The notes below the pieces were generated by a model. The model did not search any database. It worked only from the letters and a program-made list of their open reading frames with translations, and was not told where the DNA came from. The position numbers were made by a program, and so were the translations under genes. A DNA stretch of 36,803 nucleotides from Candidatus Rokuibacteriota bacterium (GTDB lineage: Bacteria; Methylomirabilota; Methylomirabilia; Rokubacteriales; CSP1-6). This document shows positions 1 through 36,803 of the stretch, piece by piece. Within the stretch, counting starts at the first letter, position 1, and each line of letters opens with the position of its first letter. Location: NCBI GenBank assembly GCA_003220435.1, contig QHSL01000012.1, positions 1 through 36,803 of the forward strand, given 5' to 3'.

Positions 1-702
1 GAGGTAGACGCCGGTCCCGTCGACCCGGCCGAGGATGGTCTCCTTGCCCATGAAGGGCTCGCCACAGAACGAGGCACACTCCATGGCCTTGCCGCAGAAG
101 AACGCGTCGGCCAGGGAGTGTCCCGCGTTGAGCAGCGGCGCCGCGAAGATCGCGCAGTCGCTGCTGCGGCCGGCGATGACGACGTCGGAGCCGGCGTCGA
201 GCGCCTCGCGAATCGGCTCGGTCCCCATCACGGCGACGACGCGGTCGGTGCGATCCAGCGTGGCCGCATCGCAGTCCGGCCGGCCGTTCAGCCCACGGAT
301 CACGGCGCCGTCCTTCAGGCGGCGGCGGATCTCGTCGACGGGCGTCTCGGAGTAGATCGCCGCCAGGCGAAACGGTGCGAGCCGGTGCTGCGCCGCGATC
401 TCCCGGGCCAGCCGCACGTACTGGTCGACGCCGCGGTCGGTGCCGGTGTCCGACGCCGAGCCGAGGATCAACGGGATCCGGAGCCGCCGCGCCGCCACGA
501 GCATCGCCTCGATGTCGTGGCGCTGCCACACCTCGTCGGACGCCGCGCGGTCCGCGCCGAGCGGGTAGGGGCCGATGTCGGCGCTGCCGGAATCGGCGAC
601 GATGAAATCGGGGGCCATGCCGCAGCCGCGCTCGAAGCTGGCCTGCTCGAGCGGGGTCGTCCCGAGGTGGCCGGTCGGCGTGATGATGCGAACGGTCTTC
701 AC
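1..702 (-). CDS. AtuA-family (DUF1446-like) protein, 3' end outside window
   Basis: The first 234 residues of a protein whose end lies beyond the window edge. The N-terminus (VKTVRIITPTGHLGTTPLEQ...), a D-S-G-S-A-D-I-G-P-Y segment near residues 42-51 and a later L-G-S-A-S-D-T-G-T segment resemble the acyclic terpene utilisation AtuA/DUF1446 family. Members are found in acyl-CoA and terpenoid catabolic clusters, mostly without a defined reaction. The start is a GTG at 702 that overlaps the stop of the MmgE/PrpD gene (GTGA), so it is probably the third gene of a coupled operon. The family call rests on remembered sequence character; the exact function is unknown. Confidence 0.65.
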   Translation of the reverse strand, partial: MKTVRIITPTGHLGTTPLEQASFERGCGMAPDFIVADSGSADIGPYPLGADRAASDEVWQRHDIEAMLVAARRLRIPLILGSASDTGTDRGVDQYVRLAREIAAQHRLAPFRLAAIYSETPVDEIRRRLKDGAVIRGLNGRPDCDAATLDRTDRVVAVMGTEPIREALDAGSDVVIAGRSSDCAIFAAPLLNAGHSLADAFFCGKAMECASFCGEPFMGKETILGRVDGTGVYL

Positions 703-2111
703 GAGCCGGCGCCCGCGCCCTTCTTCAGCGTCAGTCGAATCAGCGTGTCGGCCCGGGCCTGTCGGTCGAGATCGCGGCAGGTCGCGATGATCTCCTCGAA
801 CTGCGCCGCCGGGATCGGCAGCCCAGGGATGACCTCGCGGATGCGCCGCGTCTCCTCGTCGAAGTCCCAGATGAACTCGCGCCCGGTGGACTGCTTCGTG
901 TAGCTCTTGCCGTCCTTCGTGAAGATCGTGATGCGCGGGCCGAAGAGCGTCATCTCGTGCGAGGGGATCAGCTTCACCCGCTTCATGAGGTCGAGCACCT
1001 CGGGTGGCTCGCCGGCGCCGGTCGGATCGACGTTGGCCTTCAGCACGGGGAAGCCGCGCTTCACGACGGCGTACGCCGAGTAGTACGCGGTGCCGCCCGG
1101 CTTCCATTCCAGGTCTTCGCGCCGGCTCGGGAAGGCCGGGCTCGGATACTGGGTCTCGAGCCAGTTCACCACCGCCTCGACGCGCTCGACGTTCTCGGGC
1201 TTGATGTCGTGCTCGCGGCACAGGGCCGCCGTGACGTCGATGTGGGCGATGTTGTAGCCGGCCGTCGAGTAGATCCGGTAGAGGGTCTCGAGGAATATCC
1301 ACTCGCGGCCCAGCGCGGCCGTGATCTTGTCGAGGCTCGTCCGCGTGTCGCCCACGAAGCTATAGGTGAGCTGGCCCCGGTTGTTGCCGGCGTACGCGTG
1401 ATAGAAACCGGCGTCGCCCTCGAGCACGGTCTCGCCGCCGACGTGCCCTTGTTTGGCCAGCGCGACCGCGAGCATCGCGTTGCGCACCGCGCCGCCCTCG
1501 CGCAGGGCGCGGCCGCCGCTGCGCGCGCCCTCGAGGTTGCCGGCGGCCAGGCTCGCGCAGAGCGCGATCGTGCTGTTCAGCTGCTCCTCCGTGAAGCGCA
1601 GCATCTTCGCGGCGGCGATGGCGGGACCGAAGATGCCGAACACGACGCCGGCGTGGAAGCCGCGCGACATCACGGTGGGGATGAAGTCGGCGGCTAGCCG
1701 TTCCAGCACCTCGTAGCCGGCCGCCAGCGCGGTGATGAAGTCTCGTCCCGAGGCGGCGCTGGCTTCCGCCCCGACGAACGCGCCGGGGATGATGCTGGTG
1801 CCCGGGTGCGTCAGCATCCGGAACGTGTCCCACTTGCCGCCGGCCATCGCCATCTCGGCGTTGGCGAACGCGGCCCCACCCTTCGTCACCTTGGTGCCGT
1901 CCACCATGACCGTGGCGCCGCCGCGCACGCCGGCCTCTTCGTCGGTGACCAGCTTCACCGCCTGCTGACCGCCCGGTGTCAGCGAGCCCAGCAGCACCGA
2001 CGCGAGACCCTGCAGCGTCAGGCCCTTGGCGCGATCGACCACCGCCGGCGGCAAGTCTTCGTAGCGCAGGCCGGCGACCCACTGCGCGAGCTGGCGGCTG
2101 AGCGAGGCCAT
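699..2111 (-). CDS. MmgE/PrpD family protein
   Basis: A 470-residue protein of normal length for the MmgE/PrpD family, which includes 2-methylcitrate dehydratase, cis-aconitate decarboxylase and many uncharacterised catabolic enzymes. Supporting stretches are the helical N-terminus (SRQLAQWVAGLRYEDLPPAV), the H-P-G-T-S-I-I-P-G-A motif near residues 109-118, and a central GFHAGVVFGIFGPAIAAAKM segment. The ATG start at 2111 shares one base with the stop of the upstream aldolase gene (TGATG), and its own stop overlaps the AtuA start. No other 2-methylcitrate-cycle gene is adjacent, so methylcitrate dehydratase itself is not supported; a dehydratase acting on another hydroxy acid is more likely. 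Confidence 0.88.
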   Translation of the reverse strand: MASLSRQLAQWVAGLRYEDLPPAVVDRAKGLTLQGLASVLLGSLTPGGQQAVKLVTDEEAGVRGGATVMVDGTKVTKGGAAFANAEMAMAGGKWDTFRMLTHPGTSIIPGAFVGAEASAASGRDFITALAAGYEVLERLAADFIPTVMSRGFHAGVVFGIFGPAIAAAKMLRFTEEQLNSTIALCASLAAGNLEGARSGGRALREGGAVRNAMLAVALAKQGHVGGETVLEGDAGFYHAYAGNNRGQLTYSFVGDTRTSLDKITAALGREWIFLETLYRIYSTAGYNIAHIDVTAALCREHDIKPENVERVEAVVNWLETQYPSPAFPSRREDLEWKPGGTAYYSAYAVVKRGFPVLKANVDPTGAGEPPEVLDLMKRVKLIPSHEMTLFGPRITIFTKDGKSYTKQSTGREFIWDFDEETRRIREVIPGLPIPAAQFEEIIATCRDLDRQARADTLIRLTLKKGAGAGS

Positions 2112-3037
2112 CAGCGCGCCGCCAGGCCCGGCATCGTGAACTTCCGCTGATCGAGCTCGCCGACCAGCGCGCTCGATTGCGCCGAGGTGAGCGCCACCAG
2201 CGGTGGGCGGACGGTGGCCCAGCCCGCGTCCCGCCCGTGGTGCGCGATCGCGGCCTTGAGCGCCGGGATCATCGGGAACTTCTGGAAGATCCCGCGAATC
2301 ATGTCCAGTCGCCCCTGCTGCGCGTCGGCGTCGGCGTCCTTCCACGTGTCGAAGAGACGGGCGATCGGGCCGGGGTTGACGTTGGCGGTCGCGCTGATAC
2401 AGCCGGCACCGCCGCTGCGCATGTTCTGGAGCAGGAACGTCTCGGAGCCGGCGAACACGTCGAAGCCCGACTTCGCGAACGCGTCGATGAACGCCTTGGT
2501 GTTGCTCCAGTCCCCCCCGCTGTCCTTCATGCCGGCGATCTGGGCGGGATACTTCGCGAGCAGTCGCTCGACGACCCCGAGCGTGATCGGCACGTGCGCG
2601 ACCGGCGGGATGTGGTAGAGGTACACGCGCAGGCGCGACTCGCCCACGCGCTCGATCACCTCCGCGAAGCTCCGGAAGAGCCCGTCGTCGCTCAGGCCCT
2701 TGTAGTAGAAGGGCGGCAGCATCAGCACGCCGCCGCATCCCACCTTCATCGCGTGGGCGGTCAGCCGCACCGAGTCGGGCAGCGCGCAGCAGCCGGTGCC
2801 CGGCATCATCCGCGCTGGATCGAGCCCGGCGCCCACCAGGCGATCCAGCAGCTCGATCTTCTCCTCGACCGAGAGCGAGTTCGCCTCCGAGTTCGTGCCG
2901 AAGACGGCCAGGCCGACGTTCTGGGACAGGAGCCAGCGGCTCTGGCGCACGAAGCGCTCGGGATCCGTCGCCAGATCGGCCGCGAACGGGGTCACGACCG
3001 GGGAGAGCACGCCCTTGATGCGATGGTTGTCGGTCAC
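2111..3037 (-). CDS. DHDPS / N-acetylneuraminate lyase family aldolase
   Basis: A 308-residue class I aldolase of the dihydrodipicolinate synthase superfamily. Visible hallmarks are the start of the TIM barrel (KGVLSPVVTPF), a G-T-N-S-E-A-N-S-L substrate loop in place of the usual GTTGE, the catalytic tyrosine region (YLYHIPPV) and the Schiff-base lysine in A-G-M-K-D-S-G-G. These enzymes cleave or condense pyruvate-type substrates through a lysine imine. The start is GTG at 3037, preceded by AGGAGG with 7 nt spacing; an in-frame open stretch further upstream has no ribosome site. It leads the operon with MmgE/PrpD and AtuA, so a catabolic hydroxy- or keto-acid aldolase is more likely than lysine synthesis. 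Confidence 0.88.
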   Translation of the reverse strand: MTDNHRIKGVLSPVVTPFAADLATDPERFVRQSRWLLSQNVGLAVFGTNSEANSLSVEEKIELLDRLVGAGLDPARMMPGTGCCALPDSVRLTAHAMKVGCGGVLMLPPFYYKGLSDDGLFRSFAEVIERVGESRLRVYLYHIPPVAHVPITLGVVERLLAKYPAQIAGMKDSGGDWSNTKAFIDAFAKSGFDVFAGSETFLLQNMRSGGAGCISATANVNPGPIARLFDTWKDADADAQQGRLDMIRGIFQKFPMIPALKAAIAHHGRDAGWATVRPPLVALTSAQSSALVGELDQRKFTMPGLAAR

Positions 3038-3092
3038 GATAAGGCCTCCTGTCGGGTGGGGCACCGGGGCCCCGGCCGTCTGCCGCACAGGA

Positions 3093-3098
3093 TATACT
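3093..3098 (+). promoter_or_regulatory. candidate -10 box (TATACT) of the MoxR operon
   Basis: TATACT lies 12 nt before the ATG at 3111 in the 73-nt divergent spacer. There is no Shine-Dalgarno sequence before that ATG, so a leaderless or very short leader is possible. No convincing -35 hexamer is visible. The same TATACT occurs close to the DUF1989 start (20584) and upstream of the amidohydrolase gene (22982). Confidence 0.35.
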
Positions 3099-3110
3099 GG
3101 CGCACCCCCG

Positions 3111-4025
3111 ATGAGACGAACGACGATTCCAGGCTCGGCGGTCCTCGCCGGCGCGGGCCTTTTCCTCGCACTCGTCGCCCTGCTCGCCGCCCCGCGCTCG
3201 TCCGACGAGCTGCCCGCGGTTCGGCTTCGCCTGGAGGTGCCGGATTCTCTCCTGCTGGCGAGCGGGATCGCCTTTGCGCTCGCCGCCCTCATCGTGTTGG
3301 GCATCGGGCTCTCACGGGACCGCCGGCGCCAGGAGGCGGAGCTGCTCGCGCGCGAGGAGGAGTCGTCGAAGCTCCCGTGGTGGCTCCAGGGACTCGTCCG
3401 GTTGTTGCCCTTGCTGCCGCTGATCGCGAGCCTCCTCATCTTCTCGTTTGGTTGGCAGTACGTCGAAGGATCGCTTCTGGCCTGGCGAAGTTTCATTCTG
3501 GGCACCGACTCCGGGGTGCCGGACGCCGAGCTCCCCGAGGTCTCGCTGCCTCTGGCCGGGTGGCTGCTGGGGACCTTGACGCTGCTCGCCGGCCTGGCGA
3601 CGCTGGCGGTGGCCGTGCTGCTGCTCTTCGCCGAGCGCATCGCCCGCTGGTGGGAGGGCTCGAGCGAGCCCTCGGAGGCCCGGCCGCTGACCGAGGCGAT
3701 CGACGAGAGCCTCGAGGATCTCGCCGCCGAATCCGACGCCCGCACGGCCATCATCAAGTGCTACCGGCGCTTCGAGCGTGTGGCGGCGCGCGCGCGGGTG
3801 CCTCGCGCGCCCTGGCAGACACCCGACGAGTTCATGCGCGAGACCCTGGACCGCCTCGCGCTTCCGCGCCGCGCGGTGGATCGGCTCACACGGCTGTTCG
3901 AGCTCGCGCGGTTCAGCCTGCACCCGCTGGAGTCACCCGAGCGCGACCTCGCGCGCGCCTGCCTCGAGGAGATCCGGGCGGCGCTCGCGCGAGCGGAGGA
4001 GGGCGCACCCCTTGGCGTCGCCTGA
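3111..4025 (+). CDS. DUF4129-type membrane protein, first gene of MoxR operon
   Basis: A 304-residue integral membrane protein. Hydrophobic segments lie near residues 8-27, 47-65, 97-117 and 140-170. A charged acidic linker (SSEPSEARPL...) leads to a C-terminal cytoplasmic domain containing IIKCYRRFERVAARARVPR and P-W-Q-T-P-D-E-F. That tail (recurrent 'Y..l...a...G.pR....Tp.Ef') is typical of DUF4129, which is found with MoxR ATPases, DUF58 and transglutaminase-like proteins. It probably helps form an envelope-associated complex with the MoxR partner downstream. The ATG at 3111 has no ribosome site. The next gene starts inside its last 14 bases, implying coupled translation. Confidence 0.75.
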   Translation: MRRTTIPGSAVLAGAGLFLALVALLAAPRSSDELPAVRLRLEVPDSLLLASGIAFALAALIVLGIGLSRDRRRQEAELLAREEESSKLPWWLQGLVRLLPLLPLIASLLIFSFGWQYVEGSLLAWRSFILGTDSGVPDAELPEVSLPLAGWLLGTLTLLAGLATLAVAVLLLFAERIARWWEGSSEPSEARPLTEAIDESLEDLAAESDARTAIIKCYRRFERVAARARVPRAPWQTPDEFMRETLDRLALPRRAVDRLTRLFELARFSLHPLESPERDLARACLEEIRAALARAEEGAPLGVA

Positions 4026-4476
4026 GCCGAGCCGAGTCGCGGCAGTGGCCGGCGTGCTCGTGGTCGTCGCCGCCCTCGTCACCGGCGTCTCGCTGATCGA
4101 GTTCCTGGTCGCGGGCCCGTACCGGGCGGCGGCGATGCGCCTCCTCGGCGCGGTGGTCCTCCTGATCGCGGTGCTCCGCGTCCGGGCCGTGGTCGGCGCG
4201 TTCACCGAGCGCCCGGCGCGCTGGGGCGGCGGCGACCCCGCGCTCCTCCCACACGTGTCCGACACGCGCTTCGCGCGCTATCACGAGGAGATCAAGTTCA
4301 GCGCACGGAGCCAGTCGTACTTCGACCACATGCTGTGGCCCAAGCTCCTGGAGCTGGCACGCGCCGACACCACGGCGACGAGGACGCTCGTCAAGCCGCC
4401 GGGGCGCGCCTTCGGTCGCGGGCCCTCGCGCGCCGCGATCGCCCGGCTCATCGGCTCGCTGGAGCGAAGCCGGTGA
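4012..4476 (+). CDS. small two-TM membrane protein in MoxR operon
   Basis: A 154-residue protein with two hydrophobic helices (about residues 10-30 and 38-58) and a basic cytoplasmic C-terminal part containing RYHEEIKFSARSQSYFDHML. I do not recognise a named family. The start is assigned to TTG at 4012 because a strong GGAGGAGG lies 9 nt upstream and the frame has no better start; it overlaps the DUF4129 stop by 14 nt. Its stop overlaps the GTG of moxR (GTGA). Position and coupling suggest a subunit or adaptor of the MoxR/DUF58 assembly. Confidence 0.7.
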   Translation: MASPEPSRVAAVAGVLVVVAALVTGVSLIEFLVAGPYRAAAMRLLGAVVLLIAVLRVRAVVGAFTERPARWGGGDPALLPHVSDTRFARYHEEIKFSARSQSYFDHMLWPKLLELARADTTATRTLVKPPGRAFGRGPSRAAIARLIGSLERSR

Positions 4477-5429
4477 AGGTCGATCGGGTCACCGAGCGGA
4501 GCCGCGAGATCCTGGAAACCCTCGCCCGCATCATCGTCGGCAAGGGTGAGGTGCTCGAGCGCATCCTCGCCGGCATCCTCGCGAACGGCCACGTGCTGAT
4601 CGAAGACTATCCGGGCCTCGCCAAGACGCTGATCGCCCGCCTGTTCGCACAGGCGCTGGATCTGTCCTTCAAGCGCCTGCAGTGCACACCCGACCTCCTT
4701 CCGGCGGACGTCACCGGGAGCTTCCTGTTCGACCAGCGCGAGGCCAAGTTCGAGTTCCGCCCGGGCCCGGTGTTCACGCACCTCTTGCTGGCCGACGAGA
4801 TCAACCGGGCGACGCCGAAGACCCAGGCCGCGCTGCTGGAGGCGATGCAGGAGGCGCAGGTGACGGTGGAGGGGGAGTCCTTCCGGCTCGATCCACCGTT
4901 CCTGGTCATCGCAACGCAGAACCCGATCGAGCTCGAGGGAACGTATCCACTGCCGGAGGCTCAGCTCGACCGCTTCCTGATCCGCGTGGCGATCGGCTAC
5001 CCGAGCTCCGACGAAGAGCGGCAGATCCTCGAGCGGCGGCGTGGGCGACGCCAGGACGAGGTCGAGGTGAGCGCCGTCGTGTCCCGCGCCGAAGTTCTGG
5101 CCATGCAGCAGGCGCTCGAGGACGTGTTCGTCGCGGATGTCATCATGCAGTACGTGGTGGACCTGGTCCAGGCGACGCGCGCCGACCACCGGGTCGCGCT
5201 GGGCGCCTCGCCGCGTGGCGCGCTGGCGCTGCTCAAGCTCACGCGCGCCTTCGCGGTGCTGCGGGGACGTGACTTCGTCACGCCGGACGACGTGAAGGCG
5301 ATGGCCGGGCCGGCCCTCGCCCATCGCCTCATTCTCCAGCCCGAGCTCTGGGTGACGAAGCTGTCGTCGGCCCAGGTCGTGAGCGATCTCCTGACGCAGG
5401 TCCCCGCGCCGCCGACCGACGTCCGATGA
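4473..5429 (+). CDS. MoxR-family AAA+ ATPase
   Basis: A 318-residue AAA+ protein. The Walker A region reads E-D-Y-P-G-L-A-K-T (residues 44-52), with Asp where MoxR proteins usually have Gly. Walker B is L-L-A-D-E-I-N-R-A, followed by KTQAALLEAMQE. The sensor region ATQNPIELEGTYPLPEAQLD is a MoxR signature. The C-terminal lid ends in L-G-A-S-P-R-G and D-F-V-T-P-D-D-V-K. MoxR ATPases act as chaperones that insert cofactors or assemble complexes, often with DUF58 and VWA partners. The GTG start at 4473 overlaps the upstream stop by 4 nt, and the stop overlaps the DUF58 ATG (ATGA). Confidence 0.93.
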   Translation: MKVDRVTERSREILETLARIIVGKGEVLERILAGILANGHVLIEDYPGLAKTLIARLFAQALDLSFKRLQCTPDLLPADVTGSFLFDQREAKFEFRPGPVFTHLLLADEINRATPKTQAALLEAMQEAQVTVEGESFRLDPPFLVIATQNPIELEGTYPLPEAQLDRFLIRVAIGYPSSDEERQILERRRGRRQDEVEVSAVVSRAEVLAMQQALEDVFVADVIMQYVVDLVQATRADHRVALGASPRGALALLKLTRAFAVLRGRDFVTPDDVKAMAGPALAHRLILQPELWVTKLSSAQVVSDLLTQVPAPPTDVR

Positions 5430-6700
5430 CCACCCGTCTCACCCCGCTCGTGCTGTCCGTCACGACGGTCGGCGCGTGGGGACTCGTCCTGGCGGTGTTC
5501 TCGGGCCGAGCCGAGCTGGTCGTCGTCGTGTTGCCTCTGCTGCTCGCGCTCCTCGTGACGTCGCGGACCACGGCGCCGCCCGACTGGTCGATCGCGCACA
5601 CGATCTCGGCGGAGCGGGTCTTCGAGGGCGAGCGGGTCACGGTCACGGTGACCGTGGTCGCCGGCCAGGCGGTGGCGCTGCTGGAGCTGTTCGAGCCGCT
5701 GCCGCCGGGAATGCGGGTGGTCGGCGGCCACAACCGCGGGTTCTTCACGCTGGCCCGGGGACAGCGCGTCGAATGGAAGTACGAGGTCGAGTGCGTGCGC
5801 CGCGGTCGCGTGAGCCTGGGTACCATGCACGCGCGCTGGTGGGACCGCGCCGGCTTTCACGCCGGCGAGACGGCGATGCGCGCCCCGTGGCAGCTGCGCG
5901 TGTACCCGAGCGTGCTTCCGCTTCGCCGTCTTCCCGGCCCGCGGCGAACGCAGAGCTCGGTGGGCAACTACGTGGCGCCGAGCGTCGGCGAAGGACTCGA
6001 GCCCGGCGACATCCGGGAGTTCGTCCCCGGCGATCGGGTCCGGCACGTGAACTGGCGAGCCTCGCTCCGGTTCGGGCGCCTCTTCGTCACGCAATACCAT
6101 CTCGAGCGCAACGCGGATGTGATCCTGATGCTCGACACGCTCGCCGAGGCCGGGGCGGCGCCCGACACGACGGTCGACGCCTCGATTCGGGCGGCGGCGG
6201 CCCTCGCGACGGCGTACCTGGCCCGGAAGGATCGCGTCGGCCTCATCGAGTACTGCGGACCATTCCGGTGGGTCCGGCCGGACTCCGGGCGGGCGCACCA
6301 CGAACGGCTGCTCGAGGCGCTGCTCCGGGCCGACGTGATGTTCAGCTATGTGACCCAGGAGGTCGCGCTCGTCCCGCGGCGCGTGCTGCCGCCTCAAGCG
6401 CTCGTGATCGCGATCAGCCCGCTCCTCGACGCGCGCTTCGAGAAGGCGGTGGTCGATCTGGCGGCTCGCGGCTTCGACGTCATGGTCCTGAGCCCGTCAC
6501 CGATCCCGCTGGTCCGTCGCGCGCGCCGCGCCTCGCCCAGCGTCGACCTCGCGTGCCGGCTCTGGGCGCTCGAGCGGAAGGCCAGAGCGGAAGCGCTGCG
6601 CCGCCTCGGGATCGCCATCGTCGAGTGGAATCCGGCGGAGCCGCTTCAGGCCGCGCTCGGCGGGCTCGTCGGGGCGCGCCGACGCCGGGCGGCGCGCTGA
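5426..6700 (+). CDS. DUF58 domain protein (MoxR partner)
   Basis: A 424-residue protein with two N-terminal membrane helices (about residues 8-46). A beta-rich domain carries YEVECVRRGRVSLGT. The DUF58 signature lies near residues 189-212 (E-G-L-E-P-G-D-I-R-E-F-V-P-G-D, then V-N-W-R-A-S-L). The following VILMLDTLAEAG and later region resemble a von Willebrand A-like fold. DUF58 proteins accompany MoxR ATPases and DUF4129 proteins in envelope-related operons. The ATG at 5426 overlaps the moxR stop. No transglutaminase-like partner is found here, although many such clusters have one. Confidence 0.9.
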   Translation: MTTRLTPLVLSVTTVGAWGLVLAVFSGRAELVVVVLPLLLALLVTSRTTAPPDWSIAHTISAERVFEGERVTVTVTVVAGQAVALLELFEPLPPGMRVVGGHNRGFFTLARGQRVEWKYEVECVRRGRVSLGTMHARWWDRAGFHAGETAMRAPWQLRVYPSVLPLRRLPGPRRTQSSVGNYVAPSVGEGLEPGDIREFVPGDRVRHVNWRASLRFGRLFVTQYHLERNADVILMLDTLAEAGAAPDTTVDASIRAAAALATAYLARKDRVGLIEYCGPFRWVRPDSGRAHHERLLEALLRADVMFSYVTQEVALVPRRVLPPQALVIAISPLLDARFEKAVVDLAARGFDVMVLSPSPIPLVRRARRASPSVDLACRLWALERKARAEALRRLGIAIVEWNPAEPLQAALGGLVGARRRRAAR

Positions 6701-6702
6701 CG

Positions 6703-7200
6703 ATGCGTCACCTGACGGCCATGCTCGCCTGCGCGCTCGTGGCCTACCCGCTCCTGATCGCGCCCGTGACCTCCGTGCTGGTCATCGCTGCCATGGCGCT
6801 GGCCCTGTGCGCGCTCGGCTTCCTGCTGGGGACGCCACTGGTGGTCGCCGGCGCGGTACTCGCGCTCGTCGAGTATGCGCTGGCCCTCTGGCTTTCGGGT
6901 GCGCCGCCCCGGCTCGTCGGCGCCGCCCTCTTCGGCGTCGGCGTGACCCTGCTGCTCGAAACCGCAGACTTCGGTTGGCGAGCCCAGCGCGCGACGCTCG
7001 GTCCCGGGGTGGTCGCCTCGCAGATCCGGCACTGGGCCACCTTCGGCGTGATCGCGGGGACGAGCGCGCTGGTCGCGACCGGCGTCGCGAGCGCGGCCAG
7101 CGTCTCGGTGCGCCTGCCGTGGGCGCCCGCGCTGGCCGCCACCGGCGCCGCGGTCGCGCTCGTCGCCGTCGCCTTCGCCGTCCGCCGTCGCCGTCGATAG
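6703..7200 (+). CDS. hydrophobic membrane protein, last gene of MoxR operon
   Basis: A 165-residue, almost wholly hydrophobic protein with about five predicted membrane helices and an arginine-rich end (VRRRRR). No named family is recognised. The ATG lies 2 nt after the DUF58 stop, so it belongs to the same transcript. Its TAG stop lies within a hairpin (7196-7219) that may end transcription. Confidence 0.7.
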   Translation: MRHLTAMLACALVAYPLLIAPVTSVLVIAAMALALCALGFLLGTPLVVAGAVLALVEYALALWLSGAPPRLVGAALFGVGVTLLLETADFGWRAQRATLGPGVVASQIRHWATFGVIAGTSALVATGVASAASVSVRLPWAPALAATGAAVALVAVAFAVRRRRR

Positions 7201-7230
7201 GCGCGGCGAGCGCGCTATCGCGGGAGTTTT
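7196..7230 (+). terminator. candidate terminator of MoxR operon
   Basis: GATAG/CTATC plus CGCG/CGCG arms at 7196-7219 form a stem with a GCGAG loop and one bulged G. It is followed after a short gap by TTTT at 7227-7230. It sits between converging genes. The T-run is short and displaced from the stem, so intrinsic termination is only plausible. Confidence 0.4.
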
Positions 7231-8808
7231 AGGAGGCGGGAGTCGCGCACTGGAAGTTCGACGCGTCCGTGGTGCTTCCGTTCGGATCGATGAGTCGGCC
7301 CACCGATGATAGGGACAGAGCTTCCGCGTCATGTCGACTCGGCCCTGGCTGTTGACGTGGGCGGCGACGAGGGCTTCCGGCCGAACGCCTCGCTCGACCC
7401 AGTCCTCGAGGGCAGCGAGCGGATCGAACACGCTCGGGCCGGGCCCGCCTCCGCAGTGGTAGACCCCAGGCAGCATGTACAGACGGACGAAGTCGTCCCG
7501 CTGCGCGTTGCCGAGTTGTCCTCCCACGCGCTCGAAGTAATCGATGATCCCGAGCGCGGTGAGGGCGGCATCGTTCCATCCCTGCCAGAAGATGAGCTTG
7601 CCGCCACGGTTCTTGTAGGCGCTGAGGTCGGCGTTCGGCGAGTCCAGAATCGCGCCGATGGGGGCGAGGGTCGCCAGGTCGGTCTCGAAATTGAAATCGT
7701 GGAAATCGAACGTGCCATCGTCGTGGTCCGGGTAGGCCATGTACTTGAAGAACTCGCCGGCGAAGTCGTAGTGGAGGTTCGGATACCCGCCGTAGAGGTC
7801 CTCGGCGCTGAGGATCCACAGACTCCAGTTGTCGGCGCCGCCCTCGCCGCCGATCGGGAAGCCGTACCAGATCCGCCCGTCGATCGTGGAGGACGGGCCC
7901 GCATAGACGGCCTTGAGGGTGGCGAGCTCCGACGGGGTGAGGCAGTCCGTATCGCTCTCATGGCCCGCGGCGCAGACCGCGAGGTGGACGTCAGGATCGA
8001 AGGTGCACACGCGCGGGTCGTCGATGATGCCGTCGGTGATCCCATCAACCGCGTCACAGTTGGCGTTGACCCGCGACTCGATGTAGGCGAGCTTGGCCAG
8101 CGGCAGGGTTGGTGCCGAGAAATCGTTGCGGTCAGGGTACATCGCAACCTGGTTCCATGCGAAGCCGGTCATGAAGCGGGACCAGTAGAAGGCCGGCGCG
8201 CCGGCGATGAGGCCGCTGAAATCGTCCGGGTACCGCTGCGACTGCATCATGGCCTGTCCGCCCCCGCGCGAGCATCCCGAGAAGTACGAGAACCGGGCCG
8301 GGGCACCGAAGAACAGCTGGACGATCTCCTTCGCCGCCACCACCGAGACGTGTACGCCCTGGTAGCCGAAGTCGACGACTCTGGTCGGATGGTCCTGGGC
8401 CCAGCTCGCCGCGGCCCCGCTGGCCTGGTGGCCGGTGTCGGTTCCCGCCGCAGCGTATCCGCGGCCCAGGGGACTCTCGAGGTCGACCGGAATCGACCCG
8501 GCGAAGCCCCCGTTGCCGGCGAACAAGAGCTTGCCGTTCCACCCCTCCGGGAGGTTCACCGCGAAATTGACCTGGTTGAATCCGTCGACGTTGTTGCCGG
8601 TGGTGACGAACCCGGCGACGTGGCAATACGCGGGGACGGTATGGGTGGCGTGGACCCAGGACGCAGAAACGAGCGTCGAGTTGACGAGCTTCGGCAGCTT
8701 GGCCAGCTTGCGGCACTGGAGAGCCGGCGTCGGAGCCGTCAGCGCATCGCTCGACAATGACGTCGCGAGCCACAGCAGCGTTGTTATCGCTGCGCAAAGC
8801 TTGCGCAA
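7229..8808 (-). CDS. secreted tannase/feruloyl esterase family protein, apparent frameshift near C-terminus
   Basis: A tannase-family esterase with a signal peptide (RKLCAAITTLLWLATSLSSDA). The catalytic serine lies in G-C-S-R-G-G-G (about residue 180), the acid is probably in the Q-G-W-N-D-A segment, and the histidine is in G-V-Y-H-C-G-G-G. The Cys-Ser and His-Cys neighbours match the family's CS-D-HC disulphide arrangement. It would hydrolyse phenolic esters outside the cytoplasm. The main frame reads L-C-P-Y-H-R-W; a one-base deletion near 7305-7308 breaks it. The next frame gives the expected end V-G-R-L-I-D-P-N-G-S-T-T-D-A-S-N-F-Q-C and a TAA at 7231-7229. Uncorrected, the frame continues to about 6646. 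AGGAGG abuts the GTG at 8817 but lies 9 nt from a TTG at 8808, so TTG is preferred. Confidence 0.82.
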
Positions 8809-8983
8809 GGGTGTCACCCTCCTCGAGTGGCCGCCTTTCTAGCGGCGCGGCGCGCCGTTGTCAAGATGAGTTCTCGCGCGCTTTCCGGAAACGGGAACGA
8901 AAATCGGGCCGCGTGGACGGAGCGGCCGACGCGGGCTAGACTGGGCGGCGCAACCACGAGATCACGACGGAGGAGAGCCCGCG

Positions 8984-9916
8984 ATGACGACCATCGCCCC
9001 CGAGACGAAGGCAGTGTTCGCGGCGGAGCACGACGCACCGATCCCCTACATGCAGCGGACGCGCGACTACTACATGGCGCTCGGCTACAGACCGTACCGC
9101 TGGGCCCACTTCGTCGACGTCCCGTTCACGCCGCTGCCGGCGCCGCTCGGCCGCGCGCGGGTGGCCCTGGTCACGACCGCCGCGCCCTTCCAGCCGGAGG
9201 CGGGCGACCAGGGACCGGGTGCCCCCTACAACGCCGGCGCCAAGTTCTACAAGGTGTATTCGATCCCCACCGCGAGCGTGCCGGATCTACGGATCTCGCA
9301 CGTCGGCTACGACCGCCTGCACACGACGGCCGCGGACATCAACACCTACCTGCCGCTGGCCCGCATGAAGGAGGCGGCCGCGGCCGGGCGGATCGGAACG
9401 CTGGGGCCGCGCGTCCACGGCGCGCCGACGAACCGCAGCCACCGGGTGACGATGGAGGCCGATGTCCCGGAGATCCTGCGCCGCTGTCAGGAAGACGGCG
9501 TCGACGCGGCCGTGCTCGTCCCGAGCTGACCGGTGTGCCACCAGACCGTGAGTCTGGTCGCCCGGCACCTGGAGGCCAACGGCGTGGCGACAGTGATCAT
9601 GGGCTGCGCGAAGGACATCGTCGAGCACTGCGGGGTCCCGCGCTTCCTGTTCAGCGACTTCCCGCTCGGCAACTCGGCCGGCCGGCCGTTCGACGGCGAC
9701 GCCCAGGCGCACACCCTCGAGCTCGCCCTGCGAGTCCTCGAGAGCGCGCCGGGAGCCCGCACCACCGTGCAGTCGCCGCTGCGCTGGAGCGCGGACGCGT
9801 CCTGGAAGCTCGACTACCTCGACCTGACGAAGCTCTCGCCGGAGAAGATCGCGGAGCGTCGCAAGGAGTTCGACGAGGTGAAATCGATCGCCCGCGGCAA
9901 GCGCGAGGCGTCGTGA
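8984..9916 (+). CDS. selenoprotein-B-like reductase family protein with in-frame UGA (Sec182)
   Basis: The frame opens at ATG 8984 (GGAGGAG about 8 nt upstream), meets a TGA at 9527-9529 and continues in the same frame to 9916. Read as selenocysteine, the product has 310 residues. The junction is V-L-V-P-S-U-P-V-C-H-Q-T-V, a UxxC redox motif (U182, C185) like that of glycine/sarcosine/betaine reductase component B and D-proline reductase PrdB. Upstream D-R-L-H-T-T-A-A-D-I-N and downstream sequence (ARHLEANG, then GVPRFLFSDFPLGN) both match the family and would be lost by termination. A SECIS-like hairpin follows the UGA. Its stop overlaps the CoA-transferase start (GTGA). Substrate is unknown; a reductive C-N or similar bond cleavage is suggested only by family. 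Confidence 0.85.
9530..9570 (+). promoter_or_regulatory. SECIS-like hairpin just after UGA
   Basis: ACCAGAC (9540-9546) pairs perfectly with GTCTGGT (9552-9558) around a CGTGA loop. GGTG/CACC can extend the base. The loop G-U begins about 18 nt after the UGA, in the usual window for a bacterial SelB-binding SECIS. Confidence 0.65.
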
Positions 9917-11106
9917 GCAAGCCGTTCACGGGCGTTCGCATTCTCGACTTCACCCGCTACCTGGCGGGGCCGTACGGAACCTACCAGCTGGCGCTGCTCG
10001 GCGCCGTCGTGCTCAAGATCGAATCGCGCGAAGGCGACGACACGCGCGGACAGCTCGCCGACCGCACGTGGGCCGAGCGGAAGATGGCGCCGTCGTTCCT
10101 GGCGGTGAACGGCAACAAGCGCTCGATCACCCTCGACCTCCGGCGGAAGGAGGCCGTGGAGATCGTCATGCGGCTGGTGGTCGGCGCCGACGTCGTGTGG
10201 GAGAACTTTCGTGGGGGCGTCATGGAGCGGCTCGGGCTCGGCTACGACGCGCTCGCGGCCGTCAATCCGCGGCTCATCTATTGCTCGGTCTCCGGCTTCG
10301 GCCAGACCGGGCCCGAGCGGACGACCGCCGCCTTCGACGGCAAGCTGCAGGCGATGTCCGGGATCATGTCGATCACCGGCGAGCCGGCCCACGGCCCGAC
10401 CCGCGCCGGGTTCGCGATCTGCGACACGATCGGCGGGATGACCGCGGCGCTGGCCGTCGCCAGCGCGCTGTTCCAGCGCACGCACACCGGGCGCGGCCAG
10501 CTCGTGGACGTCGCGATGCTGGACGCGGCGCTGGCGTTCATCCCCGGGACGGTGTCCGAGTACACCGTCGCCGGCATCGAGGCGAAGCAGATTGGCAACG
10601 GTTCGGTGAGCCGCAAGCCGACCGCGAGCCGGTTCCGCGCGCGCGACGGCTACCTCGTGCTGGCGGTGCTCACCGAGAAGCAGTTCGCCGGCCTCATGAA
10701 GACGCTCGGGCGAGCCGACGCGCTCGAGGACCCGCGGTTCAAGGACTGGCCGGCGCGCACCGCGAACGAGCCGGCCCTGCGCGAGATCATCGAGGCCGCG
10801 CTGGCCAGCGACACGCCGAAGAGCTGGGAGGCGCGGCTGACCGCCGCCGACGTGCCGTGCGGCGCCATCTGGAAGATCGACGAGATCGTCCGCCATCCGC
10901 AGCTCGAGCACCGCGACGTGCTGCAGACGATCGACTCGCGCTACGGGCCGATGCGGCTGGTCGGCGCCGGGTTCCGGCTCGCCCACGGCAGCCCTGGTCT
11001 CGACCGCCAGCCGCCGACGCTCGGCGAGCACACCGACGAGATCCTGAAGGAAGCGGGCTACGGCGCCGACGAGATCGCGCGGTTGCGGCGCGACGGGGTC
11101 ATCTAG
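9913..11106 (+). CDS. CaiB/BaiF family (class III) CoA-transferase
   Basis: A 397-residue class III CoA-transferase. The N-terminus VRILDFTRYLAGPY, the E-N-F-R-G-G-V-M-E-R-L-G-L-G segment and the catalytic Asp in A-I-C-D-T-I-G-G (D171) are standard, and length is typical. It moves CoA between a donor thioester and a carboxylic acid via an aspartyl-CoA intermediate. The GTG start at 9913 overlaps the selenoprotein stop, so the two are translated together. That suggests the acid activated here is the substrate or product of the selenoprotein step. The substrate cannot be read from the sequence. Confidence 0.92.
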   Translation: MSKPFTGVRILDFTRYLAGPYGTYQLALLGAVVLKIESREGDDTRGQLADRTWAERKMAPSFLAVNGNKRSITLDLRRKEAVEIVMRLVVGADVVWENFRGGVMERLGLGYDALAAVNPRLIYCSVSGFGQTGPERTTAAFDGKLQAMSGIMSITGEPAHGPTRAGFAICDTIGGMTAALAVASALFQRTHTGRGQLVDVAMLDAALAFIPGTVSEYTVAGIEAKQIGNGSVSRKPTASRFRARDGYLVLAVLTEKQFAGLMKTLGRADALEDPRFKDWPARTANEPALREIIEAALASDTPKSWEARLTAADVPCGAIWKIDEIVRHPQLEHRDVLQTIDSRYGPMRLVGAGFRLAHGSPGLDRQPPTLGEHTDEILKEAGYGADEIARLRRDGVI

Positions 11107-11130
11107 CCCCTATCCGAACATCACTGTCGG

Positions 11131-11925
11131 CTAGGTGCTGGCGCGCGGCTCGAGCAGAAGCGTCTGGAGCGAGCGTCCCACCAGGCCGGTCGTATCCCAC
11201 AGCCGCGCCCGCGCCAGGCCGATCCCATGCCTCTCGCCGGTCGTGGCCGCGTCCAGACATATCCACTCACCAGCCGGGAGACGATGCAGGGCGATCGTCA
11301 GATCCCCGTTCACGAACGTCGCGCGGGCTGGATCGACAGCGACGGCCACGCCGCTCGCAGAGTCGGCGGCGGCGACGAGGCATTCGAGCGGCGGTGTCGG
11401 CGTCTCGCCCGCGACGACCGGAACGCGCAGCCTGAGCCATGCCGCGACCGGCCCTCGTCCCCAGGTCCCCTTCGCGAGCCGCCACTCTACCGCGCGGTGA
11501 TATCCCTCGTCGCCTGACATGAAGGGCAGCTCGAAGGGCGCGCTCTCCGCGGGCGGCGCCGGACACGCCCGCGTCTCGAGCGGGACGGCGACGCTGTTCG
11601 GCGCCACCCGCATGACGAGACACGTCGCCTCGATCACGGCGGCGCCGTCCTCCGCAAGGACGGTGCCCGCGAGGCGCTGCACCTTCGCGCCCGCGCGGAC
11701 GACTCGCGTAGCGACAGTCAGCGGCGCCAGGGGCACCGGCCGCAGGAAGTCGAAGGTCAGACGCGCGATCTGTGCGTCGGGCCCGGCCTGGTGCGCGAAC
11801 GCGCGGGCGAGGAGCGCGGCAGGCGGGCCGCCGTGCTGATGCCGCGCGCTCCACGGTCCGCGCGCCGATGCGGTGGGGACGAACCGGTCGCCGTCGGCGA
11901 CGAAGAACGGCGGAAGCTGGGTCAG
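11131..11925 (-). CDS. acyl-CoA thioesterase-like protein, unusual start
   Basis: A 264-residue protein with a double hot-dog thioesterase pattern. Near the N-terminus lie S-A-R-H-Q-H-G-G-P-P-A-A-L-L-A-R and LTFDFLRPVPLAPL; the C-terminal half has DLTIALHRLPAGEWICLDA and GHGIGLAR-like sequence. These proteins hydrolyse acyl-CoA. The conserved N-terminal part requires a start near 11925, but the frame from its upstream stop (11955) to this region has no ATG, GTG or TTG. A CTG at 11925 overlapping the cyclase stop (CTGA) is the best candidate. The later GTG at 11736 would remove the conserved first repeat. A sequencing error at the start is the alternative. Confidence 0.72.
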   Translation of the reverse strand: MTQLPPFFVADGDRFVPTASARGPWSARHQHGGPPAALLARAFAHQAGPDAQIARLTFDFLRPVPLAPLTVATRVVRAGAKVQRLAGTVLAEDGAAVIEATCLVMRVAPNSVAVPLETRACPAPPAESAPFELPFMSGDEGYHRAVEWRLAKGTWGRGPVAAWLRLRVPVVAGETPTPPLECLVAAADSASGVAVAVDPARATFVNGDLTIALHRLPAGEWICLDAATTGERHGIGLARARLWDTTGLVGRSLQTLLLEPRAST

Positions 11926-12983
11926 GGCGCCGGCCGCCGCAGATCGACGAGCTCATACGCCGGGATCGGGCGGCTGAATCCCTTGAGCTGGAGCGGACCG
12001 ATCTGCTTGACGTTCGCCAGCGCCGCCACCGCGGCATGGATTCGCTGGCTGATGAGGATCTGGTCCGCCGACGCCTCGGCGCACAGGCGAGAGGCGAGGT
12101 TGGTGACGCTACCGATGGCCGCGTAGTCACGCCGGCCCTCGAAGCCGATCGCGCCGATCGTCGCGTAGCCCTTGGCGATTCCGATGCTGAGATCCAGGTC
12201 GTAGCCCCGCCGGCGCCATTCGGCGCCGAGCCCCCGGATCCGGACCCGCATGGCCTCCGCCATGCGAATCGCGCGCTCCTCCGGATTCGGGATCGGCACC
12301 GGATCGTTGAAGAAGATCATCATCCCGTCGCCGGTGAACCGCTCCAGCGTCCCCTCGTGCTCGAGGATGAGCTGCCCCATCTCCGCGTGATACGCGGCGA
12401 GGACGTCCGACACCTCTTCGGGCTCGGCCGCCTCCGCGAACGCAGTGAAACCGCGCAGGTCGAGGAAGACCACGCAGATCTCGCGTCGGTGCGGTCGCAG
12501 CGGATCAGCGGCGCCGCCGGCGACGATCGCGTCCGCGAGCTGGGGTGAGAAGAAGCGCTTCAATCGACCCACCCGCTCGAGCTCGGCCACCTGCTCGGCG
12601 ACGCGCCGCTCGAGCGTCGCGTTCCAGCGGGCGATCTCCTCGGCCTGGGCCGCCACGGTGTCGTGCAGGGACTTGATCCGGAGCATGGAGTGGACCCGCG
12701 CGGAGAGGGCGGCGTGGTCCACCGGCTTCGTGAGGTACTCGTCGGCCCCGGCGTCGAGCCCGGCCACGACGTCCTTCGCGTCCGTCATGGCGGTGACCAG
12801 GATGATCGGGGTGAACGAGGCGCCTTGCGTTTTCTTGAGCCGGCGGCATACCTCGATGCCGTCGACCTTCGGCATCATGACGTCGAGCAGGATCAGGTCG
12901 GGCTGCGCATCGGTCGCGACCGCCAGCGCTTCCTCGCCGTCGCCGGCGGTGATGACCTCGTAGCCGTCGGCCGCGAGGCGCAT
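11922..12983 (-). CDS. response-regulator receiver (N-truncated) plus class III adenylate cyclase
   Basis: From ATG 12983 the product has 353 residues. Residues 1-100 are a receiver lacking its first beta strand and the acidic pair that binds Mg2+. The phospho-acceptor (L-L-D34-V-M-M-P), the T in V-T-A-M-T and the K in L-T-K86-P-V are present. A coiled linker (about 105-145) leads to a class III cyclase with metal aspartates in F-L-D175-L-R-G-F-T and T-G-D219-G-M. R-D286-Y, N295 and R299 of V-T-N-L-A-S-R-L complete an intact cyclase site of the ATP-specific type. The missing receiver start and the missing kinase end point to a deletion at the gene junction. TTG 12989 is an alternative start. 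Confidence 0.85.
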   Translation of the reverse strand: MRLAADGYEVITAGDGEEALAVATDAQPDLILLDVMMPKVDGIEVCRRLKKTQGASFTPIILVTAMTDAKDVVAGLDAGADEYLTKPVDHAALSARVHSMLRIKSLHDTVAAQAEEIARWNATLERRVAEQVAELERVGRLKRFFSPQLADAIVAGGAADPLRPHRREICVVFLDLRGFTAFAEAAEPEEVSDVLAAYHAEMGQLILEHEGTLERFTGDGMMIFFNDPVPIPNPEERAIRMAEAMRVRIRGLGAEWRRRGYDLDLSIGIAKGYATIGAIGFEGRRDYAAIGSVTNLASRLCAEASADQILISQRIHAAVAALANVKQIGPLQLKGFSRPIPAYELVDLRRPAP

Positions 12984-12985
12984 CT

Positions 12986-14521
12986 TCAAGATGCGTGCAT
13001 CTCGACGAGCCGCTTGGTAATGCTGAGCCCGAGCCCGGTACCGCCGTATTCCCTGGTGATCGTGGTGTCGACCTGACGGAATTCGGCGAAGATCTTCTCG
13101 ATCTCGCCCTCGGGGATGCCGATGCCGGTGTCGCTGACGCGATAGGTGAGCCACTCGCCCTCGAGGCGCACGTCGAGGTCGACCCGACCCCGGTGGGTGA
13201 ACTTGAGGGCGTTGCCGGCCAGGTTCAGCAGGCACTGCGTGAGCCGCCGGCCGTCGCCCCACGCCCGCGGAATGTCGGCCGCTACCCGCGCGGTGAACGT
13301 CAGGCCCTTCTCGATGGCCAGCGATTTCAGCGACGTGTGAACGACGTCGACGATCTCCTGGACCGAGTACTCGGCGACGCCCAGCTCGAGTCGCCCCGCC
13401 TCGATCTTGGAGAGGTCGAGCACGTCGTTGATGAGGCGCAGCAGGTGGCGGCCGTTCGTCTGGATGTCGACGAGCGGCTCGCGCAGCGCCGGCGGTACCT
13501 CGCCGTACAGCCCGTCGAGCATGATCTCGGTGAAGCCGAGGATCGCGTTGAGGGGCGTGCGCAGCTCGTGGCTCATGTTCGCGAGGAACTCCGACTTGGC
13601 GCGGCTGGCCTGGGCCAGGCGGTCGTTGAGGCTGCGCAGGCGCTCCGCCGCCACCCGCTGCTCGTCGTCGAGCCGGTGGAGCTCGCGGCTCATCCAGTTC
13701 ATGTGTTCGGCCAGCGCGCCGAACTCGTCGCGGTTCGGCACGACGACCGCGCCCCCGAACCGCCCCTGGGCGACCTCGCTCAAGAAGCCGTGCGCCTCAC
13801 GCACCGGCAGGATGAACGACCACGAGATCACGAAACCGGCCACCAGCGCGAGCGCGACCGAGGCAACGGCGAAGCCGGCCGTCAGGCGCAGCGACCGGTG
13901 GTGGGCGTCCGCGATGCTGGTCCGGGGGCTCGCCATCCGGCTCTCCTCGGCGGCCACCAGCGAGCCCACCAGCGTCTCGATCTTCTGGTAGGTCGGCTCC
14001 TGCCGCGTGCGCAGCGCCGTCATGGCGTCCGCGAGTCGCCGATCGCGGACGGCGTTGGCGATGTCGGCGACGGTCGCCATCGCGTCCTCCTGCGCCCCGC
14101 GAATGGCCTGGATGAGCGCGCGCTCCTCGGCTGGCGCCGCCGTCTCGAGGCGCGCGAGCGTGTCGTTGAACCGGTTGTTCTCGCGCAGGATCAGGCTCAC
14201 GGAGTCGGCGCCCTCGGAGAGGAGGGCCATCGAGGTGAAGTGCATCTGCATCGCGAGCGCCTGCTCGATCTGTCGCGACCACCCGACGCGCTCGTGGGCT
14301 TCATCGAGGAGGTGAGTCTGGCGCGCGGTCTCGCTGACGGCCAGGAGGCTCACCACGGTCATCGCGATGAAGAGGACGGTGATGAGGAGGAACGCGGCGA
14401 GGAGCTTGACGTGGACGGAGGCGCGTACTCGCGCCACCGCCCGCACGAGGGCGCCCAGCGGCGAGGCAAGCAGCGCCAGCACGGGCGGCGGCATTCGCTC
14501 GGCGGCCGTCGTGCGGCGCAT
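12986..14521 (-). CDS. membrane histidine kinase with HAMP domain, C-terminally truncated
   Basis: A 511-residue kinase: TM1 at about 40-61, a mostly helical periplasmic four-helix-type sensor, TM2 at about 214-237, HAMP at 238-285, and coiled coil. The H-box is S-H318-E-L-R-T-P-L-N. Then come the N-box (N-L-A-G-N-A-L-K-F), G1 (D-T-G-I-G-I-P), F-box (F-A-E-F-R-Q-V-D) and G2 (G-G-T-G-L-G-L-S-I). The frame stops at V-E-M-H-A-S, just where kinases normally continue with a G-G-x-[IL]-x-V-x-S strand and about 30 more residues. The downstream receiver begins mid-domain, so the end seems deleted or mis-assembled. It presumably phosphorylated the receiver-cyclase. Confidence 0.88.
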   Translation of the reverse strand: MRRTTAAERMPPPVLALLASPLGALVRAVARVRASVHVKLLAAFLLITVLFIAMTVVSLLAVSETARQTHLLDEAHERVGWSRQIEQALAMQMHFTSMALLSEGADSVSLILRENNRFNDTLARLETAAPAEERALIQAIRGAQEDAMATVADIANAVRDRRLADAMTALRTRQEPTYQKIETLVGSLVAAEESRMASPRTSIADAHHRSLRLTAGFAVASVALALVAGFVISWSFILPVREAHGFLSEVAQGRFGGAVVVPNRDEFGALAEHMNWMSRELHRLDDEQRVAAERLRSLNDRLAQASRAKSEFLANMSHELRTPLNAILGFTEIMLDGLYGEVPPALREPLVDIQTNGRHLLRLINDVLDLSKIEAGRLELGVAEYSVQEIVDVVHTSLKSLAIEKGLTFTARVAADIPRAWGDGRRLTQCLLNLAGNALKFTHRGRVDLDVRLEGEWLTYRVSDTGIGIPEGEIEKIFAEFRQVDTTITREYGGTGLGLSITKRLVEMHAS

Positions 14522-14537
14522 AGCTCCCCCCGCGCGC

Positions 14538-15236
14538 CTAGCGGGCGGTCATCTCCAGCGTGACGGCGGCCGGGTCCTGGTCGCCCACCATGACGTCCTT
14601 CGAGGTCGTCCCGAGCCGCTCCTGCCACGCGCGCAGGGTGTAGCGCCCGGGCGGGAGCCCCTGCAGTGTGAACTGCCCGTCGGCGTCGGTCAGCGCGTAG
14701 AAGGGATGGTCCGCCACCACGACCCAGCCGCGCATCCAGGAGTGGAGGTCGCAGGTCACGCGAATGATCTCCGGCTGCGAGAACGAGATCGTGATCGTGC
14801 GCCCCCTCGGCTGCGTCCGGTTGAAGGGCGGGTTGGCGCTCGGGGTGCTGTGCAGGTTGTGCAGGAGACGGTCGCTGTTCAGGAAGTCGACCCGCCCGCC
14901 CGCCGGCACGATGACGACCCGGGGAGCGAACGAGCAGTCCTTCTGGTCCATGGTCGTCGTCGCCGGCGGCGCCCCGCCGGTCGTCCCCGTCGGCGGCTTG
15001 TCGAGCCACACGACCGCGTTGCGAATCCCGCCCTGCGGGGACATCAGGAGATCCTCGGCGTTCTTCTCCTTGCCACACACGTACTGGTCGATCGTCACCG
15101 CGAGCTTCCGGAGCTCCGGCGTGGCCCCCTTCAGCACGACCGCGCCCTTGATCGTCCCGGCCGACGCGACGTGGAGCGTCGCCAGGCCCATCACCAGCGC
15201 GACGACGCCGACCAGGACAGCTCGCGAAGGTGTCAC
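14538..15236 (-). CDS. secreted cupredoxin-like protein with carboxypeptidase-regulatory-like domain
   Basis: A 232-residue exported protein. The signal peptide ends near A-S-A (residue 26). A cupredoxin-like domain carries likely type 1 copper ligands: His126 or His129 (L-L-H-N-L-H), Cys162, His165 and Met168 in C-D-L-H-S-W-M. It is followed by a beta-sandwich of carboxypeptidase-regulatory type (ALTDADGQFTLQGLPPGRYT). Similar proteins are often annotated as methylamine-utilisation or plastocyanin-like and may carry electrons in the periplasm. The GTG at 15236 is chosen because AGGAGG lies 5 nt upstream; the longer open frame lacks a ribosome site. It is 16 nt upstream of the kinase gene in the same direction. 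Confidence 0.75.
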   Translation of the reverse strand: MTPSRAVLVGVVALVMGLATLHVASAGTIKGAVVLKGATPELRKLAVTIDQYVCGKEKNAEDLLMSPQGGIRNAVVWLDKPPTGTTGGAPPATTTMDQKDCSFAPRVVIVPAGGRVDFLNSDRLLHNLHSTPSANPPFNRTQPRGRTITISFSQPEIIRVTCDLHSWMRGWVVVADHPFYALTDADGQFTLQGLPPGRYTLRAWQERLGTTSKDVMVGDQDPAAVTLEMTAR

Positions 15237-15381
15237 CACCGCCTCCTCTCCCTGTGAGTCACCGGTATCATAGCCCGTCGCGGCGGAGCGCGCCGCCCGC
15301 GCGCGTGATTTTCGGGAGCGGCCGCCGACCCCGGGGTACACTTCCCGATCACCGAGAGCCGACGCGCGGTGGGAGGGCCAC

Positions 15382-16353
15382 ATGAAAGCGATCGTCTTCG
15401 ACCAAGTAGGCGGCCCTGAAGTCCTGGCGCTGGCCGACGTGCCGAAGCCCCAGGTACGGTCGGGCGGTGTGCTGATCAAGAGCCACGCGATCGGGGTGAA
15501 CTTCGCCGACACGCGCTTTCGACAGGGACTGTACACCGTGCCGGCCAAGCCGCCCGACACGCCGGGGATGGAGGCGGCGGGCGTGATCGAGGCGGTCGGC
15601 GAGGGCGTCACGCATCTCCGTCCGGGAATGAGGGTGGCGGCGTTCTCGAGCAAGGCGTACGCGGAGTACTGCTCGAGCCCGGCCTTCATGGTCGTGCCGC
15701 TGCCGGACGCCGTGAGCTTCAACGATGGCGCCGCCTTGCTGATCCAGGTGCTGACGGCTTACCACTTGCTGCACACCGTCGGCTCGACGGGCCCCGGCAG
15801 CAGCGTGCTGGTCCACTCGGCGTCCGGCGGTGTAGGGCTGGCGGCGGTGCAGCTGGCCAAGGCCGTGGGCGCCCGCGTGTTCGGGACAGTCTCGAACGAC
15901 GCCAAGATCGGCCTGGCCAAGGCGAACGGCGCCGACGCGGTCATCAACTACACCAGGGATAAGTTCGCCGACGAGGTGCTGAGACTGACCGACGGTCGCG
16001 GGGTCGACCTCATCCTGGACGCGGTCGGCAAGCCAACGTTCGAGGAGGGGCTACGGTGTCTGGCGCCCTTCGGGCACCTGGCGCTCTACGGACGCTCGGG
16101 CGGCGCCACCGACCCGCTCAACGTCGCCACGCTGTCGCCGAAGTCGCTGAAGGTGAGCGGCTTCTCGCTGCCGACGATCACACGGAACTTCCCTGACAAG
16201 ACCCGCGAGAGCGCGGATCGCTGCTTCGCGCTCCTGCGTGAAGGCAAGCTGAAGCTGCACATCGACAAGACGTTCCCGCTGTCCCAGGCGGCCGACGCCC
16301 ATCGCTACCTCGAATCGCGGCAGTCGACCGGAAAGCTCCTCCTGATCCCGTAG
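15382..16353 (+). CDS. zinc-independent NADPH:quinone oxidoreductase family protein
   Basis: A 323-residue medium-chain dehydrogenase/reductase of the quinone oxidoreductase type. The start is M-K-A-I-V-F, with V-N-F-A-D-T-R and P-D-T-P-G-M-E-A-A-G-V-I-E in the catalytic domain. The nucleotide-binding motif is S-A-S-G-G-V-G-L-A-A-V-Q, and the end is SRQSTGKLLLIP. The usual zinc ligands are absent. It would transfer hydride from NADPH to quinones or enones. GGGAGG 5 nt before the ATG supports the start. It stands alone, facing away from the cupredoxin gene. Confidence 0.92.
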   Translation: MKAIVFDQVGGPEVLALADVPKPQVRSGGVLIKSHAIGVNFADTRFRQGLYTVPAKPPDTPGMEAAGVIEAVGEGVTHLRPGMRVAAFSSKAYAEYCSSPAFMVVPLPDAVSFNDGAALLIQVLTAYHLLHTVGSTGPGSSVLVHSASGGVGLAAVQLAKAVGARVFGTVSNDAKIGLAKANGADAVINYTRDKFADEVLRLTDGRGVDLILDAVGKPTFEEGLRCLAPFGHLALYGRSGGATDPLNVATLSPKSLKVSGFSLPTITRNFPDKTRESADRCFALLREGKLKLHIDKTFPLSQAADAHRYLESRQSTGKLLLIP

Positions 16354-16361
16354 CCTCTCGC

Positions 16362-16459
16362 CGCGCCTCAGCCGGCGGGGCCTGTTCGTATCGCTCGCCT
16401 CGGGCCTGGGGGCCCCAGCCCCCGGGCGGCCCTGCGGCTCGCACTGCGGCCCCGCGACG
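16362..16459 (-). repeat. GC-rich intergenic palindromic repeat, long form, copy 1
   Basis: 98 bases that match 25801-25898 at all but about three positions. They contain CTGGGG-G-CCCCAG and other nested palindromes. The core is shared in shorter form with 18004-18056, 36132-36180 and 36522-36568. It lies between converging genes. Confidence 0.85.
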
Positions 16460-16471
16460 CATCACGACGCG

Positions 16472-17404
16472 TCAGGGACGCAGCGGGATCAAGGGCGGCC
16501 CGGCGACGATCCGGTTGGCGATGCGCCCGAGACGCTCGACCTCGTAGACGATCTCGTCGCCGACGGCCAGCCATGGGTAGGCGGCGGCGTCGCGCGTTCG
16601 CAGCTCGGCCAGACAACCGTTGCCGCACGTGCCCGTCCCCAGCACGTCACCCGCGCAAACCTTGGTCCCCCGGGACGCGTACGCGATGATCTCGCCGATG
16701 GACCAGAAGGCGTTCGACCAGCGGTCGCGGCCGTACTCGCGACCGTTGACCGAGACGACCATCTCGAGGTCGTAGCCCATCTGGCGCCGCCACGGCTCGA
16801 TCTCGTCCTTCGTCACGAGCCACGGGCCGAGCGTCGTCGCCGTGTCCTTGCCCTTGGCCGGACCGAGCCGCATCTCCATCTCGTTGCGCTGCACGTCGCG
16901 GGCGCTCCAGTCGTTGAACAGGCAGAAGCCCACCACGTGATCGGCGGCGTTCTTCGGCTCGAGGTTCGAGCCGTCGCGCCCGATGACCACGCCGATCTCG
17001 CACTCGAAATCGAGGTTCTGGCAGCCCGGCGGCATCGGGACCGGATCGTGGGCGCCGACCAGAGCGTGGGGGTTCGTGAAATAGAAGACCGGGATCTCGA
17101 AGAACTGCGTGGGCAGCTCGAGCCCCTGGGATTTCCGAATGGACTCGATGTGCTGGCGGAACGTCATGAAGTCGCGCACCGCCGGCGGCCGCGAGATCGG
17201 CGGGAGCAGCCGCACGCGGTCGACCCGCACCACTTCGGCAGGGGACGCGAGGGTCTTGGCGCCGGCGGCGGCGAGTCGCTCGCCGTCGTCCCCGAGCAGG
17301 TCGATCAGCCGCGGCCCCGCGGCCATCGCGTAGATCTCGTCGCCTCGCACCACGCCGATCCGCTCCGTGGGGGCGGAAGGAACCTGGAAGGTCGCCCAAC
17401 GCAT
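16472..17404 (-). CDS. fumarylacetoacetate hydrolase family protein
   Basis: A 310-residue FAH-family enzyme. The metal-binding region D-F-E-C-E-I-G-V-V-I-G-R and the following G-F-C-L-F-N-D-W-S-A-R-D match the conserved E...E...D site. The C-terminal T-G-T-C-G-N-G-C-L-A-E-L and L-A-V-G-D-E-I-V-Y-E-V-E segments are typical. Family members hydrolyse or decarboxylate diketo-acids from aromatic or sugar catabolism. The ATG at 17404 has AGGAGA 7 nt upstream. The adjacent remnant of an enoyl-CoA hydratase suggests it once belonged to a longer degradative operon. Confidence 0.9.
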   Translation of the reverse strand: MRWATFQVPSAPTERIGVVRGDEIYAMAAGPRLIDLLGDDGERLAAAGAKTLASPAEVVRVDRVRLLPPISRPPAVRDFMTFRQHIESIRKSQGLELPTQFFEIPVFYFTNPHALVGAHDPVPMPPGCQNLDFECEIGVVIGRDGSNLEPKNAADHVVGFCLFNDWSARDVQRNEMEMRLGPAKGKDTATTLGPWLVTKDEIEPWRRQMGYDLEMVVSVNGREYGRDRWSNAFWSIGEIIAYASRGTKVCAGDVLGTGTCGNGCLAELRTRDAAAYPWLAVGDEIVYEVERLGRIANRIVAGPPLIPLRP

Positions 17405-17453
17405 GAGAGTCTCTCCTAATCTGCCGACCGTGAAATGCGGCCCGTGTCCGTCG

Positions 17454-17910
17454 CTACCGGCCCGTGAACCGGGGCACCCGGCCCTCGCGATGCGCCGAGG
17501 CACCCTCGTCGATGTCGCGTTCGAGCCTCCTGAAGCAGGCGCTCCGAAGGGTACGCCGCCAGGACGAGCCCGAGCCGCTCCATCTCGGCGGCGTCCACCT
17601 CACGGCCGGTACAGATGAGCTCGAGCGCCCGCGCCCGGCCGACGATCCCGGCAGCCGCACGGGACCGCCCGCCCCGGGAAACCCGCCTCACAGCGCCTCC
17701 GGCACCGCCCACGTCGCGTGGCTCGCCGCCAGACGGATATCGCACGCCAGTGACATCTCGGCCGCGCCCGCGCGCGCGGCGCCGTTGAGCGCGGCGATGA
17801 CGGTCTGCGCCTCGAGCGCGTCGTAGAGGCGGTTGGCGGTCCGCACCAGCTCGAGGATCTGCTCCTTGGTGTAGGTCGCGCGGACCACCGGGCTGAGAAT
17901 CCGATCCCGA
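17454..17910 (-). pseudogene. decayed enoyl-CoA hydratase/isomerase
   Basis: Pieces of a crotonase-fold protein occur in successive frames. The segment from 17888 down to a stop at 17688 reads EAQTVIAALNGAARAGAAEM then SLACDIRLAASHATW. A second frame gives I-V-G-R-A-R-A-L-E-L-I-C-T-G-R-E-V-D and M-E-R-L-G-L-V. A third gives LERDIDEGASAHREGRVPRF to a TAG at 17456-17454. A further shift lies near 17888, and the N-terminal third is missing. With at least three lesions this is a non-functional remnant rather than a sequencing error. Confidence 0.8.
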
Positions 17911-18003
17911 GCTCATCGTCGCCACGATCACCTCCGCCCCGTTCCGGGGTCCGGCTAGACTACCAACTCACCTTGACGCCGTCGAGCGCGCCAGTGCAGT
18001 CTG

Positions 18004-18056
18004 CAGTGCGAGCCGCAGCCCGTCGCGGGGCTGGGGTCCCGCCGGGCGAGGCGAGC
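18004..18056 (+). repeat. GC-rich intergenic palindromic repeat, short form, copy 2
   Basis: Shares the ordered blocks GCGAGCCGCAG, GGGGCTGGGG and GGCGAGGCGAGC with the reverse complement of the long copies at 16362 and 25801. It lies just before the CoA-transferase leader. Confidence 0.7.
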
Positions 18057-18081
18057 TTATATATATGAAGGAGCTCTCTCC

Positions 18082-19287
18082 ATGACCGAGCGTGATGGGC
18101 AGCTCGACGGCGTTCTCGCGGGAACGCGCGTCCTCGACTTCGGGCGCTACATCGCGGGGCCCTACTGCGCCGCGCTCCTGGCGGACCTGGGTGCCGACGT
18201 GATCCGTATCGAGCGCCGCGGGGGCGGCGAGGATCGCCGGGTCGCGCCGGTGGCCGCCGACGGCGCGGGCGCGCTCTATCTGGTGATGAACCGCAACAAG
18301 CGCGCGATGACCCTCGACCCGGCCTGCCCCGAGGGGCGCGAGATCGTCCGCAAGCTCGTGGCGACCGCCGACGTCGTCGTCGCCAATCTGCCCCCTGAAG
18401 TCTTGAAGTCGCTCGCGCTCGACTTGGAGAGCCTGCGTCGCGTCAAGCCCGACATCATCCTGACCACGGTGACCGCGTTCGGCGCCGGCGGCCCGTGGAG
18501 CCATAAGCACGGCTTCGACGGGATCGGCCAGGTGATGTGCGGCTCGGCCTACCTGACCGGCACGCCCGAACAGCCGCTACGCGCGGCGGTGGCCTGGGTC
18601 GACTGCGGTACCGCGTCGCTCGCCGCGTTCGGCACGCTGGCGGCGCTCATGGCGCGCGGCAAGACGGGGCGGGGCCAGAAGGTCGAGGGCGCGCTGCTCC
18701 GCACCGCGGTCGCATTCAACAATCCAACGCTCGTCGAGCAGCAGGTGGTCCAGCCCAACCGGGTGGCCACGGTGAACCGCGGGCAGACGTCGGCGCCGTC
18801 GGACCTGTACCGCACGCGGGACGGCTGGATCCTCACCGCCGCGATCGGCGAGCCGATGTTCGCGCGCTGGGCGGCGCTGATGGGCGAGCCGCACTGGCTC
18901 GGCGACCCGCGGTTCAAGGACGACCTCTCGCGCGGTGACCATGGCGAGGCCATCTCCAAGCGCATGTCGGAGTGGACCGCGACCCGCACGACGGCGGAGG
19001 CGCTGGCCGGACTGGAGGGGGCGAGGATCCCGGCGGCGCCGCTCTACTCGCCGCAGCAAGCGCTCGAGGACGACCACATCCGCGCCGCCAGGCTCCTCGA
19101 GGACACGGACTATCCGGGCCTCGCGCACAAGGCGCCGCTGGCGCCGACGCCGGTGGACCTGTCAGAGACACCCGGGCGCTACCGTCACCGGGCGCCGACG
19201 ATCGGCGAGCACACCGCGGAGATCCTGACCGAGCTCGGTTACGATCGCGCGGCGATCGCCGGCCTGGAGTCCCGCGGGGTAGTCTGA
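18082..19287 (+). CDS. CaiB/BaiF family (class III) CoA-transferase
   Basis: A 401-residue class III CoA-transferase. The N-terminus is TRVLDFGRYIAGPYCAALLA and the catalytic aspartate is D174 in W-V-D-C-G-T-A-S-L. The C-terminus P-T-I-G-E-H-T-A-E-I-L matches the family. AAGGAG precedes the ATG by about 8 nt. It differs clearly from the 9913-11106 enzyme, so it is not a recent duplicate. It is monocistronic and converges on the MFS gene with one base between the stop codons. Confidence 0.93.
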   Translation: MTERDGQLDGVLAGTRVLDFGRYIAGPYCAALLADLGADVIRIERRGGGEDRRVAPVAADGAGALYLVMNRNKRAMTLDPACPEGREIVRKLVATADVVVANLPPEVLKSLALDLESLRRVKPDIILTTVTAFGAGGPWSHKHGFDGIGQVMCGSAYLTGTPEQPLRAAVAWVDCGTASLAAFGTLAALMARGKTGRGQKVEGALLRTAVAFNNPTLVEQQVVQPNRVATVNRGQTSAPSDLYRTRDGWILTAAIGEPMFARWAALMGEPHWLGDPRFKDDLSRGDHGEAISKRMSEWTATRTTAEALAGLEGARIPAAPLYSPQQALEDDHIRAARLLEDTDYPGLAHKAPLAPTPVDLSETPGRYRHRAPTIGEHTAEILTELGYDRAAIAGLESRGVV

Positions 19288-19288
19288 A

Positions 19289-20503
19289 TCAAATCCTCCG
19301 CACGCGCGGGAACGTCAGCGCGGCGGCGCCGGCCACAGCCGTGAGCGCGAGTCCGCTGGCGCCGAGAGCGATGCTGACGCCGAACAGCGATGCGAGCGCG
19401 CCGACCTGGAGCTGGCCGAGCGGCGCCAACCCGATCGCCACCACCCAGGCGCCGCCCGCGCGCCCGCGGAGCCGCTCGGGCACGCTGAGCTGCATCAGGC
19501 TCTGCGAGAGCAGGTCCGAGACGGCGCCCAGCGCGTTCACCGCGATCAGCACGACGACGACGCCCGCGAAACCCACGACACGCGGCGCCACGCCGAGCGT
19601 GATCACGCTTGCGCCGAAGGCCAGCAGCACCGCCAGGAACAAGGTCCCGCTGCCTCGCACCGGGCCGCGCGCCCCGACGGCGAAGAGGCCGAGGATTCCG
19701 CCGACCGCGCGCGCCGCGTTCATCGTGCCGAGCCCCTCGGGCCCGACGCGGAGGATGTCGCGCGCCAGGCTTGGGAGCAGGGCCTGGTGCGAGAAGCCGA
19801 GGATCTCGGCGCCGGCGGTGAGGAGCATCAGCACGGGCAGGATCCGATCGGTCCGCATCGCGGTGACGAACCCGACGACGCCCTGCCACAGCGAGCCGGC
19901 CGCGGCCCGCCGGATGCCCGTGGGCGTCGAGGCCGGCAGGAGCGCGGCGGCGCCCGCCAGATAGCCCACTGCGACCGCCAGGTACGCGACACCGGAGCCG
20001 AGGTGCGCGATGACCACGCCGGCGCCGAGCGAACCGAGCAGCCAGCCCGAGCGCATCGCGACGCCCAGCAGCGCGAGCGCGTTGATCAGCTCCTTCGGAC
20101 CCACGACGTCATGGGTGTAGCTCTGCCGGGCCGCCCACTCGATGCCGCGGATGACCCCCGCGACGAGGGTCAGCAGCAGGAGGTGGGTGAAGCTCATGCG
20201 CCCGGCGAGCATCAGCCCCCCGAGCGCGGCGCTCGTGAGCGCCTGGCCGGCGCCCGTCAGCATCAGCAGGCGGTGGCGCGGAAATCGATCGGCGAGGACG
20301 CCGGCAGGCGCACCGACGAAGAAGAGCGGCAGCGCCCTCATCCCGAGCGCCACGCCCACCAGGAACGGCGAGCTGGTCAGCTCGAGCGCCAGCCAGCCGA
20401 GCACGACGACCTCGCCCATCGTCCCCACGGCGTTCAGAATCATGGAGCTCCCGAGGCAACGGAAGTCCCGGAGGCGGACGAGAGAGAGCCGGGCGATGGT
20501 CAT
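19289..20503 (-). CDS. MFS transporter (EntS/DHA3-like)
   Basis: A 404-residue protein of about 12 hydrophobic helices. The conserved loop after helix 2 reads P-A-G-V-L-A-D-R-F-P-R-H-R, the MFS motif G-x-x-x-D-R-x-x-R. The sequence character (V-G-V-A-L-G-M-R-A-L-P) fits the MFS_3/EntS group of exporters. It probably exports a small organic molecule across the inner membrane. The ATG at 20503 has no clear ribosome site, so a start a few codons away is possible. Confidence 0.85.
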   Translation of the reverse strand: MTIARLSLVRLRDFRCLGSSMILNAVGTMGEVVVLGWLALELTSSPFLVGVALGMRALPLFFVGAPAGVLADRFPRHRLLMLTGAGQALTSAALGGLMLAGRMSFTHLLLLTLVAGVIRGIEWAARQSYTHDVVGPKELINALALLGVAMRSGWLLGSLGAGVVIAHLGSGVAYLAVAVGYLAGAAALLPASTPTGIRRAAAGSLWQGVVGFVTAMRTDRILPVLMLLTAGAEILGFSHQALLPSLARDILRVGPEGLGTMNAARAVGGILGLFAVGARGPVRGSGTLFLAVLLAFGASVITLGVAPRVVGFAGVVVVLIAVNALGAVSDLLSQSLMQLSVPERLRGRAGGAWVVAIGLAPLGQLQVGALASLFGVSIALGASGLALTAVAGAAALTFPRVRRI

Positions 20504-20597
20504 GGTCTGGGGCGGGCGAGCACGATCGTCCTCGGACTCTCCGGCGCTGTCAAGGCGCCGGCGAGGGAGCGGACGCGGTCGGCTATACTCGCCCCCG

Positions 20598-21251
20598 ATG
20601 GCCCAGGGGACGGGACCGGCGGCGAGTGTGGTCGAGGATCGCGTGATCCCGCCCGGCCAGTGGTGGGCGCGCGTGATCGCGCGTGGGCACACGCTCCGGA
20701 TCGTCGATCTCGAGGGCAAGCAGGCCGTGGACTTCCTCTGCTACAACGCCGCAAACCCGGAGGAGCGCTACAACGCGGCGGACACGATGAAGTACGCGAA
20801 GACGATCTTCCTCACCCGGGGCCACGGCATCTACTCGGACCTGGGCCGCCGCCTGTTCACGATCGTCGAGGACACCTGCGGCCGTCACGACACGATCGGC
20901 GGCTGCTGCAGCGCCGAGAGCAACGAGGTCCGCTACGGGGTGAAGGACTCACCGAGCTGCCGGGCGAACTTCCGCCGTGCCCTGGCCGCCTTCGGTCTGG
21001 GGCCCAAGGACATCGTCGCGAATCTCAACTTCTTCATGAACGTCCCGGTGGACGCCGACGGGGCCATGGGGATCGTGGACGGGCTCTCGAAGGCAGGGGA
21101 CTACGTGGACCTGAGGGCCGAGATGGACGTGCTGGCGGTGATCTCCAACTGTCCACAGGTATACAACCCGTGCAACGGCTTCAACCCGACGCCGATCCGG
21201 GTGGTGGTGACGGAGGGGACTACCGGGCGAACGCCGGCGTCCCCGCGATGA
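20598..21251 (+). CDS. DUF1989 / urea-carboxylase-associated family protein
   Basis: A 217-residue protein. The conserved part includes R-I-V-D-L-E-G-K-Q-A-V-D-F, the metal-site-like E-D-T-C94-G-R-H97-D98-T, then G-G-C-C-S-A-E-S-N, and a C-terminal N-G-F-N-P-T-P-I-R-V. This is the DUF1989 family, found beside urea carboxylase in other genomes; the reaction is not established. TATACT at 20584-20589 lies 8 nt before the ATG and no Shine-Dalgarno is present, so the mRNA may be leaderless. Its last 32 nt overlap the end of the opposite-strand VOC gene. Confidence 0.85.
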   Translation: MAQGTGPAASVVEDRVIPPGQWWARVIARGHTLRIVDLEGKQAVDFLCYNAANPEERYNAADTMKYAKTIFLTRGHGIYSDLGRRLFTIVEDTCGRHDTIGGCCSAESNEVRYGVKDSPSCRANFRRALAAFGLGPKDIVANLNFFMNVPVDADGAMGIVDGLSKAGDYVDLRAEMDVLAVISNCPQVYNPCNGFNPTPIRVVVTEGTTGRTPASPR

Positions 21252-21729
21252 CCTCGTCCCACGGCCCGGGGAAGCGTCCCTTGTCGCCGGTGCCCGAGAA
21301 GGGCCTCTCCCGGCGCCATTCGCGCCGTGGCTGCTCGTAGTACACCTCGAGCCCGTTCCCGTCGGGATCCGAAAAGTAGACCCCGATCGAGACCGTGTGG
21401 TCCGAGACGCTGACCGGCACGCCCTTGTCCTTGAGCCTGAGGTAGATCTCCTTCAGATCGTCGAGGCATCCCATCCGCCAGGCGAAGTGGTTCAGCCCGA
21501 CCTGCCGCTTCTGTGGCCCCGGGGCATCCTCGCCGACCTCGAAGAGCGCGATGTCGTGGGCGTGGGCTGGGTCGCAGGCCAGAAACACCGCCCGCAGCTT
21601 GCCGGTGTCCTTGAAATACATCGTGTCCTGGGTGTGGAGCCCGAGGATGTCGGTGTACCAGCGGTGCGACTGCTCGGCGTTACGCACGAAGATATTCACG
21701 TGATCCAGGGAAACCGGCTTGTAGGACAT
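21220..21729 (-). CDS. VOC superfamily (glyoxalase/dioxygenase-like) protein
   Basis: A 169-residue vicinal-oxygen-chelate protein with paired beta-alpha-beta-beta-beta modules. It starts S-L-D-H-V-N-I-F-V. The likely metal ligands are that His, a second in V-G-L-N-H-F-A-W and a Glu in D-P-D-G-N-G-L-E-V-Y-Y-E. The layout fits ring-cleaving dioxygenases and glyoxalase-type lyases; no substrate can be assigned. AAGGAG precedes the ATG at 21729. It converges on and overlaps the DUF1989 gene. Confidence 0.88.
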   Translation of the reverse strand: MSYKPVSLDHVNIFVRNAEQSHRWYTDILGLHTQDTMYFKDTGKLRAVFLACDPAHAHDIALFEVGEDAPGPQKRQVGLNHFAWRMGCLDDLKEIYLRLKDKGVPVSVSDHTVSIGVYFSDPDGNGLEVYYEQPRREWRRERPFSGTGDKGRFPGPWDEVIAGTPAFAR

Positions 21730-21810
21730 GTTCCTCTCCTTCCGGCTCGATGGGCGTAGCGCAGTATACCGCACGGGGCTTCACGTCGTCCGATTCAGGC
21801 ATTCGCCTGA

Positions 21811-21872
21811 TTGTCCCCTCGGAAATCGGCTTCACAATTTCACCATTAAGTTTCACACATAGGGAGGTGACC
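21811..21872 (+). promoter_or_regulatory. AT-rich leader with repeated TTTCAC motifs
   Basis: In the 143-nt divergent spacer, TTCACA (21831), TTTCAC (21838) and TTTCAC (21851) occur in an island much richer in A/T than its surroundings, just before the AGGGAGG ribosome site. It may be an operator or promoter for the activator gene. No clear -24/-12 or -35/-10 pair is seen. Confidence 0.35.
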
Positions 21873-22862
21873 GTGGGCATCGAGGACCTGGCGCTGCAAG
21901 AGCCGCTCCTCGACGGGAGCCGCCAGATGCGGGCCATTCAGGCGGTCGTCGCGAGCGTCGCGGACACGGACGCGACCGTGTTGATCCGCGGTGAGAGCGG
22001 GGTGGGCAAGGACGTCGTGGCCCGTACTATTCACGCCGCCTCCTCCCGCCGCGACCGACAGTTCGTCAAGGTCAACTGCGCCGCCATTCCGCCCGGGCTT
22101 CTCGAGTCCGAGCTCTTCGGCCACGAGCGGGGCGCGTTCACCGGTGCCCACCGGCGCAAGCTCGGACAGTTCGAGATGGCGAATCGAGGGACGATCTACC
22201 TGGACGAGGTCGGCGAGCTACCGCCGGCGCTCCAGGCCAAGCTGCTGCACGTGCTCCAGGACCTGCGCTTCTGCCGCGTGGGGGGATACGGGCTGGTCGA
22301 CGTGGACGTGCGGGTGATCTCGGCGACCAACGGCAACCTGGAGGCCGCGATGGCCCGCGGCCAGTTCCGCCAGGACCTCTACTACCGGCTCAACGTCGTG
22401 GAGATCCTGGTACCGCCCCTGCGCGAGCGGTCGGAGGAGATACCTCTGCTCGCGTCGGCCCTGCTCGCGCGGTTCAACCGACAATACGGACGAACGAAGG
22501 AGCTTTCACCCGAGACGGCGGCTCGCCTCACGGCATATTCGTGGCCGGGCAACGTCCGGGAGCTGGAGAACGTCATGCGACGTCTTGTGGTGCTCCCCGA
22601 CGGGGAGCAGGCGTTCGAGACACTGGTCGCACACGACCGGAACGGGCACGCCTGGGCGGCCCACGCTCCGGCCCACAACTTGAAGCACGTGGCGCGGCGC
22701 GCCGCGGGAGAAGCTGAGCGCCGGGCCATCGTGGAGGTCCTCGAGCGCGTGGGCTGGAACCGCACCGAGGCCGCTCGCATCCTCAAGGTCAGCTACAAGA
22801 CGCTGCTGAACAAGATCGCCGAGCTCCGGCTCGCGCCGCCGCCGACCGCCCGCGCGCACTGA
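21873..22862 (+). CDS. sigma-54-dependent transcriptional activator without sensor domain
   Basis: A 329-residue enhancer-binding protein made only of an AAA+ core and a Fis-type helix-turn-helix. Walker A is G-E-S-G-V-G-K-D (40-47), the sigma-54 contact loop is G-A-F-T-G-A (87-92), and Walker B is I-Y-L-D-E-V-G. The arginine-finger and sensor region includes FRQDLYYRLNVVEILVPPLR. The HTH is N-R-T-E-A-A-R-I-L-K-V-S-Y-K-T-L-L-N-K-I near the end. There is no receiver, GAF or PAS domain, so it may be regulated by its level or by a partner, as in PspF-like proteins. GTG 21873 is chosen from AGGGAGG with 5 nt spacing. The downstream amidohydrolase is a possible target. Confidence 0.92.
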   Translation: MGIEDLALQEPLLDGSRQMRAIQAVVASVADTDATVLIRGESGVGKDVVARTIHAASSRRDRQFVKVNCAAIPPGLLESELFGHERGAFTGAHRRKLGQFEMANRGTIYLDEVGELPPALQAKLLHVLQDLRFCRVGGYGLVDVDVRVISATNGNLEAAMARGQFRQDLYYRLNVVEILVPPLRERSEEIPLLASALLARFNRQYGRTKELSPETAARLTAYSWPGNVRELENVMRRLVVLPDGEQAFETLVAHDRNGHAWAAHAPAHNLKHVARRAAGEAERRAIVEVLERVGWNRTEAARILKVSYKTLLNKIAELRLAPPPTARAH

Positions 22863-23020
22863 CCGCGGCGCTCCACGCCTCGTCCACGAGCGCGAAGCGA
22901 GGGTCTTCGGGTCACCCGGCTCTCCATCACCTCGAAGATGATGGGTCCGTGTTGCGGGTGGCCGTCAACACGCGGCCCTACTATACTTGGCACTTACCGC
23001 GCGGGAGGGGAGGAGACACG

Positions 23021-24007
23021 ATGCCCATGGTGAGCCGGCGAGTCATCAGATCGTACGAAGCGCGCTACTCGATGGGCGCCAACAAGGCGTCCATGTACGA
23101 CCTGACCGACGCGATCGACGTCCACGCCCACGCGCGCGGCCACGACGAGGAAGATCCGATGCACGCCGCGCAGGAGGCCAGCCGCGCCGGGATGAAGGCG
23201 ATCCTCTTCAAGAGCATCTCGCCCGGGCGTCCGTGGGAAGTGGCGCGCCAGCTCCAGGAGGACGTGGACCGCTGGGCCGAGCGCGAGGGGCTGCGGCCCG
23301 TGAAGTGCCTCTCCGCCTGGATCGTCGGCATTCCGCTGAAGCCCATCGACTTCGCCGAGATCAAGGCCGCGGTGGAGGGGGGCATCCTCGGGATGTGGAT
23401 GCCGCCGGTGACCTCGGCCTGGAGCATCTACCGCCTCGGCGGGCGCGGCGTCTGGTTCGACAAGTCACGGCGGTACGACGACGCGGTGCCACCGGTGGCC
23501 TGGGACGAGGCGCGCAAGACCGGGATCTACATCCTGGACGACCACGGCAAGCTGCTGCCGGCCGTCCGCGACACGGTCCGGCTCTGCGCCGATCACGGCG
23601 TGGCGCTGTCGTTCGGTCACCTCTCGCCGCAGGAGATGGACGCGCTGGCTGCGGAGATCGGCGCGATCGGGTTCCGCCGGGCGTTCATCGACCACCCGTT
23701 CAGCGAGGTGTTCGAGTTCGACGTGCCGACGATGAAGCGCTGGGCCGACGCCGGCGTGCGGTTCGCGCTCACCTGGGACGAGCTCTCGCCGCTGCTGGGC
23801 GTCGACACGCAGGACATGGTCGCGGCGATCCGCGCGATCGGCCCGGAGCACTTCATGCTGTCGAGCGACGCCGGCATCCCCCTGCTGCCGCAGACGGTCG
23901 AGGCGTACCGCCTGCTGGCGGCGATGCTCCGCGCCTACGGGATGACGGAGGTCGAGATGCGCCAGCTCATGACCGGTAGCGCCAAGGAGCTGCTGACCCT
24001 GTCCTGA
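23021..24007 (+). CDS. DUF6282-like metal-dependent amidohydrolase-type protein
   Basis: A 328-residue TIM-barrel-like protein. A-I-D-V-H35-A-H37-A supplies an HxH metal pair near the N-terminus. A lysine segment (M-K-A-I-L-F-K), S-F-G-H-L-S, F-I-D-H-P-F-S and L-S-S-D-A-G continue the amidohydrolase-like pattern. The family looks like DUF6282, whose reaction is not known. The ATG at 23021 has AGGAG about 7 nt upstream and TATACT 33 nt before that. It ends 16 nt from the converging UbiD gene. Confidence 0.72.
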   Translation: MPMVSRRVIRSYEARYSMGANKASMYDLTDAIDVHAHARGHDEEDPMHAAQEASRAGMKAILFKSISPGRPWEVARQLQEDVDRWAEREGLRPVKCLSAWIVGIPLKPIDFAEIKAAVEGGILGMWMPPVTSAWSIYRLGGRGVWFDKSRRYDDAVPPVAWDEARKTGIYILDDHGKLLPAVRDTVRLCADHGVALSFGHLSPQEMDALAAEIGAIGFRRAFIDHPFSEVFEFDVPTMKRWADAGVRFALTWDELSPLLGVDTQDMVAAIRAIGPEHFMLSSDAGIPLLPQTVEAYRLLAAMLRAYGMTEVEMRQLMTGSAKELLTLS

Positions 24008-24023
24008 GGGTTCACCGCCGCCT

Positions 24024-25430
24024 TCACATCAGAGACGCCAGGCGTGCCAGCAGCGTCTGGAGCGCCGGGTCCTCGGCGCCCTTCGGCTTGATCCGCGCGA
24101 ACTCCGCCCGCTCCTTGCCCCGCCAGAGGGGCGGCTTCGTCGCGTCGATCGCCATCTTGCCGCCGACCCGCATCACCGTCACCTCGGAGCGGTCCACGTT
24201 GGGCGCCGAGATGTCGAGCGGGTGGATGCGCTCGTGGGGGATCACGATCACGTCGCGCTCCGGGTTCACGCGCGTCGAGATCGCCCAGAAGAGCTCGCGC
24301 GGATCGTAAATGTTCACGTCCTGGTCGACGGCGATCGCGATCTTCGGGTGGAGATACGGGCTCGACAGCACGCCCAGCAGCACGTCGCGCGCCTGACCGT
24401 CCCAGCGCGGGGTCATCTGCACGAACACCGTGAACATCGTCACCCACGGCGGGATGTAGACGTCGTGGATCTCGGTACGGCCGTGGATCTCGCTGAGGCG
24501 CCGGTACAGGCTCGCCTCCATCGGCACCGAGACCAGGGGCTGGTGGTCGGTGAAGACCGTCGCCTGCATGTGGCGGTAGATCGCGTCCCGCCGCCGGGTG
24601 ATCGCCGTGACCTGGAACACGGGCGCTGGCCCCTCGGCGCCCTTGCTGTAGCCGGTGAACTCGCCGAACGGCCCCTCGGGCTCGCGCACGCCCGGCGGCA
24701 CGACACCCTCGATCACGATCTCGGCCTGCGCGGGGACCTCGAGGTCGATCGTCTCGCACTTCACCAGCTCGAGCGTCTCGCCCAGGACCCCCGCGCCCAT
24801 CTCGAGCTCGTCGTACCCTTCGTGCCGCCCGCTGAAGTTGGCGAGGATCTCGTAGCCGGGGTGGAGCCCGATCGCGAACGCCATCGGCGCCGGCTGGTTC
24901 CGCTCCTGGTACTTCATCAGGTGCGCCCAGTTGTGGCGCGCCGCCATCCAGAAGCCCATCTTCCGCGGTCCGCGCACGAGCGCCCGGATGATCGCCTCGT
25001 TGCGCACGCCGGTGTCCGGGTCCCGGGTGATCGTGACACCGGAGCCGAGGTAGCGGCCGGCGTCGCCCTCGGAGTGGATCGGGATCGGTAACCTTGTGAT
25101 GTCGGCGTCGTCGCCGAGGAGCTTCACTTCCTTGCACGGGCCGTCGGACACGAGCTTCGAGCCGCCGGGAACGCGCGTGAACATGCGATCGGAGAGCTCG
25201 CGCACGACGTTCTCCGGGCTGGTTCCGAGCGCCTTGGCCTGGCGCGCGCGGTCCTTCACCAGGACGTCGCAGAGCTTCCAGCCCGGGAAGCCCTTGAGGC
25301 GATTCAGCATGAGCGGCCGCGGGCTGGCCGAGCAGAGCGCGCCGGCCTGCGTGATGGGATCGATCTCGTCGTCGACGCGGATCAGGTCGTCGCCGAGGGC
25401 CTGGAGAAAGTCGCGAAGATTCAGTGCCAT
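24024..25430 (-). CDS. UbiD family (prenyl-FMN) decarboxylase
   Basis: A 468-residue UbiD-superfamily enzyme of usual length. The signature E-G-P-F-G-E-F-T-G-Y lies at residues 252-261. Other family marks are PIPIHSEGDAGRYL, the N-W-A-H-L-M-K-Y-Q segment and PWVTMFTVFVQM. These enzymes use prenylated FMN to decarboxylate or carboxylate aromatic or unsaturated acids. No UbiX partner gene is in the window, so the cofactor must be supplied from elsewhere. The ATG has GAGGAG 7 nt upstream. With the HpaB-type oxygenase divergently nearby it suggests an aromatic-acid route. Confidence 0.93.
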   Translation of the reverse strand: MALNLRDFLQALGDDLIRVDDEIDPITQAGALCSASPRPLMLNRLKGFPGWKLCDVLVKDRARQAKALGTSPENVVRELSDRMFTRVPGGSKLVSDGPCKEVKLLGDDADITRLPIPIHSEGDAGRYLGSGVTITRDPDTGVRNEAIIRALVRGPRKMGFWMAARHNWAHLMKYQERNQPAPMAFAIGLHPGYEILANFSGRHEGYDELEMGAGVLGETLELVKCETIDLEVPAQAEIVIEGVVPPGVREPEGPFGEFTGYSKGAEGPAPVFQVTAITRRRDAIYRHMQATVFTDHQPLVSVPMEASLYRRLSEIHGRTEIHDVYIPPWVTMFTVFVQMTPRWDGQARDVLLGVLSSPYLHPKIAIAVDQDVNIYDPRELFWAISTRVNPERDVIVIPHERIHPLDISAPNVDRSEVTVMRVGGKMAIDATKPPLWRGKERAEFARIKPKGAEDPALQTLLARLASLM

Positions 25431-25503
25431 CGTCGTCTCCTCACGCGCGCGGTCGCATCACCGCGGTTGTAACAACCCGAGATCGCGGAGTCAAACCGCG
25501 GCG

Positions 25504-25779
25504 CTACTTCGCCTTGTCCCCACCTCCGGCCGCTTGCAGCGTGACGTCGTCGCCGACGATCAGGAAGATCACCTCGCCGTTCGAGGCCTTGTAGCGCCAG
25601 GTCTCGAGCGGGCCGAGCTTGGTGATGTCGTCGGGCTTGCCGAGCACCCGCTCGAGGTCGGCGCGCCGGGAGATGTCCCGGGCCTTCGCGACGATGTCTT
25701 CCTTCGTCCCTCGGCCGCATGCCACCAGCCCCAGCATGACCGACGCGCACAGGAGCGCTCTCAGCGTCGTCACCGTCAT
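25504..25779 (-). CDS. small lipoprotein
   Basis: A 91-residue protein with a lipoprotein signal: basic start, hydrophobic core and lipobox L-V-A-C-G (Cys21). The mature part, I-S-R-R-A-D-L-E-R-V-L-G-K-P-D-D-I then W-R-Y, recalls the SmpA/BamE-type fold (helices followed by a G-x-P-D turn and strands), but the match is weak. GAGGTG precedes the ATG. It lies upstream of ubiD in the same direction with a 73-nt gap. Confidence 0.7.
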   Translation of the reverse strand: MTVTTLRALLCASVMLGLVACGRGTKEDIVAKARDISRRADLERVLGKPDDITKLGPLETWRYKASNGEVIFLIVGDDVTLQAAGGGDKAK

Positions 25780-25800
25780 CGCGGCACCTCTGTTTGTGAC

Positions 25801-25898
25801 CGCGCCTCGGCCCGCGGGGCCTGTTCGTATCGCTCGCCTCGGGCCTGGGGGCCCCAGCCCCCGGGCGGCCCTGCGGCTCGCACTGGGGCCCCGCGACG
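25801..25898 (-). repeat. GC-rich intergenic palindromic repeat, long form, copy 3
   Basis: 98 bases nearly identical to 16362-16459 (about three differences). It lies between the divergent lipoprotein and hydroxylase genes. Confidence 0.85.
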
Positions 25899-25935
25899 GC
25901 CCGCGGCTCGCCCATAGCCTATCCGGATTTCGCCC

Positions 25936-25964
25936 TTGACCGAAGCGCGGTCCCGGGTGTTAGT
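25936..25964 (+). promoter_or_regulatory. weak candidate promoter of hydroxylase operon
   Basis: TTGACC at 25936 is followed after 17 nt by GTTAGT at 25959. The -35 box is good and the -10 poor. It lies about 40 nt before the ATG at 26005. Confidence 0.3.
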
Positions 25965-26004
25965 GGGGGACGATCTCGCGACCGAACTCTCAGGGGGTGC
26001 GACC

Positions 26005-27603
26005 ATGGCGGGTCCCGCGAAGCCGAAATCCTCGAAGCGGCCCGAGGCGGCACCGCTGACCGCCGGCAAGGGTCCGACGCTCCCGTACACCGGCAAGGAG
26101 TTTCTCGCGAGCCTGGACGACGACCGCGAGGTGTGGATCTACGGCGAGCGCGTGAAGAGCATCACCACGCACCCGGCGTTCCAGAACTGCGCCCGGATGC
26201 TCGCGCGCCTGTACGACGCGCTCCACGAGGACCACAACAACGGGAAGAACGTCCTCACCGAGCCCACCGAGTGGGGCGGGTTCACGCACCGCTACTTCCG
26301 CGCGCCGACGACGGTGGAGGAGCAGGTGGCCGGGCGCGACGCGATCGCCGCGTGGGCGCGGATCACCTACGGCTGGCTCGGACGGTCGCCCGACTACAAG
26401 GCGGCCTTCCTCGGCACGCTCGGCGCCAACGCGGACTTCTACGCGCCCTACCAGGAGAACGCCCGGCGCTGGTACCGGTTCTCGCAAGAGCGCGTGCCGT
26501 TCATCAACCACGCGATCATCCATCCTCCGGTCGACCGCAACATCGCGCCGGGCGCGCCCGGCGGGCCCACCGACATCTACGCGCGCGTCACCAAGGAGAC
26601 CGACGCGGGCATCTACGTGACCGGCGCCAAGGTGGTCGCGACCGGCTCGGCGCTGACCCACTTCACGTTCGTGGCGCACCACGGGCTCATCCCGGTACAG
26701 GGCCGCAACTTCGCGGTCGTGTTCATGGTGCCGACGAACGCGAAGGGCGTGAAGCTCATCTGCCGCGTCTCCAACGAGATGCGCGCCGCCATGCTGGGGA
26801 GCCCGTTCGATTACCCGCTGTCGAGCCGGCTGGACGAGAACGACGCGATCTTCGTGATGGACAACGTCTTCGTGCCCTGGGAAGACGTGTTCGTCTACGC
26901 CGACGTGGAGAAGGCGAACAACTTCTTCCCGCGCACCGGGTTCCTCCCGCGCGCGCTGTTCCACGGCTGCACGCGCCTGGCCGTCAAGCTCGACTTCATC
27001 ACGGGCCTCTTGATCAAGGCGACCGAGGTCACCGGCGCCAGGACGTTCCGCGGCGTGGAGGCGAACATCGGCGAGGTCATCGCCTGGCGCAACATGATCT
27101 GGGGGCTCTCGGACGCGATGGCGAAGAACGCGGACCCGTGGACCGGCGGCTGCGTCCTGCCGGCGATGGAGCCGGCCGCGGCGTACCAGGTGCTGGCGCC
27201 GGAGGCCTACGTCCAGGTCAAGAACCTCATCGAGAAGACCGTGGCGAGCGGGCTCATCTATTTGAACTCGCACGCGCGGGACTTCAAGCAGCCTGACCTG
27301 CGCAAGTACCTCGACCTGTACCTGCGCGGCTCCGGCGGCGTCGACGCGGTCGAGCGCGTGAAGCTCATGAAGCTCCTGTGGGACGCGGTCGGGACCGAGT
27401 TCGGCGGCCGCCACGAGCTGTACGAGATCAATTACTCGGGCAGCCACGAGGAGATCCGGCGTTACGCGCTGTTCGGCGCGCTCGCCTCCGGCCAGTACGA
27501 CCGCTGGAAGCAATTCGCCGAGACGTGCATGGCCGAGTACGACCTGGACGGATGGAAGGCGAAGGACCTGGTCAACACGAGCGGGCTCAGCGCGCTGAAC
27601 TGA
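26005..27603 (+). CDS. 4-hydroxyphenylacetate 3-hydroxylase (HpaB) family oxygenase
   Basis: A 532-residue flavin-dependent protein of the HpaB/4-hydroxybutyryl-CoA dehydratase superfamily. The N-terminal part ([18 protein letters not shown]) and the central [15 protein letters not shown] segment followed by a [20 protein letters not shown] stretch are typical. The cysteine pattern that binds the Fe-S cluster in the dehydratases is not seen, so a reduced-flavin monooxygenase is favoured. Such enzymes need a flavin reductase, which is not in the window. It starts a three-gene operon with the PrpB-like lyase and the hydrolase. Confidence 0.88.
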
Positions 27604-27610
27604 TCTGACC

Positions 27611-28501
27611 TTGGCGAAGCCGTCCGCCGGCGCCCGCTTCCGCGCCGCCCTCGCCGCCGAGCGGCCGCTGCAGGTCGTCGGCTGCATCCACGCGTACGCC
27701 GCGCGCATGGCCGAGCGCGTCGGCTTCAAGGCGATCTATCTCTCGGGCGGCGGTGTCGCGGCCGGATCGCTGGCCCTTCCCGATCTCGGGATCACGACGC
27801 TCGACGACGTCCTCACGGACGTGCGCCGCATCACCGCGGTGTCGGAGCTTCCGCTGCTGGTCGACGCCGACACCGGGTTCGGGAGCGCGTTCAACATCGG
27901 CCGGACCGTGCGCTCGCTGATCGCGTCCGGCGCCGGCGCCGTGCACATCGAGGACCAGGTGCAGGCCAAGCGCTGCGGCCATCGGCCGGGCAAGGCGATC
28001 GTGTCGACGGCGGAGATGGTCGATCGCGTCAAGGCCGCGGTCGACGCGAAAACCGATCCCGAGTTCGTGATCATGGCGCGCATCGACGCTCTCGCGGTGG
28101 AAGGCTTGTCGGGGGCGATCGACCGGGCCTGCGCCTGCGTCGAGGCCGGCGCCGACATGATCTTCCCGGAGGCGGTTCCCGAGCTCGACGTCTACCGTGA
28201 GTTCGCGGTCGCGGTGCGAGTGCCGATCCTCGCCAACATCACGGAGTTCGGCGTGACGCCGCTCTTCACGGTCGAGGAGCTGGCGGGCGCCGGCGTGGCT
28301 CTCGTCCTCTACCCGTTGTCGGCCTTTCGCGCGATGAGCGCCGCCGCGCTCGAGGTCTATCGGACGCTGCGGCGCGACGGCACGCAGCAACGGGTGGTCC
28401 CGCTGATGCAGACCCGGGCCGAGCTCTACGAGTTCCTCGACTACCACGCCTACGAGCAAAAGCTCGACGAGCTGTTCTCGAAGGAGAAGGGTGCGACATG
28501 A
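27611..28501 (+). CDS. isocitrate lyase/PEP mutase family, methylisocitrate-lyase-like
   Basis: A 296-residue enzyme with the family motif K-R-C-G-H (in [16 protein letters not shown]) and the Mg2+ site [17 protein letters not shown] and I-E-D-Q complete the PrpB-type active site. It would cleave a 2-methylisocitrate- or malate-like acid to succinate-type and pyruvate-type products. The only start that keeps the conserved N-terminus is TTG 27611, 7 nt after the hydroxylase stop, with no strong ribosome site. No methylcitrate synthase is nearby, so the natural substrate may be another 2-substituted acid. Confidence 0.9.
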
Positions 28502-28511
28502 GGTGCCGCGC

Positions 28512-29408
28512 ATGGTGACAAAGCCGATCATCTTCTACAGCGAGGGCGTCAGGCTCGTCGGCGACGTCTACTTTCCGATGGACATCGAGTCCGGCGAGAG
28601 GCGGGCGGGGATCGTGTTGTGCCACGGCTACACCGGCGTCAAGGACCTCTACCTGCCCGACACCGCGCGCGCCCTGACCGGCGAGGGCTACGTCGTGATG
28701 ACGTTCGACTACAAGGGCTGGGGCGACAGCGGGGGCTCGCGCAGCCGTCTGGCGCCGTACAGCCGGGTCGCCGACGTGCAGGCGGCGGTCACCTTCCTGG
28801 GGACCCTCCCCGAGGTCGACCCGAATCGGCTCGGGATCTACGGCACCAGCTACGGCGGCGCGATCGTCGTCTGGGTCGGCGCCGTCGACGCGCGGGTGAA
28901 GTGCGTGGTCAGCGTCGTCGGCATCGGGAACGGTGCCCGCTGGATGCGCAGCGTGCGGCGGCCCGACGAGTGGCACGACCTGCGCGAGCGGGCTGCACGC
29001 GACCGGGTCAAGCGGGCCCTGGAGGGTGAGTCCGAGTTCGTGGCCCGCGAGGAGATCCTGCTGCCCGACCGCCAGTCGGCCGAGCTGGCGGCGGCGGCTC
29101 GGCGCGGCAACCCGGCCGCCGTCGGCCGGATCCCGCTCGAGTACGTCGATGAGACGCTCGAGTTCAACCCCGAGTGGGTCGTCGACAGGATCGCGCCGCG
29201 CCCGATCCTGTTCATCACCAGTGACGACGATCGCCTGGTCCCGCCGGACGAGTCTAGGGAGCTTTACGCCCGCTCCGGGGAGCCCAAGAGGCTGGCGGTT
29301 CTGAGGGGCTACGGACACTACGAGGTCTACGTGGAGCCCGCCTTCGGAGAGGTCGTCCGGGAGACGCTCGGGTGGTATCGGCAGCACCTCCCAGCCCGGA
29401 AGGCGTGA
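28512..29408 (+). CDS. alpha/beta hydrolase
   Basis: A 298-residue alpha/beta-hydrolase. The oxyanion segment is V-L-C-H-G-Y, the nucleophile Ser113 lies in G-T-S-Y-G-G, the acid is in I-T-S-D-D-D-R-L-V, and the His is in G-Y-G-H-Y-E-V-Y. It probably cleaves an ester, thioester or C-C bond of a catabolic intermediate. ATG 28512 follows GAGGTG; GTG 28491, inside the end of the upstream gene and after AAGGAG, is an in-frame alternative. It is the last gene of the HpaB operon. Confidence 0.88.
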   Translation: MVTKPIIFYSEGVRLVGDVYFPMDIESGERRAGIVLCHGYTGVKDLYLPDTARALTGEGYVVMTFDYKGWGDSGGSRSRLAPYSRVADVQAAVTFLGTLPEVDPNRLGIYGTSYGGAIVVWVGAVDARVKCVVSVVGIGNGARWMRSVRRPDEWHDLRERAARDRVKRALEGESEFVAREEILLPDRQSAELAAAARRGNPAAVGRIPLEYVDETLEFNPEWVVDRIAPRPILFITSDDDRLVPPDESRELYARSGEPKRLAVLRGYGHYEVYVEPAFGEVVRETLGWYRQHLPARKA

Positions 29409-29451
29409 GCCCGAGCGCGTTTGCTGGATGAAAGGCGCCGCAAGTGCTCAG

Positions 29452-29502
29452 AAACTGACCGTATCGAAGAGGCAGCGACTCGGCTCCGAGGGTCAGTTTT
29501 AC
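29452..29502 (+). terminator. inverted repeat with T-run after hydrolase operon
   Basis: AAACTGACC (29452-29460) and GGTCAGTTT (29491-29499) are perfect 9-bp arms ending in TTTT. A nested CTCGG-CT-CCGAG hairpin abuts the right arm. It may be a terminator for the HpaB operon or an operator for the next gene. The 30-nt loop is long for a terminator. Confidence 0.4.
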
Positions 29503-29558
29503 CGGAATTTCACTATGTTGCCGCCAGGACTTGCCTGGCACCCGGCGTGCTTTGCTCC

Positions 29559-30674
29559 ATGGGCATGGACGTCAAGGACGCGGGTCCTGGAGACTCCAAC
29601 CTCTTCGAGGTCATCGGCGCCGCCACGTCGGACCGGGGCGCCCAGATGCTCGAGGAGCTTCTCCAGCTGGGCATCGCCATCAGCAGCGAAGTGGAGCTCT
29701 ACCCGCTCCTGCAGCGAATCGTCACCCAGGCGCGCCGGTTCACGGGGTCCGAGGCGGCCACCCTCTTTCTCCGCGAGGGCTCCTGCCTCCGGTTCGCGGT
29801 CGTCCAGAACGAGGCGAACGGCCAGGCGCTGGGTGTCGAGGACAAGCAGCAGCGCCTCGAAGCCGAGCGGCTGCCGCTGGACGTGCCGAGCCTCGCCGGC
29901 TACGTGGCGAAGTCGGGCTCGGTCCTGAATCTCACGGACGCGTACGGAATCCCGGCGGGTGAGCCCTACGCCTTCAACTGGCGCGTGGACGTCGCCACCG
30001 GCTACCGGACGCGCTCGGTGCTAGCGGTCCCGTTGCGCGACACGTCGCGCCGGGTCCTCGGCGTGCTCCAGTTGATCAACGCCATCGGCCTCGAGGGCCA
30101 GCCGATCCCGTTTCACCCGCGCCTGGAAGAGGTGGCCAGCTCGTTCGCCGCGTACGCAGCGATCGCGGTCCGCAGCGCGCGGCTCGAGGAGCTGTCCTTC
30201 AAGGACCCGCTCACCGACGGCTACAACCGGCGCTATCTGATGCTACGGCTCCACGAAGAGGTGAACCGGGCCAGCCGCTACCAGCAGCCGCTGTCGCTGA
30301 TCCTGATCGACCTCGACGGGTTCAAGACCATCAACGATCAATTCGGCCACGGCGCCGGCGACGAAGTGCTCAAGCAAGTCGTCCAGCTGCTGGCGAGCCA
30401 GTCGCGCCGCGACTCGGTCGTGGCCCGCTACGGCGGTGACGAGTTCGTTGCGCTGCTGCCGAGCACGCCGAAGGCGGCGGCGATCGTGTACGCCGAACGG
30501 ATGCGCGCGATCATCGAGCGCTACCCGTTCCCCTACGGAAAGCTGACCGCGAGCTTCGGCGTGGCCGGCCTGCCCGAAGACACCGAGACCGTCCCGGACC
30601 TGCTCAAGGCCGCCGACCACGCCCTGTACGAGGCGAAGCGTCAAGGACGCAACCTCGTAGGAGGTCGTAAGTGA
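29559..30674 (+). CDS. GAF domain-containing diguanylate cyclase
   Basis: A 371-residue cytoplasmic protein. A GAF domain occupies about residues 25-200 (A-T-L-F-L-R-E-G; SVLAVPLRDTSRRVLGVLQL). It is followed by a GGDEF domain with R-Y-G-G-D-E-F, so the cyclase site is intact. The inhibitory I-site position reads R-R-D-S instead of RxxD, so product inhibition may be lost. It makes c-di-GMP from GTP. ATG 29559 is the first plausible start; the frame is open further upstream through an inverted repeat but without family similarity. Its stop overlaps the receiver gene start (GTGA). Confidence 0.9.
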   Translation: MGMDVKDAGPGDSNLFEVIGAATSDRGAQMLEELLQLGIAISSEVELYPLLQRIVTQARRFTGSEAATLFLREGSCLRFAVVQNEANGQALGVEDKQQRLEAERLPLDVPSLAGYVAKSGSVLNLTDAYGIPAGEPYAFNWRVDVATGYRTRSVLAVPLRDTSRRVLGVLQLINAIGLEGQPIPFHPRLEEVASSFAAYAAIAVRSARLEELSFKDPLTDGYNRRYLMLRLHEEVNRASRYQQPLSLILIDLDGFKTINDQFGHGAGDEVLKQVVQLLASQSRRDSVVARYGGDEFVALLPSTPKAAAIVYAERMRAIIERYPFPYGKLTASFGVAGLPEDTETVPDLLKAADHALYEAKRQGRNLVGGRK

Positions 30675-31102
30675 TCCCGGCAACCGCTGTGGCCGCCGGG
30701 CGCGCCATCAAGGCTGTGCTGATCGTCGACGACGAGCCGGCCATCGTCCGCATGCTGGAGGACGCGCTGGGAGTGTTCCGGCACGAGTACGCCTACAAGG
30801 TCGAGACCGCCGCCGACGGCATCGACGCGCTCGCCGCGCTGAAGCGGGATCGCTTCGACGTCATCCTGCTCGACATGCACATGGGACGGATGGGGGGTCT
30901 CGAGGTCCTCGAGCACATGGAGCGCATGCAGCTCCGGACGCCGGTGCTCATGCTGACCGGGAACGATGACGCAAAGGCCTCGGCCGATGCGCTCTCGCGG
31001 GGCATCCTGGCCTATGTCCCCAAGCCCTTCGACCTCCTGCAGCTCGAGCACCTGCTTTCGATCGCCGTCTCGTCGCGCGCCGACGCCACCAAACCAGCCT
31101 GA
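30671..31102 (+). CDS. single-domain response regulator
   Basis: A 143-residue CheY-like receiver. The acidic pair is in L-I-V-D-D-E-P, the phospho-acceptor in I-L-L-D-M-H-M-G, the switch Thr in M-L-T-G-N-D-D and the Lys in V-P-K-P-F. There is no output domain. The GTG start has AGGAGG 6 nt upstream and overlaps the GGDEF stop, so it probably works with that protein. Confidence 0.92.
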   Translation: MIPATAVAAGRAIKAVLIVDDEPAIVRMLEDALGVFRHEYAYKVETAADGIDALAALKRDRFDVILLDMHMGRMGGLEVLEHMERMQLRTPVLMLTGNDDAKASADALSRGILAYVPKPFDLLQLEHLLSIAVSSRADATKPA

Positions 31103-31170
31103 GTCCCGGCGGCCTCACGCCGAGACTGCCGAGTCGCGCCCCCGACTACGCGATCACACTGACCACACAG

Positions 31171-31334
31171 CAGTGTGTCGGGCGGGGGTGGGTGCGGAGG
31201 GGTCGCAGCGACCCGTTCCCGCCGAGCGGCGGCGGGAGAAACGCGCCTGGATGGAGCCCAGCCGCGACGGGGCAGCGCACGCGTGCCGCGTGGTCGTCGC
31301 GACCCCTCCGCACCCACCCCCGCCTGACACACAC
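31171..31334. repeat. 164-bp element with 36-bp near-perfect terminal inverted repeats
   Basis: 31171-31206 and the reverse complement of 31299-31334 agree at 33 of 36 positions. The 92-base interior includes CCCGCCG-AGCGG-CGGCGGG. There is no gene inside it. It could be a miniature inverted-repeat element or a structured RNA; only one copy was noticed in the window. Confidence 0.75.
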
Positions 31335-31372
31335 GGTTGACCGGCAAGGGATGATCGCGTAAGTCTGAGAGC

Positions 31373-33013
31373 GTGACCGATCCGGTGACGGTGTCCGTGC
31401 TGACTCATCGCCTGGAGGCGATCGTCCAGGAGATGGGCGAGGCGATGCTGCGCACGGCGTACTCGCAGATCCTCAATTCGAGCCGCGACTTCTCCACCGC
31501 GCTCTGCGACGCCCAGGCGCGGCTGATCGCGCAGGCCGAGCACGTGCCGATCCACGTGGGGGCGATCCCGTGGGCGGTCGAATCCGTGCGCGACGCCTTC
31601 AAAGACCGCGTCAGGCCGGGCGACGTGTACTTGCTGAACGATCCCTACCACGGCAACAACCACCTCCCGGATCTCACCGCATTCGTGCCGGTGTTCGTGG
31701 GCGGCGAGGTCGTCTTCTGGTCGGTCAACCGCGCGCATCAGAGCGACATCGGCGGCTCGACTCACGGCGCCTACAATCCGGGCGCCACCGAGATCTGGCA
31801 GGAAGGCCTCCGGATCACGCCGCTCAAGCTGTACGACGCGGGCGAGCTGCGCGACGACGTGCTTCGCATGATCACGACCAACGTGCGTCATCCCCACGAC
31901 TTCATGGGCGACCTCAGAGCGATGATCGGCTCGGCGCGCATCGGCGAGCGACGGCTGCAGGCCCTGATCGACGAGTACGGCGCCGCGACGGTGGTGGCGG
32001 CGGTGGACGAGATCCTCGACAGCGCCGAGCGCCAAGCGCGGGCGTGCGTCGCCGGGTGGCGCGACGGCGTGTACCACGGCGAGTCGATCCTCGACGACGA
32101 CGGGCACGGCTTCACCGACATCTGGCTCCGCGCCACCGTGACCAAGAAGGGCAGCGCGCTCACGATCGACCTCGGGGACTGCCACCCGCAGGTGCACGGC
32201 TTCATCAACTCCTCGTTCCCCAACACGATGTCGGCGGTGCACATGGCGTTCGCGTATCTCATCGATCCACGAACGCCGAAGAACTCGGGGACGTTCCGGC
32301 CCGTCCGGGTGATCGCCAAGCAGGGGACGATCGTGTGGCCCTATCCGCCGGCGCCGGTGACGCTGGCCACCAACCACTGCGCCCAGGAGATCGCCGAAGC
32401 GATCATCAAGGCGCTGGCGCCGGCGTGCCCCGATCGGGCGATCGCCGGGTGGGGACGACGCTTCCGCGTCGCGATCAAGGGAACGAACCCGCGCACCGGC
32501 AAGCCGTTCATCTGGCACATGTTCCACGCGCGCCCCGGCGGCGGCGCGACCGCCGTCGGCGACGGCTGGGAGACCGCCGGTGAGGGACAGGCGGCCGGCG
32601 GGATCAAGTTCGGCAGCGTGGAGGTCGCGGAAGCGCGATTTCCGCTGACGTTCGAGCACCACGAGTTCCGCGCCGACTCGGCCGGCGACGGCATGCATCG
32701 CGGCGGTGTCGGCGCTGAGCTGCGACTGCGCGTCGACGTGCAGGAGCCCGCGGTCGCCAACACCGCCGGCGACGGCGTGCGCCACCCGCCGTACGGCCTG
32801 CTCGGCGGCAAGGCGGGCCGGCCGCACCGCTACCGCCTCCGTTCACGCGGCCGGCCCGATCGCGTCTTGAAGACGAAAGAGGTCGGGATTCCGGTGCGCC
32901 CCGGCGACCTGTTCCTGGTCGAGTCGTCCGGTGGCGGGGGCTACGGCCCACCGGCGAAGCGGTCGCGTGCCGCGCGGGCGCTCGACCGCGCCGGCGGCTT
33001 CGTGCGCCGCTAG
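31373..33013 (+). CDS. hyuB: hydantoinase B / oxoprolinase family protein
   Basis: A 546-residue HyuB-family subunit. The start V-L-T-H-R-L-E-A-I-V-Q-E-M-G-E-A-M, the central A-H-Q-S-D-I-G-G-S and D-P-Y-H-G-N-N-H-L-P-D motifs, and the glycine-rich end S-S-G-G-G-G-Y-G-P-P are characteristic. The partner HyuA (ATP-dependent subunit) is normally adjacent but is missing on both sides. The gene may therefore be orphaned or use a distant partner; the inverted-repeat element lies where hyuA would be expected. GTG 31373 has only a weak ribosome site. The stop shares CTAG with the converging gene. Confidence 0.9.
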   Translation: MTDPVTVSVLTHRLEAIVQEMGEAMLRTAYSQILNSSRDFSTALCDAQARLIAQAEHVPIHVGAIPWAVESVRDAFKDRVRPGDVYLLNDPYHGNNHLPDLTAFVPVFVGGEVVFWSVNRAHQSDIGGSTHGAYNPGATEIWQEGLRITPLKLYDAGELRDDVLRMITTNVRHPHDFMGDLRAMIGSARIGERRLQALIDEYGAATVVAAVDEILDSAERQARACVAGWRDGVYHGESILDDDGHGFTDIWLRATVTKKGSALTIDLGDCHPQVHGFINSSFPNTMSAVHMAFAYLIDPRTPKNSGTFRPVRVIAKQGTIVWPYPPAPVTLATNHCAQEIAEAIIKALAPACPDRAIAGWGRRFRVAIKGTNPRTGKPFIWHMFHARPGGGATAVGDGWETAGEGQAAGGIKFGSVEVAEARFPLTFEHHEFRADSAGDGMHRGGVGAELRLRVDVQEPAVANTAGDGVRHPPYGLLGGKAGRPHRYRLRSRGRPDRVLKTKEVGIPVRPGDLFLVESSGGGGYGPPAKRSRAARALDRAGGFVRR

Positions 33014-33222
33014 CTCGTCTCGCTCACCTGTTCATGGCCGCGCCTCGCGCGGTCTCCGACGATCCGGCGGCCGAGGCCGATCAGCGCCAGGCCCAGCGTG
33101 ACGCGCCACGGCCGGCGCGGCGGACGCAGCGCCCGGAGCCACATCTCGCGCGCCATCCTCGCGCGTGCGTCGGCGAGACGCTCTCGGGCCAGCCACTCGA
33201 CCGAGTAGACGTTCATGTCCAT
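33010..33222 (-). CDS. small basic protein, last gene of the sigma cassette
   Basis: A 70-residue, arginine-rich protein with one hydrophobic stretch (W-R-V-T-L-G-L-A-L-I-G-L-G). No family is recognised. ATG 33222 has GAGGAG 8 nt upstream; ATG 33216 overlaps the stop of the upstream gene (ATGA), so either start is possible. It is probably coupled to the 134-residue membrane protein and shares its promoter. Confidence 0.6.
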   Translation of the reverse strand: MDMNVYSVEWLARERLADARARMAREMWLRALRPPRRPWRVTLGLALIGLGRRIVGDRARRGHEQVSETS

Positions 33223-33617
33223 GACACCGACTCCTCTCCCGCCGCGCGCGCCGCGACCGCGGCGCGCTCGTGCCACGGCGCGAATTTCTGACGAGGGCTC
33301 AGTACGATCTCGAAGCGGCCCGGTCGCGTTCCTTCGTGGGCGTCGAAGACGCCGTGGGCGGCGCGAACCACTCGCGTCACCGTGTCGGAGTTGTCGAGCT
33401 CGACCGGGACGAAGACCTGCCAGCGGCCGCCGAGCCGGTGACGGACGACGGGCACGACGACCGCGCCCAGCTCGGCGTCGATCGCGTCGGTGACCTCGAT
33501 CTGCCGCGCGACGACCGCCAGCGCCCGACGCTGGAGCCGGTCTGAGAGCAGCAGCAGCCCCACGATGAACACGGACGGCAGCAGCAGCACGATCGCTCCG
33601 GTGAACACTGCCTGCAT
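33213..33617 (-). CDS. single-span membrane protein under putative ECF promoter
   Basis: A 134-residue protein. One N-terminal helix (about residues 4-26, IVLLLPSVFIVGLLLLS) is followed by a soluble domain with QIEVTDAIDAELGAVVVPVV and RWQVFVPVELDNS. No family is recognised. AAGGAGG lies 5 nt before the ATG. A copy of the bipartite element found before the sigma gene lies 41-68 nt upstream, so this is a likely output gene of the sigma factor. Confidence 0.75.
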   Translation of the reverse strand: MQAVFTGAIVLLLPSVFIVGLLLLSDRLQRRALAVVARQIEVTDAIDAELGAVVVPVVRHRLGGRWQVFVPVELDNSDTVTRVVRAAHGVFDAHEGTRPGRFEIVLSPRQKFAPWHERAAVAARAAGEESVSWT

Positions 33618-33657
33618 GTCGACCTCCTTGATAGCGCGCACTGCCTTCGCTCTGTGG

Positions 33658-33685
33658 GACACCGCGGAGCGGCCGACGTGAAACG
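33658..33685 (-). promoter_or_regulatory. putative ECF promoter, copy 2
   Basis: On the minus strand, CGTTTCACGTC, 10 nt, then CGGTGTC. Both blocks and the spacing are identical to those at 35198-35225. It lies in the 77-nt gap between the alkyltransferase stop and the membrane-protein start. Confidence 0.7.
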
Positions 33686-33694
33686 CGGGGCGAG

Positions 33695-34663
33695 TTACGC
33701 CGAGAGCGGGTGGAGATCCGGCCGGCAGGCGGAGCAGGGCGCCAGGCCGGCGGACTCGGCGCGCTCGCGCGAGGCGAACAGCGTGAGATCGGCGAGCGTG
33801 CGCGAAGCGAGCGAGCCGCAGATCGGCAGGCAGTACTCGACCTCGTGGCGGTCGCGCACGTACATCGCGTCGCGCGCCACGCGGCGATCGCGGTGCGCGG
33901 TGAGCGTCGGCACGCCCTCCACGCCCAGCAGCTGCATCTTGAGCGAGAGCTTGTCGCCCGCGTAGCCGGTCAGCGAGCCCGAGCTTCCGATGACGCGATG
34001 GCAGGGCACCACGATCGGAAGCGGGTTCCAGCGGAGCGCCTGCGCGACCGCGCGAACGGCCGAGCGATTGCCGACGTCGCTGGCGATACCCGCGTACGAG
34101 GCCACCGCGCCGTAGGGGATCGCCACCGTCGCCTTCATCACCGCGCGCTGGAAGTCGCTGCGCGCCAGCCGGAGATCGAGCGGCCACTCGAGGCGCGTGC
34201 GCTTGCCGTGCAGGTAATCGAGCAGCTCGCGGTAGAGCGCCTCGACCTCGACGCCGTCCTCCTGGGCCTCGACGCCCCCGACCTGCGAGAGCCGCGAGGA
34301 CTTGAAGCCGGTGCGCTCGCCCAGGTACTCGACCAGCGATACGCCGTGCTCCGACCGCGCGATGAGGATGTTGCCGAGCGGCGAGGGGAACACGCCGTAC
34401 ATCATCAAGCGCGACCTCAGATCCGCCAGCCGAGACTCCAGCGTCTCGCGAGCCCGTACCGCGCCCTCCCCATCGGCCGGCGAGCGCCGGAGCGCGCCCA
34501 CCACGCCGTCGATCTCGCGGTAACGCTGGAAGTCGCCGCGGCACGCTGCGCAGAAGCCGATATGATCCTCGACGCGCCCGCGCACCGCGCCCTCCGCGTC
34601 TCCGGTCGCGACCGCGACCAGGTCGACCTCGATCTTGAGACACGCCTGCGGCTTCACCTTCAT
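33695..34663 (-). CDS. anti-sigma-type zinc motif + O6-alkylguanine-DNA alkyltransferase + Ada-type zinc domain fusion
   Basis: A 322-residue protein with three parts. Residues 1-60 resemble a zinc-associated anti-sigma domain, with H34-I-G-F-C38-A-A-C41 (HX3CX2C). Residues 87-250 are a full DNA alkyltransferase: the M-Y-G-V-F-P-S-P-L-G start, the helix-turn-helix V-A-S-Y-A-G-I-A-S-D-V-G-N-R-S-A, and the acceptor Cys221 in V-V-P-C-H-R-V-I-G. Residues 260-322 match the Ada methylphosphotriester domain, C278-L-P-I-C282 and C310-S-A-C313-R-P-D, with 27 residues between the pairs (26 in E. coli Ada). The AraC-type DNA-binding domain of Ada is absent and the order is reversed. The ATG overlaps the sigma stop (ATGA). 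Damage repair by self-methylation is known for the domains; release of sigma on methylation is inferred. Confidence 0.88.
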   Translation of the reverse strand: MKVKPQACLKIEVDLVAVATGDAEGAVRGRVEDHIGFCAACRGDFQRYREIDGVVGALRRSPADGEGAVRARETLESRLADLRSRLMMYGVFPSPLGNILIARSEHGVSLVEYLGERTGFKSSRLSQVGGVEAQEDGVEVEALYRELLDYLHGKRTRLEWPLDLRLARSDFQRAVMKATVAIPYGAVASYAGIASDVGNRSAVRAVAQALRWNPLPIVVPCHRVIGSSGSLTGYAGDKLSLKMQLLGVEGVPTLTAHRDRRVARDAMYVRDRHEVEYCLPICGSLASRTLADLTLFASRERAESAGLAPCSACRPDLHPLSA

Positions 34664-35190
34664 CGTGATGGCTCCATCTGGGGAAGTTGGTGGCCGTTGA
34701 GGCTCACCCGGATCTTGCGGAGGGCCTGGAAGACGTGGGCACGGGCGCTCTCCGCGGAGCAGTCGAGGCTTCGCCCGATCGTCTCGTAGTCGAGGTCGTG
34801 CATCTTTCTCAGCGTGAATGCCACCCGTTGTTTCAACGGAAGCCCGCGGACGGTGGTCTCCAGCAGGCCCCGTGCTTCGGTGAACAGCGCCTCGGCCTCC
34901 GGCCCATCAGGGTCGGTGTCGCGCTGCTCCACCGCCGCGAAGGCGTAGGCGACGCGGCGGCGCTTCTCGGAGCGGAAGTGGTTCCGCGTGAGGTTCGTGG
35001 CGATCGCGAAGAGCCACGCGCGGACGTTGGCCTCCGGCGTCAGGGTGCGGTAGGCGCGGTACGCCCGCAGGAAGGTCTCCTGCGACAGATCCTCGGCCTC
35101 GCTCGTGCGTGAGGTGACGCGCCGGAGATATCGGAAGATCTCGGCGTGGTGCGCGGTCACGATCGTCTCGAACGGTTGCGCGCCCATCAT
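34660..35190 (-). CDS. ECF-type RNA polymerase sigma factor
   Basis: A 176-residue ECF sigma factor. Region 2 is at about residues 13-78 (I-F-R-Y-L-R-R-V, then E-A-E-D-L-S-Q-E-T-F-L-R-A-Y-R, N-V-R-A-W-L-F-A-I-A-T-N). Region 4 is at about 117-163 (L-P-L-K-Q-R-V-A-F, then L-D-Y-E-T-I-G-R-S-L-D-C-S-A-E-S-A-R). The frame is open to GTG 35202, but that codon lies inside the putative -10 box, so ATG 35190 (or 35187) is preferred and the mRNA may be leaderless; no ribosome site is visible. It overlaps the alkyltransferase-type anti-sigma gene by 4 nt, the usual sigma/anti-sigma order. It is divergent from phnX. Confidence 0.92.
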   Translation of the reverse strand: MMGAQPFETIVTAHHAEIFRYLRRVTSRTSEAEDLSQETFLRAYRAYRTLTPEANVRAWLFAIATNLTRNHFRSEKRRRVAYAFAAVEQRDTDPDGPEAEALFTEARGLLETTVRGLPLKQRVAFTLRKMHDLDYETIGRSLDCSAESARAHVFQALRKIRVSLNGHQLPQMEPSR

Positions 35191-35197
35191 GCGTGAA

Positions 35198-35236
35198 GAC
35201 ACCGCACGGGCCCAGACGTGAAACGACCGTGAAACG
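35198..35236 (-). promoter_or_regulatory. putative autoregulated ECF promoter with tandem TTTCAC repeats
   Basis: On the minus strand, CGTTTCACGTC-N10-CGGTGTC occupies 35225-35198. A second CGTTTCAC lies 11 bases further upstream (35236-35229). A TTTCAC-type -35 and a GTGTC-type -10 about 15 nt apart resemble ECF promoters in layout. Confidence 0.7.
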
Positions 35237-35285
35237 GCCCGTGAGGCTCACCACATGATAAGGTATCGGGCCGAGGAGCCTTCCC

Positions 35286-36116
35286 ATGACCTACGCATAT
35301 CGACGGATCTACCGGGGCCCGATCCAGGCCGCGCTGCTCGACTGGGCGGGGACGACAATGGACTTCGGCTGCATGGCGCCGGCGGTGGTGTTCGTCAAGG
35401 TATTCGAACGCGCCGGGGTGCCCATCAGCATGGAAGAGGCGCGGGCGCCCATGGGCGCCCACAAGCGCGTGCACATCCAGAAGATCACCGAGCTCGACGG
35501 GGTCAGGGCGCGCTGGGCGGCCAAGCACGGGCGGCCACCGGCCGGGAAGGACGTCGATCGGATGTTCGCCGACTTCGTCCCGCTGCAGCTCGACTGTCTG
35601 TCCGAGTACTCCGAGCTGATTCCCGGAACGCTCGACGTCGTGCAGGCACTCCGCGGGCGCGGCGTGAAGATCGGCTCCACCACCGGTTACTTGAGAGAGA
35701 TGATGGAGATCAATCTCCGGGACGCGAAGAAGCAGGGCTACGAGCCCGACTCGACGGTGTGCGCGTCGGACGTTCCGGCCGGTCGCCCGTATCCGTTCAT
35801 GTGCCTGCAGAACGTCATCAACCTCCAGGTGTCGCCCGTGGAGGCGTGCGTCAAGATCGACGACACGGTCCCTGGGATCGAGGAGGGGCTCAGCGCCGGC
35901 ATGTGGACGATCGGCCTCGCGATCAGTGGCAACGAGGTCGGCCTGCCGCTCGTGGAGTGGCGCGCGCTCGGGAGCGCCGAGCAGGCGAGCCGGCGGAGCC
36001 GCGCCTACGAGCGAATGCGGATGGCCGGCGCGCACTACGTCGTCGACACGATCGCCGACGTGCTTCCGTGCTTCGACGACGTTGCGGCGCGGCTGGCGCG
36101 TGGTGAGAAGCCCTAG
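35286..36116 (+). CDS. phnX: phosphonoacetaldehyde hydrolase
   Basis: A 276-residue HAD-superfamily phosphonatase. The nucleophile Asp19 is in L-L-D-W-A-G-T-T. The Schiff-base Lys60 is in M-G-A-H-K-R-V-H, the feature that separates phosphonatase from other HAD enzymes. S-T-T-G-Y and I-D-D-T-V-P-G-I-E-E-G complete the site. It splits phosphonoacetaldehyde to acetaldehyde and phosphate in 2-aminoethylphosphonate use. The partner transaminase PhnW is not in the window. AGGAG 7 nt before the ATG supports the start. Confidence 0.95.
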   Translation: MTYAYRRIYRGPIQAALLDWAGTTMDFGCMAPAVVFVKVFERAGVPISMEEARAPMGAHKRVHIQKITELDGVRARWAAKHGRPPAGKDVDRMFADFVPLQLDCLSEYSELIPGTLDVVQALRGRGVKIGSTTGYLREMMEINLRDAKKQGYEPDSTVCASDVPAGRPYPFMCLQNVINLQVSPVEACVKIDDTVPGIEEGLSAGMWTIGLAISGNEVGLPLVEWRALGSAEQASRRSRAYERMRMAGAHYVVDTIADVLPCFDDVAARLARGEKP

Positions 36117-36131
36117 AGCGAGCGTAGGGGT

Positions 36132-36180
36132 GCGCGCTGCAGGCCGTCGCGAGGCTGGGGCCCCGCCGGCCGAGGCACGC
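36132..36180 (+). repeat. GC-rich intergenic palindromic repeat, short form, copy 4
   Basis: Shares GCGCTGCAGGCCG, GGCTGGGG and CCGCCGGCCGAGGC with the reverse complement of 36522-36568. The two form an inverted pair around the oxidoreductase remnant. Confidence 0.75.
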
Positions 36181-36188
36181 CTTCAAAC

Positions 36189-36480
36189 ATGATCGACACG
36201 GCCGACGTCGTCGTAGTGGGGGGTGGGGTCAACGGGACCAGCATCGCGTACGCGCTGGCGGCGCGCGGGGTCCGCGTCGTCCTGTGCGAGAAGGGCGCCG
36301 TGGCCAGCGGTGCCTCGGGCCGCTCGAGCGCGTTGGTGCGCATGCACTACACGAACGAATGGGATGCGCGGCTGGCGTTCGCGAGCTTCCCCGTTTTCCA
36401 GCGCTGGGCCGAGGTGATGGGCGGCCCGTCGGTGTTCACCCGTACGGGGTTCGTCAACGTCGTCGCGCCGCCGTGCCCGC
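36189..36480 (+). pseudogene. truncated FAD-dependent oxidoreductase (DAO family)
   Basis: The first 97 or so residues of a DAO-type flavoprotein. The dinucleotide-binding start A-D-V-V-V-V-G-G-G-V-N-G is intact, followed by V-L-C-E-K, A-S-G-A-S-G-R-S-S-A-L-V-R and F-T-R-T-G-F-V-N-V-V-A-P. Similarity then stops abruptly near 36475, where about 280 further residues would be expected. The reading frame itself stays open through the repeat into the PPOX gene. Confidence 0.78.
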
Positions 36481-36483
36481 TGA

Positions 36484-36512
36484 TTGACTTGATCGCGCCA
36501 GCCGTCTACCTT
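36484..36512 (+). promoter_or_regulatory. candidate sigma-70 promoter for PPOX gene
   Basis: TTGACT (36484-36489), 17 nt, TACCTT (36507-36512). It lies just past the break in the oxidoreductase remnant and upstream of repeat copy 5. Confidence 0.45.
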
Positions 36513-36521
36513 TTTGGAAAC

Positions 36522-36568
36522 CGCGCCTCGGCCGGCGGGTCCCCAGCCCCGCGGCGGCCTGCAGCGCG
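36522..36568 (-). repeat. GC-rich intergenic palindromic repeat, short form, copy 5
   Basis: The reverse complement closely matches 36132-36180. It sits in the presumed leader of the PPOX gene, close to the oxidoreductase breakpoint. Confidence 0.75.
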
Positions 36569-36614
36569 GACGGCGTTTGGAACAGCCAGAGAGCGCGTCG
36601 TCCAGGAGGATGCA

Positions 36615-36803
36615 ATGTTCAAGGGTGTGGTGACGTCGGAGAGCGAGCTGCGGCAGCTCATGGGCATGCCGAGCGAGCGGGCGGTGAAGAAGGAAAGTGC
36701 CTGCATCGACGAGCACGGTCGCGATTTCATCGCACACTCGCCGTTCCTGCTGCTGGCGACCGCGAGCGCCTCCGGCCGCTGCGACGTCTCGCCCAAGGGC
36801 GAC
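36615..36803 (+). CDS. pyridoxamine 5'-phosphate oxidase-like (PPOX) flavoprotein, 5' part
   Basis: The first 63 residues of a flavin/F420-type split-barrel protein. S-E-S-E-L-R-Q-L-M-G, D-E-H-G-R-D-F-I-A-H-S-P-F and L-A-T-A-S-A-S-G-R-C-D-V-S-P-K-G-D match the N-terminus of the MSMEG_1061-like PPOX group. AGGAGG lies about 6 nt before ATG 36615. The gene continues past the window. Confidence 0.82.
   Translation, partial: MFKGVVTSESELRQLMGMPSERAVKKESACIDEHGRDFIAHSPFLLLATASASGRCDVSPKGD

Follow-up and report, generated by a model that had tools for sequence, protein, structure and literature searches.

The question raised by this locus is whether a TGA codon that interrupts a reading frame in the window (the whole stretch of 36,803 nucleotides that was analysed, from Candidatus Rokuibacteriota bacterium, a member of the uncultured Rokubacteria group from soil) is read as selenocysteine (Sec), and what the resulting protein might do together with the product of the gene that overlaps its end. 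The features considered are as follows.

8984–9916, forward strand: predicted PrdB/GrdB-like selenoprotein gene, 310 aa, ATG start, TGA stop
9527–9529, forward strand: putative Sec codon (TGA) for residue 182, which opens the UxxC motif (UPVC)
9540–9558, forward strand: predicted bacterial SECIS apical hairpin, 7-bp stem (9540–9546/9552–9558), loop CGUGA (9547–9551) with G at the second position
9913–11106, forward strand: CaiB/BaiF family III CoA-transferase gene, 397 aa, starting with a GTG that overlaps the selenoprotein stop codon (TGA)

Reading frame, Sec codon and homologues

When the internal TGA is translated as U, the gene, which has a GGAGGAG-like ribosome-binding site immediately upstream of its start, encodes 310 residues ending in ...KREAS ahead of the TGA at 9914–9916. 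The internal TGA is in frame and lies in the motif S-U-P-V-C-H-Q-T, where it takes the first position of UxxC, as the original prediction had it. Family homology was also said to cross this codon without a change of frame, and it is indeed unbroken in all homologues compared. Standard stop-codon handling splits the gene in two: genetic code table 11 yields open reading frames at 8984–9529 (181 aa) and 9533–9916 (127 aa), just as had been expected of automatic annotation.

Every Rokubacterial orthologue found (71–91% identity, both halves conserved) has TGA at the codon for residue 182. Since these orthologues come from separate assemblies, the codon is not a read error. In the homologues from Bradyrhizobium, Rhodopseudomonas, Roseomonas, and Haematobacter, this codon is TGC or TGT, and Cys occupies the Sec position in Bradyrhizobium and most other alphaproteobacteria. 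The alignment of Cys- and Sec-containing proteins that had been proposed as a check (26 sequences) contains only U or C at position 182 and an invariant C185; no third residue was found at position 182 among the homologues compared. At least three Sec/Cys changes have to be placed on the homologue tree, whose support is weak around the mixed alphaproteobacterial branches, and the Sec/Cys counts across homologues are phylogenetically non-independent. Among 17 chosen genomes, likewise not phylogenetically independent, SelA is present in all 7 with a TGA gene vs. 2 of the 10 with a Cys gene (one-sided Fisher test, approximately 0.002, relatedness ignored). Two alphaproteobacterial metagenome-assembled genomes (MAGs) possess SelA, yet have Cys at the Sec position, possibly as the result of recent Sec-to-Cys changes. 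No phage homologues of the selenoprotein were found; on plasmids, the homologues were firmicute PrdB proteins and two Cys forms from alphaproteobacteria.

SECIS hairpin and Sec machinery

The first stem base of the hairpin is 11 nt, and its loop 17 nt, from the UGA. The bacterial SECIS model (PMC13188914) describes a loop of 3–9 nt, a stem of 4–16 bp, a G in the first two loop positions, a distance of 16–37 nt from the UGA, and a minimum free energy (MFE) of −7.5 or lower. The hairpin, with a 5-nt loop, a 7-bp stem, G in second position, a distance of 17 nt, and −13.9 kcal/mol, fits this model, and the 7-bp structure with a CGTGA loop 11 nt past the UGA was recovered exactly where the original prediction placed it. 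In the single sequence it is modestly unusual against dinucleotide shuffles (z = −1.55). Its own seven pairs occur in 165 of 20,000 synonymous recodings (0.8%), and any stem of at least 7 bp that meets the loop rules occurs in 730 of 20,000 (3.7%). The MFE alone was rejected as evidence, not being unusual (516/3000). No Rfam match in the window reached the gathering score, and there was nothing meaningful near the TGA.

The hairpin becomes convincing because it is conserved across the TGA genes, the single-sequence statistic being weak. The five upper pairs form in all 36 distinct TGA genes, each of which also keeps the loop G, vs. none of the 65 Cys genes, where the loss of the two pairs closing the loop prevents all five from forming. 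The Ser residue that follows the loop is encoded by AGT in each of the 24 TGA genes that have Ser there; the share of AGT among Ser codons of the window genes is 2%. A compensatory change from A-U to U-A that preserves the stem was observed in 5 of 20 distinct rows, the U-A version belonging to a distant branch formed by class-level relatives and one same-family paralogue; such a two-sided change affects one stem pair only.

The Sec machinery, for which the original prediction had suggested a search, is present in the source genome (95.5% complete). The genes selA (569 bits) and selB (351 bits) adjoin on contig 138, with a tRNA-Sec (UCA anticodon) beside them, and selD (341 bits) is located on contig 100 (66727–67671) and itself contains an in-frame TGA, which is a known feature of SelD. 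In the search of relatives, selA scored above the cut-off in 57 of 59 genomes.

That the TGA encodes another residue (general recoding, e.g., to Trp) or is a sequencing error has a negligible probability: nothing was found in its favor except the TGA itself, whereas the exchange partner is Cys only, tRNA-Sec, SelA, SelB, and SelD are all present, TGA is also the stop codon of this very gene, and separate assemblies agree. A true stop, in a locus that is either a decaying pseudogene or a pair of separate genes, is very unlikely. Table 11 does give two open reading frames, and the codon at 9533 happens to be GTG, but TGA is shared at this codon by all Rokubacterial orthologues found, with both halves conserved, Cys takes its place elsewhere, and the SECIS is conserved. 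The locus 8984–9916 is thus, with high confidence as far as sequence comparison goes, a real selenoprotein gene with the UGA at 9527–9529 read as Sec, and we infer that Sec is actually inserted there. The original reading of this codon was supported along all three routes by which it might have failed (missing Sec machinery, another residue at position 182, a read error), none of which refuted it. A firm, conserved selenoprotein is thereby added to Rokubacteria, for which the literature search found no paper describing selenoproteins.

CoA-transferase partner and proposed chemistry

The product of the overlapping downstream gene matches Pfam CoA_transf_3 (PF02515) over its full length (E = 1.7e-112, residues 6–374). 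All substrate-specific equivalogs score below the cut-off; the nearest characterised enzymes are the succinate-glutarate, formyl/oxalate, and mesaconate CoA-transferases, each under its equivalog cut-off. The CoA-transferase gene is directly downstream in Rokubacteria (80–96% identity), Bradyrhizobium (55–58%), Desertibaculum (63%), and an Acetobacteraceae MAG (59%), and it is upstream of the selenoprotein gene in one divergent Rokubacterial paralogue. An adjoining copy is absent for the homologues in Rhodopseudomonas, Roseomonas, Haematobacter, and a Chloroflexia MAG, so a CoA-transferase gene nearby is not strictly required. In other groups the two genes again occur together, surrounded by unrelated genes; in Desertibaculum subflavum the pair lies at 5001–7114 among flagellar genes (FlgI at 860–2824, FlgH at 7830–8699), which suggests that it was inserted there as a unit. 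No other neighbour is conserved across groups among the matches listed, and no clue to the substrate was found in the gene surroundings beyond the pair. That the two genes stay paired in bacteria so far apart suggests an enzyme system.

Elsewhere in the window, a second family III CoA-transferase gene is located at 18082–19287 (forward strand), away from the selenoprotein gene. The region 20142–29408 contains genes for DUF1989, a sigma-54 activator, DUF6282, UbiD, an HpaB-type hydroxylase, and a hydrolase, and is possibly an aromatic-acid catabolic region.

In the AlphaFold model of the selenoprotein (pLDDT 81), the U182-x-x-C185 pair lies where a helix (185–198) begins after a strand (175–179), a common location for a catalytic thiol. 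Solved structures gave no clear match: the PDB sequence search returned no match, the best Foldseek hit has an E-value of 5.5e-3, and VIA Z-scores of up to 8.3 correspond to generic Rossmann-like domains, so any mechanism rests on distant homology. In the mechanism that we propose, the hairpin at 9540–9558 would recruit SelB carrying Sec-tRNA(Sec), and ribosomes would insert Sec at the UGA, so that the product is a PrdB-like alpha/beta protein that stands alone and carries the U182-x-x-C185 pair. If PrdB and GrdB (PMC13188914) and fluoroacetate reductase (PMC10838667) are taken as models, the Sec selenolate would most likely attack an electrophilic carbon of a small carboxylate and displace its substituent. 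A selenenyl-sulfide formed with C185, which would resolve the intermediate, could then be reduced by cellular thiols. Since the two genes overlap and stay together in several groups, a CoA thioester is probably the form in which the substrate or product is processed, and cleavage may be coupled to the formation or transfer of that thioester.

Such selenol-dependent cleavage, reductive and tied to an acid activated with CoA, is a tentative proposal. An alternative of some weight, though one we would not assume, accepts Sec but makes the protein a thiol oxidoreductase of general function, or else the partner subunit of an unlinked GrdE, the CoA-transferase gene being merely a co-inherited neighbour. 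It is favored by the homologues that lack an adjoining CoA-transferase and by a GrdE-like gene (PF09338) on contig 17 of the source genome, unlinked to the present locus and next to a GrdB-type selenoprotein gene; yet that gene already has a full-length GrdB-type neighbour, and the pairing with the CoA-transferase is retained in distant groups where the surrounding genes are unrelated, for instance the flagellar genes of Desertibaculum. The fuller reading, in which the overlapping genes encode an undescribed two-component reductive system of soil bacteria, is a possibility put forward with reserve. A stand-alone PrdB-like Sec (or Cys) reductase and a dedicated CoA-transferase would act, with no subunit of the PrdA/GrdE type, on a carboxylic acid that is CoA-activated or destined to be; the two genes would move between phyla as a unit, with Sec or Cys used largely according to the Sec machinery of the host. 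The literature search found no account of the Rokubacterial member with its CoA-transferase, although the pair may have been described before. The Cys orthologues in culturable Bradyrhizobium offer a means by which the function of the PrdB-like group could be found by genetics.

Relation to known selenoprotein systems

The original prediction called the product selenoprotein-B-like, which holds at the superfamily level, the protein passing the Pfam GRDB model (PF07355; 26.5 bits, cut-off 22). Closer assignment does not follow: the best curated NCBIfam match is PrdB (TIGR04483) with 93.5 bits, far short of the cut-off of 300, the glycine reductase protein B models also remain below theirs (TIGR01918/TIGR01917, 27.3 vs. 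65.45 and 25.4 vs. 602.2 bits), and the partner is a CoA-transferase instead of a glycine or proline reductase subunit. Passing the Pfam model and falling below the NCBIfam cut-offs, the protein was classified as a PrdB-like superfamily member rather than as PrdB or GrdB. The tree does not resolve how PrdB and two paralogues from the same genome are placed relative to the selenoprotein group.

Two further loci of the source genome belong to this superfamily. On contig 17 (approximately 15579–18078, reverse strand), the GrdE-like PF09338 gene is adjoined by the gene of a full-length GrdB-type protein with an in-frame TGA in its UGTCNRC motif; this is a glycine-reductase protein B in a genome where protein A (GrdA) was not found. 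Another candidate PrdB-like selenoprotein, bearing TPTUPNCTHT and a long extension at the C-terminus, is encoded on contig 82 (32009–32626, forward strand).

Compared with PrdB, the protein is homologous over residues 48–268, is similarly short, and has Sec in UxxC, but identity is approximately 30%, the motif is UPVCHQT rather than UGTCHRT/S, there are extra N- and C-terminal parts, and no PrdA gene adjoins. PF09338, which detects PrdA, matches just one gene of the source genome, the unlinked GrdE-like one. GrdB/F/H proteins have Sec at the homologous place, and the protein matches the C-terminal part of their profile (PF07355); however, it lacks the N-terminal half, its UPVC is without the third Cys of UxxCxxC, and its gene has no adjoining GrdE. 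GrdA had no match in the source genome, whereas it was matched in two clostridial control records.

The selenoprotein belongs to a known kind, the PrdB-like UxxC selenoproteins, which have appeared in catalogues along with homologues containing Cys since 2005 and were abundant in marine data (PMC1088965, PMC2398784). The "Proline reductase PrdB" of those marine metagenomes is likewise a UxxC protein of PF07355 with Sec and Cys members mixed; those studies gave sequence counts, whereas gene context, a SECIS comparison, and a conserved partner are given here. Fluoroacetate reductase FarB/FarE (PMC10838667) is similar in employing a GrdB-family selenoprotein for the proposed cleavage of a carbon–substituent bond in an acid other than an amino acid, but FarB is encoded with the GrdE-like FarE, whereas the partner here is a CoA-transferase.

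What the first reader, a model, noticed from the sequence alone, without database searches (positions are those of the whole stretch)
33695..35190. ECF sigma factor coupled to a repair protein that appears to be its own anti-sigma factor
The gene after the ECF sigma factor, overlapping by 4 nt, is where an anti-sigma gene normally lies. Its product has an N-terminal HX3CX2C zinc motif (H34, C38, C41), a full O6-alkylguanine-DNA alkyltransferase (acceptor C221) and a C-terminal Ada-type zinc domain (C278, C282, C310, C313), but no AraC DNA-binding domain. Inference: methylation of the phosphotriester-sensing or alkylguanine-accepting cysteine changes the fused anti-sigma domain and frees sigma. 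That would give an adaptive response wired through sigma release rather than Ada-type activation. I know of no characterised example.
Basis: partly seen in the sequence, partly recalled or inferred. Interest (0 to 1): 0.93.

Follow-up and report, generated by a model that had tools for sequence, protein, structure and literature searches.

The report
Anti-sigma factor fused to alkylation-repair enzyme
In a lineage of uncultured soil bacteria (Rokubacteria) a gene-switch protein (an ECF sigma factor) is encoded together with what looks like its own inhibitor, and that inhibitor is fused to a one-shot DNA-repair enzyme, so each repair event could in principle release one switch and turn on the damage response, a wiring that nobody appears to have tested.

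Summary
The partner protein is ZAS anti-sigma domain + complete O6-alkylguanine alkyltransferase (MGMT) + Ada-type zinc domain. Its profile finds the anti-sigma factors DdvA, RsiW, RslA and ChrR, and its predicted fold matches RslA and RsiW. Sigma and partner overlap by 4 nt almost everywhere. A promoter (TTTCAC-N14-GGTGTY) precedes sigma in essentially every relative and, with 74 sites against 0 reversed-control sites in the order, defines a small regulon: sigma operon, adjacent membrane gene, DUF2652, DinB/DUF1706. The same genome holds a second sigma + MGMT-Ada_Zn module without ZAS, and sigma-linked MGMTs recur in Chloroflexota and Actinomycetota. Sigma-MGMT adjacency is on record (ECF122, described as having no anti-sigma, mechanism unknown). 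Fusion of a recognisable anti-sigma domain to MGMT and Ada_Zn was not found in the literature available here. Alkylation-triggered sigma release is inferred, not shown.

The parts
34660..35190 (-). ECF sigma factor (sigma-70 regions 2 and 4), 176 aa from ATG 35190; the longer GTG-started ORF reaches 35202
   Evidence: Pfam Sigma70_r2 1.8e-17 and Sigma70_r4_2 1.7e-10; 27 aligned orthologues
33695..34663 (-). 322-aa anti-sigma / MGMT / Ada_Zn fusion protein, overlapping sigma by 4 nt (ATGA)
34409..34663 (-). residues 1-85: ZAS-type anti-sigma domain; ligands C8, H34, C38, C41; helices 6-19, 25-37, 39-60, 65-85
33908..34408 (-). residues 86-252: O6-alkylguanine-DNA alkyltransferase, acceptor C221 in VPCHR
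33716..33895 (-). residues 257-316: Ada-type zinc domain, C278, C282, C310, C313
   Evidence: Pfam PF02805 above cut-off; N-Ada 1adn at 6.9e-4 with the family profile
35198..35223 (-). conserved promoter TTTCAC-N14-GGTGTC of the sigma operon; -10 ends 7 nt before ATG 35190, so the transcript is probably nearly leaderless
33658..33683 (-). second promoter of the same type, 11 nt after the fusion gene's stop, in front of a small membrane-protein gene
33213..33617 (-). 134-aa predicted membrane protein of unknown family, conserved target gene (24 of 91 sites examined)

Best explanation
The gene pair is a cytoplasmic ECF sigma / anti-sigma switch in which the anti-sigma factor is also a suicide DNA-repair protein. 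In undamaged cells the N-terminal ZAS domain holds the sigma factor; the 4-nt overlap keeps the two near 1:1. When the MGMT domain takes an alkyl group from O6-alkylguanine onto C221 (and possibly the Ada_Zn domain takes one from a phosphotriester), the protein is irreversibly changed and lets sigma go, through rearrangement or turnover of the alkylated protein. Free sigma transcribes TTTCAC-N14-GGTGTY promoters: its own operon, a membrane gene, DUF2652 and DinB-family genes. Fresh unalkylated protein both repairs more DNA and recaptures sigma, so the response ends when lesions run out. Shown here by computation: domain make-up, invariance, synteny, promoter and predicted regulon. Inferred: sigma binding, that this sigma reads that promoter, identity of the sensing cysteine, release on alkylation.
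For: ZAS domain: only C8, H34, C38, C41 and two Leu invariant across three phyla; zf-HC2 in 31/34 members; the family profile's PDB hits are led by DdvA, RsiW, RslA and ChrR anti-sigma factors, with one other protein among them, all at weak E-values of 0.009-0.08; AF2 model pLDDT 87.6 with four N-terminal helices, VIA-align Z 6.7 to RslA and 5.7 to RsiW, the best matches outside MGMT. Linkage: sigma adjacent in every orthologue with sequence there; overlap 4 nt in 27 of 29 pairs measured; 40 of 41 ZAS-bearing MGMTs have sigma next door, the exception at a contig end. Catalytic residues invariant. Promoter: 74 sites vs 0 reversed-control in the order, 0 sites and 3 controls in the rest of the class; conserved also in two Binatia-type loci. 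Targets: 30 sigma, 24 membrane gene, 18 DUF2652, 5 DinB/DUF1706, 2 ECF, 12 unclassified of 91 sites. Second module in the same genome with its own promoter.
Against: No binding or induction data exist for any member. None of the classic alkylation genes (alkA, alkB, aidB) was seen in the regulon. The Ada_Zn domain of the window family has lost the basic stretch after the second Cys that E. coli N-Ada uses for DNA (comparison from memory). A sigma-partner complex could not be modelled. ZAS zinc sites of this spacing in other proteins sense oxidants, so alkylation need not be the trigger. Profile and fold matches to anti-sigma factors are individually weak; the case rests on their agreement.
Confidence: 0.66

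Rival explanations
1. The ZAS zinc site itself is the sensor (oxidants, electrophiles, or direct alkylation of the zinc thiolates, as in RsrA), and MGMT and Ada_Zn are attached only so that repair capacity is made together with the regulator.
For: Ligand set and spacing C-x25-H-x3-C-x2-C are those of redox-sensing ZAS proteins (RsrA from memory). Published data: 72% of soluble class I anti-sigma factors carry the zinc motif and such proteins are often linked to redox sensing.
Against: Sigma-linked MGMTs of Anaerolineae, Actinobacteria and the type II paralogue have no zinc motif at the N-terminus yet keep the PCHR cysteine. A mere co-expressed enzyme would not need fusion, and ZAS-MGMT fusions turn up in two separate MGMT clusters.
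Confidence: 0.2
2. The Ada_Zn domain (C278), not MGMT, is the switch: methyl transfer from phosphotriesters frees sigma, as C38 methylation activates Ada.
For: All four Cys invariant in 30 orthologues and in the type II family; C38 and C321 of Ada are the methylated residues (PMC4437013).
Against: Sigma-linked relatives without Ada_Zn exist (L056, L049, L051, L062, L094, L112).
Confidence: 0.15
3. The fusion protein is a sigma co-activator or a DNA-tethering factor: the alkylated protein, still bound to sigma, brings it to promoters instead of releasing it.
For: Ada works by becoming an activator that contacts RNA polymerase; MGMT and Ada_Zn domains both bind DNA in known proteins.
Against: The ZAS proteins it resembles (RslA, RsiW, ChrR) are known as inhibitors of their sigma factors; no AraC domain.
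Confidence: 0.07
4. The neighbourhood is an ordinary operon: an MGMT gene controlled by an unrelated ECF sigma, with a decayed zinc-finger remnant at its N-terminus.
For: Adjacent genes are often just co-regulated.
Against: Zinc ligands are the most conserved positions of the domain across phyla; 40 of 41 ZAS-MGMTs are sigma-linked.
Confidence: 0.04

Closest known systems
ECF122 sigma factors with 6-O-methylguanine DNA methyltransferase neighbours (ECF classification, as cited in PMC8999054)
   Same: ECF sigma gene beside an MGMT gene
   Different: ECF122 (representative from Cellulomonas) is listed as lacking an anti-sigma and as unknown mechanism; the window partner has a recognisable ZAS domain and an Ada_Zn domain. 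Group membership of the window sigma could not be tested
ChrR / RsrA / RslA-type ZAS anti-sigma factors
   Same: N-terminal zinc anti-sigma domain, gene overlapping its ECF sigma, a further module at the C-terminus in ChrR
   Different: The C-terminal module is a suicide repair enzyme plus Ada_Zn
E. coli Ada
   Same: MGMT and Ada_Zn on one chain, stoichiometric methyl acceptor expected to regulate its own gene
   Different: Order reversed (MGMT before Ada_Zn), no AraC domain, output through a sigma factor with its own promoter type
Bacillus subtilis AdaA/AdaB (from memory)
   Same: Alkylation-controlled repair operon
   Different: AdaA is an AraC activator; this genome has a separate AdaA-like protein besides the sigma modules

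Membership tests
Class I ZAS anti-sigma factor | C...H-x3-C-x2-C zinc motif in the N-terminal domain | tested here: met
   invariant in 34 sequences from three phyla
Class I ZAS anti-sigma factor | three-helix bundle plus fourth helix | tested here: met
   helices 6-19, 25-37, 39-60, 65-85; RslA Z 6.7, RsiW Z 5.7
Class I ZAS anti-sigma factor | gene directly after its ECF sigma | tested here: met
Class I ZAS anti-sigma factor | binds and inhibits the sigma factor | not testable with these tools
O6-alkylguanine-DNA alkyltransferase | PCHR acceptor site and conserved helix/Tyr/Glu positions | tested here: met
   C221, Y190, R204, N213, E249 invariant; MGMT structures Z up to 16.8
O6-alkylguanine-DNA alkyltransferase | alkyl-transfer activity | not testable with these tools
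   needs an enzyme assay
Ada N-terminal (Ada_Zn) domain | four zinc cysteines C-x3-C ... C-x2-C | tested here: met
Ada N-terminal (Ada_Zn) domain | methylphosphotriester acceptor activity | not testable with these tools
   needs an enzyme assay
Ada transcriptional activator | AraC-type DNA-binding domain | tested here: not met
   no such domain at E<=10
Ada regulon | alkA/alkB/aidB under control | tested here: inconclusive
   none recognised among 91 sites examined, but 12 are unclassified
ECF122 | MGMT gene in the neighbourhood | tested here: met
ECF122 | sigma sequence belongs to the group | not tested
   ECF group models are not held here

The most novel reading that the evidence does not exclude
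A general alkylation-response class in which suicide DNA repair is counted directly by sigma release: every alkyl group accepted by an MGMT-anti-sigma fusion frees one sigma factor. It appears at least as a ZAS form (Rokubacteria, Binatia) and as reduced, zinc-free forms in Actinomycetota and Chloroflexota, and would explain the unknown regulation of ECF122.
Probability: 0.5. Interest if true: 0.9.

Novelty: new variant of a known kind. Interest (0 to 1): 0.8.

Why it matters
Bacterial alkylation responses are understood almost only through Ada-type activators. A sigma factor held by its own repair enzyme would be a second logic, with a built-in stoichiometric lesion counter and automatic shut-off. 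It gives a concrete hypothesis for the ECF122 group, whose control is listed as unknown. MGMT reacts with O6-benzylguanine and is the SNAP-tag scaffold, so the switch would be easy to test and possibly to reuse as an alkylguanine-controlled sigma switch.

Tried and rejected
Kinship searches centred on loci failed until handles were assigned. Mirror-tree correlations (sigma vs ASD 0.43, sigma vs MGMT 0.62) add nothing beyond shared ancestry. The careful MGMT tree did not finish; the quick tree is used. The second fold job went to the type II paralogue: its N-terminus has two helices at low confidence (pLDDT 51-73 over residues 1-40), so its anti-sigma role is undecided. Rejected: chance zinc motif; lone MGMT operon member. 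Literature: ten searches found only the ECF122 remark; the primary ECF classification paper is not held.

Full report
WHAT IS THERE. On the minus strand an ECF sigma gene (34660-35190 from ATG, or 35202 from GTG) overlaps by 4 nt the gene for a 322-aa protein (33695-34663). That protein carries Methyltransf_1N, DNA_binding_1 and Ada_Zn_binding, all above Pfam's cut-offs, and no AraC domain. The genome is a 5.4-Mb, 147-contig assembly; named relatives of the protein are Candidatus Rokubacteria.

CONSERVATION. A search of 148 relatives gave 30 sequences (the window protein included) that were read in full. C8, H34, C38, C41, C221, C278, C282, C310 and C313 are invariant. Wherever the upstream sequence exists the sigma gene is there, 27 of 29 pairs overlapping by 4 nt. 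Extending to other phyla, Binatia (L044-L046) keep the whole architecture and sigma linkage, and a Sphaerobacteraceae bin (L056) has ZAS-MGMT without Ada_Zn. In the N-terminal domain of these 34 proteins only C8, H34, C38, C41, L75 and L79 are invariant.

THE N-TERMINAL DOMAIN IS AN ANTI-SIGMA DOMAIN. 31 of 34 members match zf-HC2 at E<=0.1 (best 1.2e-7; the window member itself only 0.06). The profile's best PDB matches are DdvA (0.009), RsiW (0.016), a sensory-box protein (0.024), RslA (0.04) and ChrR (0.08); each is weak alone, but four of these five proteins are anti-sigma factors. The AlphaFold2 model (mean pLDDT 87.6) has helices 6-19, 25-37, 39-60 and 65-85, and outside the MGMT rows the best structural matches are RslA (Z 6.7, 56 residues) and RsiW (Z 5.7, 58 residues); the next, unrelated rows score 5.2. 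These Z values are modest for a helical bundle; they are trusted because sequence, ligands and gene order agree.

THE OTHER DOMAINS. MGMT matches solved alkyltransferases over residues 85-255 (Z to 16.8) and keeps its active-site residues. The Ada_Zn domain matches N-Ada at 6.9e-4 with the family profile. In the own genome three PF01035 proteins exist: the window protein, the type II paralogue and an alkyltransferase-like protein with Trp in place of the acceptor Cys. Both acceptor-Cys MGMTs are therefore sigma-linked. A third Ada_Zn protein (C62, 243 aa) looks like an AraC-type AdaA by eye.

PROMOTER AND REGULON. Upstream of sigma every Rokubacterial orthologue has TTTCAC-N14-GGKGTY or a near variant: L034 has GGCGTC and L010 TTTCCC; two Binatia-type loci have it too. 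In the own genome there are four sites and no reversed-control site. In 59 relatives there are 74 sites (stricter pattern), all in the order that carries the system, against 3 control hits, all outside it. Of 91 distinct sites examined, 30 precede sigma, 24 a small membrane gene directly downstream of the fusion gene, 18 a DUF2652 gene, 5 DinB_2/DUF1706 genes, 2 another ECF sigma, and 12 are unclassified. In the window the second site is 33658-33683. DUF1706 is the ClbS/DfsB family (from memory: ClbS protects DNA from the alkylating genotoxin colibactin), which would fit an alkylation response. That is suggestive only.

A SECOND MODULE AND WIDER SPREAD. The own genome has another ECF sigma directly followed by a 235-aa MGMT-Ada_Zn protein without ZAS (L002/L185). 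It is conserved in about 24-28 relatives and has its own promoter, TTCCACCC-N14-18-CGTATA (28 sites vs 2 controls). Sigma directly upstream of an MGMT with a short N-terminal extension is also common in Chloroflexota and Actinomycetota, and Nonomuraea has sigma + MGMT-Ada_Zn. Among 169 distinct MGMTs collected (a sample biased towards the query), 40 of 41 with ZAS and 65 of 70 with Ada_Zn have sigma next door, against 20 of 97 with neither. A quick tree puts the ZAS-MGMT-Ada_Zn type in one cluster (99% SH-aLRT) and nearly all other sigma-linked forms in another, so sigma linkage may have arisen more than once; many forks are weak.

MECHANISM. The anti-sigma role is well supported. The trigger is inferred. 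C221 is favoured over C278 because sigma-linked proteins without Ada_Zn exist, whereas the PCHR cysteine is present in every sigma-linked MGMT read here; note that the tree sample required PCH. MGMT is used once per lesion, and alkylated human MGMT is destabilised (from memory), giving a natural irreversible release step.

LITERATURE. A 2022 review lists 6-O-methylguanine DNA methyltransferases as conserved neighbours of ECF122 and puts that group among those without a cognate anti-sigma and with unknown mechanism (PMC8999054). A study of class I anti-sigma domains does not mention methyltransferase or Ada (PMC7406223). A review of the Ada response does not mention anti-sigma factors (PMC4437013). 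The library holds only open papers, so absence is weak evidence.

VERDICT. Real, conserved and functionally coherent; anti-sigma identity about 0.93, alkylation gating about 0.66. New variant of a known kind.

Noticed in passing
L002/L185 (own genome, contig 124): A second ECF sigma + MGMT-Ada_Zn pair without zinc motif at the N-terminus, with a different autoregulatory promoter (TTCCACCC-N14-18-CGTATA).
   Followed up: partly
L147-L178 (e.g. L157, L166): DUF2652 genes are the commonest distant target; their DISGFT...EGDAVFA pattern resembles class III nucleotide cyclases (by eye).
   Followed up: no
L155 and L158: Another ECF sigma gene follows a promoter of this type in two genomes, suggesting a sigma cascade.
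   Followed up: no
window 33010-33222 (-): Small gene after the membrane gene; a similar one follows in L164, so the downstream operon may be longer.
   Followed up: no
window 36130-36197 and 36504-36571: 68-nt inverted repeat (82%), and a second pair at 31173-31332. The oxidoreductase-like reading frame from 36190 runs through the arm at 36504-36571 into a PPOX-like protein, so it may be truncated or misjoined (by eye).
   Followed up: partly
L046 (CAMBFS010000032.1): A contig labelled Klebsiella pneumoniae carries a Binatia-like sigma/ZAS-MGMT-Ada_Zn pair: most probably a mislabelled or contaminated bin.
   Followed up: no
window 35286-36116 (+): HAD hydrolase resembling phosphonoacetaldehyde hydrolase (by eye), divergent from the sigma gene; not seen in the upstream stretches of the other relatives that were read.
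   Followed up: no
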